From Acidobacteriota bacterium (GTDB taxonomy: Bacteria > Acidobacteriota > Terriglobia > Bryobacterales > Bryobacteraceae), in contig JAPKYX010000091.1 in assembly GCA_026394075.1 (NCBI GenBank), positions 1 through 47,327 of the forward strand: a DNA stretch of 47,327 bases, in the 5' to 3' direction. Below the pieces are notes generated by a model. That model was not told the DNA's origin, did not search any database, and was given only the letters and a program-made list of their open reading frames with translations. This document shows positions 1 to 47,327 of this stretch, in pieces. The translations under genes and the position numbers were made by a program. How positions within the stretch are numbered: the stretch's first letter is position 1; every line of letters starts with the position of its first letter.

Positions 1-2044
1 CGGAATGGGCCAGCAGGTTGGCAGTCATAAAGGCGCCGTAGCTGTGGCCACCGACACCAACACGGTTACGGTCGGTGACGCCCATCTCCACCGCCTTGTC
101 GATGGCCGCCTTGGAGCTGGCCACGATCTGGTCGATGTAGGTGTTGTTGACCGTTTCCGGGTCGCCCACGACAGGCATGGCCGTCTCGTCCAGCACCGCG
201 TAGCCATCAAGCAGGAAGAACAAGTGCGAATAGCCGGTCAGCGTCGAGAAACGCTGGCGGGAGCCGGAAACCTGACCCGCGGTGTCGGCATCGTTGAACT
301 CGCGCGGATAAGCCCACACCACCGTCGGCAGCGGCTTGCCGGGTTGATAGTTGGGCGGCAGATAGAGCGTGAACGACAGCGGCACGCCATCCGGGCGCTT
401 GTAGGTGACCAGCTGCTTCTTGATGCCACGCAACTGCGGCGACGGGTCAGCAAAGTTGGTGACAGCGGTCAACTTGCCGGCCGCGTCGCGAATAAAGTAG
501 TTCGGCGGCTCGGTGGGGCTTTCGCTGCGGATCAGCAGACGCTTGCCTTCCTTGTCGAGCGCGCCGATCAGCTCCTGATACTTATCCGGAGCGGATTGGA
601 ACAGCCGTTCAGTCTTGAGCGTGGCCAGTGACATCCGGTCGACAAACGGCCGGTCACCCTGCGGTGAAGCGCCATCGCCTTTCAGCAGCACTTGGCCGTC
701 CGCCACATCCACGACGCGGCCGCCGCTCGCGAGGGTCTTCATCTGGATCTGGCCGGGATCCTTGTAGCGATCCTGGACATTGCGGCTGAAGACGGTTTTG
801 GTGGTGCCGCCCTTTTCGACGAGCATGGTGCGGGTCCAGCGCTTGCGGGGGTCGTAGTCGGAAACCAGCAGCCGGCCATCTTCCAGCCACATGATCCCGC
901 CGCCGCCAAAGAAGCCGCCCTGCAGCCGGTTTTCGGTCTTGCCCACTTCCACGGGAGCGGCCTTGGTGGCCAGGCTGTAGGAGAGCACGCGGTCACGATT
1001 CGGCACCTTCTCCTTGGGGTTGCCGCCATCGAGCGCCTCCACCCAAACCAGCGTGTCCGGCTGCGAGGGCTGCCAGTTCACATTGCGCGGCCCGGTGGGC
1101 ACACCTTCAATCGGTACCCGCTCGGCCAGCGGCAACTTCGCCACGGTGTAGGCGAGCGAACCCTTCAGGTCCCACACTTCGACGTCGCGCGTGAACAACT
1201 GCACCGGCAACAGGTACGAGTACGGCTTGTAGTGGCGCGTGAGCAGGAAGTGCTGGCCGCCGGGTGAGGGCGAGATGGTGCTGTAGATACCGGGCTTGCC
1301 GACGGGCGTTACCTTGCCGGTGGAGACATCCACCAGCGCCAATTGCGCCGTGGCGTAGTAGTCAAACAGCTGCTCATCGTAGCTGCTGGAGAGCATGTCC
1401 TGGTAGGTCCGCGTGGGGCCGGCCTTGCCGGTGCTCTCCTGGATCTTCGGTCCCAGAGGCGTTGTGGGCGCCGCCGGAGCTTTCCCGCGCGCAGTGGGCA
1501 CGGTGGCCACGAGCAGAGTCTTGTTGTCTGGCATCCAGCTGATCGGGTCCAGCACGCCATTCAGGGCCACGCCAGCGATCTTGCGGGCCTTCGCCGTGGC
1601 GATGTCGAGCACCCAAAGCTCAGTGGTCGTGTCCGTGGCGTTGGCGACGGAGGCCATCTTGCCATCGGGCGACCAAGCGAGCGCATGCAGTCGCGCATTG
1701 GCGGGCACCGCCACCCGAGTGGCCGCGCCGCCAGATAGAGACTGCACGGAGACGCCCGTGGTGTAGGCCGTCAGGTGCGGGCCGTTGGAGCCGGGATCGA
1801 TGCGCAATCCGGCCAGGCGCAGCATCGGGCGCGACAGGTCGGCGATTGACGGGTTGGCCACGGTATCAAGCAGCAGGATGTGGGTCTTGGCCGGGCTAAG
1901 CGACACCTGCGGCAGACGCGGGGCATTCAAGACATCGAGAATCGCCTTGGGTGGCTTCTGGTAGGTGGTTTGGGCCAGTGCGGCGGCGCCCAGCAGCATA
2001 AAGGCACTGAGCAGCGGGGCGGCGGCAACAATTCGGTTCAGCAT
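1..2044 (-). CDS. S9-family prolyl oligopeptidase-like serine peptidase (3' end outside window)
   Basis: Secreted alpha/beta-hydrolase peptidase, probably cleaving peptides in the periplasm. The ATG at 2044 opens a hydrophobic signal peptide ending near AAALAQ. A long middle part carries beta-propeller-like repeats (for example AWSPDGKMASV), typical of the S9 propeller that filters substrates. The catalytic domain begins about residue 550, and the nucleophile motif GGHSYGAF is present with Ser668. The frame runs off the window after 681 residues, so the catalytic Asp and His are not visible. The overall form resembles the glutamyl-endopeptidase-like S9 branch, but substrate specificity cannot be read. 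The start lies one base after the stop of the aldo/keto reductase (TAA-C-ATG), so the two genes are surely cotranscribed. Confidence 0.88.
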   Translation of the reverse strand, partial: MLNRIVAAAPLLSAFMLLGAAALAQTTYQKPPKAILDVLNAPRLPQVSLSPAKTHILLLDTVANPSIADLSRPMLRLAGLRIDPGSNGPHLTAYTTGVSVQSLSGGAATRVAVPANARLHALAWSPDGKMASVANATDTTTELWVLDIATAKARKIAGVALNGVLDPISWMPDNKTLLVATVPTARGKAPAAPTTPLGPKIQESTGKAGPTRTYQDMLSSSYDEQLFDYYATAQLALVDVSTGKVTPVGKPGIYSTISPSPGGQHFLLTRHYKPYSYLLPVQLFTRDVEVWDLKGSLAYTVAKLPLAERVPIEGVPTGPRNVNWQPSQPDTLVWVEALDGGNPKEKVPNRDRVLSYSLATKAAPVEVGKTENRLQGGFFGGGGIMWLEDGRLLVSDYDPRKRWTRTMLVEKGGTTKTVFSRNVQDRYKDPGQIQMKTLASGGRVVDVADGQVLLKGDGASPQGDRPFVDRMSLATLKTERLFQSAPDKYQELIGALDKEGKRLLIRSESPTEPPNYFIRDAAGKLTAVTNFADPSPQLRGIKKQLVTYKRPDGVPLSFTLYLPPNYQPGKPLPTVVWAYPREFNDADTAGQVSGSRQRFSTLTGYSHLFFLLDGYAVLDETAMPVVGDPETVNNTYIDQIVASSKAAIDKAVEMGVTDRNRVGVGGHSYGAFMTANLLAHS

Positions 2045-2045
2045 G

Positions 2046-2966
2046 TTAGTCTCCCTCGGCAAATCCATGTTGACGGCGGTGGTGGGGTCCGTCGAACGCC
2101 TTGGTCGACTTAAAAAGTTCGTGGCGGCCGTCTCCCGCCTCGTCTTTCACTTTGGCTTCGAAGGCGCGCAGTTCCGCCGTGGTCATCGGCTTAAACTCGC
2201 GGCCCAGCTTCAGGTCGGCTTCAAGCTGCGCCATGGAAGTGACGCCGACCACTTGGGTAGTGACAGGCTGACTGAGGCAGTAGCGATAACACTGCTCCGC
2301 GGTCAGGCCCATGTGAGAAATCAAACGGCCTTCGGGGTGTCCGCCGGCCAAACCTTTCATGCCGATGATGCCGACGTGCCGTTCCAGGCACTTGGGCATC
2401 ACTTCCTTCTGGAAGCTGCGGTAGAAGGCATCGAGCACGTTGTTGGGCATCTGCGCGCTGTCCCAATCAAAGGGCTTCGACAGCATCTTCAAGTGGATGC
2501 GCGGGTCCTTGTGGCCGGTGAAACCGATGAAGCGGACCTTGCCCGCTTTCTTGGCTTCGAGCGCGGCCTTCATGCCGCCTTTTTCGAAGATCCAGTCGGG
2601 ATCGTTGTCGTAGACGCATTCGTGGAACTGCCACAGGTCCAGGTGATCGGTCTTCAAACGCCGCAGCGAATCGTCGAGGCACTTCATGGACCCGGCGTAG
2701 TCGCGCTCGCAGTTCTTGGTCATCAGAAAGACCTGCTTGCGCTTGCCGTCGACGGACAGCGCCTTGCCCATAACCTCTTCGGAGTGCCCGTCATGGTAGT
2801 CCCAGGCGTTATCGAAGAACGTCATGCCGCCGTCGATCGCGGCATGCATGATGCGGATCGCCTCCGGCTCTTCTTTTAACGCGCCAATATGCCAGCCCCC
2901 CAGACAGAGGGCGGAAACAGAGACGCCGGTGCGCCCCAAAACACGAGTGGGAATACCGTTGGCCAT
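2046..2966 (-). CDS. Aldo/keto reductase
   Basis: Cytoplasmic NAD(P)H-dependent oxidoreductase of 306 residues; no signal peptide. The N-terminus (VLGRTGVSVSALCLGGW) is the first TIM-barrel strand of the family. The catalytic tetrad is visible: Asp52 and Tyr57 in FFDNAWDYHDG, Lys84 in LMTKN and His115 in LWQFHE. The C-terminal part is rich in Glu and Lys, and no iron-sulfur motif is present. The substrate is unknown. It is the first gene of a two-gene operon with the S9 peptidase and is divergent from the DUF362 gene, with only 20 bp between the starts. It is not close in sequence to the second aldo/keto reductase at 12556-13437, which is exported. Confidence 0.9.
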   Translation of the reverse strand: MANGIPTRVLGRTGVSVSALCLGGWHIGALKEEPEAIRIMHAAIDGGMTFFDNAWDYHDGHSEEVMGKALSVDGKRKQVFLMTKNCERDYAGSMKCLDDSLRRLKTDHLDLWQFHECVYDNDPDWIFEKGGMKAALEAKKAGKVRFIGFTGHKDPRIHLKMLSKPFDWDSAQMPNNVLDAFYRSFQKEVMPKCLERHVGIIGMKGLAGGHPEGRLISHMGLTAEQCYRYCLSQPVTTQVVGVTSMAQLEADLKLGREFKPMTTAELRAFEAKVKDEAGDGRHELFKSTKAFDGPHHRRQHGFAEGD

Positions 2967-2974
2967 AGGCGGAT

Positions 2975-2980
2975 TATACT
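2975..2980 (+). promoter_or_regulatory. -10 hexamer TATACT directly before the DUF362 start (probably leaderless)
   Basis: TATACT is followed by six bases (cgtttc) and then the ATG at 2987, so the transcript would begin at or near the A of the start codon. No -35 consensus is seen at 16-18 bp upstream; that DNA is the start of the divergent aldo/keto reductase gene. Confidence 0.45.
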
Positions 2981-2986
2981 CGTTTC

Positions 2987-4123
2987 ATGCTCACCAACCG
3001 GCGTCAGGTACTGCAAAGTTTAGTCGGCGCGCTCACTGTGCGCGAGTTGATGGAAGGTGCTCAGGTGGCGGCCAAGCAGGCGCCGTCGAAGCTGGCCATG
3101 CCGGGCCCCTACCGTGGCCGCGTGGTCCGCGTGAACCACGGCGGGTCCATCATCTCGGGCCAGTATCAGGCCGAACCGGTGCAGCAGATGATGCGCCGCG
3201 GCATGATGGAGCTGACCGGCGCTCCGGATTGGCAGTCCGCCTGGAAGGTGTTCGTGCAGCCCGGCGACGTGGTGGGCATCAAGCTGAACCCGGTCGGTCA
3301 ACCGCATGTGATCTCCGATGCGACGGTGGTGCGCGAAGTGATCGCAGGTTTGGAAGCAGCGGGCGTGAAGCGTCGCGACATTGTGGCGTATGACCGGTAC
3401 CGCGACCAGTTCTTCCAGGCCGGTTTCGACAAGTGGCTACCCGAAGGCGTCCGCATCCTGAATGCCGCTCCCAGCTACGACGAGATCCAGTTGGGCATGT
3501 ATGCCAACACGCCGAATGTGACTGGCTATGACCCGGACCACTATATGGAGATGGCGCTCACCCGGCCCGACGTCGACGTGAACAGCCCAGCCGCGCGGCG
3601 CAGCTTTGCCGCAAAGTTCATCACCAAGGACGTGAACAAGCTGATCAACCTGCCGCTGCTGAAAGATCACCAATCGGCGGGCGTCACGCTGGCATTGAAG
3701 AACCTGTCGCACGGCTTGGTGAACAACGTCAGCCGCAGCCACTCCACCGCATCGCTCAACGCCTGCGGCGCCTTCATCCCGGCCGTGGTCTCCATTCCCA
3801 CCATCCGCAACAAGGCCGTGCTGCACATCATGGACGGCATCAAGGCGCTCTACCACGGCGGCCCGGGCGCGCGGCCGCAGTTTGTGTGGGAGCACAAGAC
3901 GATGTTCTTCGCCTCGGACCCAGTAGCGCTCGACCACATCGGCTGGCAGGAGCTCGACGAAAAGCGCCTGGCTGTTGGCCGCTTGAAGTTGGCCGATGAG
4001 CTGCCGGACAAATTCTCAACCTTTGTGCGCAAGCAGCCGGAGCATGTCGAGATGGCGGGCGCTCTGGGATTGGGTGAGTGGGATCTGAAGAAGATCGATG
4101 TGCGGCGGTTGAAGCTGGGGTAG
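2987..4123 (+). CDS. DUF362 domain-containing protein
   Basis: Protein of 378 residues. The N-terminus (NRRQVLQSLVGALTVRELMEG) has a twin-Arg followed by a weakly hydrophobic stretch, so it may be a degenerate Tat-type leader. The body matches the DUF362 pattern: IKLNPVGQPHVISDATVVREVI, then a stretch naming a protein partner or ligand site (INLPLLKDHQSAGVTLALKNLSHG), and a terminal part with ASDPVALDHIGWQEL. DUF362 proteins often carry ferredoxin-like Cys clusters, but none is seen here. The function of the family is not established. The gene stands alone, divergent from the aldo/keto reductase and convergent with the zinc-motif gene downstream. Confidence 0.85.
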   Translation: MLTNRRQVLQSLVGALTVRELMEGAQVAAKQAPSKLAMPGPYRGRVVRVNHGGSIISGQYQAEPVQQMMRRGMMELTGAPDWQSAWKVFVQPGDVVGIKLNPVGQPHVISDATVVREVIAGLEAAGVKRRDIVAYDRYRDQFFQAGFDKWLPEGVRILNAAPSYDEIQLGMYANTPNVTGYDPDHYMEMALTRPDVDVNSPAARRSFAAKFITKDVNKLINLPLLKDHQSAGVTLALKNLSHGLVNNVSRSHSTASLNACGAFIPAVVSIPTIRNKAVLHIMDGIKALYHGGPGARPQFVWEHKTMFFASDPVALDHIGWQELDEKRLAVGRLKLADELPDKFSTFVRKQPEHVEMAGALGLGEWDLKKIDVRRLKLG

Positions 4124-4143
4124 TGCGAGTTGGAAACTCCCCC

Positions 4144-4902
4144 CTATCTGATTCGATTAGATAGCTCATCGAACACTCGTCTGTCCGGCAGATGGGAATG
4201 GAAGATAGAGCGGTCAGGCCCTTGGCGTAGGCAGAAACCATAGGCGGCGCGGGGTATTCCAGCGCCAAGTTCTACTTGGAAGTGAATCCCCAACATCGCA
4301 AATCTATGGGTTCGAGAGTTCCAATTACGACATCGACCCACTTCAGGAAAGTTCGCCAGCAGGGGAATGTCTGTGCTCCGCGAAACAACGACCCAAACGA
4401 AGCAACCATTCGGCCAGTCTGATTCATGGTGTAGGAAACGGCGAATGGGCTCCTCGTAAGGGCCAAGATCATTTCGCGGAATCTTCACATCGGCGAGCTG
4501 CCACGACGAGACTGCGCTGCGCCAGATTACCGAAAGGGCAAAATATGTCAGCGCCTCAGCATCAATCTGCGGAATGGCGCGGCAAGAGAAATACGAGAGT
4601 TGATCCGTGACGCTGGTTGCTTGGGCTCCCAGCAAAATTTCCCTGAGTGGGAAGCGAGTTCGGTCTTGGGCGCAGTGCTTAAGAACCCAGTCCTCGCCAT
4701 ACTTGTGGAATCGCTGCTCACAGTCGCCGCAGAGTAAGGGCTGCTGCGCTTGGTGAGACCCCTGGAAATCCTTCGGCCCGGTTAAAAGTACAGGTGCAGG
4801 ATTCTGAGCGTCCGGGTCTCGGAGTCGCTTGTATACCGCCTTGGGCAATAGGTGACTGCGCTTCAACGGCTTGATCTGACGACAGAGTGCGCAGGCAGCC
4901 AC
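4144..4902 (-). CDS. Unknown protein with HNH/treble-clef-like zinc motif, behind hicAB
   Basis: Unrecognised 252-residue protein. The N-terminus has Cys4-x2-Cys7, a Ser16-His17 step (SHLLPK), and Cys58-x2-Cys61-Glu62 (LLCGDCEQ). This spacing looks like the zinc-binding part of an HNH or treble-clef nuclease fold, but a full HNH active site cannot be asserted. The rest is aromatic-rich with no motif I know. The start is GTG at 4902, with a plausible ribosome site (GGCGAG) 8 nt upstream; no ATG fits better. It begins 14 bp after the hicB stop, so it is likely the third gene of the hicA-hicB transcript. Its base composition is less GC-rich than its neighbours, consistent with acquisition. Confidence 0.65.
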   Translation of the reverse strand: MAACALCRQIKPLKRSHLLPKAVYKRLRDPDAQNPAPVLLTGPKDFQGSHQAQQPLLCGDCEQRFHKYGEDWVLKHCAQDRTRFPLREILLGAQATSVTDQLSYFSCRAIPQIDAEALTYFALSVIWRSAVSSWQLADVKIPRNDLGPYEEPIRRFLHHESDWPNGCFVWVVVSRSTDIPLLANFPEVGRCRNWNSRTHRFAMLGIHFQVELGAGIPRAAYGFCLRQGPDRSIFHSHLPDRRVFDELSNRIR

Positions 4903-4916
4903 GAATCACACTCGCC

Positions 4917-5144
4917 TCAGGCAGCCGGCAATTGAGCGTCGATGTACTCGAACTCGGTTGATGGCTGCGGCACCGATTCCCCATTCAACGCCATCCCTTC
5001 CAAGTGAAACTCGATCGCCTCGCGGATAAGCTCACGCAGTTCGGCCTCGGTGGTTGCGGCCGCAATGCAGCCGGGGAGGTCAGGAACAAAGGCGCTGCAG
5101 CCGGATTCCCCGCGCTCGATCACAATGGCATACCGATTCGTCAT
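4917..5144 (-). CDS. hicB: HicB-type antitoxin
   Basis: Antitoxin of 75 residues that should bind and neutralise HicA. It begins MTNRYAIVIE and contains the HicB signature AFVPDLPGCIAAATT followed by a helix (EAELRELIREAIEFHLEGM), the partial RNase H-like fold of the family. The short C-terminus has no obvious DNA-binding helix-turn-helix or ribbon-helix-helix, so autoregulation is uncertain. A longer reading back to 5291 is only an open frame across hicA. The ATG at 5144 overlaps the hicA stop as ATGA, indicating translational coupling. Confidence 0.9.
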   Translation of the reverse strand: MTNRYAIVIERGESGCSAFVPDLPGCIAAATTEAELRELIREAIEFHLEGMALNGESVPQPSTEFEYIDAQLPAA

Positions 5145-5332
5145 GGCTTCTTCAGTCCCGCTTGCTTCATGATAGTTCCCAACGTCTTCGGGTGCACTTC
5201 GGCGGACGGGTGTCCGGCGATGGTCACCGTCCCGGACTTCGCCGGATGAGTGAACTGACGGTGGCTCCCATTGACTCGATCGAGCTTCCAACCGTCCTGT
5301 TCAATGATTCTCAATACATCCCGAAGCTTCAT
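5141..5332 (-). CDS. hicA: HicA-type mRNA interferase toxin
   Basis: Toxin of 63 residues with the double-stranded-RNA-binding-like HicA fold; it cleaves mRNA when free of HicB. The family pattern is clear: KLRDVLRIIEQDGW at the N-terminus, then GSHRQFTHP with the catalytic His in the GSH motif, and a C-terminal LGTIMKQAGL helix. Length is normal for HicA. It is the first gene of the transcript, 34 bp downstream of the serine hydrolase stop on the same strand, and overlaps hicB by 4 bp. Confidence 0.93.
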   Translation of the reverse strand: MKLRDVLRIIEQDGWKLDRVNGSHRQFTHPAKSGTVTIAGHPSAEVHPKTLGTIMKQAGLKKP

Positions 5333-5366
5333 TGACTCTCAAGTTTAGCGCCTGCCATCCGCAACC

Positions 5367-6359
5367 CTAAGTCGCCCGCGCCACCAAATCCGAGACCGGG
5401 CCGAGCAACTGCGCCCGCGATGTGTCAGCGGGCCGCGAGGTAAGCAGGACGCAGGTGAGGCGTTTGGCGGGGTCGTGCCAGGTGACGGTGCCGGTGGAGC
5501 CGAAGTGGCCCCAGGTCTGAGCAGAGCAGGTCTGGCCGAAGCGGGAGGCGGCGTTGGGTTGCGAGTTCAGGGCCCAGCCGAGTCCCCAGGCTTCATTCAA
5601 ACCGGCGGTTTTGAGCGTCACCATTTCGCGCCGCTGCGTGCGGAAGCTTTCGATGAAGCGGGCGATGTCACGGACGGTGGAGTGCGCGCCACCCCAGGGG
5701 GCACCGAGGTCGCGCCAGTATGGGGTGTTCCAGTCAAAGCTGGTCACCTCCGGCACTTCGCAGCGGGCCATCGCGCTGACCGGGCGACCGCCGAGCCCGA
5801 GCGAGGTATCTTTCATGGCGAATGGTGCAAAGACACGCTGGCGGAGCCAATCCCGGAAGGGTATATTTGTGACCCGCTGGGCGATCTCGGAAGCCAGCAG
5901 GATGCCCATGCTCTGGTAGCTGACGCGCGTGCCCGGCTCAAACAGTAGCTTCGCCTTGCACGCACCCGCGACAAAGTCGGCTAGCGGCGCGTGGCGTTGG
6001 CGGAGGGCAGTGTTGTCCGGCACCATGTCCGGGAGCCCTGAGGTGTGCGTCAGCAGATGCCGCACCAGGATCTTGTCGTGCAGCAGCTCCGGAATGTACT
6101 GCTTCACCGGCGCATCCAGCTTCAAGCCCGGCACCTCCAGCACGGCGGCCACGGTCATCGGCTTGGTGATGGAGGCGATCAGGAACGGCGTCTCCACTTT
6201 GGCCTTGCCGTGCGCGAACACGTGCTCTGATTGGTCCTGCCGGACCAGGAGCGCCGCGGATTCAACGCCACTCGAAGCGATCAGCTTTTCTGCCTCAGCG
6301 AGGCGGTTCTTCTGGATGGCGGCCGCCAAAGCAGGCAGCAGTTCGCGGCGGGTGATCAT
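5367..6359 (-). CDS. Serine hydrolase of the beta-lactamase class C/EstB family
   Basis: Penicillin-binding-protein-like serine hydrolase, 330 residues. The SxxK motif is Ser63-Ile-Thr-Lys66, the second-box Tyr is Tyr148 (SYQS), and the third box is HFGSTG at 285-290 in place of KTG. The HLLTHTSGLPD stretch at 101-111 is a hallmark of the family. The N-terminus (MITRRELLPALAAAI) is only weakly leader-like, so the location is uncertain. Such proteins are esterases, peptidases or, less often, beta-lactamases; nothing here shows antibiotic resistance. The start is the ATG at 6359, 33 bp after the ThuA stop, so the two may be cotranscribed. Confidence 0.88.
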   Translation of the reverse strand: MITRRELLPALAAAIQKNRLAEAEKLIASSGVESAALLVRQDQSEHVFAHGKAKVETPFLIASITKPMTVAAVLEVPGLKLDAPVKQYIPELLHDKILVRHLLTHTSGLPDMVPDNTALRQRHAPLADFVAGACKAKLLFEPGTRVSYQSMGILLASEIAQRVTNIPFRDWLRQRVFAPFAMKDTSLGLGGRPVSAMARCEVPEVTSFDWNTPYWRDLGAPWGGAHSTVRDIARFIESFRTQRREMVTLKTAGLNEAWGLGWALNSQPNAASRFGQTCSAQTWGHFGSTGTVTWHDPAKRLTCVLLTSRPADTSRAQLLGPVSDLVARAT

Positions 6360-6392
6360 GGTTGATTAGTGTATCCCGCCGCGCGGAAGAAG

Positions 6393-7076
6393 CTAGTTCC
6401 GCCCAGCCGCCCACAGGATGGCATTGCGGACCAGGCGCTGGAAGTTGGGGTTGCGGTGGACGTTTTCGTCGTGGCCCAGTTGCAAATACACAATTCGCGC
6501 CTTGGGGTGCAGGCCGATCCAGGCAATGGGGCCGTCGGCGGTGGGGTTGTCGGTGCGGAGCAGCACTTGGACCTTGGGTGAGATCCACATGTTCTTGTAG
6601 GTCTCGTCGTGGATGATGAAGTCGTCCACACCTTCGGTGACCGGGTGCTTCTTCACTACCGAGACCTTCACTTGCTCGTCGTGCTTGTAGGTAGACAGCG
6701 GCGTTTCCGGCGCGAAGCGGTAGCGGCCGCCCACCAGTTCTTCTGAATACCAGGGCCACTGGCTGTGGCTGCAGATGGCATGGTGCAGCACGACGATCCC
6801 CTTGCCCGCATCGGCAAACGCCTTCAAGTTGGCCCGGCGCGCGTCGTCCATATCCTGCACCATGTCATAGAGCACGGCGACGTCGTAGCGCTTGGAGACA
6901 TCCTTGCGGAAGGCCACCGGGTGCGGGTCGACGTTGGGGGCCAGACGCGGGTCGTCGAAAGCAGTGTAGAAGGCCGGGTGGTGGTCATGGCCGCCGGTGA
7001 CCACTAGGGTCTTTACGGGTTGGGCCAGCAGCGGAGCGGACAGGAGAACAAGCACCAGACGTCGGCGGAGCAGCAT
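6393..7076 (-). CDS. ThuA domain-containing secreted protein
   Basis: ThuA-like protein of 227 residues with a class I glutamine-amidotransferase-like fold, a family named for trehalose utilisation and common next to sugar oxidoreductases and DUF1080 proteins. A signal peptide is visible (RRRLVLVLLSAPLLAQ). The core begins TLVVTGGHDHHP and continues with DVAVLYDMVQDM, GIVVLHHAICSHSQWPWY and VVKKHPVTEGVDDFIIHDETY, all typical ThuA blocks, and ends with YLQLGHDENVHRNP. The catalytic Cys of amidotransferases is replaced by an Ala-Ile-Cys arrangement, so no enzymatic role is claimed. It sits in a minus-strand run between the toxin VapC and the serine hydrolase. Confidence 0.9.
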   Translation of the reverse strand: MLLRRRLVLVLLSAPLLAQPVKTLVVTGGHDHHPAFYTAFDDPRLAPNVDPHPVAFRKDVSKRYDVAVLYDMVQDMDDARRANLKAFADAGKGIVVLHHAICSHSQWPWYSEELVGGRYRFAPETPLSTYKHDEQVKVSVVKKHPVTEGVDDFIIHDETYKNMWISPKVQVLLRTDNPTADGPIAWIGLHPKARIVYLQLGHDENVHRNPNFQRLVRNAILWAAGRN

Positions 7077-7127
7077 AGGAGCATTCTATCGGGCCGGCGA
7101 TGCTGGCCAGACTTCGCGATGCCCGGT

Positions 7128-7529
7128 TCAAGCGGCGTGCGAAACGATCTGAAGCCCCGGAACGCCCCGGTAGTCCTGACGGTTGTGGGTGACCAATGGC
7201 AGGTTGTAGAGCAGCGCCGTCGCCGCGATCCAGGCGTCGGCACACTCGATCCGGAAGCCATTGCGCTGGGCAGCAAATGTCACTTCAGCCCACTTTGCAC
7301 TGAGTGCATCGCTTGAAGCGAGGATTGTGTAGGGGGCGATGTAGTCCTTCAATCGGTCGCGGCGTGCTTGCCCCCAGCTTGCGCTGATCGCCCATCTCTC
7401 TAGTTCCGCAAGCGTCATGAACGAAATCACCAGCGGGTGGCCAATCAGATCCAGATCGTACAGCGAAGCGTAAGAGTGGTTCTTGAATTGGAATGAAACG
7501 ATGTCCGTATCGAGAAGGAGGGGCGTCAC
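7128..7529 (-). CDS. vapC: PIN-domain ribonuclease toxin, VapC family
   Basis: VapC-like ribonuclease of 133 residues. The metal-binding acidic residues of a PIN domain are in place: Asp7 and Asp9 (LLLDTDIVS), Glu42 (TLAELER), Asp98 (ECADAWIAA) and Asp119 after Asn116 (THNRQDY). The protein is close to the VapC group that cleaves tRNA or rRNA, but the target cannot be told. Its ATG overlaps the antitoxin stop by 4 bp, the usual antitoxin-first order. Confidence 0.92.
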   Translation of the reverse strand: MTPLLLDTDIVSFQFKNHSYASLYDLDLIGHPLVISFMTLAELERWAISASWGQARRDRLKDYIAPYTILASSDALSAKWAEVTFAAQRNGFRIECADAWIAATALLYNLPLVTHNRQDYRGVPGLQIVSHAA

Positions 7530-7756
7530 GCCGCTTTATCTTTTTGCCGATTGTGCCCACGCCAATCATGGAGAGCGGCCAGAAAGTCCTCAATCGGCTC
7601 ATCATCAGGCCAGAAATCGCCGCGCAGAACGCTGAGGTCCGTGATGGGCTTTTTGCCCTGCTGCTCGATGATTTCCTCGATCGTCGGTGTCGCGTAGAAG
7701 TTGTAGCGTAGGTCGTTGCTCAAGGGATCGTTTTTCGGAATCTCCATCGGCGGCAC
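7526..7756 (-). CDS. Antitoxin partner of VapC (non-standard type)
   Basis: Small acidic protein of 76 residues directly upstream of vapC. It lacks the AbrB, Phd/YefM or ribbon-helix-helix signature usual for VapB. What is seen is an N-terminal linker, a helix (TPTIEEIIEQQG), then a very acidic C-terminal stretch (GDFWPDDEPIEDFLAALHDW) that could wrap around the PIN active site. Small proteins of this kind are known beside VapC genes in cyanobacteria and others. The role is inferred from position and the 4-bp ATGA overlap with vapC. The start is taken as ATG 7756; Met4 is an alternative. Confidence 0.75.
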   Translation of the reverse strand: MPPMEIPKNDPLSNDLRYNFYATPTIEEIIEQQGKKPITDLSVLRGDFWPDDEPIEDFLAALHDWRGHNRQKDKAA

Positions 7757-7835
7757 CTCTGCACTCAGTCTAGAGCAGATCCTGCCTCCTGGTGGCCCGG
7801 CGGAACTACCGCTAGCATCCGGGGAACGGCTGGAA

Positions 7836-7841
7836 TAGCAT
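7836..7841 (+). promoter_or_regulatory. -10-like hexamer TAGCAT before the first PSD1 gene
   Basis: TAGCAT, then six bases (ggtcac), then the ATG at 7848. It keeps T1, A2, A5 and T6 of TATAAT. No ribosome site is seen upstream, which favours a leaderless transcript. No clear -35. Confidence 0.35.
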
Positions 7842-7847
7842 GGTCAC

Positions 7848-10220
7848 ATGCAATTCGTGCAGCAAGCGATGCGCCGACTGGCTTGGCCGATGTTCGCGGT
7901 GGCGGTTACGGCGCTGCTACCGGCGATTCAAGCGCAGCCGGCAAGTGCGCCGCCGGCCACCGACGGCGCGGCGTTCTTCGAGTCTCAAGTGCGGACCGTG
8001 CTGCGGAGCAACTGTCTGGCCTGCCATTCGGTGGCGACCATGAATAGCGGACTTGCGCTCGATTCCAAGGAGTCGCTGCTGGCGGGGGGCAATCGCGGAC
8101 CCGGGGCCAAGCCCGGCGATTTGCAGAGCCTCATCCTAAAGGCCGCGCGCCACGAAGATGGCCTAGCCATGCCGCCGGGACGCAAGCTGAAGCCGGAGCA
8201 GATCGCCATTCTCGAACAGTGGGTGACGCAAGGGCTGCCGGTGCCAGAGACGTTTGCCAAGGCCAAGCGCCGCCAGAGCAACCACTGGGCGTTCCAGCCC
8301 GTTCGCCGTCCGGCCACGCCCACCGTCGCGAAAGCTGATTGGGCGCGGAATCCGGTGGACACGTTTATCCTCGCCAAGCTGGAAGAAAAGAAGCTGGCCC
8401 CCTCCGCCCCGGCTGATCGCGCCGTGCTGATGCGCCGGGTCAGCCTGGACTTGACCGGCCTGCCGCCGACGCCGTTCGAGTTGCGGGAGTTTCTGGCCGA
8501 TACCCGGGCCGACGCTTATGAGCGCCTGGTGGACAAGCTGCTGGCTTCTCCGCACTATGGCGAACGGTGGGCGCGCCACTGGTTGGACATTGCGCGCTAT
8601 GCCGACTCCGATGGGTACACGATCGATGCGCCGCGTGACATCTGGATGTACCGGGATTGGGTGATCAACGCGCTGAATCGCGACATGCCCTTCAACCAGT
8701 TCGTAGTGGAACAAACTGCGGGCGACCTGCTGCCCAACGCCACGGCCGACCAGTTGATCGCCACCGGCTTCCACCGCAACACGCCCAGCAACTACGAAGG
8801 CGGCATCGACTTTGAGCAGTATCGCGTGGAAGCCGTCGCCGACCGCGTGCAGACCACTGGTGCGACATTTTTGGGCCTGACGCTGGGTTGCGCGCGCTGC
8901 CACGACCATAAATATGACCCCGTCACACAGCGCGAGTTCTACCAGATCTTTGCCTTCCTGAACAACGTCGATGAAGTTGACAAAGAAGCCGACCGGAAGT
9001 TCTTCAACAAGCCATTTTTAGAGATCGGCAGCGATGCCGAGAAGAAGGCGTTCGCGGACTGGCAACAGGCCGTGATCGATGGCGAAACGCGCCAGCGCAA
9101 GTATCTGGAATCCGTGGTCGGCAACCCGGACATGGATGAGGGAGCCAAGGCCATCGCCAAAGAGCTGGATCAACTGCGCCGCAAGAAGCCCAAGCTGCCG
9201 CGCACCATGGTGATGCAGGAATTGCCCACGCCACGCGAGAGTTACATTCACCTGGGCGGTGATTTCACCCGCCATGGCAGCCGGGTGGAGCCGGGCGTTC
9301 CGGCGGTGCTACCGGCGTTGAAGACCGAGGGCCGCAAGCCCAATCGCCTCGACTTTGCGCAGTGGCTGGTGGACCGGGAGAATCCGCTCACCGCCCGCGT
9401 GACCGTGAACCGCACGTGGCAGAAGTTGTTCGGCAAGGGCTTCGTCGATACTGAGAACGACTTTGGTCTTCAGGGTGACAAGCCCACTCATGCCGAGTTA
9501 CTGGATTGGCTGGCAATCGAGTTTATGGAGCGTGGCTGGAGCCAGAAGGCGCTATTGCGCACGATGGTCACTTCGGCCACCTATCAGCAAGCGTCACGCA
9601 ATCGGGCAGATGCCACGGCAGTGGACCCCGACAATCGGCTGCTGGCGCGGCAAAACCGGTTGCGCCTGGATGCCGAGATCGTGCGCGATGCGTCGCTGCT
9701 TTCAAGCGGCCTGCTGTCGCGCAAGGTGGGCGGACCCAGCGTTTACCCGCCGCTCCCGCCAGGGGCCAATAGCAACACGCAGGTGCAGCGCGAATGGAAG
9801 GTCAGCCCGGGCGAGGACCGCTACCGCCGCGGCCTCTATACGTTTATCCAACGCTCCGCGCCGCACCCGGGATTGACGGTGTTTGATTCGCCAGACGCCA
9901 GCGTCTCCTGCACGCGGCGCGTCCGCTCCAATACGCCTTTGCAGGCGTTGACCTTGATGAACGACGAAGCGGCGTTTGAGTTCGCCACGGCCCTGGCGCG
10001 GCGGATCGTGAATGAATCCGGCGCACCGAGTGACGCGGTCCGGTTGAGCCAAGGCTACCAGCTGACATTGCAGCGCGCGCCTCGAGCAGCGGAGAGTGAG
10101 CGGTTCCTCCGCTTCCTCGCCCAGCGCCGCGATTCTGAGCCCACCATCAGTGAGCTATCGCTGTGGACCGCCGTGGCGCGGGCCCTCTTGAACCTGGATG
10201 AATTCATGACGCGGGAGTAA
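7848..10220 (+). CDS. PSD1-type cytochrome c + DUF1549 + DUF1553 protein (copy A)
   Basis: Exported protein of 790 residues. A signal peptide (about 1-30, ending PAIQAQ) precedes a planctomycete-type cytochrome c domain with heme motif Cys56-Leu-Ala-Cys59-His60. DUF1549 follows at about 140-370 (AERWARHWLDIARYADSDGYT, LGCARCHDHKYDPV) and DUF1553 at about 500-770 (NPLTARVTVNRTWQKLFGKG, FDSPDASVSCTRRVRSNTPLQALTLMND). The architecture is complete and typical. These proteins are paired with DUF1501 partners and are thought to act in the periplasm or at the surface, possibly in polysaccharide oxidation or hydrolysis, but no reaction is established. The DUF1501 gene begins 5 bp after the stop. Confidence 0.93.
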   Translation: MQFVQQAMRRLAWPMFAVAVTALLPAIQAQPASAPPATDGAAFFESQVRTVLRSNCLACHSVATMNSGLALDSKESLLAGGNRGPGAKPGDLQSLILKAARHEDGLAMPPGRKLKPEQIAILEQWVTQGLPVPETFAKAKRRQSNHWAFQPVRRPATPTVAKADWARNPVDTFILAKLEEKKLAPSAPADRAVLMRRVSLDLTGLPPTPFELREFLADTRADAYERLVDKLLASPHYGERWARHWLDIARYADSDGYTIDAPRDIWMYRDWVINALNRDMPFNQFVVEQTAGDLLPNATADQLIATGFHRNTPSNYEGGIDFEQYRVEAVADRVQTTGATFLGLTLGCARCHDHKYDPVTQREFYQIFAFLNNVDEVDKEADRKFFNKPFLEIGSDAEKKAFADWQQAVIDGETRQRKYLESVVGNPDMDEGAKAIAKELDQLRRKKPKLPRTMVMQELPTPRESYIHLGGDFTRHGSRVEPGVPAVLPALKTEGRKPNRLDFAQWLVDRENPLTARVTVNRTWQKLFGKGFVDTENDFGLQGDKPTHAELLDWLAIEFMERGWSQKALLRTMVTSATYQQASRNRADATAVDPDNRLLARQNRLRLDAEIVRDASLLSSGLLSRKVGGPSVYPPLPPGANSNTQVQREWKVSPGEDRYRRGLYTFIQRSAPHPGLTVFDSPDASVSCTRRVRSNTPLQALTLMNDEAAFEFATALARRIVNESGAPSDAVRLSQGYQLTLQRAPRAAESERFLRFLAQRRDSEPTISELSLWTAVARALLNLDEFMTRE

Positions 10221-10225
10221 GCAAG

Positions 10226-11647
10226 ATGACACCGGAACAGATGTTGCAACTTCAACTAGCCGGCCGCACGCGGCGGCACTTCTTCCGTGATTGTGGCGTG
10301 GGCCTGGCCAAAACGGCGCTGGCGTCGATGATGGCCGAATCGCTGTTCGGGCAAAAGAAGCCGCACTTCGCGCCAAAGGCCGATCGCGTGATCTTCCTGT
10401 TCATGGCGGGCGGCCCCAGCCATCTGGAGCTGTTCGACTACAAGCCGGCGCTGGTAAAGCATGACGGGCAGCCGACGCCACTGGAGATCTTGAAGGGCAA
10501 GCGGTTCGCCTTCATGGATACGTTTTCGAAGGAGACGCCCAAGCTGCTCGGCACGCGGCGGACGTTCAAGCAGTATGGCCAGAGCGGGCAGTGGTTCTCC
10601 GACCTGGTGCCGAACATTGGGTCGATTGCGGATGACCTGACGGTGCTGCATGGTGTCTCCACCGAGAACTTCAACCATGGCCCGGCCAAGCTGTTCTCGA
10701 ACACCGGCTCCTTCCGGCCCGGCCGGCCGTCGATGGGTTCCTGGGTGACCTACGGCATCGGCAGCGAATCGAAGGATCTGCCGGGGTTTGTGGTGCTGCA
10801 ATCGGGCCCGCGCGGCCCGCGTGGCGGCGCGCAATTGTGGGGCAGCGGCTTTCTGCCGACCTCTTACCAAGGCGTGCCGTTGCGTTCAGCAGGCGACCCG
10901 ATTCTGAACCTGTCGAACCCGCCCGGCGTCTCAACGGCAGAGCAGAAGCAGACGCTGGACGTGGTGCGGGACTTGAACCAGATGACGCTGGATGAGACGG
11001 GCGATGGTGAAGTAGCCACGCGCATCGCGCAGTATGAGATGGCGTTCCGCATGCAATCAAGCGGGCCGGACCTGATCAACATGGCGGCGGAAAGCAAGGA
11101 GACGCTGGCGATGTACGGCGCTGACCCGGGCAAGCCATCGTTTGCCAATAACTGCCTGCTCGCGCGACGCCTGGTGGAACGCGGTGTCCGTTTTGTGCAG
11201 CTCTATCACACCGATTGGGATCATCACGACGACATCACCAAGCCGCTCGATGCCGTAGCCAAAGAAGTGGACCAGCCGGCGGCGGCGCTGATCAAGGACT
11301 TGAAGCAGCGCGGGCTGCTGGACCGGACGCTGGTGGTCTGGTCCGGTGAGTTCGGGCGCACGCCAATGGGCGAGGTCCGCGAGAAGGGTAAGATCGGGCG
11401 CAACCACCACATCGATTCGTTCAGCCTGTTCATGGCCGGCGGCGGCTTGAAGCCCGGGGTGGCCTACGGGGCCAGCGATGATTTGGGCTTCTCCCCGGCC
11501 AGCGAAGAGATCAAGCTACATGACGTGCAGGCCACCATCTTGAACCAGTTAGGGTTGGATCACCTGAAGCTGACGTTCCGCAGTCAGGGCCGCGATTTCC
11601 GGCTGACGGATGTGGGCGGGCGCGTGCTGAAGGGCATCACCGGCTAG
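10226..11647 (+). CDS. DUF1501 protein (copy A), Tat-exported
   Basis: DUF1501 protein of 473 residues, a family with an alkaline-phosphatase/sulfatase-like fold. The N-terminus has a Tat-like RRHFFRDCGVGLAKTALASMM leader. The conserved FLFMAGGPSHLELFDYKPAL block, HTDWDHHDDI and the SGEFGRTPMGE block followed by GRNHHIDSFSLFMAGGG are all present; these His/Asp residues correspond to likely metal ligands. It lies 5 bp downstream of PSD1 copy A and surely forms a unit with it; the pair order is PSD1 then DUF1501, as in copy B. The sulfatase modification motif was not seen, so a sulfatase reaction is not claimed. Confidence 0.92.
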   Translation: MTPEQMLQLQLAGRTRRHFFRDCGVGLAKTALASMMAESLFGQKKPHFAPKADRVIFLFMAGGPSHLELFDYKPALVKHDGQPTPLEILKGKRFAFMDTFSKETPKLLGTRRTFKQYGQSGQWFSDLVPNIGSIADDLTVLHGVSTENFNHGPAKLFSNTGSFRPGRPSMGSWVTYGIGSESKDLPGFVVLQSGPRGPRGGAQLWGSGFLPTSYQGVPLRSAGDPILNLSNPPGVSTAEQKQTLDVVRDLNQMTLDETGDGEVATRIAQYEMAFRMQSSGPDLINMAAESKETLAMYGADPGKPSFANNCLLARRLVERGVRFVQLYHTDWDHHDDITKPLDAVAKEVDQPAAALIKDLKQRGLLDRTLVVWSGEFGRTPMGEVREKGKIGRNHHIDSFSLFMAGGGLKPGVAYGASDDLGFSPASEEIKLHDVQATILNQLGLDHLKLTFRSQGRDFRLTDVGGRVLKGITG

Positions 11648-11678
11648 CGCGGCAGCAAAGGGTGCGGGCGGGCTGCTA

Positions 11679-11684
11679 TAAGAT
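11679..11684 (+). promoter_or_regulatory. -10-like hexamer TAAGAT (or overlapping TATAAG) before the DUF1080 gene
   Basis: TAAGAT at 11679-11684 is followed by six bases and the ATG at 11691; the overlapping TATAAG (11677-11682) would leave eight bases. Either fits a leaderless transcript starting at 11691 rather than at the ATG six bases earlier (11685). Confidence 0.35.
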
Positions 11685-11690
11685 ATGGGC

Positions 11691-12458
11691 ATGCTTCCGA
11701 CCTCCTGTGTGCGCGCTGCCTGCGTGATGATGGCCGCGCTTCCGATGTTGATGATGGCGCAGCCCGCTCCGGCTCCGGGGGCGCGTCCTGCGCCGCGTGG
11801 GATGAAGATGCCCGATCCGCTGGTGGCCGATGATCATACGGGGTTTGTTTCGATCTTCGACGGCACGCTGAAGAACTGGGATGGCGACCCGACCTTCTGG
11901 CGCACGGAAGAGGGGACCATCGTCGGCGAATCCACCAAAGAGAATCCGCTGAAGCTGAACACGTTTCTGATCTATCGCGGCGACAAGCCCAAGGATTTTG
12001 CGCTGAAGCTGGAGTTCCGGATGAACAACACCAATTCCGGCGTCCAGTACCGCAGCGTCGAGATGCCCGAAGTGGGCAAGTGGGTACTGAAGGGCTATCA
12101 GGCCGACATGGACTTTGTGAACACCTTTACCGGCATGCTCTACGAAGAGCGCGGCCGCGGCATCATGGCGCTGCGCGGGCAGTTCACCTACGCCGCGCCG
12201 GGGCAGAACTCGCGCGTGATCGGGCAGCTGCAGGACGGCGATGAGCTGAAGGGCTACATCAAGATCAACGGCTGGAACCAGTTCCACGTGATCGCGCGCG
12301 GCAACCTGGTGACGCACGTGCTGAACGGCCACGTGACGGCAGCGATGATCGATGACGATATCGAGAAGCGGTCGCTGGAAGGCTTGATCGGCTTGCAGCT
12401 GCACGTGGGCCCGCCGATGAAGGTGGAGTTCAAGAACGTCTATCTGAAGAAGTACTGA
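11691..12458 (+). CDS. DUF1080 (3-keto-disaccharide hydrolase-like) secreted protein
   Basis: Secreted protein of 255 residues with a concanavalin-like beta-jelly-roll fold. After a signal peptide and a Pro/Ala-rich linker the DUF1080 core begins: [30 protein letters not shown], then [18 protein letters not shown] and a terminal [25 protein letters not shown]. These are the classic family blocks (N-terminal FDGk.l..W, SGv.yRs, gxiglQ.H). Some members hydrolyse 3-keto-glycosides after an oxidoreductase acts, so ThuA, Gfo/Idh/MocA and PSD1/DUF1501 neighbours are a meaningful context. The ATG at 11691 is chosen over 11685 because it fits the promoter spacing; the difference is two residues. Confidence 0.92.
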
Positions 12459-12471
12459 CCCTGATTGAAGC

Positions 12472-12537
12472 TCCCGCAAAGACGCTAAGGCGCAAAGAGA
12501 ACCATTTCTTACCTTGCGGCTTTGCGCCTCTGCGGGA
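12472..12537. repeat. Imperfect palindromic repeat between convergent genes
   Basis: Two arms of about 25 bases (12472-12497 and 12513-12537) pair with a few mismatches around a 15-base AT-richer loop. Each arm contains the words GCAAAG and GCGCAAAG. It sits between the DUF1080 stop and the convergent aldo/keto reductase stop, so it may be a dispersed REP-like element that also ends transcription from both sides. Confidence 0.6.
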
Positions 12538-12555
12538 ACCAAGAATGTTGGCGTC

Positions 12556-13437
12556 CTAACTATTCAGTGCGCGGTTCATCCGCTGGATGGCTTCGTCCAC
12601 TTCAGCAGTGCTCTTGAACCCGATGGTGACGGCGTCGACCACACCGCTCTTGAAGACCTTCTGCATGGCATTCTCGCGGTCTTCGGGCGTCGTGAAGCGG
12701 CCTTCGCCGATCAGCTTCATGCCCAGCACGCCGACGCCGCGGCTGTGGACGGCTTTGGCGGTCGAGAACACTTCATCGACACTCCCGATATCTTCGGTAT
12801 CGGTGAGCGCCATCGAATCCATCTTGATCCCCGCGTGATTGGTGCGGAACAGGGCCACGTCCAGCCACTTGTTGGCCGGGAACTGGCGCAGGCCTTGCAG
12901 GCCATGCACGGAGGCACCGTGCGACAGCACGACCTTGTTCTGCTTGGCCTCCGAGAAGGTGTCCTGTAGCTTCAGCGTGTCTTCCGGCCACTTGGGGCTG
13001 CGGACGCAGTGCAGCAGGAGGATGTCGAAGTATTCGGTTTGCAGCTCGCGGCGGAAACGGTCGATGGTTGTCTTGGGGTCGTCGGTATCGCGGAGGCGGT
13101 ACTTGGTCATCAGCTTGTAGCTGTCGCGCGGCAGACCCTTCAGCGCTTCACCCAGCATGATGGGCATGCCGTTATAGGCATCGGCGGTTTCAAAGAAGCG
13201 GACGCCCTGGTCATAGGCGTGGCGGACAAGACGGGTGAAGGCGGGCTGCCCCAGCTCCCGCTGCACGCGGCCCGAGAAGGTGCCGGTGCCCAAGGCCAAC
13301 CGGCTGACCTTGACGCCCGAGTTGCCCAGGGGCACCAAGTCAGAATGCGAACGTTTGGCCGCAAAGGCCGGTTTCGCCGCAGTGAGTGCTGCACCAGCGG
13401 CGGTGAATAGGAATTGGCGTCTTGATGGGCAAGGCAT
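12556..13437 (-). CDS. Aldo/keto reductase with Tat signal
   Basis: Exported aldo/keto reductase of 293 residues. A Tat leader is visible (SRRQFLFTAAGAALTAAKPAFA), so folding with the cofactor before export is likely. The family N-terminus follows (LVPLGNSGVKVSRLALGTGTFSG). Tyr88, Lys112 (LMTKY) and His in DILLLHCVR match the catalytic tetrad, but the usual catalytic Asp in FFDTAD is Glu83 (FFETADAY). A periplasmic aldo/keto reductase would have no free NADPH supply, so activity may depend on prebound cofactor. Convergent with the DUF1080 gene and divergent from the orphan HicB-like gene; probably its own transcript. Confidence 0.88.
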   Translation of the reverse strand: MPCPSRRQFLFTAAGAALTAAKPAFAAKRSHSDLVPLGNSGVKVSRLALGTGTFSGRVQRELGQPAFTRLVRHAYDQGVRFFETADAYNGMPIMLGEALKGLPRDSYKLMTKYRLRDTDDPKTTIDRFRRELQTEYFDILLLHCVRSPKWPEDTLKLQDTFSEAKQNKVVLSHGASVHGLQGLRQFPANKWLDVALFRTNHAGIKMDSMALTDTEDIGSVDEVFSTAKAVHSRGVGVLGMKLIGEGRFTTPEDRENAMQKVFKSGVVDAVTIGFKSTAEVDEAIQRMNRALNS

Positions 13438-13517
13438 GGGGCCTCCTTGAACGGTTCAGTCAACTACCGCGATCAATCCCCAAACGATATCATTCTTGAG
13501 GCTCACGGGGTGAAGCA

Positions 13518-13757
13518 ATGAAGGAAAGCGCACGGTTCCTGAAGATCGTCGAGTGGTCACCAGAAGATGGCTGCTTTGTCGGCAGCTGTCCAGGATTACT
13601 GTACGGCGGCTGCCACGGCGACGATGAGGTGGCCGTTTTTGAGGAGCTTTGTGCTGCAGTCGACCAAGCGATCGAACTCTATCGCCGCGACGGGAAGCCG
13701 CTGCCTCCGCCGACCAGCGGGCGGGATTACGCCAGTAAGATGCTGAACGTGGCCTAA
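13518..13757 (+). CDS. HicB-like small protein without a HicA partner
   Basis: Protein of 79 residues with a HicB-like pattern: RFLKIVEWSPEDGCFVGSCPGLLYGGCHGDDEVAVFEELCAAVDQAIELYRRDGKPLPPP. The order (strand, xPGLxxGCHG, helix, kPlPPP) is that of HicB or UPF0150 proteins. No hicA-like frame lies on either side: upstream is the divergent aldo/keto reductase, downstream the convergent DUF1501 gene. A TATCAT hexamer at 13488-13493 and a GGGGTGAAG ribosome site precede it. It could be a degenerate antitoxin, an antitoxin for a distant HicA, or a free-standing regulator. Confidence 0.75.
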   Translation: MKESARFLKIVEWSPEDGCFVGSCPGLLYGGCHGDDEVAVFEELCAAVDQAIELYRRDGKPLPPPTSGRDYASKMLNVA

Positions 13758-13769
13758 CCCACAGCCTCC

Positions 13770-15296
13770 TTACGCAATGATGTCGTGCAGCACGTGGCCA
13801 TCCACGTCGGTCAACCGGAAGTCACGGCCGCTGTAGCGGTAGGTGAGCTTGGTGTGGTCGATGCCCATCAGGTGCAGGATGGTGGCGTGGATGTCGTGCA
13901 CGTGGACGGGCTTTTCAACGGCCTTGAACCCGAACTCGTCAGTGGCACCGTAGATCGTTCCGCCCTTCACCGCACCGCCAGCCAGCCACATGGTGAACCC
14001 AAATGGATTGTGATCGCGGCCCTTCTTCAGTTGTCCGCCACCACCACCCACTTCGCGGACCGGCGTGCGGCCGAATTCTGAACCGCAGACGACCAGCGTG
14101 TCCTTCCACAGGCCGCGGGATTTTAGGTCCTTGACGACGGCGGCGAAGGGTTGATCGGAGTTCTTGGCGTTCACCTTGTGCGCCATGATGTCGCCGTGGG
14201 CATCCCAGGGGTCGCCCTTGGCGTAGTAGACCTGCACCATGCGGACGCCCTTTTCTGCCAGGCGCACGGCCATCAGGCAGCCACGCGCTGTGCTGCCGGG
14301 GCCATAGAGCTTTTGGGTGGCTTCGCTTTCCTTGCGGATGTCGAAGACGGCCGGGGCTTCGGTCTGCATCCGGTAGGCCACTTCCATGCTCTTGATGACG
14401 CTTTCCACTTGCGGGTCAGCGCCTTCGCGCTCCCGGCGCAGGCCTTCGATCTTCTGGAGCAGGTCGAGCTCTCGCCGCTGTTCGGCCAATTCGAACTTGG
14501 GGTTGTTGACGTAGCTGATCAGCTTCTTGGGGTCGAAGCTTTTTTCGATAACAACCTTATCCTTGTCCTTCTTGCCGTCCTTGTCATCGGCCTTGGGCAT
14601 CTCCTCGGGGAGTTCGCCCTCCGCGCCGGTCTGGATCTTGTTGGCGATGAAGCTGCCCTGGTTGATGGCGGGCAGGAAGCCGTTGCTCCACAGTGGGGGG
14701 CCGACGGTGGTGGGCACGTCGGGACAAAGCACCACGTAGCCCGGCAGGTTTTGATTCTCGGTGCCCAAGCCATAGGTGAGCCACGCGCCCAGTGACGGAC
14801 GACCGGCCTGATTGGCGCCGGTGTTCATCATCAGGCAGGACGGTTCATGGTTGGGGATCTCGGTGTGGACCGAACGGATCCAGCAGATGTCATCGGCGAC
14901 GCCGCCCAGATTGGGCCACAGCTCACTGATGTCCATGCCGGACTGGCCGTACTTCTTGAACTGAAACGGCGACTTCATCAGTGCACCGGTCTTGCGCTCA
15001 GTCTTGATACCGCCGCCGGGCAAAGGCTGGCCGTCGTACTTTTCGAGCGCGGGCTTCGGGTCGAAGCTATCGATCGTCGAGCAGCCGCCGTTCATGAACA
15101 GGAAGATGATCCGCTTCACCTTGGCCGGGTGATGCAGCGTGGCGTTCAGCACGCCCCCGTCAGGGCTGGCCAAGCCGCCGGCACGCGCCACAGATTCCTG
15201 CACCATGTTGGCGAAGGCCATCATGCCGAAGCCATTGCCGATGCGGCGGAGCGCCGCGCGGCGGGTAAAGGGATTGGAGGATTTATGCGGATCCAT
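13770..15296 (-). CDS. DUF1501 protein (copy B)
   Basis: DUF1501 protein of 508 residues, last gene of the receptor operon. The N-terminus has TRRAALRRIGNGFGMMAFANM, a Tat-like leader. Family blocks: IIFLFMNGGCSTIDSFDPKPAL, then a long set of conserved segments (LWPNLGGVADDICWIRSV, HTEIPNHEPSCLMMNTG), VYYAKGDPWDAHGDI, and GSEFGRTPVRE followed by GRDHNPFGFTMWLAGG. A Lys/Asp-rich insertion at about 225-250 (KADDKDGKKDKDK) is absent from copy A. It begins 8 bp after the PSD1 stop. Copies A and B are clear homologues but of distinct branches, since their leaders, Cys/His context and insertions differ. Confidence 0.92.
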   Translation of the reverse strand: MDPHKSSNPFTRRAALRRIGNGFGMMAFANMVQESVARAGGLASPDGGVLNATLHHPAKVKRIIFLFMNGGCSTIDSFDPKPALEKYDGQPLPGGGIKTERKTGALMKSPFQFKKYGQSGMDISELWPNLGGVADDICWIRSVHTEIPNHEPSCLMMNTGANQAGRPSLGAWLTYGLGTENQNLPGYVVLCPDVPTTVGPPLWSNGFLPAINQGSFIANKIQTGAEGELPEEMPKADDKDGKKDKDKVVIEKSFDPKKLISYVNNPKFELAEQRRELDLLQKIEGLRREREGADPQVESVIKSMEVAYRMQTEAPAVFDIRKESEATQKLYGPGSTARGCLMAVRLAEKGVRMVQVYYAKGDPWDAHGDIMAHKVNAKNSDQPFAAVVKDLKSRGLWKDTLVVCGSEFGRTPVREVGGGGGQLKKGRDHNPFGFTMWLAGGAVKGGTIYGATDEFGFKAVEKPVHVHDIHATILHLMGIDHTKLTYRYSGRDFRLTDVDGHVLHDIIA

Positions 15297-15304
15297 GATC
15301 TTTC

Positions 15305-18300
15305 CTAGTTAACGAACAAGAACTCACTGGCGCTCAACAGCACTTTGACGTAACGGCCCCAGGCTGTCGGCTCATACTTCACTTCCGGCACGGCGGGACC
15401 ACCCGGACGGCGGCCTCCCATGCCCATCATCATGCCCTGCCCCATGCCCATGCCGGGAGGCGGAGCGGCGGGGTCCACTGCGTCGGCACCGGCACCGCCG
15501 GGATTGCCCTCTTCCGCCGCGGCAGCAGCGCCACCGGGGCTCGCGTTGGCCGTGGTGGCCGGGGCTTCAGCGGCGGGCTTTTCGCTGGCAGGCTTCTCCG
15601 TGACACCGGACACCGTGGCGGGCGGCGGACCACCGGGGCCTTTGCCACCCTCGCGGCCTCGGCGGCCACCACCGGCAGGCGCTTCTTCAGCCGCCTTCTT
15701 CTTGCGCTCTTCGTATTCGCGCAATGGCTCCGCCTTCAGATACTCGATACCCAACGCGATCTCTTGTTCGGAAGCGTCGCGGCCGTAGACGATGCGGTGG
15801 ACCTTCTTGATGCGTTCGCGGTTGTTCGCTTCGGCGGCTACGCGCTTGGCGAGTTCTTCGGACTGCACCTGCATGAAGTCCGAATTCATCAGGAACAGCC
15901 GCTGCAGCGGCACCGTGGTGATGAAGCGGCGTTCGGCGCTGATGCTGGGGCTGGGGAAGTCAAACAGCAGCAGGTATTCGTCGGTCTTGTAGCGGCTGAC
16001 CTTGCCGTAGACGGTGCGGCGGGAGACGGCCGGCGTCAGGTCCACCGAAGGTCCGCCCAGGGCCGGGTCCAGCTTGCCGGAGACCATCAGGACGGAGTCA
16101 CGAATCTGCTCAGCGTCCATGCGCTTGCGGTCGGCGCGCCAGTAGAGGCGGTTGCCGGAATCCTTGGCGGAAGCCACGGCGTCATCGGCGGTGGAAAGTT
16201 GATAGACCGCGCTCAGCATGATCTCGCGGTGCAGCTTTTTGGGCGACATTCCGTTCTTGACGAATTGCGAGGCGAGATATTCGAGCAGTTCCGGGTTGGT
16301 GGGCCGTTCGCCGGTCATGCCAAAGTTGCTGGGTGTGTCGACGATGCCGGTGCCGAAGTGGGCTTTCCACATCCGGTTCGCCGCTACGCGCATTGTGATC
16401 GGCTGCGCCAGGATCATGTCGGCCAATTCCAGGCGTCCGCTGCCTTTGGAGAAGGGCGGGGGCTCAGTCTTTGACAGGACAGTCAGGAAGTGACGCGGCA
16501 CCTCCTCGCCCAGATTGAACGGGTCACCACGCAAGGCCTGGGGCAGATTGACGGGCTTGTCGGCGTCCTTGACACCGTGCAGGTAGGGGTAGCCCGGTTC
16601 GATCTTTTTGCGGGCTTCTTCGATGTCCTTGCGGACCGCGGCAATCTGCGCCTGGCTGGCGGCCCCGATGCGCGATTCCAGGCCCCAGCCCCGGAAGGCC
16701 AGTACGCCGGGCTTGCCCATGCGGCCACCCATCATCATCATCGCCACCGGATCTTCACTGTCGGACAGCATGCGCTGGAAGATCTCGGTGTGGAAGTTGG
16801 TTTGCTCTTCGCTGAGGCTCTTCAGTTGGAGCGCACACCCGGGGCAGAAATCTTCGTTGGTGACGAAGTTGCTGGGCTTATTGGTGCGCTTCTTGGCCTT
16901 GGTGCCGTCCATGGCCTTGGCCGCGATCACTTTGTTCTCTTCCTGGATGTCGTTGCGGAGCAGCATCACCGCCACCACTTCTTCCTGGAACTTTTCGGCC
17001 AGCTTCTTGGCCTCGGCCGCCGTGCTGGAGGGCTTGGCCATCATCGCTTGCCACGGCTTCTTGTAGCCGTACTTGTCGGTGGTCTTCTCCATATACTTGA
17101 TCCACCGGCTGAGCAGTTCGAAATCGAGCTTGCGGGCTTCCACCACATCGGCGATGTCTTTCTTCTGCGGGCCTGCGACTTCCCAGACTCCCTGCAGGTA
17201 GTTCGACGTCAGCAGTGCCAGCGATTGCCCCAACTGGGTGCCGAAGTTGGTCTGCATCTCGAACATGATCTTCTGCTTCAAGTCGATCTGGGCTTCGATC
17301 TTTTCCGCCTCGGCCACCACCGATTTGGGGGCCAACGGGTACTCTTCGTAGACGGTGTTGGCGAAGACGCCCGCCAGTGCGTAGTAGTCCTTGGTGGGGA
17401 ACGGATCGTACTTGTGGTCGTGGCAGCGGGCGCAGGCGACGGTCAGCCCCAGAAAGCCGCGCGTCACGACATCGACGCGGTCATGCCGCTCATCAGCGCG
17501 CGTCACTTCGGTGGAGCCGTTGTCGTAATACCATGGGCCGAGACCCATAAAGCCAGTGCCCGGCAGCATACGGTGGCGGACCTTGGGGTCCATCAGATCA
17601 CCGGCCAACTGCGCCCTCACAAACTGGTCAAACGGCATGTCGTCGTTGAAGGCCTGGATCACCCAGTCGCGATAGACGTGGGCGTTGGGATAGGGGTTGT
17701 GGCCGCGGCGCATCGGGTCCAGGCTGCGGTAGTCGTCTTCGCCGTAGCGCGCGACATCCAGCCAGATGCGGCCCCAACGCTCGCCATATTGCGGCGAGGC
17801 GAGCAGTCGGTCTACCACTTTGGCGAAGGCCTCGGGTGAGGCGTCCTTCTCGAAGGCGGCGATCTCTTCAAACGTCGGCGGCAGACCGGTAAGGTCCAGC
17901 GAGGCACGGCGGAGCAGATCGCGCTTGGAGGCCGGGCGGACCGGCTTCAAGCCTTCCTTTTCCAGTCGCGCCAGCACGAAGCGGTCGATGGCCGTGCGCG
18001 CCCACTTCTCGTCTTTGACGACGGGCGGCGCGGGGTTCTTCAGCGGCAAGTAGGACCAGAACTGGCGGAGCTCCGGGGGAATGACATACTTGCCCCCTTC
18101 CACCTTGGCGGACACGGGAGCCGTCGCGGACTTGGGCCACACCGCACCGCCCTTCACCCAGGCGGTGAGGTCGGCGATCTCCGCGTCCTTCAGCTTGTTG
18201 CCCATGGGCATCTTCAAGTTGGGGTCGGCGTGATTGATGGCCGTGATGAGCAGGCTTTTCGCGGGGTCGCCCGCGATCAGGGCCGCGCCGCGTTTGCCGC

Positions 18301-18562
18301 CCTTTGCGAGGGCCTCCGCGCTATCCAAGCGCAGCCCGCCCATGGCGGAGTTGGTGTGGCAGCCGAAGCAGTTCTGCGCCAGCACGGGGCGCACTTTGGT
18401 CTCAAAAAACTCAGGAGTGCTGGCCGGGGCTTGCGCCCACAGGGCCGAGGTGGCGGTAAAGACCGGCAGGGCCAGGTAACGCACCGATTCCAGCAGGTGT
18501 CGTGTCGCCTGCTTTAAAGCTTTCACCAACGTGGGCTGAGTCACCATCATTCGCTCCGTCAA
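15305..18562 (-). CDS. Large PSD1-type cytochrome c + DUF1549 + DUF1553 protein (copy B) with low-complexity inserts
   Basis: Exported protein of 1085 residues, about 300 longer than copy A. The leader is followed by heme motif Cys65-Phe-Gly-Cys68-His69, DUF1549 (GERWGRIWLDVARYGEDD, ACARCHDHKYDPF) and DUF1553 (PITMRVAANRMWKAHFGTG, RRFITTVPLQRLFLMNSDF). Two unusual parts stand out. One, at about 480-650, is Lys/Glu-rich with a CPGC pair near 573 and a Met/Gly stretch. The other, at about 952-1058, is a Gly/Pro/Ala/Met-rich disordered segment placed just before the last conserved block (ending SEFLFVN). TTG/ATG choice is unclear: ATG 18562 is used, with ATG 18550 and 18547 possible. It starts 33 bp after the propeller stop. 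Confidence 0.9.
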   Translation of the reverse strand: MTERMMVTQPTLVKALKQATRHLLESVRYLALPVFTATSALWAQAPASTPEFFETKVRPVLAQNCFGCHTNSAMGGLRLDSAEALAKGGKRGAALIAGDPAKSLLITAINHADPNLKMPMGNKLKDAEIADLTAWVKGGAVWPKSATAPVSAKVEGGKYVIPPELRQFWSYLPLKNPAPPVVKDEKWARTAIDRFVLARLEKEGLKPVRPASKRDLLRRASLDLTGLPPTFEEIAAFEKDASPEAFAKVVDRLLASPQYGERWGRIWLDVARYGEDDYRSLDPMRRGHNPYPNAHVYRDWVIQAFNDDMPFDQFVRAQLAGDLMDPKVRHRMLPGTGFMGLGPWYYDNGSTEVTRADERHDRVDVVTRGFLGLTVACARCHDHKYDPFPTKDYYALAGVFANTVYEEYPLAPKSVVAEAEKIEAQIDLKQKIMFEMQTNFGTQLGQSLALLTSNYLQGVWEVAGPQKKDIADVVEARKLDFELLSRWIKYMEKTTDKYGYKKPWQAMMAKPSSTAAEAKKLAEKFQEEVVAVMLLRNDIQEENKVIAAKAMDGTKAKKRTNKPSNFVTNEDFCPGCALQLKSLSEEQTNFHTEIFQRMLSDSEDPVAMMMMGGRMGKPGVLAFRGWGLESRIGAASQAQIAAVRKDIEEARKKIEPGYPYLHGVKDADKPVNLPQALRGDPFNLGEEVPRHFLTVLSKTEPPPFSKGSGRLELADMILAQPITMRVAANRMWKAHFGTGIVDTPSNFGMTGERPTNPELLEYLASQFVKNGMSPKKLHREIMLSAVYQLSTADDAVASAKDSGNRLYWRADRKRMDAEQIRDSVLMVSGKLDPALGGPSVDLTPAVSRRTVYGKVSRYKTDEYLLLFDFPSPSISAERRFITTVPLQRLFLMNSDFMQVQSEELAKRVAAEANNRERIKKVHRIVYGRDASEQEIALGIEYLKAEPLREYEERKKKAAEEAPAGGGRRGREGGKGPGGPPPATVSGVTEKPASEKPAAEAPATTANASPGGAAAAAEEGNPGGAGADAVDPAAPPPGMGMGQGMMMGMGGRRPGGPAVPEVKYEPTAWGRYVKVLLSASEFLFVN

Positions 18563-18595
18563 GGCCGTCTCTACATCAACTTCTTGTGTGAACCG

Positions 18596-19681
18596 TTACT
18601 CAGCCAGCGTTGCCGCCAACCGCTTGGGATCAATGCGCCACAAAGTCTGTCCCTGTCCGGGCAGATTCGCCAACCATAGCGAGCCGAGCCCGGTCTGGAT
18701 CATCCCGCCACCTTCGCCGACAAACTGTTTGACGACTTTGTCGGTGGACGGATCGATCTGCGTAATCGGGAACCCCACCGTACTGACCCAGAGGGATCCG
18801 TCGCTAAAGGCGAGACTGCCTTCGGCATCCGGGATACCGAGGTCAATCGTGGCCGTGGACTTGTTCGTCTTGGGATCGATGCGGACCACTTTGCCATCTG
18901 CCGCCGCCAGCACCCAAATCGAGTTGTCACCAAAGACAGCGGCGGAAGGCCGGCCCAACACCTCAATGCGTTGCTCCACCAGATTGGTCCGCGGATTGAT
19001 CCGGAGCAACTTATTGTCGGTGGGGCTGGCGATCCAGAGTGAACCCGCCGCCGACACCAGGGAGCGGCAACCGGCGGGCAGCCGCAATTCCGACACCACC
19101 GCGTTGTCTTGCGGGTCGATGCGGCTCAGCGTGGTCTTGTCATCAGATAACAGCCAGATGCTGTCTTCGGTCGAAGCAATGGCCGGGGTGGCGCTTCCCG
19201 TGCCGTAGGGCAGCGTAGCCGTCACTTTGCCGGACTTCGGTTCGACGCGGGCCACGGTCATGTCGCCACACTGGGTAACCCAGAGACTGCCAAAGGCGTT
19301 CAGCAACCCGCAGGGCTGCTTAAACTCCTTCACGGGCTCTGCGGCCTTGTTGGTTTTGCCATCCAACCGCAGCAACGTACCCAACGTCCGGTTGGCCACC
19401 CAGGCGCTGGACGCGGGGCCAGGCAGGAACCACATGGCCGACGCCGCACCCTCTAACTTGAATTCCGCTTCGGGCTTGAGGTTCCCGAGCGGGATCTGAA
19501 TACCCGGAGTTTTGATGCCGGGCTTCGACGGTGCGGCCGGACGTTTGGGGTCCTTAGCCGCAGCGCCCGTCGCCGTCATCGAAAGAGCAATCGCCGTAGT
19601 GGCGAGGACAGCAGCGGCGCGGAAGGCCCGAAGGCCCCGCGCCGCCACTTGCTGATCACGAAATGGAGAAGCCAAATGCAT
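18596..19681 (-). CDS. Secreted virginiamycin-B-lyase-like beta-propeller (copy A)
   Basis: Secreted six- or seven-bladed beta-propeller, 361 residues. A signal peptide runs to about 45 (AVLATTAIALSMTATGAAA). Each blade of about 42 residues ends in a motif like LWVTQCGDMTVARVEPKSGKVT or LWIASPTDNKLLRINPRTN, the Vgb/YVTN pattern. The paired Cys in QPCGLLNAFGSLWVTQCGD match copy B at 25063-26085. No catalytic His/Tyr set of true Vgb lyase could be recognised, so the role is unknown (binding or scaffolding). The open frame extends upstream to 20059, but that part runs inside the receptor gene; ATG 19681, 7 bp after the receptor stop, begins a good signal peptide and is chosen. ATG 19699 would overlap the receptor stop and is possible. 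Confidence 0.85.
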   Translation of the reverse strand: MHLASPFRDQQVAARGLRAFRAAAVLATTAIALSMTATGAAAKDPKRPAAPSKPGIKTPGIQIPLGNLKPEAEFKLEGAASAMWFLPGPASSAWVANRTLGTLLRLDGKTNKAAEPVKEFKQPCGLLNAFGSLWVTQCGDMTVARVEPKSGKVTATLPYGTGSATPAIASTEDSIWLLSDDKTTLSRIDPQDNAVVSELRLPAGCRSLVSAAGSLWIASPTDNKLLRINPRTNLVEQRIEVLGRPSAAVFGDNSIWVLAAADGKVVRIDPKTNKSTATIDLGIPDAEGSLAFSDGSLWVSTVGFPITQIDPSTDKVVKQFVGEGGGMIQTGLGSLWLANLPGQGQTLWRIDPKRLAATLAE

Positions 19682-19688
19682 TCCCGAT

Positions 19689-22600
19689 CTAGAACTCATA
19701 CCGCAAAGCGAACTGCATGACGCGAGGTGCCATAACGCCGGTGAACTGACCGAACGTGGTGGGATTGGCCAGCGATAGGCTTGCGGTGGTGAAGTTGACG
19801 TTGTTGAAGGCGTTGAACGCTTCCGCGCGCACCTGGACACGATGTCCCTCGAAGGGTAGTTTGAAGTACTTGCCCAGCGAAAGGTCGAAATTCGACATCG
19901 GTGCCATACGCAGGATTGAGCGGGTTCCAGTAGATCCCGGGTATTGACCCATGAAGGCGTTGGCCGCCGCATTGGTTGCCCGGAACAGGCTGGGGTTCCC
20001 TGCTTGATTGTACCCGACACCATTTTCCGGCATCGCCGTGCCGGGCCGCAGCATGGCAATGGCCGAGTTGAGGTAGTTGGTGGGGTAGATGCCGCCGTTG
20101 GTGATCACCGTGGGCAGGCCGGAGCGGTACCGCCACAGCATGGAGGTCTGCCAACCGCCCACCACCTGGTCCAGCCAGCCGGGGGCGTTGTGCAGGAAGG
20201 TCTTGCCTTTGCCGAACGGCAGTTCCACCACGGTGTTGGCCGTGATGTTGTGGCGCTGGTCAAAGTCAGACGAGCCGCGGAAGGCGTTGGGGTTGAACGA
20301 ATCCTGGATGACGCCGCCGGCGGTGCCAGAGGCTGATTCCGCGGTGGAGGCGATGTCGATGGAGTGCGACAGGGTGTAGTTGAAGTCAAAGCCCCAACCG
20401 TTACTGACCGCGCGGCGCAGCACCAATTGGCCGCCATGGAACGAACTGCGTCCCGCATTGGACCAGGCCACATTGCCCGCGTTCTGTAGCGCGAAGAACG
20501 TATTGCAACCGAAGGCGCTGATGCAGCTGCCGTCGGGCAGACGTTCACGATCCATGTCGTTCAACGCGTCCAGATCGCTGCCGCCGTAGGTGCCGTAGGT
20601 GGTGTTGAAATAATTGGCCGTGGCGCTGCCCGGGAAGGTACGGTTGGCGGCCTTGCCGAAGACGTTCTCGATGAACGGAACGTTGGGCAGCAAACCGGGG
20701 TTGGCGCGAACTTGAGCCGGGGTCAAGCCCTTCTCGAAGGCGTCACGCAACACACCGGCCGCCTGCGCCCAGGTCTGACCCGACCGCGGATCCTTAAACT
20801 GCGTCAGCGGCTGGAACACGTCCACCTGCACCAGGCTCTTGCGAGCCAGGCGACCGACGTAGCCCACTTCGATGGTCATCTTGCTGGGCAGCTGCCGGGC
20901 GTAGCTGACGTTCAGCAGCATGGAGTACGGGGCCACCAAGTTCGGGAAGACGCCCGAGAAGGAGCCGAAGCCGCCCAGAATCGTGGGGGGCGTAAAGGGG
21001 AAAGCAGCGGCCGGGGCCGTCGGCAGCGTCGGGAACGTGGTGCCGTTGTAGCGGGCCGAATCAGTAAAGTTGGTGTTGCGGGGCTGGGTGACCGGGCTGG
21101 CCAAGCCGGGGGATCCGGCGCGGTCGAAGTTCAGCACCATGTCGCTGCCGTAGCGGTCGTAGAGCATCGACGCTCCACCGCGGATGACGCTCCCCTTGCC
21201 GAACATCTTGCCGAACAGGCTGTCGCTGACCGGCGCGTAAGCGAAGTTGAAGCGCGGCGCGAAGTTGTTGTTGTCGCGCTGGTACCAGCCTTGGCCATTG
21301 TTGACCGGACCGCCCAGTGCATAGGTGAGCGCCGCGTTCGGCATCCGGGCACCAGAGATGCCGGCATTGGATGCGCCGACGCGTTCGGCGAAATAGACGT
21401 CCAGGCCCGTCGTGGGCACCACCTGCACACCACCCCGCTCATAGGGGACCTGATAGCTGCCGTAGCGCAGGCCATAAGTCAGCGTCAGGTCGCGGCGCAT
21501 CTTCCAGGTGTCCTGGATGTAAAACTCATACTCGCGCGTGCCGAAGCTGCGGGCCAGCGGCTCACCAAACGGAACGGCCTTGCCGTCACGGCCGAAGTTG
21601 TAGGTGGCGGAATAGCTATTGAGCAGCCCGTAGAGTCCACCCAGTGCGCGCTGCGCCGGCTGAATCTCGGAAAGGGCCAAGGCGGAATTGCCGGAGCGCT
21701 GCTTCAAATACACGTTCAAGGCATCCGTGATGTCCGCGCCCAAGCCCCGCAGCGTGTTGCGGCCGAAGGAGTAGGCGGGATAGGAATTGGCGAAGGAGTT
21801 GCGATCATTCTGCACGAGGCGGAAATTGACTCCAGTCTGTACCGTGTGGGTGCCCTTGGTCCAGGTGAGATCGTTCACCAGGTTGGTGGTGGGGATGATG
21901 CGGCCAAAGCCCCGGGTGAAGTTTTGCAACGTCGACAAGCCATCAAAGGTCAGCGAAGCGCCGGGCGTGCCAGATTGAGCAATGCCCAAGCGGGTGTAGC
22001 CGTAGCTGAAGACATTCACGAGTGAAGGAGACAAGACGGCCGTGTAGCGCGCCGCCAAGCCCTTGGAGTTGTCCAGATTCTTGGCCGCCGCGTCCTGGCC
22101 GGGAAACTGCGCCAGCACCTCGTCGCGAACATTGTTGCCCAGCGTGCCGCGCAGCATCAGAGTGTGCTTGGCGGAGCGGTCCAGGTTGAAGTCCATCTTG
22201 GCCACATAGGCCTTGTCGTTGCGCGTCAGCGGCGCATTGAAGCGGTAGACGCCAAAGTTCAGCCCGCGGTCGGAGCCGGACTGTAGATCATTGGCCACGG
22301 GATACTGCTTCATGATGCCCTGCATGGCTGCGCTGTAGCCGATCCCTAGCGGATCAAGCGACTTCACTTCATCGGGCGTCAACTGGCCAATCTGTCCGTT
22401 GTTCAGGCGGAACTGCACGATGCCCTGCTTCAGGGTCTCGGTGGGGACGTTGCGGGACTGGGCCGCGGCGGAACGATCCTTGCGCTCTTCCCAGTTGGCG
22501 AAGAAGAAGATGCGGTCCTTAATGATGCGACCGCCCAGAGAGGCACCGTACTGATTGCGGATCAGGTTTTCGCGCTTCAGGCCGGAGCGGTTGGAGAACC

Positions 22601-23363
22601 AGTCGTTGGCCGCCGTCTTGACGTTGCGGTGGAACTCATACAGCGATCCATGGAACTGGTTGGAACCACTCTTGGTCACCAGCGACACCTGGCCACCGGC
22701 CGAACGGCCTTGGTCAGCGCCCTGGCCGGCGATCGTGACACGGAACTCCTGCACGCTATCGAGCGGTACCGGCAGGGCGGCATTGAGGCCGGCCGACGTC
22801 GTCGCCGTCATGCCAGCGGACTGGTTGTCGTTGACGTCCACACCGTCCAGGGTGACGTTGTTCTGGTCACGCTTGGCACCCAGCACTTCGCCGGTGGAGG
22901 CGACGCCGGGCTGCAGGCTGAGCAGTTCCACGATGTTGCGGGTCTGCAGCGGCAGCTGGCGCACCTGAACTTCCGTAAAGGCGTTGCCGATGGTGGCGTT
23001 GGTGGTGTTGACGCTGGCCGCTTCCTCGGTGACGTTGATGGTCTCCGACACTTGGCCCACTTCCAACTGGATGTCCAGGGTCAAGGGAACGTTGATCTGC
23101 AGCCGGACCTGAGAGGTGTAGGTACGGAAGCCGGGCTTTTGCACTTCCAGCTTGTAGTTGCCCGGCGGCAGCTGAACAAACGAGTACGCGCCCGTCGCAC
23201 TGGCCAACGCTTTGCGGGCGGCGGCGGTGTCGGTATTGGTGATGCTGACGATGCTTTCAGCGATGGCGGCCTTTTGGCCGTCCGTGATGGTGCCTTGAAG
23301 CGAACTGGATTGCGCGGCCAATGGCAGGATGGCGCACATCAGTCCAATGATTATCTTTTTCAA
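19689..23363 (-). CDS. TonB-dependent receptor with carboxypeptidase regulatory-like domain (receptor 1)
   Basis: Outer-membrane receptor of 1224 residues, Oar-like as in Acidobacteria. A signal peptide (IIIGLMCAILPLAAQ) is followed by a carboxypeptidase-regulatory-like domain at about 20-110 (GTITDGQKAAIAESIVSITN, GAYSFVQLPPGNYKLEV), a plug (LPLQTRNIVELLSLQPGV, DQNNVTLDGVDVNDNQ) and a long beta-barrel ending in a terminal aromatic (MQFALRYEF). The start is a TTG at 23363 with a strong ribosome site (AGGGGG) 7-8 nt before it. The ligand is unknown. First gene of a four-gene operon with the propeller, PSD1 and DUF1501, hence likely glycan- or metabolite-linked. Divergent from the guanidine operon. 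Confidence 0.95.
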   Translation of the reverse strand: MKKIIIGLMCAILPLAAQSSSLQGTITDGQKAAIAESIVSITNTDTAAARKALASATGAYSFVQLPPGNYKLEVQKPGFRTYTSQVRLQINVPLTLDIQLEVGQVSETINVTEEAASVNTTNATIGNAFTEVQVRQLPLQTRNIVELLSLQPGVASTGEVLGAKRDQNNVTLDGVDVNDNQSAGMTATTSAGLNAALPVPLDSVQEFRVTIAGQGADQGRSAGGQVSLVTKSGSNQFHGSLYEFHRNVKTAANDWFSNRSGLKRENLIRNQYGASLGGRIIKDRIFFFANWEERKDRSAAAQSRNVPTETLKQGIVQFRLNNGQIGQLTPDEVKSLDPLGIGYSAAMQGIMKQYPVANDLQSGSDRGLNFGVYRFNAPLTRNDKAYVAKMDFNLDRSAKHTLMLRGTLGNNVRDEVLAQFPGQDAAAKNLDNSKGLAARYTAVLSPSLVNVFSYGYTRLGIAQSGTPGASLTFDGLSTLQNFTRGFGRIIPTTNLVNDLTWTKGTHTVQTGVNFRLVQNDRNSFANSYPAYSFGRNTLRGLGADITDALNVYLKQRSGNSALALSEIQPAQRALGGLYGLLNSYSATYNFGRDGKAVPFGEPLARSFGTREYEFYIQDTWKMRRDLTLTYGLRYGSYQVPYERGGVQVVPTTGLDVYFAERVGASNAGISGARMPNAALTYALGGPVNNGQGWYQRDNNNFAPRFNFAYAPVSDSLFGKMFGKGSVIRGGASMLYDRYGSDMVLNFDRAGSPGLASPVTQPRNTNFTDSARYNGTTFPTLPTAPAAAFPFTPPTILGGFGSFSGVFPNLVAPYSMLLNVSYARQLPSKMTIEVGYVGRLARKSLVQVDVFQPLTQFKDPRSGQTWAQAAGVLRDAFEKGLTPAQVRANPGLLPNVPFIENVFGKAANRTFPGSATANYFNTTYGTYGGSDLDALNDMDRERLPDGSCISAFGCNTFFALQNAGNVAWSNAGRSSFHGGQLVLRRAVSNGWGFDFNYTLSHSIDIASTAESASGTAGGVIQDSFNPNAFRGSSDFDQRHNITANTVVELPFGKGKTFLHNAPGWLDQVVGGWQTSMLWRYRSGLPTVITNGGIYPTNYLNSAIAMLRPGTAMPENGVGYNQAGNPSLFRATNAAANAFMGQYPGSTGTRSILRMAPMSNFDLSLGKYFKLPFEGHRVQVRAEAFNAFNNVNFTTASLSLANPTTFGQFTGVMAPRVMQFALRYEF

Positions 23364-23387
23364 AACGAAGCCCCCTGAAGTAGATGC

Positions 23388-23408
23388 TTCGCCCAGACAA
23401 TGGGCGAA
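23388..23408 (-). promoter_or_regulatory. Hairpin in the 5' leader of receptor 1
   Basis: Seven-base stem TTCGCCC / GGGCGAA with a seven-base loop, ending 24 nt before the TTG start. It would lie in the leader of the receptor mRNA and could affect mRNA stability or translation. No riboswitch class is recognised. Confidence 0.4.
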
Positions 23409-23442
23409 AAGGGCTCAAACGATGAGGAACGCGATGCGGGGC

Positions 23443-23448
23443 GTTATA
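23443..23448 (-). promoter_or_regulatory. -10-like TATAAC for the receptor 1 operon
   Basis: On the minus strand TATAAC (23448 to 23443) would give a start near 23436 and a leader of about 73 nt. No good -35 is seen; the region where it would be holds a 15-base palindrome. Confidence 0.35.
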
Positions 23449-23459
23449 CGGAAAACCGC

Positions 23460-23474
23460 GCTTCGACGCGAAGC
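23460..23474. promoter_or_regulatory. Palindrome GCTTCG-ACG-CGAAGC, possible operator
   Basis: Perfect 6-3-6 inverted repeat in the divergent region between receptor 1 and the symporter. It covers the -35 position of the putative minus-strand promoter (TATAAC) and lies about 35 bp upstream of the plus-strand -35. This placement fits a repressor or activator site; no regulator gene is in the window. Confidence 0.4.
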
Positions 23475-23505
23475 AACGGCTTAGAGGAAGCATAAAAGAA
23501 ATCGA

Positions 23506-23536
23506 TTGGGGGCGTCAAATAGAAAGAGGCTATAAT
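23506..23536 (+). promoter_or_regulatory. Sigma-70-type promoter of the symporter/guanidine operon
   Basis: A perfect TATAAT at 23531-23536 is preceded by TTGGGG at 23506-23511 (spacing 19). Transcription would start near 23543, leaving a leader of about 87 nt. The leader has a small hairpin (23548-23562) and a ribosome site (CGGAG at 23616-23620), but no recognisable guanidine-I, -II or -III riboswitch core. Confidence 0.6.
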
Positions 23537-23629
23537 CCTTATTCAGCCCGCTCCGTCAGCGGAACACCCCGTCCAACCGCCCTTCGGCCCCTGTTTGCGC
23601 CGCATTCTTCCTGATCGGAGTACGCTTTC

Positions 23630-25066
23630 GTGAACGCAACACCTATGTTGTGGCCGGTGTTGATTTTTATGGCGATCTCGCTCGCCATCGGCCTGTATAC
23701 ATACACGCAGGTGCGGGGTTCCAGCAAGAACTACACCGTCTGCGGCAAGGCGATGCCGTTTATCGTGGTGGGTACGGCACTGGCGGCCCAAGCCATTGAT
23801 GGCAATGCCACGTTGGGCAATACTTCAATTACTTTTGGGCAAGGTCTGTGGAGCGGATTGGTAATTCCTATCGGATTGGCGGCAAGCCTGTTCATTGTCG
23901 GGCGATTTCTTGCAGCGCCACTGAACCAGATGAACTTGCTGACGCTACCCGAGTTCTTTTACCGGCGCTATGGACGGGTGGCGGAGTTGCTGGCTTCGCT
24001 GCTGACCATCGTTTGTTTCATTGTGCTGGTGGCGGGCAATCTGTCGGCGGTGGCGTGGATTCTTTCCGTGGTGACGGGCTGGTCCTATGGCCAATGTCTG
24101 ATTTTCGGCACGACGGTGATCTTCCTCTATACGATCGCCGGCGGCTTGTACGCGGCCATCTGGACGGATTTCCTGCAGATCCATGTGGCCATCGTCGGCT
24201 TTCTGGCGGCGGCGGGGTACATCTTGTTCACCCGTGGCTCGGACAACATCGCTGCGGCGCTGCCGGCGGCGACACTGAGCCTGGATCAATTGACCACCAT
24301 GGCCGGGGGCGGCCTTCCGAACTGGGCCAACATGATCTCGCTGGCCTTTGGCAACGCCATGGCGCTGGACTTTATGGAGCGCGTGTTTTCAGCCAAGAGC
24401 CCGGACACGGCGCGGCGCGCTTGCTACTACGCGGGTGTCTGGACGCTGGTGATTGGCTCCTGCGCCTCTTTGATCGGCCTGGCCGCCATTTCGGCGGTGG
24501 GCAATGTGGGTGACCCGCGCATGGTGCTGCCGGCGTTCGCCAGTGGCCACTTGCCTTACTGGGTGGGCGTGCTCGTGTTCCTGGGCGTGCTGGGGGCGTC
24601 GATGTCGACGGCCAACGGAGCGATGCTGGTGATCGCCGTGGTGATGGCGCGCAATGTGTGGCAGCGCTGGAATACCAAGCCCGTCTCCGATAGCCTGATG
24701 CTGTTTCTGTCCCGAGCGCTGGCGCTACCGACGGCGATCGCGGCCGCCTGGATCGCTTATGTGCGGCCAGAGCCGGGCATCTTGCTGGTGGTGGCGTTTG
24801 ACATTGTGTTTGCGGGTTGCGTGATCCCGCTCTTCTTTGGGGTCTACTGGAAGCGGGCGACCCAAGCGGGTGCCATTGCGAGCATCGCGATGGGCACGCT
24901 GGCGCGTCTGATTTGTTACTTTGCGGTACCGGCTGTGTGGGCTGGCCTCGATACGTTGCTGCCGCCGGTGGTGAGCGCGATTGCGTTTGTCACGGTGAGC
25001 CTGCTGACCGAACCCAGCACCGAGTTGCGGACCGAATCTTTGTTGGTGGAGGCGATGGAAGGATGA
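23630..25066 (+). CDS. Sodium:solute symporter (SSS family), first gene of the guanidine operon
   Basis: Inner-membrane transporter of 478 residues with about 12-13 hydrophobic helices. SSS-family traits are present: AAQAIDGNATLGNTSITFGQGLW near the N-terminus, LTLPEFFYRRYGRVAELLAS, and IAGGLYAAIWTDFLQ, which matches the family's GGLxAvixTDxiQ block. The yeast urea carrier Dur3 is also of this family. Given the genes behind it, import of guanidinium, urea or a related cation is inferred. The GTG at 23630 has a ribosome site CGGAG 9 nt upstream; the ATG at 23645 is less well placed. The stop overlaps the propeller start as ATGA. Confidence 0.88.
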   Translation: MNATPMLWPVLIFMAISLAIGLYTYTQVRGSSKNYTVCGKAMPFIVVGTALAAQAIDGNATLGNTSITFGQGLWSGLVIPIGLAASLFIVGRFLAAPLNQMNLLTLPEFFYRRYGRVAELLASLLTIVCFIVLVAGNLSAVAWILSVVTGWSYGQCLIFGTTVIFLYTIAGGLYAAIWTDFLQIHVAIVGFLAAAGYILFTRGSDNIAAALPAATLSLDQLTTMAGGGLPNWANMISLAFGNAMALDFMERVFSAKSPDTARRACYYAGVWTLVIGSCASLIGLAAISAVGNVGDPRMVLPAFASGHLPYWVGVLVFLGVLGASMSTANGAMLVIAVVMARNVWQRWNTKPVSDSLMLFLSRALALPTAIAAAWIAYVRPEPGILLVVAFDIVFAGCVIPLFFGVYWKRATQAGAIASIAMGTLARLICYFAVPAVWAGLDTLLPPVVSAIAFVTVSLLTEPSTELRTESLLVEAMEG

Positions 25067-26085
25067 TGCGATCAAGCTGGATGGCCTGGATGTTGGGCGT
25101 TTGCCTGGCCTTGGGACAGGAGGCGCCACCGGCTGCGGCCCCGCCGCCCGCCCCGCCCAAACAGCGCCCGCAGCGTCCGCCGCTGCCGGGAGTGAAGGAA
25201 GTGCAGAGGCCGATGTCGGTGGTGACACCGGAAGCGGTCTTCTCCGTGCCCGGAGTACCGGATTGGCTGATCGATACGCCGGATGCGGTGTGGGTGTCGA
25301 ACAAGCCCAAGAATTCGATCTCGAAGCTGGACATCAAGACCAATACCGTCACGGCCACCGTGACCGTGGGCGAGAAGCCTTGCAGCGGCTTGGCCTACGG
25401 CTTTGGCAGCGTCTGGGCTCCCAATTGTGGCGACAAGACGGTCTCCCGCGTCGATGACAAAGAAGCCAAGGTGATCGCCACCATCCCGGTGGGCCCGGCG
25501 GATTCCGAAGGCGGCATCACGGCCTCGCCTGAAGCGGTGTGGATGGCCACCGGTGCGGAAGGCGACAAGGTGGCGCGCATTGATCCCAAGACCAATACCG
25601 TGACGGCTGAAGTGCCCGTCCCGGCTGGTTCACACACGGTGGATTACGGCGAAGGCGCGGTGTGGGTGACGCAGAGCAAAGGCAAGCTGCTGACCCGCAT
25701 TGACCCGAAGACCGCAAAGGTGACCGACCAGATCGAAGTGGGCCCCGGGCCGCGCTTTCTGACCGTCGGTGAGGGCTACGTTTGGACGCTCAACCAGGGC
25801 GACGGCACGGTCTCCAAAGTAGACCCGAAGACGCGCAAGGTGGTGGCAACGATCACGGTGGGCGTGCCCGGCGGCGGCGGTGAAATTTCGGCGGCGGGCG
25901 GCGCGGTGTGGATCACGGTGTTCCAGATCCCCATCTCGCGCATTGATGCCAAGACCGACAAGGTGACCCATCAGTACGCCGGGCCGGGCGGTGACGCGAT
26001 TCTGTTCGCGCATGGCTCCGTTTGGCTTTCCAACCTGCGCCAGCAAAACGTGTGGCGCCTTGATCCTGCGAAAATTACTCAATAA
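25063..26085 (+). CDS. Secreted beta-propeller (copy B), in the guanidine operon
   Basis: Secreted beta-propeller of 340 residues. The leader (WMAWMLGVCLALGQ) is followed by a Pro/Ala-rich linker, then blades of about 42 residues such as VARIDPKTNTVTAEVPVPAG, LTRIDPKTAKVTDQIEVGPG and VSKVDPKTRKVVATITVGVP. The Cys pair of KPCSGLAYGFGSVWAPNCGD is shared with copy A at 18596-19681. Function is unknown; a periplasmic protein inside a cytoplasmic nitrogen-scavenging operon suggests substrate capture or sensing near the symporter. The frame is open further upstream inside the symporter, but ATG 25063, overlapping the symporter stop and preceded by GGAAGG, starts a good leader. It is followed by TAATG overlap with the next gene. 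Confidence 0.85.
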   Translation: MMRSSWMAWMLGVCLALGQEAPPAAAPPPAPPKQRPQRPPLPGVKEVQRPMSVVTPEAVFSVPGVPDWLIDTPDAVWVSNKPKNSISKLDIKTNTVTATVTVGEKPCSGLAYGFGSVWAPNCGDKTVSRVDDKEAKVIATIPVGPADSEGGITASPEAVWMATGAEGDKVARIDPKTNTVTAEVPVPAGSHTVDYGEGAVWVTQSKGKLLTRIDPKTAKVTDQIEVGPGPRFLTVGEGYVWTLNQGDGTVSKVDPKTRKVVATITVGVPGGGGEISAAGGAVWITVFQIPISRIDAKTDKVTHQYAGPGGDAILFAHGSVWLSNLRQQNVWRLDPAKITQ

Positions 26086-26798
26086 TGTCAGACCAGATTC
26101 TGTGGGAAGAAACTGTGCACGGCGGCCAGACCTGGTCGCATGTGCTGGAACGGGGCCAGGCGTTACGGCTGACCGATGTTGAAGGCGGCGCGAATGTCAG
26201 TGCTCTGTTCTACAACGCCAAACAGACCGACGAGCGCTACAACATGCCCGACACGCTGAAGGCGCAACACATCGCGCGGCTCACCGAAGGCTTCGTGCTC
26301 TATTCCGACATGGGCCGCATCCTGTGTTCGGTGACGCAGGACACCGTGGGCTGGCATGACCCGATCGGCGGCACGCTGTCGGCCGCACAGGTGAAAGCCA
26401 AGTACGGCGAAAAGAGCTACCAGGAGCATCGCAATGGCTGGACCCAGAGCGCTCGTGAAGGGCTGCTGCTGGAGCTGGCCAAGTATTCGATGGGTCCGCG
26501 TGACATCACGCCCACGCTGAATTTGTTCAGCAAGGTGCAAGTAGATGAAGCCGGTGGCATGCACTACGTCCCGGGCAACTCCAAGGCCGGTGACACGGTG
26601 GAACTGCGGGCGGAGATGGATGTGCTGGTGGTGCTGGCCGCCAATCATCATCCGATGGAGCCGGGCAGCGTGTATGCGCCGAAGCCCGTGCAGCTGACCG
26701 TGAAGCGCGTGGCCGCACCGGCCACCGATGACCCTTGCCGATTGTCCCGGCCCGAGAATGGCCGTGGATTCATCCTGACGGAGCGCTACGGACAATGA
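26085..26798 (+). CDS. DUF1989 protein, urea amidolyase-associated protein 1 type (carboxyguanidine deiminase subunit)
   Basis: Protein of 237 residues matching the UAAP1 family. Members were shown to form, with a second DUF1989 protein, a carboxyguanidine deiminase (CgdAB) that turns carboxyguanidine into allophanate and ammonia. Visible family blocks: [54 protein letters not shown] and [25 protein letters not shown]. At the position where its partner has Cys90-Gly-x-His93 it has Val88-Gly-Trp-His91, and the other zinc-site Cys are missing too, so this subunit probably does not hold the metal site by itself. It overlaps the propeller stop by one base and the next gene by four. Confidence 0.9.
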
Positions 26799-27412
26799 GC
26801 ACCCCGACCAACATCTCTCTCGACGTCGTCCTTCCTGCCGGCGACGGCTTTAGTGGCGTCGTCAAGGCGGGCCAGCGTTTCCGCATCATTGACCTCGAAG
26901 GCAATCAGGCCGTCGACACGTTGTTCTACAACGCCGACGACTATGAAGACAGCTACTCGGCGGTCGAGACCATCTGCGCGCAGCGCAATATCTATCTGAC
27001 CAAAGGCACCAATCTCGTCACCCAGAACGGCAACGTGCTGATGACGATTGTGGACGACACCTGCGGACGGCATGACACGCTGGGCGGGGCTTGTTCGCAG
27101 GAGTCGAACATGGTGCGCTACGACATCGGCAAGCGCCACATGCACGCCTGCCGCCAGACGTTTCTGCGCTATGGCAAGCAGGAAGGCCTGGAAAAGCGCG
27201 ACATCACGCACAACGTCAACTTCTTCATGAACGTTCCGGTGACGCCGGAAGGCAAGCTGACGTTTGAAGACGGCATCTCGGAATCCGGCAAGTATGTCGA
27301 GCTGGAAGCCCGGATGGACACGCTCGTTGTGATCTCGAATTGCCCGCAACTCAACAATCCTTGCAATGCGTACAACCCGACACCCGTGCGCTTGCTGATC
27401 TGGAAGCCGTAG
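26795..27412 (+). CDS. DUF1989 protein, urea amidolyase-associated protein 2 type (carboxyguanidine deiminase subunit)
   Basis: Protein of 205 residues matching the UAAP2 family and partner of the preceding gene in the carboxyguanidine deiminase. It keeps the probable metal site: Cys90 and His93 (DDTCGRHD), Cys100 (GGACSQES) and Cys119 with nearby His115/His117 ([12 protein letters not shown]). The conserved [23 protein letters not shown] and [24 protein letters not shown] blocks are also present. The open frame extends back to 26735, but ATG 26795 overlaps the upstream stop as ATGA and gives the normal length. The carboxylase follows after 6 bp. Confidence 0.92.
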
Positions 27413-27418
27413 CTAGCA

Positions 27419-30400
27419 GTGTTTAAGAAAGTCCTGATCGCCAATCGCGGCACCATCGCCTGCCGCATCATTCGTACCCTCCACCGGATGGGCATTGCGA
27501 GCGTCGCCGTCTATTCGGACGCCGATGCGCATTCGGCCCACGTCAAGCAAGCAAGAGAGGCCGTCGCACTGGGCGGCGTCCGCAGCTATCTCGATGTGGA
27601 AGCCGTGCTGGCGGCGGCCAAAGCCAGTGGCTCCGAAGCCATCCATCCGGGCTATGGCTTCCTGAGCGAGAACGCCGCCGTTGCCGAAGCGTGCGAAGCG
27701 GCGGGCCTGGCCTTTATCGGGCCGACACCCGAGCAGATGCGCGAGTTCGGGTTGAAGCACCGGTCCAAGGAGATTGCGGCCGAGCAGAACGTGCCGCTGC
27801 TGCCGGGTACCGGACTGTTGGCGCAATGGCAGGACGCGGAAGCGATCGGGTTTCCGTTGATGCTGAAGTCCACCGCTGGTGGTGGTGGCATCGGCATGCG
27901 CTTGTGCCGCAATGCGGGAGAGCTCGAAGAAGCATTTGCGGCGGTGGAGCGCTTAAGCCGCGCCAGCTTTGCCGATTCCGGCATCTTTGCCGAGCGTTTT
28001 GTGGAACACGCGCGACACATCGAAGTGCAGATCTTTGGCGATGGCCAAGGCCGCGTGGTGGCGCTGGGCGAGCGCGACTGTTCGACCCAGCGGCGCAATC
28101 AGAAGGTGATCGAAGAGACGCCCGCGCCGGGCATCTCAGAGGAGACGCGCCAGCAACTGTTCGCCGCCGCGGTGCGCTTGGGCCAGGCGGTGAACTACCG
28201 CAACGCGGGCACGGTGGAGTTCATCTACGATGCTGACCGGGGCGAGTTCTACTTCCTGGAAGTGAACACGCGCCTTCAGGTGGAGCATGGCGTCACGGAA
28301 GAGGTGACGGGCGTTGATCTGGTGGAGTGGATGGTCCAGCAGGCGGCGGGGGAGAGTCCGATCCGCGAAGTGGCTCCGTGCGGCGCTTCCATTCAAGTTC
28401 GCCTCTATGCCGAATCGCCATTGAAGGAGTTCCAGCCCAGTTCCGGTGAACTGAGCCACGTGGCGTGGCCCGCCGACGCGCGTGTCGAAACCTGGGTGGA
28501 ATCCGGCACCACCGTGCCGCCCTATTATGACCCGCTAGTGGCCAAGCTGATCGTGCGCGGCAGTAACCGTGCAGAAGCAGTGGCGGCGCTCGAGCAGGCG
28601 CTGGCCGCAACAACACTGGCTGGTATCGAGACCAATCTCGACTATCTGAGTGCCATCGCGCGCAGCCCGGAATTCCATGCGGGCACCATCACGACGGGCT
28701 TTCTGAAGACGTTCGATTACGCCACGCGCGCCATTGAAGTGATCGAGCCCGGCACGCAATCGACTGTCCAGGATTGGCCCGGCCGCCTGGGCTATTGGGA
28801 CATCGGCGTGCCGCCCTCCGGCCCCATGGACGACCTGGCGTTCCGGCAGGCCAATGAGATTGTGGGCAATGCGCCGGATGCGGCGGGCTTTGAGTTCACG
28901 CTGATTGGGCCGACGCTGAAGTTCCACTTCGATGCCACCGTCGCGCTGACGGGTGCGGACATGGGCCTGCCACGTTGGGTCCCCATCTCCGTGAAGGCGG
29001 GTGAGACGCTCCGGTTGGGAGCCGTTGCGGGTGCGGGCGCGCGGGCTTATCTGGCCGTGCGCGGAGGCGTCGATCTGCCGCCCTATCTGGGTAGCCGCTC
29101 CACGTTTATCCTGGGCAAGTTCGGCGGACGGCAACTGCGCACCGGTGACCTGCTGCGCTTTGGCGCTGCTGCGGTGGCGGAGCCTGCTCCACTGGCTTTG
29201 CCGCCGGTGTATGACAATCACTGGACCATCGGCGTCACCTACGGCCCGCATGGTGCGCCGGAGTTCTTTACGCCGGGCGACATCGAGATGTTCTTCGCAA
29301 CCGATTGGAGAGTGCACTACAACTCCGATCGCACCGGCGTCCGCCTGATCGGCCCGAAGCCCGAATGGGCGCGCTCCGATGGCGGTGAAGCGGGGCTGCA
29401 TCCTTCGAACATCCACGACAACGCCTACGCGGTGGGCACGGTGGATTTCACCGGCGACATGCCGATCATCCTGGGCCCCGATGGCCCCAGCTGCGGCGGC
29501 TTTGTCTGCCCGGCCACCATTGTCGCGAGCGAGCGCTGGAAGATGGGGCAGTTGAAGGCGGGCAACACGGTCCGCTTTGTGCGCATCCATGAGGAGCCCG
29601 CCATCCTGCGTCAAGCGCCGGGTGTGGTGGTTCGCGCCGATGGCGACGAGTATCTATTGGTGGAGTTCGGGGCCAACAAGCTGGACTTTGAGCTTTCAAT
29701 GAAGGCGCACTCACTGCGCCGTCAGTTGCGGCATCCGGGCATTGTGGACTTGACGCCGGGCATCCGGTCCTTGCAAGTGCACTACAACCCGGCGCGATTG
29801 CCGCGCCAGGAACTGTTTGAGCTGATCGACGAAGCGCAGTCGCACTCGATCCGCGAAGTGCCGTCGCGGACGGTGCATCTGCCGTTGAGCTGGGATGACC
29901 CATCGACGCGTGACGCGATCCAGCGCTACATGCAAGGCGTGCGCGCCGATGCGCCGTGGTGCCCGTGGAACATCGAATTCATCCGCCGCATTAATGGTCT
30001 GGAATCAGTGGACGACGTCTATCGGACGGTGTTTGAGGCTAGCTGGTTGACGCTGGCGCTGGGTGATGTCTACCTGGGCGCTCCGGTGGCGACGCCGCTG
30101 GACCCGCGCCATCGGCTCGTCACCACCAAGTACAACCCGGCCCGCACCTGGACGCCCGAGAACGCCGTCGGTATCGGTGGAGCGTACCTGTGCGTCTACG
30201 GCATGGAAGGTCCGGGCGGCTATCAATTTGTGGGCCGCACCACCCAGATGTGGAACACCTATGGCGGCGAGCGGCCCTGGCTGCTGGACTTCTTTGACCG
30301 GCTGCAGTTCTATCCGGTGAGCGCCCAGGAGTTGCTGGAGCTGCGCGCCGACCGGCGCTTCCGGCCGCGCATTGAAGAAGGCGTCTTCAATCTCGACACG

Positions 30401-30769
30401 CACAACGCGTTTCTTGATTCGATTGCTCCTTCGGCGGCGGCCTTCCAATCGAAACGCGACCAGGCGTTCCGCGAAGAGCGGGACCGGTGGGGCGAATACA
30501 TTGCTCCGGCGCTGGACGACGTGCCGCCGCCGAGCGAAGATGCGCTGCCGGAAGGCGCGAGCGCGGTCCGGTCTCCGATCACGGCCAGCGTGTGGAGCAT
30601 TGCCGTCGAGCCCGGCCAGCAAGTAAAGGCCGGTGATCGCATCGTGGTGCTGGAGGCGATGAAGATGGAAGTACTAGTGACGGCTCCTTGTGCGGGCGAG
30701 CTGATTGAGCTGCGCTGTGTGCCGGGCGCAATGGTGCAGCCTGGGCAAGTACTGGCGGTGGTGCGATGA
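27419..30769 (+). CDS. Biotin-dependent guanidine (or urea) carboxylase
   Basis: ATP- and biotin-dependent carboxylase of 1116 residues. Domains in order: biotin carboxylase 1-440 ([14 protein letters not shown], glycine loop [11 protein letters not shown], and [10 protein letters not shown] from 281), a KipA/AHS2 carboxyltransferase half at about 440-735, a KipI/AHS1 half from about 740 to 970, and a C-terminal biotinyl domain from about 1048 with Lys1082 in EAMKME. This is the full urea carboxylase layout. In the KipA part the motif reads VDFTGD with Asp676; in the known comparison of the two enzymes, an Asn in urea carboxylase is replaced by Asp in guanidine carboxylase near this place (recalled, not aligned). 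With the DUF1989 pair upstream, guanidine is the more likely substrate. Start is GTG. Confidence 0.93.
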
Positions 30770-32313
30770 TCGGGGACCGGCCGGTCTGGATCTCCGCGAT
30801 CCCAGCCAAGCCCGCACGCGTGGGTCCGCTGCAAGGCCTGACGTTCGCCATCAAAGACAACATCGATTACGGCGGCGTTCCGACGACGGCGGGTTGCCCG
30901 GCCTATGCCTACACGCCGGAACGTTCGGCGCCGATTGTCGAAGTGCTGGAAGGTGCCGGGGCGGTGGTGCTGGGCAAAACTAATCTGGACCAGTTCGCCA
31001 CTGGCTTGGTGGGTGTGCGGTCGCCCTATGGTGCTTGTTCCAGCGTGTTCAACCCGGCCTACATCTCGGGCGGGTCCAGCTCCGGCTCGGCGGTTGCGGT
31101 GGCGACGGGACAAGTGGATTTCGCGCTGGGTACGGATACGGCGGGTTCCGGACGAGTGCCGGCGGCGTTCAACAACTTGATCGGCTGGAAGCCGACGCGC
31201 GGCGTGATCTCAAATGACGGCGTGGTACCGGCGTGCCGGACGCTGGATTGCGTGTCGGTCTTTACGCGCGATGTGGCGACGGCGCAGCGGGTCTGTGATG
31301 CGGTGGGGACGCCGGGTGTGCCGGCGGCATGGTCACAAGCCGGGTTCCGGTTTGGCGTGCCGCGTCCGGAGCAACTGGAGTTCTTTGGCGACGCCGAAGC
31401 GGCGAAGCTGTTTGCCGCCTCCATGCACCGGCTGATTGCTGCCGGTGGCTCGCCCGTGGTGATCGACTATCAGCCGTTTCTCGAAGTGGCACAACTGCTC
31501 TATTCCGGCCCCTGGGTGGCGGAGCGCTATGCCGCCGTGGGCGAGTTTCTGGAGGCCCATGGCGAGCAGGCCCACCCGGTGGTGCGCGACATCATCCTGG
31601 GGGCGAAAAAACATTCCGCCATCGATACGTTCCGCGCAATGTACAAGCTGGAAGATCTCCGGCTGAAGACGCTGGCCGCCTGGAAGCAGATGGATGTGCT
31701 GTTGCTGCCGACCACTGGCACCACCTACACCATTGAGCAGGTGGAAGCTGATCCGGTGCGGCTGAACTCGAACCTGGGCTACTACACCAACTTCGTCAAT
31801 TTGCTCGATTTGGCCGCGCTGGCGATTCCGGCCGGGTTCCGGCCGAATGGTCTGCCGTTTGGCGTGACGCTGATTGGCCCGGCCCAGTCTGACCGTTCGC
31901 TGCTCACCTTAGCCGCGCGCCTGGAAGAGGTGCAAGTGGCGGTGGTAGGCGCGCACTTAAGCGGCCAGCCCTTGAACAAACAGCTGACCGAACGCGGCGC
32001 TCGCCTCATCAAGACTTGCAAGACCGCCTCAGACTACCGGCTCTACGCACTGGCCAACACCACGCCGCCGAAGCCCGGCCTGGTGCGGGAAGCGGGCTTT
32101 CAAGGCGCCGGGATTGAGGTGGAGATCTGGGCGATGCCCGTGGCCCGCTTCGGCAGCTTTGTCGCACTGATCCCGGCACCGCTGGGGATTGGATCGTTGG
32201 TCCTTGATGACGGCAGCACGGTGAAGGGCTTTATCTGCGAACCGGCTGGACTCGCCGGTGCACGCGACATCTCGGGCTTCGGCGGGTGGCGCGCGTATCT
32301 GGCCTCGCGATAG
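30766..32313 (+). CDS. atzF: Allophanate hydrolase
   Basis: Hydrolyses allophanate to ammonia and CO2, the last step of the pathway. It is an amidase-signature enzyme with Lys30 (FAIKDN), cis-Ser104 in GGSSSGSA, and nucleophile Ser128 ([11 protein letters not shown]). A separate C-terminal allophanate-hydrolase domain follows from about 415 ([41 protein letters not shown]). At 515 residues it is shorter than the usual ~600: the helical N-terminus that normally precedes the amidase core is missing, while the active-site core and C-terminal domain are intact. It overlaps the carboxylase stop by 4 bp, so it is translationally coupled. The stop ends the operon. Confidence 0.93.
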
Positions 32314-32340
32314 GTCCGGCCCAACCCGGGCCGGGTGCCA

Positions 32341-32346
32341 TATACT
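32341..32346 (+). promoter_or_regulatory. -10 hexamer TATACT before the esterase gene
   Basis: TATACT is followed by a GGAG ribosome site at 32357-32360 and ATG 32367, giving a short leader of about 14 nt. No clear -35. Confidence 0.45.
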
Positions 32347-32366
32347 TGGCATTTCCGGAGCCCTTC

Positions 32367-33416
32367 ATGAACCGTTACTTCCGGCGCGTCAGCGCCCTTT
32401 TCGCCACGATCGCCAGTGCCACGCTGCTATCGGCCCAGACTCCAGCTGCCACACCTGCGGCGACACCGCCTGCGCCTGCGGCCCCCAAGCCGAACCACAA
32501 CATCCATTACCGTTTGGGGCCGGACTCGCTGGAACAGGAAGGTGTCCCGAAGGGCACCATCAAGGGACCGTTCACGCTGCCCAGTGAAGTCTACCCCGGC
32601 ATGCAGCACACCTACTTCGTCTATGTGCCCGCGCAGTACGATCCGGCGGAACCGGCCAGCTTGACCGTCTTCAACGATGGCCAGGCGATGATGCATCCCC
32701 AGGGTGATGTGCGCTTGCAGAATGTGATGGACAACCTGATCTACCGGCGCGAGATTCCGGTGATGATCGGCGTCTTCATCAACCCCGGCCGCCGCCCGGA
32801 TCAGCCGGAGCCGACGATGAGTGAATGGGGTGACCGCACCACCAACCGCCCCGCCGAATACAACACGCCCGACGGCAAGTACACCAAGGTGATCGTCGAT
32901 GAACTGCTGCCCGCTTTGAAGAAGGAGTACAACATCTCCGACGACCCCGAACGGCGCTGCATCGGCGGAGCCAGCTCCGGTGCCATTGCCGCCTGGATGG
33001 TGGCCTGGGACCGGCCGGACCAGTTCCGCAAGGTGATCAGCGTCGTGGGCAGCTTCGTCAATCTGCGGGGCGGGCACATCTTTCCGGAGCTGATTCTGAA
33101 GTCAGAAAAGAAGCCGATCCGCATCTTTATGCAGGACGGCCGCAATGACAACCGCGGCCTGGGCCGCACTGGCGTCTACTCGCAGGATCGGGACTGGTTC
33201 TACCAGAACATCCGCATGATGAAGGCGCTGACGGCCAAGGGTTATGACCTGAACTACAGCTGGGGCATCAACGAACACGGCCAAAAGATGGGCGGCCCCA
33301 TCATGCCCGAGATGATGCGTTGGATCTGGCGGGATCACCCGGTTTCCGATGACCCCAACGACATGGTGGAGCGGTCGTTCCGGGAACCCAAGGCAAAAGC
33401 CAAGCCAGTCAATTAG
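32367..33416 (+). CDS. Secreted esterase of the enterochelin-esterase-like family
   Basis: Secreted alpha/beta-hydrolase of 349 residues. A signal peptide ([15 protein letters not shown]) and Pro/Ala linker precede the esterase core: [31 protein letters not shown], then [16 protein letters not shown], and the nucleophile motif [11 protein letters not shown] with Ser203. A C-terminal His lies in [10 protein letters not shown]. Family members act on siderophore or ferulate-type esters, but the substrate here is unknown. ATG 32367 is used (SD GGAG 6 nt upstream) rather than the upstream reading at 32286, which lies in the allophanate hydrolase gene. A strong terminator follows. Confidence 0.9.
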
Positions 33417-33442
33417 GCACCGCTGCGCCACTGCAAATGGAA

Positions 33443-33469
33443 AAGGGCCGCTCGGGTTGAGCGGCCCTT
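33443..33469. terminator. Bidirectional intrinsic terminator
   Basis: Perfect 11-bp stem AAGGGCCGCTC / GAGCGGCCCTT with a 5-nt loop GGGTT. It has A-rich sequence on the left (GGAAAAGGG) and a T run on the right (CAGCTTTTG), as needed for ending transcription from both sides. It lies between the convergent esterase and receptor 2 stops. Confidence 0.85.
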
Positions 33470-33511
33470 CAGCTTTTGTTCGCCGGGCGTGGTGAGCGCC
33501 CGCGAGGTAGG

Positions 33512-36500
33512 TTAGAACACCAGCTTCAGCGCGAACTGGATCTGGCGCGCCGGAGAGGCCAGGCTGGTGACGGTGCCGTAGTTGGTGTTGGTGACATTGG
33601 AGTTGGGAGCACCCAGGTTCGACTTGTTGAACAAGTTAAAGAACTCGGCGCGGAACTGCAGGTTCATCGTTTCCCACGGCATCGGGAACTCCTTGTGGAG
33701 GCCGCCGTCGAAGTTGTAGATGGCGTTGCTGACCGCGACGTTGCGGCCCATGTTGCCGAAGGGACGCGAGGGGTCGTTGGCGTTGGCGACGTTCGGAGCA
33801 ACCACCGCGGCCCGGTTGAGGTAGTTCGTGGGGCTACGCTCCGGCGAGTAGAGGCTGCCGCCCAGGTAGTCGGGGCGATAGTTGGGGGCACCGGAGACCT
33901 GGAACGCGGCGGGCGGGCTGTAGGTGAGGTTCACCGGTTGTCCGGCGGTGGCCGTATGGATGGCCGACAGGCGCCAGCCGCCGAACACTCCGTTCATGAA
34001 CCAGTTCGGGGCGGCGTACCGGCGGCCCTTGCCGTAGGGCATTTCCCACACGGCGGTGGTGGTGTTGTTCCACGGCTGGTTATAAGCGCCCAGTCCCTTT
34101 TCAGCAGCTAGGTTGCGATAGTTGACGCGGGAGTTGTCGCCATTGAAGGCTTCCAGGTGGCCCGAGGCGTTGTCCATCGCCTTCGACCAGGTGAAGCTGT
34201 TCAGGAAGTAGAAGCCATTGTTGTACTTCTTCTCAACCTTTATCTGCAAGCCATGGTAGGTGGAGAAGCCGGCGCCATAGGAGATCTGGATGAAGTCGTA
34301 ACCCTGGATCGGACGGCGCGCCAACAGTGTCGAATTCTCGCCGATGGCGTTGGGCCGGGACTGGTTGTAGTCACCCAGAATCATCAGCCCGTTGCCGCGG
34401 TTGCCGACATAGCCGACATCGAGCAGCCAATCCTTGGCCAACTGCCGCTGAATGGTGACGTGCCAGCTTTCCACATAGCTGGTCTTGAAGTCCGCCGGGG
34501 TGTAGTTGGTACGGGTGAGCAGGGTGGAGAAGTTGGCCGGGCTGGCCAGGTTCGGCGGATAGCCCTGCTGCGTCAGGCGGAAGCAATTGCGGTAGTTGTC
34601 GCCGGTGCAGGCCGGCTGACTGGCCAACTGGTTGATGCTGAGGTTGACAATGTTCGGGCCGTTGTAGCCCAACAGATTTTCACCACCCATGCGGTTGAAG
34701 TGCACGTAGCTGATGCCATAGCCGCCGCGGACCACCGTCTTGCTATTGGCCTGGAAGGCAACACCCAAGCGGGGCGCGAAGTTGTTGCGGTCCGGATTGA
34801 CCAGGGCGCGGTCATAAGCGCTGCCGTCCTTGGCCTGGATCAGCGTATTGTTGGCCGGATTGAAGTTGGCGATACGGTTCTGCGCTTCCCATTGCGGGGT
34901 GGCGTACTCGTAGCGGAAACCCAAGTTCAAGGTCAGCTTTGAGGAGACCTTGAAGTCGTCCTGCAGGTAGATGAAGTGCATCCGCTGGCGGTAGTTCAAC
35001 ACGATCTCATTGTTGAGGCTGTAGCTGGAACGCGCGCCCAGCATGAAGTCCGCCAGGTTGTAGAGATTGCTGGCGCCGGAGGTGGTGGGGCGAGTGAACT
35101 GGCCGCCGTAGCTATCGGAGCCGTACTGCGGGTTGAAGTCGAAGATGTCGGTATTGATCGACTGATATTCGTAGCCGGTCTTCAAGGAGTGCTTGCCGAG
35201 AATCTTGGAGTAGTTCACCTTGGGGTTCACCACAAACGGGTTCTGGAACTGCGGATTGGAGCCTTGACGGCCCATGGTGGTGAAGCCGGCGATGCCCTGC
35301 GTGGTGAGACCGCCGCCGATGGTGGGCGAATTGGGCAGGCCGGCGATGCCGTATTCCTGCAGCATGTTCGGGCGTTCGCCACCGATGGCGGACTTGCCAC
35401 CTTCCGTGCGTCCAACCGCGATGCGGAAGTCAATCAGCGAGGTGGGCGACAGGTTGTAGTTGAAGCCGGTAGCGATCTGTTCGTTGATGGCCCGGACGTA
35501 GCCGTTGGCGTCGCCGCCGGAGTTGCCCGGGATGACATGATCTTCAAAACGGACCAGCTTGCGGTTGCTGTAGCGGACGAACAGGTTCAGCTTCGAGGAC
35601 AGGTACTGGTCGTAGCGGATATCGCCTTTGTTGTCGTCCCAGTTGGTGGGCGTCAGGCGCTCATAGTTGTTGGACGGAGCAACGCCGTTGGCATTGCCAC
35701 GAATCGGCGCGGGCAGATCGCCCAGCACGCGGCGCGCAAACGGCGTGATGGCGCTAGCCGGAACACGGCCATCGGTGTAGGTGTCGCCCGTGAGCGGGTT
35801 GCGCACCGGAACGCCCAGGTTGCCCTGGCGCTGATCGAGCGAGGGGATGCTGGCGAACACGAGCGTACGGTCCACGCGGCGCAGGCCTTCGTAGTCGGCA
35901 AAGAAGAACATCTTGTCCTTCAGGATGGGACCGCCAAAGGCGCCACCAAACTGGTTCTGCACCAGGATCGGCTTCACGCCGGTGGCGGGCCTGAAGAAGC
36001 CCACGGCGTTCAACTGCGTGTTGCGGAGAAACTCCCATGCGGCACCGTGATACTGGTTGGTACCGCTGCGGATGGAGGCATTCACCACCGCACCACCGGC
36101 GCGTCCGAATTCAGCCGAGAAGTTGTTGGTCTGGACTTTGAACTCTTCGACGGCGTCCGGGTTCAGCTGAACCACCTGGTTGGAGAAACCCTGGTTCGAT
36201 GTGCCGTAGGCGTTGTTGTCCACGCCGTCCACCATGAAGTTGTTGTGCGAGCTCCGGAGGCCGTTCACGTTGAAGGAGGCATCGCGGTTCAGGATATTCG
36301 ACTTGCGGACGCCGGGCGACAACAGGGCGAGGTCGGCATAAGCGCGACCGTTCAGCGGCAGGTTGACGATCGCTTCGCGCCGGACCACTTGGCCTCGGTC
36401 GCTGGAGTCTGATTCCAGCAGCGCCGGAGCTTCACTCACGGTGACGCTTTCACTCACGTTGCCTACTTCCAGCAGCAGGTTGACGCGCTGGCGGGCATTA

Positions 36501-36778
36501 ACGGTGAGCGTGAATTCCTGAGAAGCGGCCAGCTTGAAGCCGGGCAATTCACCGGTGACCTTAAAGCTGCCGATGCGCAGGTTGAGGAACAGGTAGCTGC
36601 CCGAGTCGTCCGTGCTGGACACGTTCCGGACCCCGGTCCGGGTGTTTTCAAGGGTGACTTTTACGCCGCGAACGGGAGCGCCGGAACTATCGGCGACAGT
36701 ACCCAGAACGGTAGCGGTGTCGTATTGCGCGAAGCAAGTAGCGGCAAAAAGCAGTGCCGCCGCGAGAGGTTTAACCAT
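33512..36778 (-). CDS. TonB-dependent receptor with carboxypeptidase regulatory-like domain (receptor 2)
   Basis: Outer-membrane receptor of 1088 residues. The signal peptide (LAAALLFAATCFAQ) precedes the carboxypeptidase-regulatory-like domain at about 16-105 (LGTVADSSGAPVRGVKVTLEN, GSYLFLNLRIGSFKVTGELPGF), plug blocks (VNLPLNGRAYADLALLSPGV, SHNNFMVDGVDNNAYG) and a barrel ending in QIQFALKLVF. It starts 34 bp after the PhnX-like stop, in line with being the last gene of the phosphonate operon, so a phosphonate-linked import role is inferred. It is a distant paralogue of receptor 1. Confidence 0.94.
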   Translation of the reverse strand: MVKPLAAALLFAATCFAQYDTATVLGTVADSSGAPVRGVKVTLENTRTGVRNVSSTDDSGSYLFLNLRIGSFKVTGELPGFKLAASQEFTLTVNARQRVNLLLEVGNVSESVTVSEAPALLESDSSDRGQVVRREAIVNLPLNGRAYADLALLSPGVRKSNILNRDASFNVNGLRSSHNNFMVDGVDNNAYGTSNQGFSNQVVQLNPDAVEEFKVQTNNFSAEFGRAGGAVVNASIRSGTNQYHGAAWEFLRNTQLNAVGFFRPATGVKPILVQNQFGGAFGGPILKDKMFFFADYEGLRRVDRTLVFASIPSLDQRQGNLGVPVRNPLTGDTYTDGRVPASAITPFARRVLGDLPAPIRGNANGVAPSNNYERLTPTNWDDNKGDIRYDQYLSSKLNLFVRYSNRKLVRFEDHVIPGNSGGDANGYVRAINEQIATGFNYNLSPTSLIDFRIAVGRTEGGKSAIGGERPNMLQEYGIAGLPNSPTIGGGLTTQGIAGFTTMGRQGSNPQFQNPFVVNPKVNYSKILGKHSLKTGYEYQSINTDIFDFNPQYGSDSYGGQFTRPTTSGASNLYNLADFMLGARSSYSLNNEIVLNYRQRMHFIYLQDDFKVSSKLTLNLGFRYEYATPQWEAQNRIANFNPANNTLIQAKDGSAYDRALVNPDRNNFAPRLGVAFQANSKTVVRGGYGISYVHFNRMGGENLLGYNGPNIVNLSINQLASQPACTGDNYRNCFRLTQQGYPPNLASPANFSTLLTRTNYTPADFKTSYVESWHVTIQRQLAKDWLLDVGYVGNRGNGLMILGDYNQSRPNAIGENSTLLARRPIQGYDFIQISYGAGFSTYHGLQIKVEKKYNNGFYFLNSFTWSKAMDNASGHLEAFNGDNSRVNYRNLAAEKGLGAYNQPWNNTTTAVWEMPYGKGRRYAAPNWFMNGVFGGWRLSAIHTATAGQPVNLTYSPPAAFQVSGAPNYRPDYLGGSLYSPERSPTNYLNRAAVVAPNVANANDPSRPFGNMGRNVAVSNAIYNFDGGLHKEFPMPWETMNLQFRAEFFNLFNKSNLGAPNSNVTNTNYGTVTSLASPARQIQFALKLVF

Positions 36779-36812
36779 GCGACTAGGCTATCGCATCAGT
36801 ATTTCGTTAGGA

Positions 36813-37532
36813 TTACGGTCGCTCGCCGGCCGCGATACGGCGTTTGATGTCAATCAGTTGGGGGCCGCACTGAGCCACTGAAGGGGCTAGATAGTGGGCC
36901 CCGGCGGCGATCAGCCGACTGGGGTCACCTTCCTCGTTGCCCGTGTCAGTGAGGCCGATTGTCCACAGCCCGGCATTCAAGCCTTCGGCCACATCGGCGG
37001 GCGTGTCCCCGATCTTGACGCAGGCCGAAGGCGGGTAGACACCCAGCTTTTGCAGGTTGCCGAAGATCATCCACGGCGCCGGGCGGCCTTCGCCCACGTC
37101 ACCGGGGCAGAAGTTTGATTCCGGCCGGTAGCCCTGCTCCGCCGCGCGTGCCACCAGGATCTCAAGCATCGGCCGGGTGTAGCCGGTACTGGTGCCGATC
37201 TTGACGCCATCGCTCTCCAGTTGCTGGACAACGTCCAGCGCCCCGGGCAGCAGTGTGGTGAAGCGGTCGAGCACTTCCATCTGCCGCGGTAGAAACTCGG
37301 CGTAAAGCGTATCGAGGTCCGGCCCCTTCCAGGACGCCGCCACGCGTGGTAGCGCCAGCAGAGCGGCCAGATGATCCCGCTTGGGCAGGCCCATTGGCCC
37401 GCGCGCTTCCTCGCGGGTGAGCGGTAAGCCGTGGGCGGCAAACGCCTCCTCGATGACGACAATTGGCGCCAGGCTGCCGTGGTCCACCATCGTTCCAGCC
37501 CAATCGAAGATGACGGCCTTCAGCGTGTTCAT
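36813..37532 (-). CDS. phnX: Phosphonatase (phosphonoacetaldehyde hydrolase-like, HAD family)
   Basis: HAD-family carbon-phosphorus hydrolase of 239 residues; expected to split phosphonoacetaldehyde into acetaldehyde and phosphate. The nucleophile box is FDWAGTMVDHG with Asp10 and Ala12: the Asp-x-Ala pattern (instead of Asp-x-Asp) is typical of phosphonatases. The Schiff-base Lys is Lys51 in GPMGLPKRDH, preceded by Met47 as in PhnX. Box III residues are in GDTPADVAEGLNAG. It may belong to the TIGR03351 phosphonatase-like branch that travels with TIGR03364 oxidoreductases. The start abuts the oxidoreductase stop (TAG ATG, no gap). Confidence 0.88.
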   Translation of the reverse strand: MNTLKAVIFDWAGTMVDHGSLAPIVVIEEAFAAHGLPLTREEARGPMGLPKRDHLAALLALPRVAASWKGPDLDTLYAEFLPRQMEVLDRFTTLLPGALDVVQQLESDGVKIGTSTGYTRPMLEILVARAAEQGYRPESNFCPGDVGEGRPAPWMIFGNLQKLGVYPPSACVKIGDTPADVAEGLNAGLWTIGLTDTGNEEGDPSRLIAAGAHYLAPSVAQCGPQLIDIKRRIAAGERP

Positions 37533-38666
37533 CTAGGCCAACCCCAAGGTTTCGGTGACCATCTTTTCGCCAAAGGCGAACGAAAGAGTCATGCCTTTGC
37601 CGCCGGTGACCATGGCGATGCGGACGTTGGGTTCGGCGTCCACGTCGATGAAGTCCTTGGTGGCATGGCGCGCGTAGATCCCGTGCCAGCGCTGGGCGAT
37701 CTCCGGCTTGGGGAAGCGCGCAAACTGGGCGAGATACTTCAGGATCAGTTCGTCGATCTCGGGCTTGTCGAAAGGCTCCAGCGCCAGGTCATATTCGTGC
37801 GAATCGCCGAGCGTCATCTCGTTCAGCGATGTCTCGGCCACCATGACATGGATGCCCCAGCGGTTGTATTCGGGCATCTCGGCCGCGATGCGGGTCTTCA
37901 GTGCCGGGAGCGTGTCGCAAATCTCAAAGGCCGGGTAGAACTGGAGCGTCAAACCGGCGGCCAGCGACGGCCCCAAGCGCCAATCCGCGGGCTGAGAGCC
38001 GGTGCGCATCATCTGGAGCTTGGTCTTCTTCAGCGGCTCCGCGGCAAACACTTCCGGGTAGAGCGTCTCAAAGTCGATGCCGGAGCAGACGTAGACTTGT
38101 TCAGCTTTGATGGTGCGCTGCGCCGTCTCCACCACGCCCGCCGACACGCGGCGCACCGGCTCACTGAAATGGCAGGTGACATCGAAGCGTTCGCTTAAGT
38201 AGCCGGGGATTTCTCCCACCACCAGGCGGGAGTCGACGGTGATCTCCATTGGGCTCCACATCGCGCCACGCAAGCCGTCGGGATTGGCAGCCGGGCTGCG
38301 GCCCAGCACTTCACCGGGGGTGTGCCATTCGCACTCATAGCCCAGCGCCGGAGCCTTGCCGATAAACTCGCGCACCACGGCTTCTTCGTCCTCGCGATAA
38401 AGCAAGTGCAAAGATCCGGTGGCGGCATACGGCAGCCCGGCATCGTCCAGCACTTCGCGCCACAGGTCGCGGCTACGCAGCCCCAGCGCCAGATTCTGGG
38501 CCTTCAACCCGATCGGCCACACCATGCCGAAGTTGCGGACCGAAGCGCCTTGCGCGCGCGCCGACCGTTCAAACAGGACCACCGACTTACCGCGCTTGGC
38601 CGCGGCGTAAGCGTGGCCTAGACCGACGATGCCACCGCCGACGATGGCGACATCATATTGCTGCAT
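37533..38666 (-). CDS. FAD-dependent oxidoreductase, TIGR03364/PbfD-like (aminophosphonate oxidation)
   Basis: DAO-type flavoprotein of 377 residues. The FAD site is VAIVGGGIVGLGHAYAAAKRG at the N-terminus, followed by the family motif RNFGMVWPIG and a C-terminal ATKDFIDVDAEPN...TGGKGMTLSFAFGEK block. The TIGR03364 family sits next to phosphonatases and is thought to oxidise an aminophosphonate, for instance N-methyl-2-aminoethylphosphonate, to phosphonoacetaldehyde; this would replace PhnW, which is absent here. The open frame goes back to 38987, but ATG 38666, preceded by AGGAGAG, begins the Rossmann fold and is chosen. It overlaps the transporter 3' end by 49 bp. Confidence 0.88.
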   Translation of the reverse strand: MQQYDVAIVGGGIVGLGHAYAAAKRGKSVVLFERSARAQGASVRNFGMVWPIGLKAQNLALGLRSRDLWREVLDDAGLPYAATGSLHLLYREDEEAVVREFIGKAPALGYECEWHTPGEVLGRSPAANPDGLRGAMWSPMEITVDSRLVVGEIPGYLSERFDVTCHFSEPVRRVSAGVVETAQRTIKAEQVYVCSGIDFETLYPEVFAAEPLKKTKLQMMRTGSQPADWRLGPSLAAGLTLQFYPAFEICDTLPALKTRIAAEMPEYNRWGIHVMVAETSLNEMTLGDSHEYDLALEPFDKPEIDELILKYLAQFARFPKPEIAQRWHGIYARHATKDFIDVDAEPNVRIAMVTGGKGMTLSFAFGEKMVTETLGLA

Positions 38667-39868
38667 GCTTCTTCTCTCCTGAAATTCCATTGTGTGGCCA
38701 AAATGCCGCCACCTACGGCGGCCACCACCACCAGCAGGTAAAACACCGCGTCCCACCCAAAGCGCGTCGAGATCATCGATGCCACAAACGGCGAGACAAT
38801 CTGCCCCAGTGAGCCCACGGCATTGGTGAAGCCGCCGGCCGTCGCCGTCACCTCCCGGCGGACCGAATCCTGTACGCCCGCGCCCGCCATCAAGGTGTCG
38901 GGCCCAAAGGTCATCATCCCAATCAAGGCGATGCCCACGATATTGCCCCACCGGCCCAGGCTGGCCAGCGCCGGATGGATCAAACACAGCGCAGCCAGAG
39001 CGAACATCATCAAGGCACCCACCGGGAAGCGGCGTCCACGGGCCACGCGATCCGACAGCCAGCCCGCCAGAATGACACCGGTGAAGCCCACCAGCTCAAA
39101 AATCGAGGACGTGTAGCCCGCCTCCGCCGCCGGATAGCCCAGCCGTTGCGTCATGTAAAGCGGCAGCCAGAACAGGAACACATAGCGCGCCAGCTTCACC
39201 GTAAAGTACATGCCGGTGATCACCAGAATCGCCTTGGTCCGCAAGACTTCGCCCAACCCCTGCCACTGGCTGAGGCGCGGTCCGGTGCTTTCGACCAGAT
39301 CGGCCGGACGGTCCCGCGCGACCAAGGCAAACGCCACCGCCAGGGCCGCCAGCACCATCGCCGGCCACCAGACACCGCGCCGCCATCCGAGCGCCAACAT
39401 CAGCGGACCAGTAGCCGCCCAAGTGGCAAACACGGTGGCGAAAAAGCCGCCCAGCACCATGTTGGTGCCCCACAGGCTCATCGTCATGCCCCGGGTGCGG
39501 CCCTGAAACCAGTTGGCCATCAACTTCAACAAGCCCGGCCAGCCGCAGGCCTGCGCAAAGCCATTGATACCCTGCAAAATCGTCAGTTCCCAGAGTGAGT
39601 CGGCTTCCCCCATCAGTGCGGTGGCGGTGGCCGACAGCAGCATCCCGGCGGTGACGACGCGGCGCGGGCCCAACCAGTCTGACATCAGGCCGCTAGACAG
39701 CTGTCCAATGGCATAAAACAGGCTATAGATGAACAGTGCGTTGGCCAGTTGATCGCTGGAAAAGCCTTCGTCACGCGAAAGTAACGGCATTAAAACCGAA
39801 AAGTTTTTGCGGCAAAAGTAGAAGCCCGCGTACGATAGCCAAGTGATCACAAATATGCGGGTCTTCAT
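38618..39868 (-). CDS. MFS transporter of the organophosphate:phosphate antiporter type
   Basis: Inner-membrane transporter of 416 residues with about 12 helices. The OPA-family traits are YAGFYFCRKNFSVLMPLL near the N-terminus, GLMSDWLGPRRV in the first loop, and WGTNMVLGGFFATVFATW in helix 5. GlpT and UhpT are in this family; OPA-type carriers have also been linked to aminoethylphosphonate uptake (recalled). Given PhnX and the PbfD-like enzyme behind it, phosphonate import is inferred. The start is ATG 39868; the TTG at 39880 is a poorer choice and the GTG at 39850 a possible one. The SD-like GAGAA is 5 nt upstream. The first gene of the operon. Confidence 0.9.
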   Translation of the reverse strand: MKTRIFVITWLSYAGFYFCRKNFSVLMPLLSRDEGFSSDQLANALFIYSLFYAIGQLSSGLMSDWLGPRRVVTAGMLLSATATALMGEADSLWELTILQGINGFAQACGWPGLLKLMANWFQGRTRGMTMSLWGTNMVLGGFFATVFATWAATGPLMLALGWRRGVWWPAMVLAALAVAFALVARDRPADLVESTGPRLSQWQGLGEVLRTKAILVITGMYFTVKLARYVFLFWLPLYMTQRLGYPAAEAGYTSSIFELVGFTGVILAGWLSDRVARGRRFPVGALMMFALAALCLIHPALASLGRWGNIVGIALIGMMTFGPDTLMAGAGVQDSVRREVTATAGGFTNAVGSLGQIVSPFVASMISTRFGWDAVFYLLVVVAAVGGGILATQWNFRREEACSNMMSPSSAVASSV

Positions 39869-40730
39869 GAGAATTCTCAATGCTAGCTTGATTATCGTTG
39901 CAGCCGTATTACAACTTCAGGCCGAGACAAAAGTAGTCATCGTGGGCGTCGATGGGCTTTCTACGGATGGTGTGCGCACGGCAAAAACGCCTCGGCTCCA
40001 CCAATTGATGGAGCGGGGCTCCTGGACGCTAAAGGCCCGTGGCGTGATGCCGACGGTGTCGAGCCCCAACTGGGCTTCGATGATCATGGGCGCGGGGCCG
40101 GAGCAGCACGGCGTCACCTCAAACGAGTGGCAGCCGGACAAGTTCGAGATCGCTTCTGTGTGCAAGCAGCCGGACCACGTCTTCCCGACCATTTTTGGCG
40201 TGCTCCGCGCCGCACGGCCGAAGGCGGAGATCGCTGTCCTGCATGATTGGGAGGGCTTTGGCCGGCTGGTGGAAGCCAAGGCTCCGCAGCGTCTGGAGCA
40301 TGTGCTGAAGTCCACCGTCACGATGAAGAAAGCGATTGAGCATTGGCAAGCCGCAAAGCCGGACCTCTTGTTCGTGCACCTGGACGATGTCGACCATGCC
40401 GGGCACCGCTACGGCTGGTTGACGCCGGAATACTATGCGGCGGTGGAAGAAGCCGACGGCTTGATCGGCAACATGATGGACGCGATTGGCCGCGACGCGG
40501 TGCTGATCATCATCTCTGACCATGGCGGCGTCAACAAAGGCCATGGTGGCTTGACGATGACCGAGCTTGAAGTGCCTTGGATGATCGCCGGGCCGGGCAT
40601 CAAGAAGGGCGAACTGACGTTGCCGGTCAATTCTCTGGATACGGCACCCACGGTGGCGAAGGTGATGGGCATTGCGCCGCACGCCTGTTGGACCGGGCGG
40701 GCCGTGAGTGCAGCGCTCAGCAAGAAGTAG
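39867..40730 (+). CDS. Alkaline-phosphatase-superfamily phosphodiesterase-like hydrolase
   Basis: Exported hydrolase of 287 residues, related to type I phosphodiesterase/nucleotide pyrophosphatase and phosphonoacetate hydrolase. A signal peptide (ILNASLIIVAAVLQLQA) precedes metal-site Asp29 (VGVDGLS), the nucleophile position in PTVSSPNWASM (Ser65, with Ser66 beside it, where relatives have Thr or Ser before x-Pro-Asn), HLDDVDHAGHRYG and IISDHGGVNKGHGG. The protein is compact, lacking large family insertions. ATG 39867 best fits the signal peptide. It shares the bases CATG with the divergent MFS start, so the two are likely coregulated, perhaps by phosphate need. Confidence 0.87.
   Translation: MRILNASLIIVAAVLQLQAETKVVIVGVDGLSTDGVRTAKTPRLHQLMERGSWTLKARGVMPTVSSPNWASMIMGAGPEQHGVTSNEWQPDKFEIASVCKQPDHVFPTIFGVLRAARPKAEIAVLHDWEGFGRLVEAKAPQRLEHVLKSTVTMKKAIEHWQAAKPDLLFVHLDDVDHAGHRYGWLTPEYYAAVEEADGLIGNMMDAIGRDAVLIIISDHGGVNKGHGGLTMTELEVPWMIAGPGIKKGELTLPVNSLDTAPTVAKVMGIAPHACWTGRAVSAALSKK
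39868..39879. promoter_or_regulatory. 12-bp perfect palindrome TGAGAATTCTCA at overlapping divergent starts
   Basis: The palindrome lies just inside the phosphodiesterase gene and directly upstream of the MFS ATG, including its GAGAA ribosome site. It could be an operator for a shared regulator; chance alone is also possible, since it overlaps coding sequence. Confidence 0.35.
39891..39896 (-). promoter_or_regulatory. -10-like GATAAT for the phosphonate operon
   Basis: GATAAT on the minus strand (39896 to 39891) would start transcription near 39884, giving a leader of about 16 nt before ATG 39868 with GAGAA as ribosome site. No good -35. It lies inside the phosphodiesterase signal-peptide codons. 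Confidence 0.35.
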
Positions 40731-40795
40731 CGACGCCATCCATCGAGGCCGCGGCGGCGACCAGTTTTCGGCATACACTGGGTCTTTCTAAACCC

Positions 40796-42121
40796 ATGAA
40801 CATCCGAGAAGCCGGCGCGGCACTGCGCGCTAAACAGGTCTCTTCGGTGGAGTTGACCACCGAATGCCTCCGCCAGATTGACCGCCACAATGCACGCGTG
40901 AACGCTTTCCTGACGGTGACCGCCGAGGCCGCGCTGGACGCCGCACGCGCGGCGGATGCGGAGCTGGCGGCGGGAACCGACCGTGGTCCGCTGCATGGCA
41001 TTCCGATCGCGCACAAAGATCTGTTCGATACCGCCGGCATCCGGACCACTTACGGCAGCAAGATCTTCACCGATCACGTTCCGGAAGCCGACGCCGACGT
41101 GGTGGCGATCTTGAAGCAGGCTGGTGCGGTGTCGCTGGGCAAATTGGGGCTGCATGAATTTGCTTACGGCATCACTTCGTCCAACCCGCACTTTGGCCCC
41201 GTCCGCAACCCCTGGGATACCGAACGCATTCCGGGCGGCTCCTCCGGCGGTTCGGGCGTCGCCACGGCGATGGGCATGTGCTTCATGGCGACCGGAACCG
41301 ACACCGGCGGGTCGATCCGCATCCCGGCGTCGTTCTGTGGCGTCTCCGGCTTGAAGCCGACGTTCGGCAAAATCTCGACCGCGGGCTGCCGAGCGCTGTC
41401 GGAATCGCTGGACCATATGGGTCCGCTGGCGCGCACGGTGGACGATGTGGCGGCTTCCTATGAGGCGCTGACCGGGCGCGGTTGCTCACTCGATCTACCC
41501 AAGGGCCTGCGGCTGGGCATTCCACAGAACTTCTTTTTCGACCATTCCCTGCCGGAAGTGACGGCGGCCGTGCATCGGGCGGCGCAGCTTAGCGGCTGCG
41601 AGATCGTCCCCGTCTCCATTGACGCCGCTGAGGATTTGGTGGACCTGGCGCTGACGATCATCTTTGCCGAAGCGGCGGACCAAATGGGGGACCTGTGGGA
41701 CCGGCGGAGTGAGTTCGGGGCCGATGTACTGGCCCGCTTTGAACAGGGCCGGGCGCAGGATCCAATGCTCTACCTGCGCGCGCAACGCCACCGGGTGGCC
41801 GCCTCGCGGCGGTTCATGAAAGTCTTTGAGCAGTGCGACGTGCTGCTGACACCCGCTTCGCCCACGCCCGCGCCCAAGATCGGCGACAACCTCCTGCAGC
41901 TGAATGGCGTGGACTACGACCTGCGCCTGGCCACCACCCGAGTTGCCCGTCCCATCAACCTGCTGGGCATCCCGGCGCTATCCCTGCCAGGCGGGCTGAC
42001 CGCGGAGAAGCTGCCCATCGGCCTGCAACTGCTGGGGCGTCATCATGACGAAGAAACGCTGCTGCAAGTGGGCGCGCAGATGGAGCAAGGCATCGGTCCG
42101 CTGACGCCGGTCTGGGAGTAG
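40796..42121 (+). CDS. Amidase (amidase-signature family)
   Basis: Amidase-signature enzyme of 441 residues. The catalytic set is complete: Lys74 (GIPIAHKDLF), cis-Ser149 in GGSSGGSG, and nucleophile Ser173 in GTDTGGSIRIPASFCG. It resembles GatA-type proteins but has no gatB/gatC neighbour, so it is more likely a free amidase. Substrate unknown. The frame is open from 40577, inside the upstream hydrolase gene; ATG 40796 begins the normal MNIREAGAALRAKQVSSVEL. No strong ribosome site is seen, and a TACACT hexamer at 40774-40779 may be its -10. It may be cotranscribed with the phosphodiesterase, 65 bp upstream. Confidence 0.92.
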   Translation: MNIREAGAALRAKQVSSVELTTECLRQIDRHNARVNAFLTVTAEAALDAARAADAELAAGTDRGPLHGIPIAHKDLFDTAGIRTTYGSKIFTDHVPEADADVVAILKQAGAVSLGKLGLHEFAYGITSSNPHFGPVRNPWDTERIPGGSSGGSGVATAMGMCFMATGTDTGGSIRIPASFCGVSGLKPTFGKISTAGCRALSESLDHMGPLARTVDDVAASYEALTGRGCSLDLPKGLRLGIPQNFFFDHSLPEVTAAVHRAAQLSGCEIVPVSIDAAEDLVDLALTIIFAEAADQMGDLWDRRSEFGADVLARFEQGRAQDPMLYLRAQRHRVAASRRFMKVFEQCDVLLTPASPTPAPKIGDNLLQLNGVDYDLRLATTRVARPINLLGIPALSLPGGLTAEKLPIGLQLLGRHHDEETLLQVGAQMEQGIGPLTPVWE

Positions 42122-42194
42122 CGGCGCGGCCCGGATTTCGGCGAAGTGCGGGAGAGCTTGGAGGGATCTGTGCCCTCCCGCCTGACCCGTCGCC

Positions 42195-42200
42195 TATAAT
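42195..42200 (+). promoter_or_regulatory. Perfect TATAAT 6 nt before the Gfo/Idh/MocA start (leaderless)
   Basis: TATAAT then cgccac then ATG 42207, leaving no room for a leader or ribosome site. A GGAGGG/CCCTCC hairpin 20-35 bp upstream may end the amidase transcript. No -35 match. Confidence 0.6.
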
Positions 42201-42206
42201 CGCCAC

Positions 42207-43505
42207 ATGGAACTTTCTCGCCGCGCGCTGCTGAAAAGCGCTGCTGTTGCTCCCGCTGCTCCGGCCGCCTTTGCCGCCAATGACCGTGTCCAGGTGGGTG
42301 TCATCGGTTGCGGTGCCCGCTCCCATGAATTGATGAACGCGCTGATGCAGCATCCCAGCGCCGTCATCACCAAGGTCTGTGATGCCTACAAGGGCCGCGT
42401 GGAGCGCGCGATGGAGCGCACCAAGGCCACGGCGGCAACGAATTGGCGCGCCATCCTGGACGACAAGTCGATCGATGCCGTCGTCGTCGCTTCGCCGGAC
42501 CACTGGCACAAGACGCACATCGTTGAAGCGCTGAAAGCCGGCAAGGATGTCTATACCGAAAAGCCGCTCACCTACCGGGTGGAGGAAGGCCTGGAGATCA
42601 TCGAGGCGGTGAAGGCCTCCGGCAAGATCGTGCAAGTGGGCAGCCAGGGCGTCTCGAGCGAAGTGCAGAACAAGGCCAAGCAGATGATCGCCCAAGGGCG
42701 GTTGGGCAAGGTCACCATGATCCGCGCCGCCTACAACCGCAACACGGCGGGCGGCGCGTGGATCTACCCGATCCCGCCCGATGCCTCGCCCTCGACGTGC
42801 GATTGGGAGATGTTCCAGGGGCCGGCCGCCAAGCATGCCTTTTCGCTCGAACGCTTTTTCCGCTGGCGCTGCTACAACGACTATTCGGGCGGCATCGCCA
42901 CCGATCTGTTCGTCCACTTGTGCACCACCATCCATTACCTGATGAACGCCCGCATGCCGTCACGGGTGGTGGCGCTGGGTGAGCTTTACCGGTGGAAGGA
43001 ATCGCGCGACGTACCCGATACGATCAACGCCATTCTGGAGTATCCGGAAGGCTTTACCGTGAATCTGAGCTCGACGTTCAACAACCAGTCCAGCCAGGAC
43101 GCCAGCTTCCAGTTCCTGGGCACCGAGGGGACGCTCTCCGTGGGTGACTCACTGACGTTTACGCCGGAAGCGCCGGAAGAGGACAATCGCTGGATTGTCG
43201 AAAGCTGGCCCTCCAAGTTGGAAGACGCCTACTATCGCGACGCCAAGGTCCGGGCGGCGGAGATGCCGGGGATGCGCGCGCCGAAGCTCCGTTCCGGTGG
43301 GGAAGTGTACCGGCAGGGTGGCCTGGAATCCACGTACACGCACTTCGGCCACTGGCTGAACGCCATCCGTACCCGCAAGGCGCATTGGGAAGACGCCACC
43401 GTCGGCCATCGCGCCGCGGCCTGCGCCCATATGGTGAACCAGTCCGCCCGCGAAAAGCGGATGGTGGAGTGGGATTTCGCCAAAGAGAACATCAAGCGCG
43501 CCTAA
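42207..43505 (+). CDS. Gfo/Idh/MocA-family oxidoreductase, Tat-exported
   Basis: NAD(P)-dependent oxidoreductase of 432 residues. A Tat leader (SRRALLKSAAVAPAAPAAFA) precedes the Rossmann fold (VGVIGCGARS, about 31-39), the catalytic Lys in TEKPL (residues 118-121) and the family C-terminal part (RWRCYNDYSGGIATDLFVHL). Such exported members act on sugars, commonly 3-keto or glycoside forms, with bound cofactor. The substrate is unknown. It begins at ATG 42207 right after a TATAAT and likely forms its own transcript ending at the terminator at 43559. Confidence 0.92.
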   Translation: MELSRRALLKSAAVAPAAPAAFAANDRVQVGVIGCGARSHELMNALMQHPSAVITKVCDAYKGRVERAMERTKATAATNWRAILDDKSIDAVVVASPDHWHKTHIVEALKAGKDVYTEKPLTYRVEEGLEIIEAVKASGKIVQVGSQGVSSEVQNKAKQMIAQGRLGKVTMIRAAYNRNTAGGAWIYPIPPDASPSTCDWEMFQGPAAKHAFSLERFFRWRCYNDYSGGIATDLFVHLCTTIHYLMNARMPSRVVALGELYRWKESRDVPDTINAILEYPEGFTVNLSSTFNNQSSQDASFQFLGTEGTLSVGDSLTFTPEAPEEDNRWIVESWPSKLEDAYYRDAKVRAAEMPGMRAPKLRSGGEVYRQGGLESTYTHFGHWLNAIRTRKAHWEDATVGHRAAACAHMVNQSAREKRMVEWDFAKENIKRA

Positions 43506-43558
43506 AACTCAGTCATCGTACGGAGCGCCTTCAGGTGTTCTGCGTAGTGCCATCAACT

Positions 43559-43583
43559 GACCCCGCCCTGTGCGGGGTCTTTT
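43559..43583 (+). terminator. Intrinsic terminator after the Gfo/Idh/MocA gene
   Basis: Stem GACCCCGC / GCGGGGTC (8 bp) with loop CCTGT followed by TTTT. Separates the oxidoreductase gene from the Tad pilus genes. Confidence 0.85.
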
Positions 43584-43644
43584 GCTATCGGAACCCAACA
43601 AATTAGCCGAAGAACAAAGGTGAGAAGGAGTCTCAAAGATCGAG

Positions 43645-44076
43645 ATGCTCACCTGGGAACTTGGCGCTGCCTTAGTGGCCGGAACCGCGGCCATTGCGGA
43701 GGACTTGCGCCATCGCACCATCTCGAACTGGATCCCGATCACCGCGCTGGCGGCCGGGTTGACGCTGCACGTCTTCCGGACCGGACTTTCCGGGCTGGGC
43801 ACCAGCCTGGCGGGCGCGGCGTGTGGGTTTGCCGTCTTCTTGATCTTCTACCTGATGGGTGGAATGGGTGGCGGCGACATCAAGCTGATGGCGGGTTTCG
43901 GCGCCATCCTGGGTCCGTCACTTCTGTGGACGGCCGCTTGGTGGACGGCGATCATCGGCGCACTGGTGGCGCTGGCCGTGATCGTGGCCGTCAAAGACAA
44001 GACGAAACGCTCGATTCCCTACGCGCCGCCAATCGCGTTAGGGGCGTGGATCGCGCTGGCAGGTCAGGGAAGTTAG
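43645..44076 (+). CDS. cpaA: Prepilin peptidase, CpaA/TadV type (A24 family)
   Basis: Inner-membrane aspartic peptidase of 143 residues that would process Flp-type prepilins. The two catalytic Asp are Asp20 (IAEDLRHRTISN) and Asp78 in GGMGGGDIKLMAG. Four or five hydrophobic helices follow the usual order, and no methylase domain is present, as normal for CpaA. A ribosome site AAGGAG lies at 43625-43630, somewhat far (14 nt) from ATG 43645; no nearer start fits. First gene of the Tad-like operon cpaA-cpaB-cpaC-cpaE. Confidence 0.9.
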   Translation: MLTWELGAALVAGTAAIAEDLRHRTISNWIPITALAAGLTLHVFRTGLSGLGTSLAGAACGFAVFLIFYLMGGMGGGDIKLMAGFGAILGPSLLWTAAWWTAIIGALVALAVIVAVKDKTKRSIPYAPPIALGAWIALAGQGS

Positions 44077-44082
44077 CCGGAC

Positions 44083-45084
44083 ATGGATCGTCGCTTCATT
44101 ACGGTGTTGGGGGTAAGCCTGCTGTTTGCGCTGGTCGTCTCAGGCATCTTTTATCAACTCTCCAAGGGCGGTGGCGGCGGCGGCTCAACGGCGGCCGCCG
44201 AAACCAAGGATCTGGTGGTGGCCACCAAGCCGCTGACGGTGGGTTCCACGTTGAAGGCGGAGGACGTCAAGCTGATCAAGACTCCCGCCTCGGCCTTCCC
44301 CAAGGGGGGCTTCTCGAAATTGGAAGAAGTGGTGGACCGGCCCATCATCTCGAACATCCTCATCGATGAACCGTTGGTTGAAGGCCGCATTGCCGCCAAG
44401 GGTGCGGGCATGGGCCTGGCCCCCATTATTCCGACGGGCATGCGCGCCGTGTCGCTGAAGGTAAGTGACGTGGTGGGTGTAGTGGGCTTTGTGCAACCCG
44501 GCCTGCACGTGGATGTCCTGGTGACCGGCCGTCCCCCCAGGGCCACGGCTACGATGACGGCCACGGTACTGCAGAACATCACGGTGCTGAGCTCCGGCCA
44601 AGCGCTGGCCCCCGACACCAAGGGCCAGGCGATCAGCTATCAATCCGTGACGCTACTGGTGACGCCGACGCAGGCAGAGATCCTGACGCTGGCGCAAACT
44701 GAGGGCCATATTCAACTGGTGCTGCGGAACTCCAGAGACAGTGAGATCAAGCCGACGCCGGGCTCGGATGGCTACAAACTCTACGGCACCGCGGCTGATC
44801 GAGTGACGGCGGAGCGCATGGAGGGCCCCAATATCGACCTGGCCGAGCCAGTAGTGCCCAAGCCGCGCCGCCGCGCGCCCACGCCGAAGGCAGAGGCCAA
44901 GGTAAGCGCACCGTTTGTCCCTCGTCTGGTGCCCGAGGTGCCCAACGAGATCATCATGATCCGTGGCGATAAACGGACCACAGAAACAGTGGCCCCGGCC
45001 CGCCCCGGTGCCACGCGAAACCAGGCGCCCGTCGATCCGCCCCTCGACGGAACGCCTAATCCCAAACCTGAGGGGACTCCATGA
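44083..45084 (+). CDS. cpaB: Flp pilus assembly protein CpaB (RcpC)
   Basis: Membrane-anchored pilus assembly protein of 333 residues, thought to modulate the secretin. One N-terminal helix (about 7-25) and a Gly-rich linker are followed by the SAF domain (VATKPLTVGSTLKAEDVKLI...) and a RcpC-like part with VKVSDVVGVVGFVQPGLHVDVL-type features (here LKVSDVVGVVGFVQPG). A Pro/Arg-rich tail ends the protein. It starts 6 bp after cpaA and overlaps cpaC by 4 bp. Confidence 0.9.
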   Translation: MDRRFITVLGVSLLFALVVSGIFYQLSKGGGGGGSTAAAETKDLVVATKPLTVGSTLKAEDVKLIKTPASAFPKGGFSKLEEVVDRPIISNILIDEPLVEGRIAAKGAGMGLAPIIPTGMRAVSLKVSDVVGVVGFVQPGLHVDVLVTGRPPRATATMTATVLQNITVLSSGQALAPDTKGQAISYQSVTLLVTPTQAEILTLAQTEGHIQLVLRNSRDSEIKPTPGSDGYKLYGTAADRVTAERMEGPNIDLAEPVVPKPRRRAPTPKAEAKVSAPFVPRLVPEVPNEIIMIRGDKRTTETVAPARPGATRNQAPVDPPLDGTPNPKPEGTP

Positions 45085-46910
45085 AGCTATTGGCTGCATT
45101 TATCGTCTTAGTGGCCGCCTTTCCGGGGTATGCCGAAGATCCAGGCCCCGGAGCGGCCACGATCACCCGTACCAGCGCGCCGGCGCTCTCGACGGCGGAC
45201 CTGCGCGTCACCATGGGACGCAGTCTGTTGATCGACTATCCGCTGCCGATCCGCCAGATCTCCACCAGCGATCCACTGGTGGTGGACGCGGTGGCGGCGA
45301 CGCCGGAAGAGTTTCTGCTGCACGGCAAAAGTCACGGCACGGCCACGGTGGTGGTGTGGGCCCGCAGCGGCCAGCGCACCATCTACAACGTCACGGTGGA
45401 ACACAATGTCGACCCGATCAAGCAGCTGTTGAAGGAGACCTTCCCCCGCGAAGACATTCAAGTGCGGGCGGCCAAGGATGAGGTGACGCTGATGGGCCGC
45501 GTCAGTACGAAGGAAGTGTTTGACCGCGCAGCCGCGATTGCAACACCGCTGGCCAAGACGGTGGTGAATAATCTCCAGATCGAGTCGGCACCGGTCGCCA
45601 AGCAGATTGTGCTGCGGGTGAAGTTTGCCGAAATCAACCGCAATGCGGGCAGATCCTTTGCGGTGAACCTGGTTCCGCTGGGGACCGGCAACACCATAGG
45701 CCGCGTCACCACGGGCCAGTTCTCGGCACCGAACGTGACGATTGAGGGTGGTGAAACGCGCGTCGGCATCTCGGATGCACTGAACATCTTTGCGTTCCGG
45801 CCGGACCTGAACCTGATGACCTTTATCCGCGCCCTGCAAAGCGAAGGCCTCTTGCAGATTCTGGCGGAGCCCAATCTGGTAACCACCAGCGGCAAGGAAG
45901 CCAGCTTCCTGGTGGGTGGTGAATTTCCGATCCCCATGGCCCAGGGCGGTGCCACTGCGGGCGCCATCACGATCATCTTCCGCGAATTCGGCGTACGGCT
46001 GACCTTTAACCCGGTGCTGACCGATCACGGCACCATCAAGCTCTACGTGAAGCCGGAAGTGAGCACGCTTGACCTGTCGAACAGCGTCACCATCTCGGGC
46101 TTCCGGATCCCGGCCCTGGCCACGCGCCGCGTTGAAACCAACATTGAGCTGACACAAGGACAGAGCTTTGTGATCGGCGGCCTGATCGATGACCGCGTCA
46201 CCGAAACGATGTCGCGCATTCCGGGCCTGTCCAGCTTGCCGGTGCTAGGCGCGCTGTTCAAGAGCAAGGATTCCAGCCGCTCAAAAACCGAACTGGTGGT
46301 GATTGTGACGCCCGAGTTGGCCGAACCGCTGCCGGCCGGCACGCCATTGCCGACGCCCTACTTCCCCCGCGAAATGATGCCGTCGCTGAAGGCTCCACCG
46401 CCCGGCCCGGTCAGCACCAACCAAAGCCCGGCCCAGCGCAAAAAGGCTTCCGGCAGGAACAAGACCGTCGCGGTGGCCGCGGTACCCAAGATGACCATGT
46501 CGGCCGATAACACCAGCACCACTGGGGCGACTGGGACCACGATTGGGGCCACGGCGAGCACGGCAATGGCCGCTGCGGTCGCATCGGACCAGCCGGTGGC
46601 TCACTCTTCTTCGGCCCCCGCCCAAGATGCCGGGAAAGCTCTGGTGCCGGTGCCGCAATCGACGCCGCCGCCCACCGCTCCGCCAGTGGCCGCCGTGGAA
46701 CCTCCCGCACCGCCCACGCGAGGCTCCACTGTGGTCCGGGCGGCCCCGGCCCCCAAGCAGATCGCAAAACCGGAAGCGGTCCCCGGCATGCAGGCCGCCG
46801 CGCCCGGACCCGTAAAGTCAGACGCCGCGCCGGCGCCCTGGCGCATTCAAGATAGCGGGTTGAGCGCGATTCCGGGCTACCGCGCCAAACCCACCGTAAG
46901 GACTTGGTAA
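45081..46910 (+). CDS. cpaC: Tad pilus secretin CpaC (RcpA) with long Pro/Ala/Thr-rich tail
   Basis: Outer-membrane secretin of 609 residues. Signal peptide LLAAFIVLVAAFPGYA; pilus-formation N-domain (LLIDYPLPIRQISTSDPLVV); a BON-like domain (EVTLMGRVSTKEVFDRAAAIA); then the secretin core at about 175-420 (ALQSEGLLQILAEPNLVT, GEFPIPMAQ, FRIPALATRRVETNIEL, VPVLGALFKSKDSSRSKTEL-type end; here LPVLGALFKSK). A low-complexity Pro/Ala/Thr tail of about 185 residues follows from about 425, which is unusual for the family. Ends 4 bp before the TTG of the next gene. Confidence 0.9.
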   Translation: MKLLAAFIVLVAAFPGYAEDPGPGAATITRTSAPALSTADLRVTMGRSLLIDYPLPIRQISTSDPLVVDAVAATPEEFLLHGKSHGTATVVVWARSGQRTIYNVTVEHNVDPIKQLLKETFPREDIQVRAAKDEVTLMGRVSTKEVFDRAAAIATPLAKTVVNNLQIESAPVAKQIVLRVKFAEINRNAGRSFAVNLVPLGTGNTIGRVTTGQFSAPNVTIEGGETRVGISDALNIFAFRPDLNLMTFIRALQSEGLLQILAEPNLVTTSGKEASFLVGGEFPIPMAQGGATAGAITIIFREFGVRLTFNPVLTDHGTIKLYVKPEVSTLDLSNSVTISGFRIPALATRRVETNIELTQGQSFVIGGLIDDRVTETMSRIPGLSSLPVLGALFKSKDSSRSKTELVVIVTPELAEPLPAGTPLPTPYFPREMMPSLKAPPPGPVSTNQSPAQRKKASGRNKTVAVAAVPKMTMSADNTSTTGATGTTIGATASTAMAAAVASDQPVAHSSSAPAQDAGKALVPVPQSTPPPTAPPVAAVEPPAPPTRGSTVVRAAPAPKQIAKPEAVPGMQAAAPGPVKSDAAPAPWRIQDSGLSAIPGYRAKPTVRTW

Positions 46911-46914
46911 CACC

Positions 46915-47327
46915 TTGCCGGACTTTGACCTGGAATGCCTGTTCATCTGCCCTGACCGTGAGCTGGCCGACGCCTTCTTGAAGACCGTGCCGGCGCTGCG
47001 GACGTTTCAGGTATTGACGGACTTGAAGTCCTATCCCACTGAGCAGGCGCTGGAGATGCGGTTGCGGCAGATGAATCCGCAACTGGTCCTGCTGGATGTG
47101 GCCAGCGACCCGGCCGCCTCCGGGACCATCATCGAATACATCGTCCGGTCCCGCCCGGGAACGCAGGTGATCGGCCTGCATACGAGCAACGATTCGGAAG
47201 CGATCCTATCCAGCCTGCGGCGCGGGGCGATTGAGTTTCTCTACGCGCCGTTTGACCAGGGGATCCAGCGTGAAGCGATCAGCCGCATCCGCCGCCTGCG
47301 CAAGCCCACGCAAGTGGAGGAGCGGGA
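46915..47327 (+). CDS. cpaE: CpaE/TadZ-like protein, N-terminal receiver-like domain (3' end outside window)
   Basis: First 137 residues of a protein with a receiver-like start: strands with CLFICPDRELADAFL, QLVLLDVASDPAASG, TQVIGLHTSND and ILSSLRRGAIEFLYAPF. This matches the N-terminal domain of CpaE/TadZ, which normally continues into a MinD-like ATPase placing the pilus at a pole; that part is outside the window. The phospho-acceptor Asp may be in VLLDVAS. The start is TTG at 46915, with an AAGGA ribosome site about 12 nt upstream; no ATG fits the N-terminus. Order and 4-bp gap agree with a Tad operon. Confidence 0.75.
   Translation, partial: MPDFDLECLFICPDRELADAFLKTVPALRTFQVLTDLKSYPTEQALEMRLRQMNPQLVLLDVASDPAASGTIIEYIVRSRPGTQVIGLHTSNDSEAILSSLRRGAIEFLYAPFDQGIQREAISRIRRLRKPTQVEER

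Follow-up and report, generated by a model that had tools for sequence, protein, structure and literature searches.

A predicted guanidine assimilation operon with a symporter, beta-propellers and a divergent PSCyt/PSD1–DUF1501 unit in an Acidobacteriota bacterium

Known carboxylase systems and the six-gene cassette

The conversion of guanidine through carboxyguanidine to allophanate is already established in other bacteria. The guanidine carboxylase pathway (Gca/CgdAB/AtzF) of Pseudomonas, Nitrosomonas and Vreelandella is characterized by a carboxylase with a signature pair of aspartates, the UAAP1 and UAAP2 proteins and an allophanate hydrolase encoded in one operon, and the same components were found in the locus described here, which is a part of a 47,327-bp stretch of DNA from an Acidobacteriota bacterium (the window). 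The locus differs from the known systems in having an SSF-family symporter in place of an ABC or APC importer, a beta-propeller gene between the importer and cgdA, a divergent unit coding for outer-membrane, PSCyt and DUF1501 proteins, and no known riboswitch. The carboxylase domains are also shared with the urea amidolyase/urea carboxylase of K. lactis (5i8i and 3va7; 1075 bits to 3va7), which has Asn1330 where Asp676 is present here, whereas the window encodes the hydrolase in a separate gene and contains cgdAB. PMC12186494 assigns Asp to the guanidine enzyme and Asn to the urea enzyme at this discriminating position, and PMC11410670 requires Asp at both the 1330 and 1584 positions of a guanidine carboxylase.

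The cassette occupies positions 23630–32313 of the plus strand and consists of genes for the symporter, a beta-propeller, UAAP1, UAAP2, a biotin carboxylase and an allophanate hydrolase, all of them detected with NCBIfam and Pfam in the order given by an earlier sequence-only reading. The ATGA or TAATG overlaps which that reading had described between most genes were present at four of the five junctions (ATGA at 25063, 26795 and 30766, TAATG at 26085), and the remaining UAAP2–carboxylase junction consisted of a 6-nt gap followed by a GTG start at 27419. Because an identical order was kept in all six related loci with enough flanking sequence (L015–L019 and L021; this count excludes L020 and L035, where the contig ends), the arrangement is not due to chance. 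In several relatives, the cassette was accompanied by the divergent unit (13770–23363), which extends beyond the region covered previously. The gca gene was rare in the phylum sample, being found in 7 of 396 genomes with the own genome counted. The titles of the nearest loci agree with the earlier designation of the organism as an Acidobacterium, but its description as a soil bacterium was not supported, the nearest named relative (carboxylase 97% identical) being a MAG titled LacPavin, taken as a lake sample.

Guanidine or urea as the substrate

The carboxylase gene (27419–30769, plus strand), annotated as urea carboxylase, encodes a protein scoring 1670.4 bits against TIGR02712 (cut-off 1303.85), in which the BC, CT (CT-A/B and CT-C/D) and BCCP domains were all found with Pfam. 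The biotin lysine, Lys1082, is placed in the sequence EAMKM, which we take to be the biotin-lysine motif. In the alignment, Asp676 corresponded to K. lactis position 1330 (TIGR02712 position 701), its codon lying at 29444–29446 of the plus strand as computed from the start at 27419, and Asp883 corresponded to K. lactis position 1584 (TIGR02712 position 956). The Asn of urea-specific urea carboxylase was therefore not found at the 1330 position. With Asp in both places, the rule stated in PMC11410670 points to a guanidine carboxylase, and a preference of this enzyme for guanidine over urea may be inferred. This supports the earlier claim that the operon serves guanidine rather than urea, and does so independently of the UAAP-pair argument used there.

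Both aspartates were conserved in 85 of 86 related loci, comprising the best 80 of at least 594 matching stretches and six loci from the phylum sample (L001 and L003, being pieces of the window, were left out), as well as in all seven plasmid loci first taken from 269 records. The sole locus with Asn, L064, was the only natural control of this type and no UAAP (cgdAB) genes were seen there, whereas Asp was accompanied by cgdAB at every locus reaching far enough upstream (L020, L023, L030, L035 and L059 are too short for this check, and L033 and L049 reach cgdB only). Such a distribution, together with Asp676 itself, argues against a true urea amidolyase pathway, in which the carboxylase would act on urea and the UAAP proteins would be accessory. 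The automatic family names do read urea (TIGR02712), the symporter could carry urea, no known guanidine riboswitch accompanies the operon, and no urease was found in the genome that would otherwise cover urea use; even so, this explanation appears very improbable. Two PF00449 matches (23 and 24.5 bits) were considered as a urease providing a parallel route and rejected, as they were amidohydrolases of 505 and 519 aa. The search for an SMR/Gdx exporter gave no match.

Both deiminase subunits belong to the DUF1989 family (PF09347) and exceeded the curated cut-offs: UAAP1, corresponding to CgdA (26085–26798, plus strand), with 333.1 bits against TIGR03425 (cut-off 205.95), and UAAP2, corresponding to CgdB (26795–27412, plus strand), with 323 bits against TIGR03424 (cut-off 284.7). 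The allophanate hydrolase (30766–32313, plus strand) contains the Amidase and AH_C domains (PF01425 and PF21986), matched NF006043 and scored 747.1 bits against TIGR02713 (cut-off 511.05). Its start lies about 50–70 residues later than in solved relatives, with residue 11 aligned to residue 84 of 4gyr and residue 20 to residue 69 of 5i8i; in the cross-genome comparison, the starts were set naively at the most upstream start codon. The near-invariant columns, each set derived from 80 loci, were kept at 13 of 14 positions in CgdA, 63 of 63 in CgdB and 126 of 127 in the hydrolase.

The operon very probably serves nitrogen assimilation from guanidine, as judged from these sequence features. In the proposed route, guanidinium would be brought into the cytoplasm by the SSF symporter and carboxylated by the biotin carboxylase at the expense of ATP; the CgdA/CgdB pair would then remove one ammonia from carboxyguanidine to give allophanate, from which the hydrolase would release two further ammonia and CO2. 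Papers on the core pathway date back to 2020, and re-reading the annotation in this way is a correction and not a discovery; the genes surrounding the operon are the more important aspect.

No known guanidine riboswitch was matched with Rfam, either in the window or across 14 stretches of DNA from 13 related acidobacterial genomes, which counts against the guanidine reading. In its favor, one was present outside the phylum at 6 of 20 scanned Asp-type gca loci (L032, L245, L246, L249, L250 and L251). Two weak CRISPR-repeat matches in the RNA-family search (E 0.054 and 8.5) were judged to be chance. A conserved block with back-to-back promoter-like sites (TTGACG-18-TATGCT on the minus strand and TATAAT on the plus strand) was located in the intergenic region at 23489–23540. 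It was clear in five of seven sequences, was not seen in G397 and was degenerate in G401, and the promoter scan scored its minus-strand site only. A leader RNA structure was also considered and rejected, the single-sequence folds varying among relatives.

Symporter, propellers and the divergent unit

The symporter gene (23630–25066, plus strand; PF00474, 109.9 bits) heads the cassette in all six relatives with flanking sequence. It encodes an SSF-family protein, a putative guanidine importer found where an ABC importer is usually encoded, and its score did not reach the cut-off for any of the NCBIfam models listed. To our knowledge, it belongs to no family that moves guanidine, a point against this role. 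SSF homologs (33–34%) were also found in Cellulomonas (L066 and L078) on the opposite strand, 1.3–1.9 kb from cgdA.

The next gene (25063–26085, plus strand) encodes beta-propeller 1 of the YVTN/YncE type, recognized by a profile match and a structure model (pLDDT 86.5), with a Cys107/Cys122 pair and a signal-like N terminus, identified by eye, which suggests that the protein is probably secreted. This gene was directly upstream of cgdA in six of six relatives with flanking sequence and in all five g5 genomes. When plasmids were searched with the propeller alone, it lay beside a guanidine operon in each of eight Sphingomonadaceae records, and three Microvirga records had no such operon beside it. 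In the Foldseek comparison of the model, 1l0q was the best match and BtuG chains were among the best ones. In B12 capture by Bacteroides, the surface propeller BtuG works with the TonB-dependent BtuB, and here too propeller and outer-membrane barrel genes adjoin; the identity to BtuG is 16–18% and the propeller fold is generic, matching many other proteins, so the likeness would be an analogy rather than membership.

The divergent unit starts with the gene of an outer-membrane barrel protein resembling TonB receptors (19689–23363, minus strand), which contains CarboxypepD_reg and OMP_b-brl_4 (PF25183, 446.1 bits) domains and gave no plug-domain match in Pfam. It is oriented divergently to the symporter gene in all six relatives. 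Downstream are the genes for beta-propeller 2 (18596–19681, minus strand), probably secreted and 38% identical to propeller 1, a PSCyt1–PSCyt2(DUF1549)–PSD1(DUF1553) protein (15305–18550, minus strand; PF07635, PF07583 and PF07587; start uncertain, 18562 or 18550) and a DUF1501 protein (13770–15296, minus strand; PF07394, 453.8 bits) with a twin-arginine-like N terminus identified by eye. In Pfam, PSCyt1, DUF1549 and DUF1553 were thus found in one protein, with the DUF1501 gene adjoining. This protein carries CxxCH motifs at residues 65 and 377 (longer reading), both invariant in a 15-row PSD1 alignment, and its model (pLDDT 66.3) gave no fold match (best Foldseek E 1.0).

The Pfam domains are identical to those of the PSCyt–PSD1 genes of Planctomycetes and Verrucomicrobia. 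According to PMC5615132, such genes adjoin gene families that are not named there and whose functions are not known, and a carbohydrate role is suggested there for the PSCyt genes, a point against the guanidine reading. The protein described here differs from those in belonging to a distinct subfamily of about 1000–1100 residues tied to guanidine clusters and in its company of a barrel protein, propeller and DUF1501. We know of no activity for either the PSCyt/PSD1 or the DUF1501 family.

Association of the PSCyt/PSD1 and DUF1501 genes with gca

The DUF1501 type was present in 7 of 7 gca-positive genomes (own genome counted) and in 5 of 385 others, counted as one piece at a self-chosen threshold of E ≤ 1e-110 in 392 genomes, taken as a subset of the 396 searched for gca. 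The g5 members reached about 1e-120 in one piece. It was absent from all nine listed gca-negative genomes of genus g5 and present in seven of seven further gca-positive genomes, in which the next DUF1501 paralogs reached about 1e-94 per piece. The Fisher values (3e-12 and 7e-10) ignore kinship and were not used as proof. In the PSD1 tree, the 14 set members grouped in a single branch (SH-aLRT 96) to which none of the 47 own paralogs belonged, the tree being built without G359 (partial), G376 (contig end), G399, G400, G291 (broken) and three own fragments shorter than 300 aa. The best own paralog scored 611 bits (41%) and the 13 other set members 701–1914 bits (43–92%), with some own paralogs showing higher percentages over short stretches.

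A neighborhood by chance or through shared nitrogen control, with the divergent unit unrelated to guanidine, is a possible though rather unlikely explanation, which is compatible with the guanidine reading of the operon. It is favored by the abundance of PSD1 genes in the window genome (about 50, from 54 matches, some of which are pieces), by the five acidobacterial genomes with the DUF1501 type and no carboxylase, and by four gca-positive genomes (G399, G400, G401 and G376) in which the DUF1501 gene is located away from gca. Four of those five genomes have the propeller and none has DUF1989, and no guanidine-related gene was found with Pfam among ten neighbors of the set in gca-negative genomes. 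As the set occurs without the carboxylase and DUF1989, it cannot serve guanidine alone. On the other hand, the neighboring PSD1 is of a specific subfamily in both the tree and the bit scores, the co-occurrence is highly uneven, and the DUF1501/PSD1 set recurs beside gca with differing importers (SSF or ABC) in distant families.

Most likely, the divergent unit and propeller 1 serve the cell exterior in the capture, import or processing of a guanidine source, which is a weaker inference drawn from gene association. One tentative version is an extracytoplasmic module in which the barrel protein, Cys-pair propellers, PSCyt/PSD1 and DUF1501 would capture a guanidino compound, free guanidine by redox chemistry and pass it to the importer, although this is unlikely. 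About equally doubtful, and likewise compatible with the guanidine operon, is the uptake of a substituted guanidine such as methylguanidine, whose substituent would be stripped by secreted PSCyt/PSD1 and DUF1501 proteins before or during import. The two invariant CxxCH motifs are compatible with redox chemistry, and in Vreelandella, MgdH/MgdL feed methylguanidine into the guanidine carboxylase pathway according to PMC12508155; the missing fold match of the PSD1 model and the presence of the set without gca speak against it.

In the literature searched, which covered few subscription journals, no report was found linking the propeller, symporter or PSD1/DUF1501 to guanidine operons, and nothing joined DUF1501 with DUF1553, urea carboxylase with beta-propeller, or guanidine with TonB and carboxyguanidine or with sodium solute symporter and carboxylase. 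For Bryobacter and guanidine, none was relevant by title, and YncE was absent among the matches listed.

In the sample, guanidine assimilation is rare among Acidobacteriota, with no recognized riboswitch at the scanned loci and an unexpected importer in the group of the window. Guanidine operons of both Acidobacteriota and Sphingomonadaceae repeatedly have a propeller gene next to them whose product is probably secreted, and one PSCyt/PSD1 and DUF1501 subfamily tracks the guanidine carboxylase across the phylum sample, which makes the function of the orphan PSCyt/PSD1–DUF1501 pair testable with a defined compound. If true, the extracytoplasmic module would assign a role to this pair, which is abundant though still an orphan, and would account for the repeated appearance of the propeller with guanidine operons of two phyla.

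Gene order and predicted substrate of the operon

All six genes of the order proposed in the sequence-only reading (symporter, propeller 1, cgdA (UAAP1), cgdB (UAAP2), the carboxylase gene gca and the allophanate hydrolase gene ah) were found at 23630-32313, tightly packed on a single strand. The overlaps claimed for most junctions were also confirmed: ATGA joins symporter and propeller (25063), UAAP1 and UAAP2 (26795) and carboxylase and hydrolase (30766), TAATG joins propeller and UAAP1 (26085), and only the GTG start of the carboxylase (27419) is preceded by a gap, of 6 bases. The identical order was present in all six related loci with enough flank (L015-L019 and L021); L020 and L035, whose sequence ends inside the cluster, were left out of this count. 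The hydrolase (30766-32313) starts about 50-70 residues later than its solved relatives, and it is likewise short in L015, L018, L019 and L035 according to naive start calls.

According to PMC11410670, a guanidine carboxylase needs Asp at position 1584 (K. lactis numbering), and Asp at 1330 separates guanidine from urea enzymes; PMC12186494 assigns Asp to the guanidine and Asn to the urea enzyme. Asp676 of the window carboxylase aligned with Asn1330 of the K. lactis enzyme (5i8i) and Asp883 corresponded to position 1584. Both Asp residues were present in 85 of 86 loci with a carboxylase relative (six from the phylum search and the best 80 of the matches listed in a wider search). The lone exception, Ectothiorhodospira locus L064, carried Asn, and neither cgdA nor cgdB was found in its 19 kb; judged by these features, this single case is a natural urea-type control. 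The Asp pair with adjoining cgdAB was found in each of seven plasmid loci taken from among 269 records and in eight Sphingomonadaceae loci, KACC 22771 belonging to both sets. Near-invariant columns were kept in CgdB (63/63), CgdA (13/14) and the hydrolase (126/127).

The window's genome (96.9% complete) contained one carboxylase of this type above the cut-off and no match to an SMR-type exporter. No urease was found in it, its two weak PF00449 matches being amidohydrolases. The claim of guanidine rather than urea chemistry was borne out by the Asp676 and Asp883 signature, and guanidine is very probably the substrate of the operon.

Divergent unit and its link with the carboxylase gene

Upstream of the operon, the minus strand encodes an outer-membrane barrel protein with no plug-domain match (19689-23363), propeller 2 (18596-19681), a PSCyt1-DUF1549-DUF1553 protein (PSD1; 15305-18550 or 18562) in which the CxxCH motif occurs twice, and a DUF1501 protein (13770-15296) whose start is twin-arginine-like. 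The complete unit was preserved in genomes G396, G397 and G398. G399 and G400 had only the barrel protein and propeller 2 at this position, with PSD1 and DUF1501 elsewhere, adjoining another barrel-protein homolog (in G400 only a fragment matched), and in G401 the barrel protein was in place, with the three other genes on a different contig. In the distant acidobacterial genus g5 the operon was propeller-cgdA-cgdB-gca-ah, without the symporter. An ABC importer followed by PSD1 and DUF1501 was divergent from it in four of five g5 genomes, and in the g5 genome G359 these genes lay about 13-20 kb away. The binding protein of the G329 importer exceeded the TIGR03427 cut-off. The order in G402 was cgdA-cgdB-gca-ah-ABC, one opposite-strand ORF, barrel protein, PSD1, DUF1501 and propeller. 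G376 had no propeller match, and its barrel protein, DUF1501 and PSD1 end were on a separate contig.

A second PSCyt/PSD1 gene (7848-10220 (+), 790 aa), 37% identical in alignment to the guanidine-linked PSD1, is followed by a DUF1501 gene (10226-11647), and the two form a separate pair (7848-11647). Shortly past the operon, a second CarboxypepD_reg/OMP_b-brl_4 outer-membrane protein (33512-36778 (-)) has a TonB plug match, and an annotated TonB-dependent receptor (10586-12928) directly follows atzF of the guanidine operon in Novosphingobium pentaromativorans US6-1 (L247). At 36813-38987 (-), phosphonoacetaldehyde hydrolase (TIGR01422) adjoins a TIGR03364 FAD oxidoreductase, both above cut-off, and this pair likely serves phosphonate use.

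The window's genome gave 54 PSD1 matches, some of them pieces. In a quick tree without bootstrap, 14 PSD1 proteins of these sets (10 from genomes with gca, 4 from genomes without) clustered in a single branch, apart from 47 paralogs of the window's own genome (SH-aLRT 96); G359, G376, G399, G400, G291 and three own fragments were left out. DUF1501 of this type (one piece at E <= 1e-110) was found in 12 of 392 genomes, namely all seven with gca (own counted) and five without, as raw counts ignoring kinship, and it was absent from all nine listed g5 genomes lacking gca. It was also present in 7/7 further genomes with gca, six of them at 79-97% identity and 949-1146 bits and G402 in two pieces (353 and 308 bits); their next paralogs reached at most 317 bits per piece, and summing two pieces of one gene raised this maximum to about 550. 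The five genomes without gca (G301, G333, G355, G291 and G152; four also with the propeller) had no DUF1989. The set therefore tracks guanidine use and is not confined to it. In the acidobacterial loci L201, L202 and L203, whose genomes gave no match to the carboxylase or to DUF1989, the propeller is divergent from PSD1-DUF1501.

Propeller proteins

Propeller 1 (25063-26085), as the sole query against 72,556 plasmids, retrieved 11 records. In all eight from Sphingomonadaceae, some of them near-identical strains, the propeller adjoined cgdAB-gca-ah with Asp676, seven times on the same strand downstream of the hydrolase and once convergently; these propellers have a signal-peptide-like N-terminal sequence, as judged by eye. 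The three Microvirga records (a single strain) had no guanidine operon within 9 kb on each side. No propeller match was found in the US6-1 plasmid operon or in L023-L094. An annotated lactonase family protein, which we take to be of a propeller family, is convergent to uca on Pantoea ananatis plasmid L249 (8764-9909).

Two paired Cys residues (C107 and C122 of propeller 1) were found in 30 of 34 rows, the exceptions being the three from Microvirga and a partial one, and also in 5/5 distant own propellers. In the propeller tree, 13 acidobacterial propellers of the propeller 1 kind from genomes with gca grouped together (support 86, below the 95 mark) and propeller 2 formed a separate group (99). 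The Sphingomonadaceae group (100) adjoined the propeller of G221, an acidobacterial genome without gca, so propellers may have been recruited to guanidine operons more than once. The AlphaFold model of propeller 1 is a beta-propeller (pLDDT 86.5), best matched by an archaeal YVTN protein (25% identity). Other high-ranking matches, at 16-18% identity, included capture propellers of the BtuG type and the beta subunit of hydrazine synthase; all of these are analogies of fold only.

Regulation, distribution and proposed function

At the curated score, the window gave no guanidine riboswitch, and neither did seven loci from relatives or seven stretches from six other acidobacterial genomes with gca; a relaxed threshold, applied to 23200-32400, gave none either. 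The search itself works, as guanidine-I or guanidine-II was found at 6 of 20 loci from other phyla that carry an Asp-type gca (L032, L245, L246, L249, L250 and L251). The other 14 (L024, L025, L028, L034, L038, L066, L078, L247 and six from Sphingomonadaceae), some with short upstream sequence, gave none, so absence is common. Niallia taxi plasmid L251 has three guanidine-I riboswitches inside 13.6 kb around its guanidine operon. Between the barrel-protein and symporter genes, a conserved block in which promoter-like sites stand back to back was seen in five of seven sequences, being unrecognisable in G397 and degenerate in G401; in a consensus scan the minus-strand site alone scored. From this block we infer shared control of both divergent transcripts.

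The nearest named relative among the matches listed, with a 97% identical carboxylase, is a MAG titled LacPavin, so the suggested soil origin lacks support. Few genomes of the phylum sample have the pathway: gca was found in 7 of 396 (own counted), five of them from one genus.

The sequences themselves show the enzymes and the signature residues in them, how the genes are ordered and which of them occur together. In the window's organism, the symporter would import guanidine, and carboxylase, CgdAB and allophanate hydrolase would carry out the three enzymatic steps. The propellers, PSD1 and DUF1501 may be located in the periplasm or at the surface and tied to guanidine supply; PMC12508155 offers a precedent in MgdH/MgdL, accessory genes feeding substituted guanidine into the guanidine pathway. 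The pathway at the core of the operon is already known, and it is rare in this phylum; compared with that pathway, what is new in the window is its importer, together with the recurrent propeller and the outer-membrane, PSCyt and DUF1501 partners.
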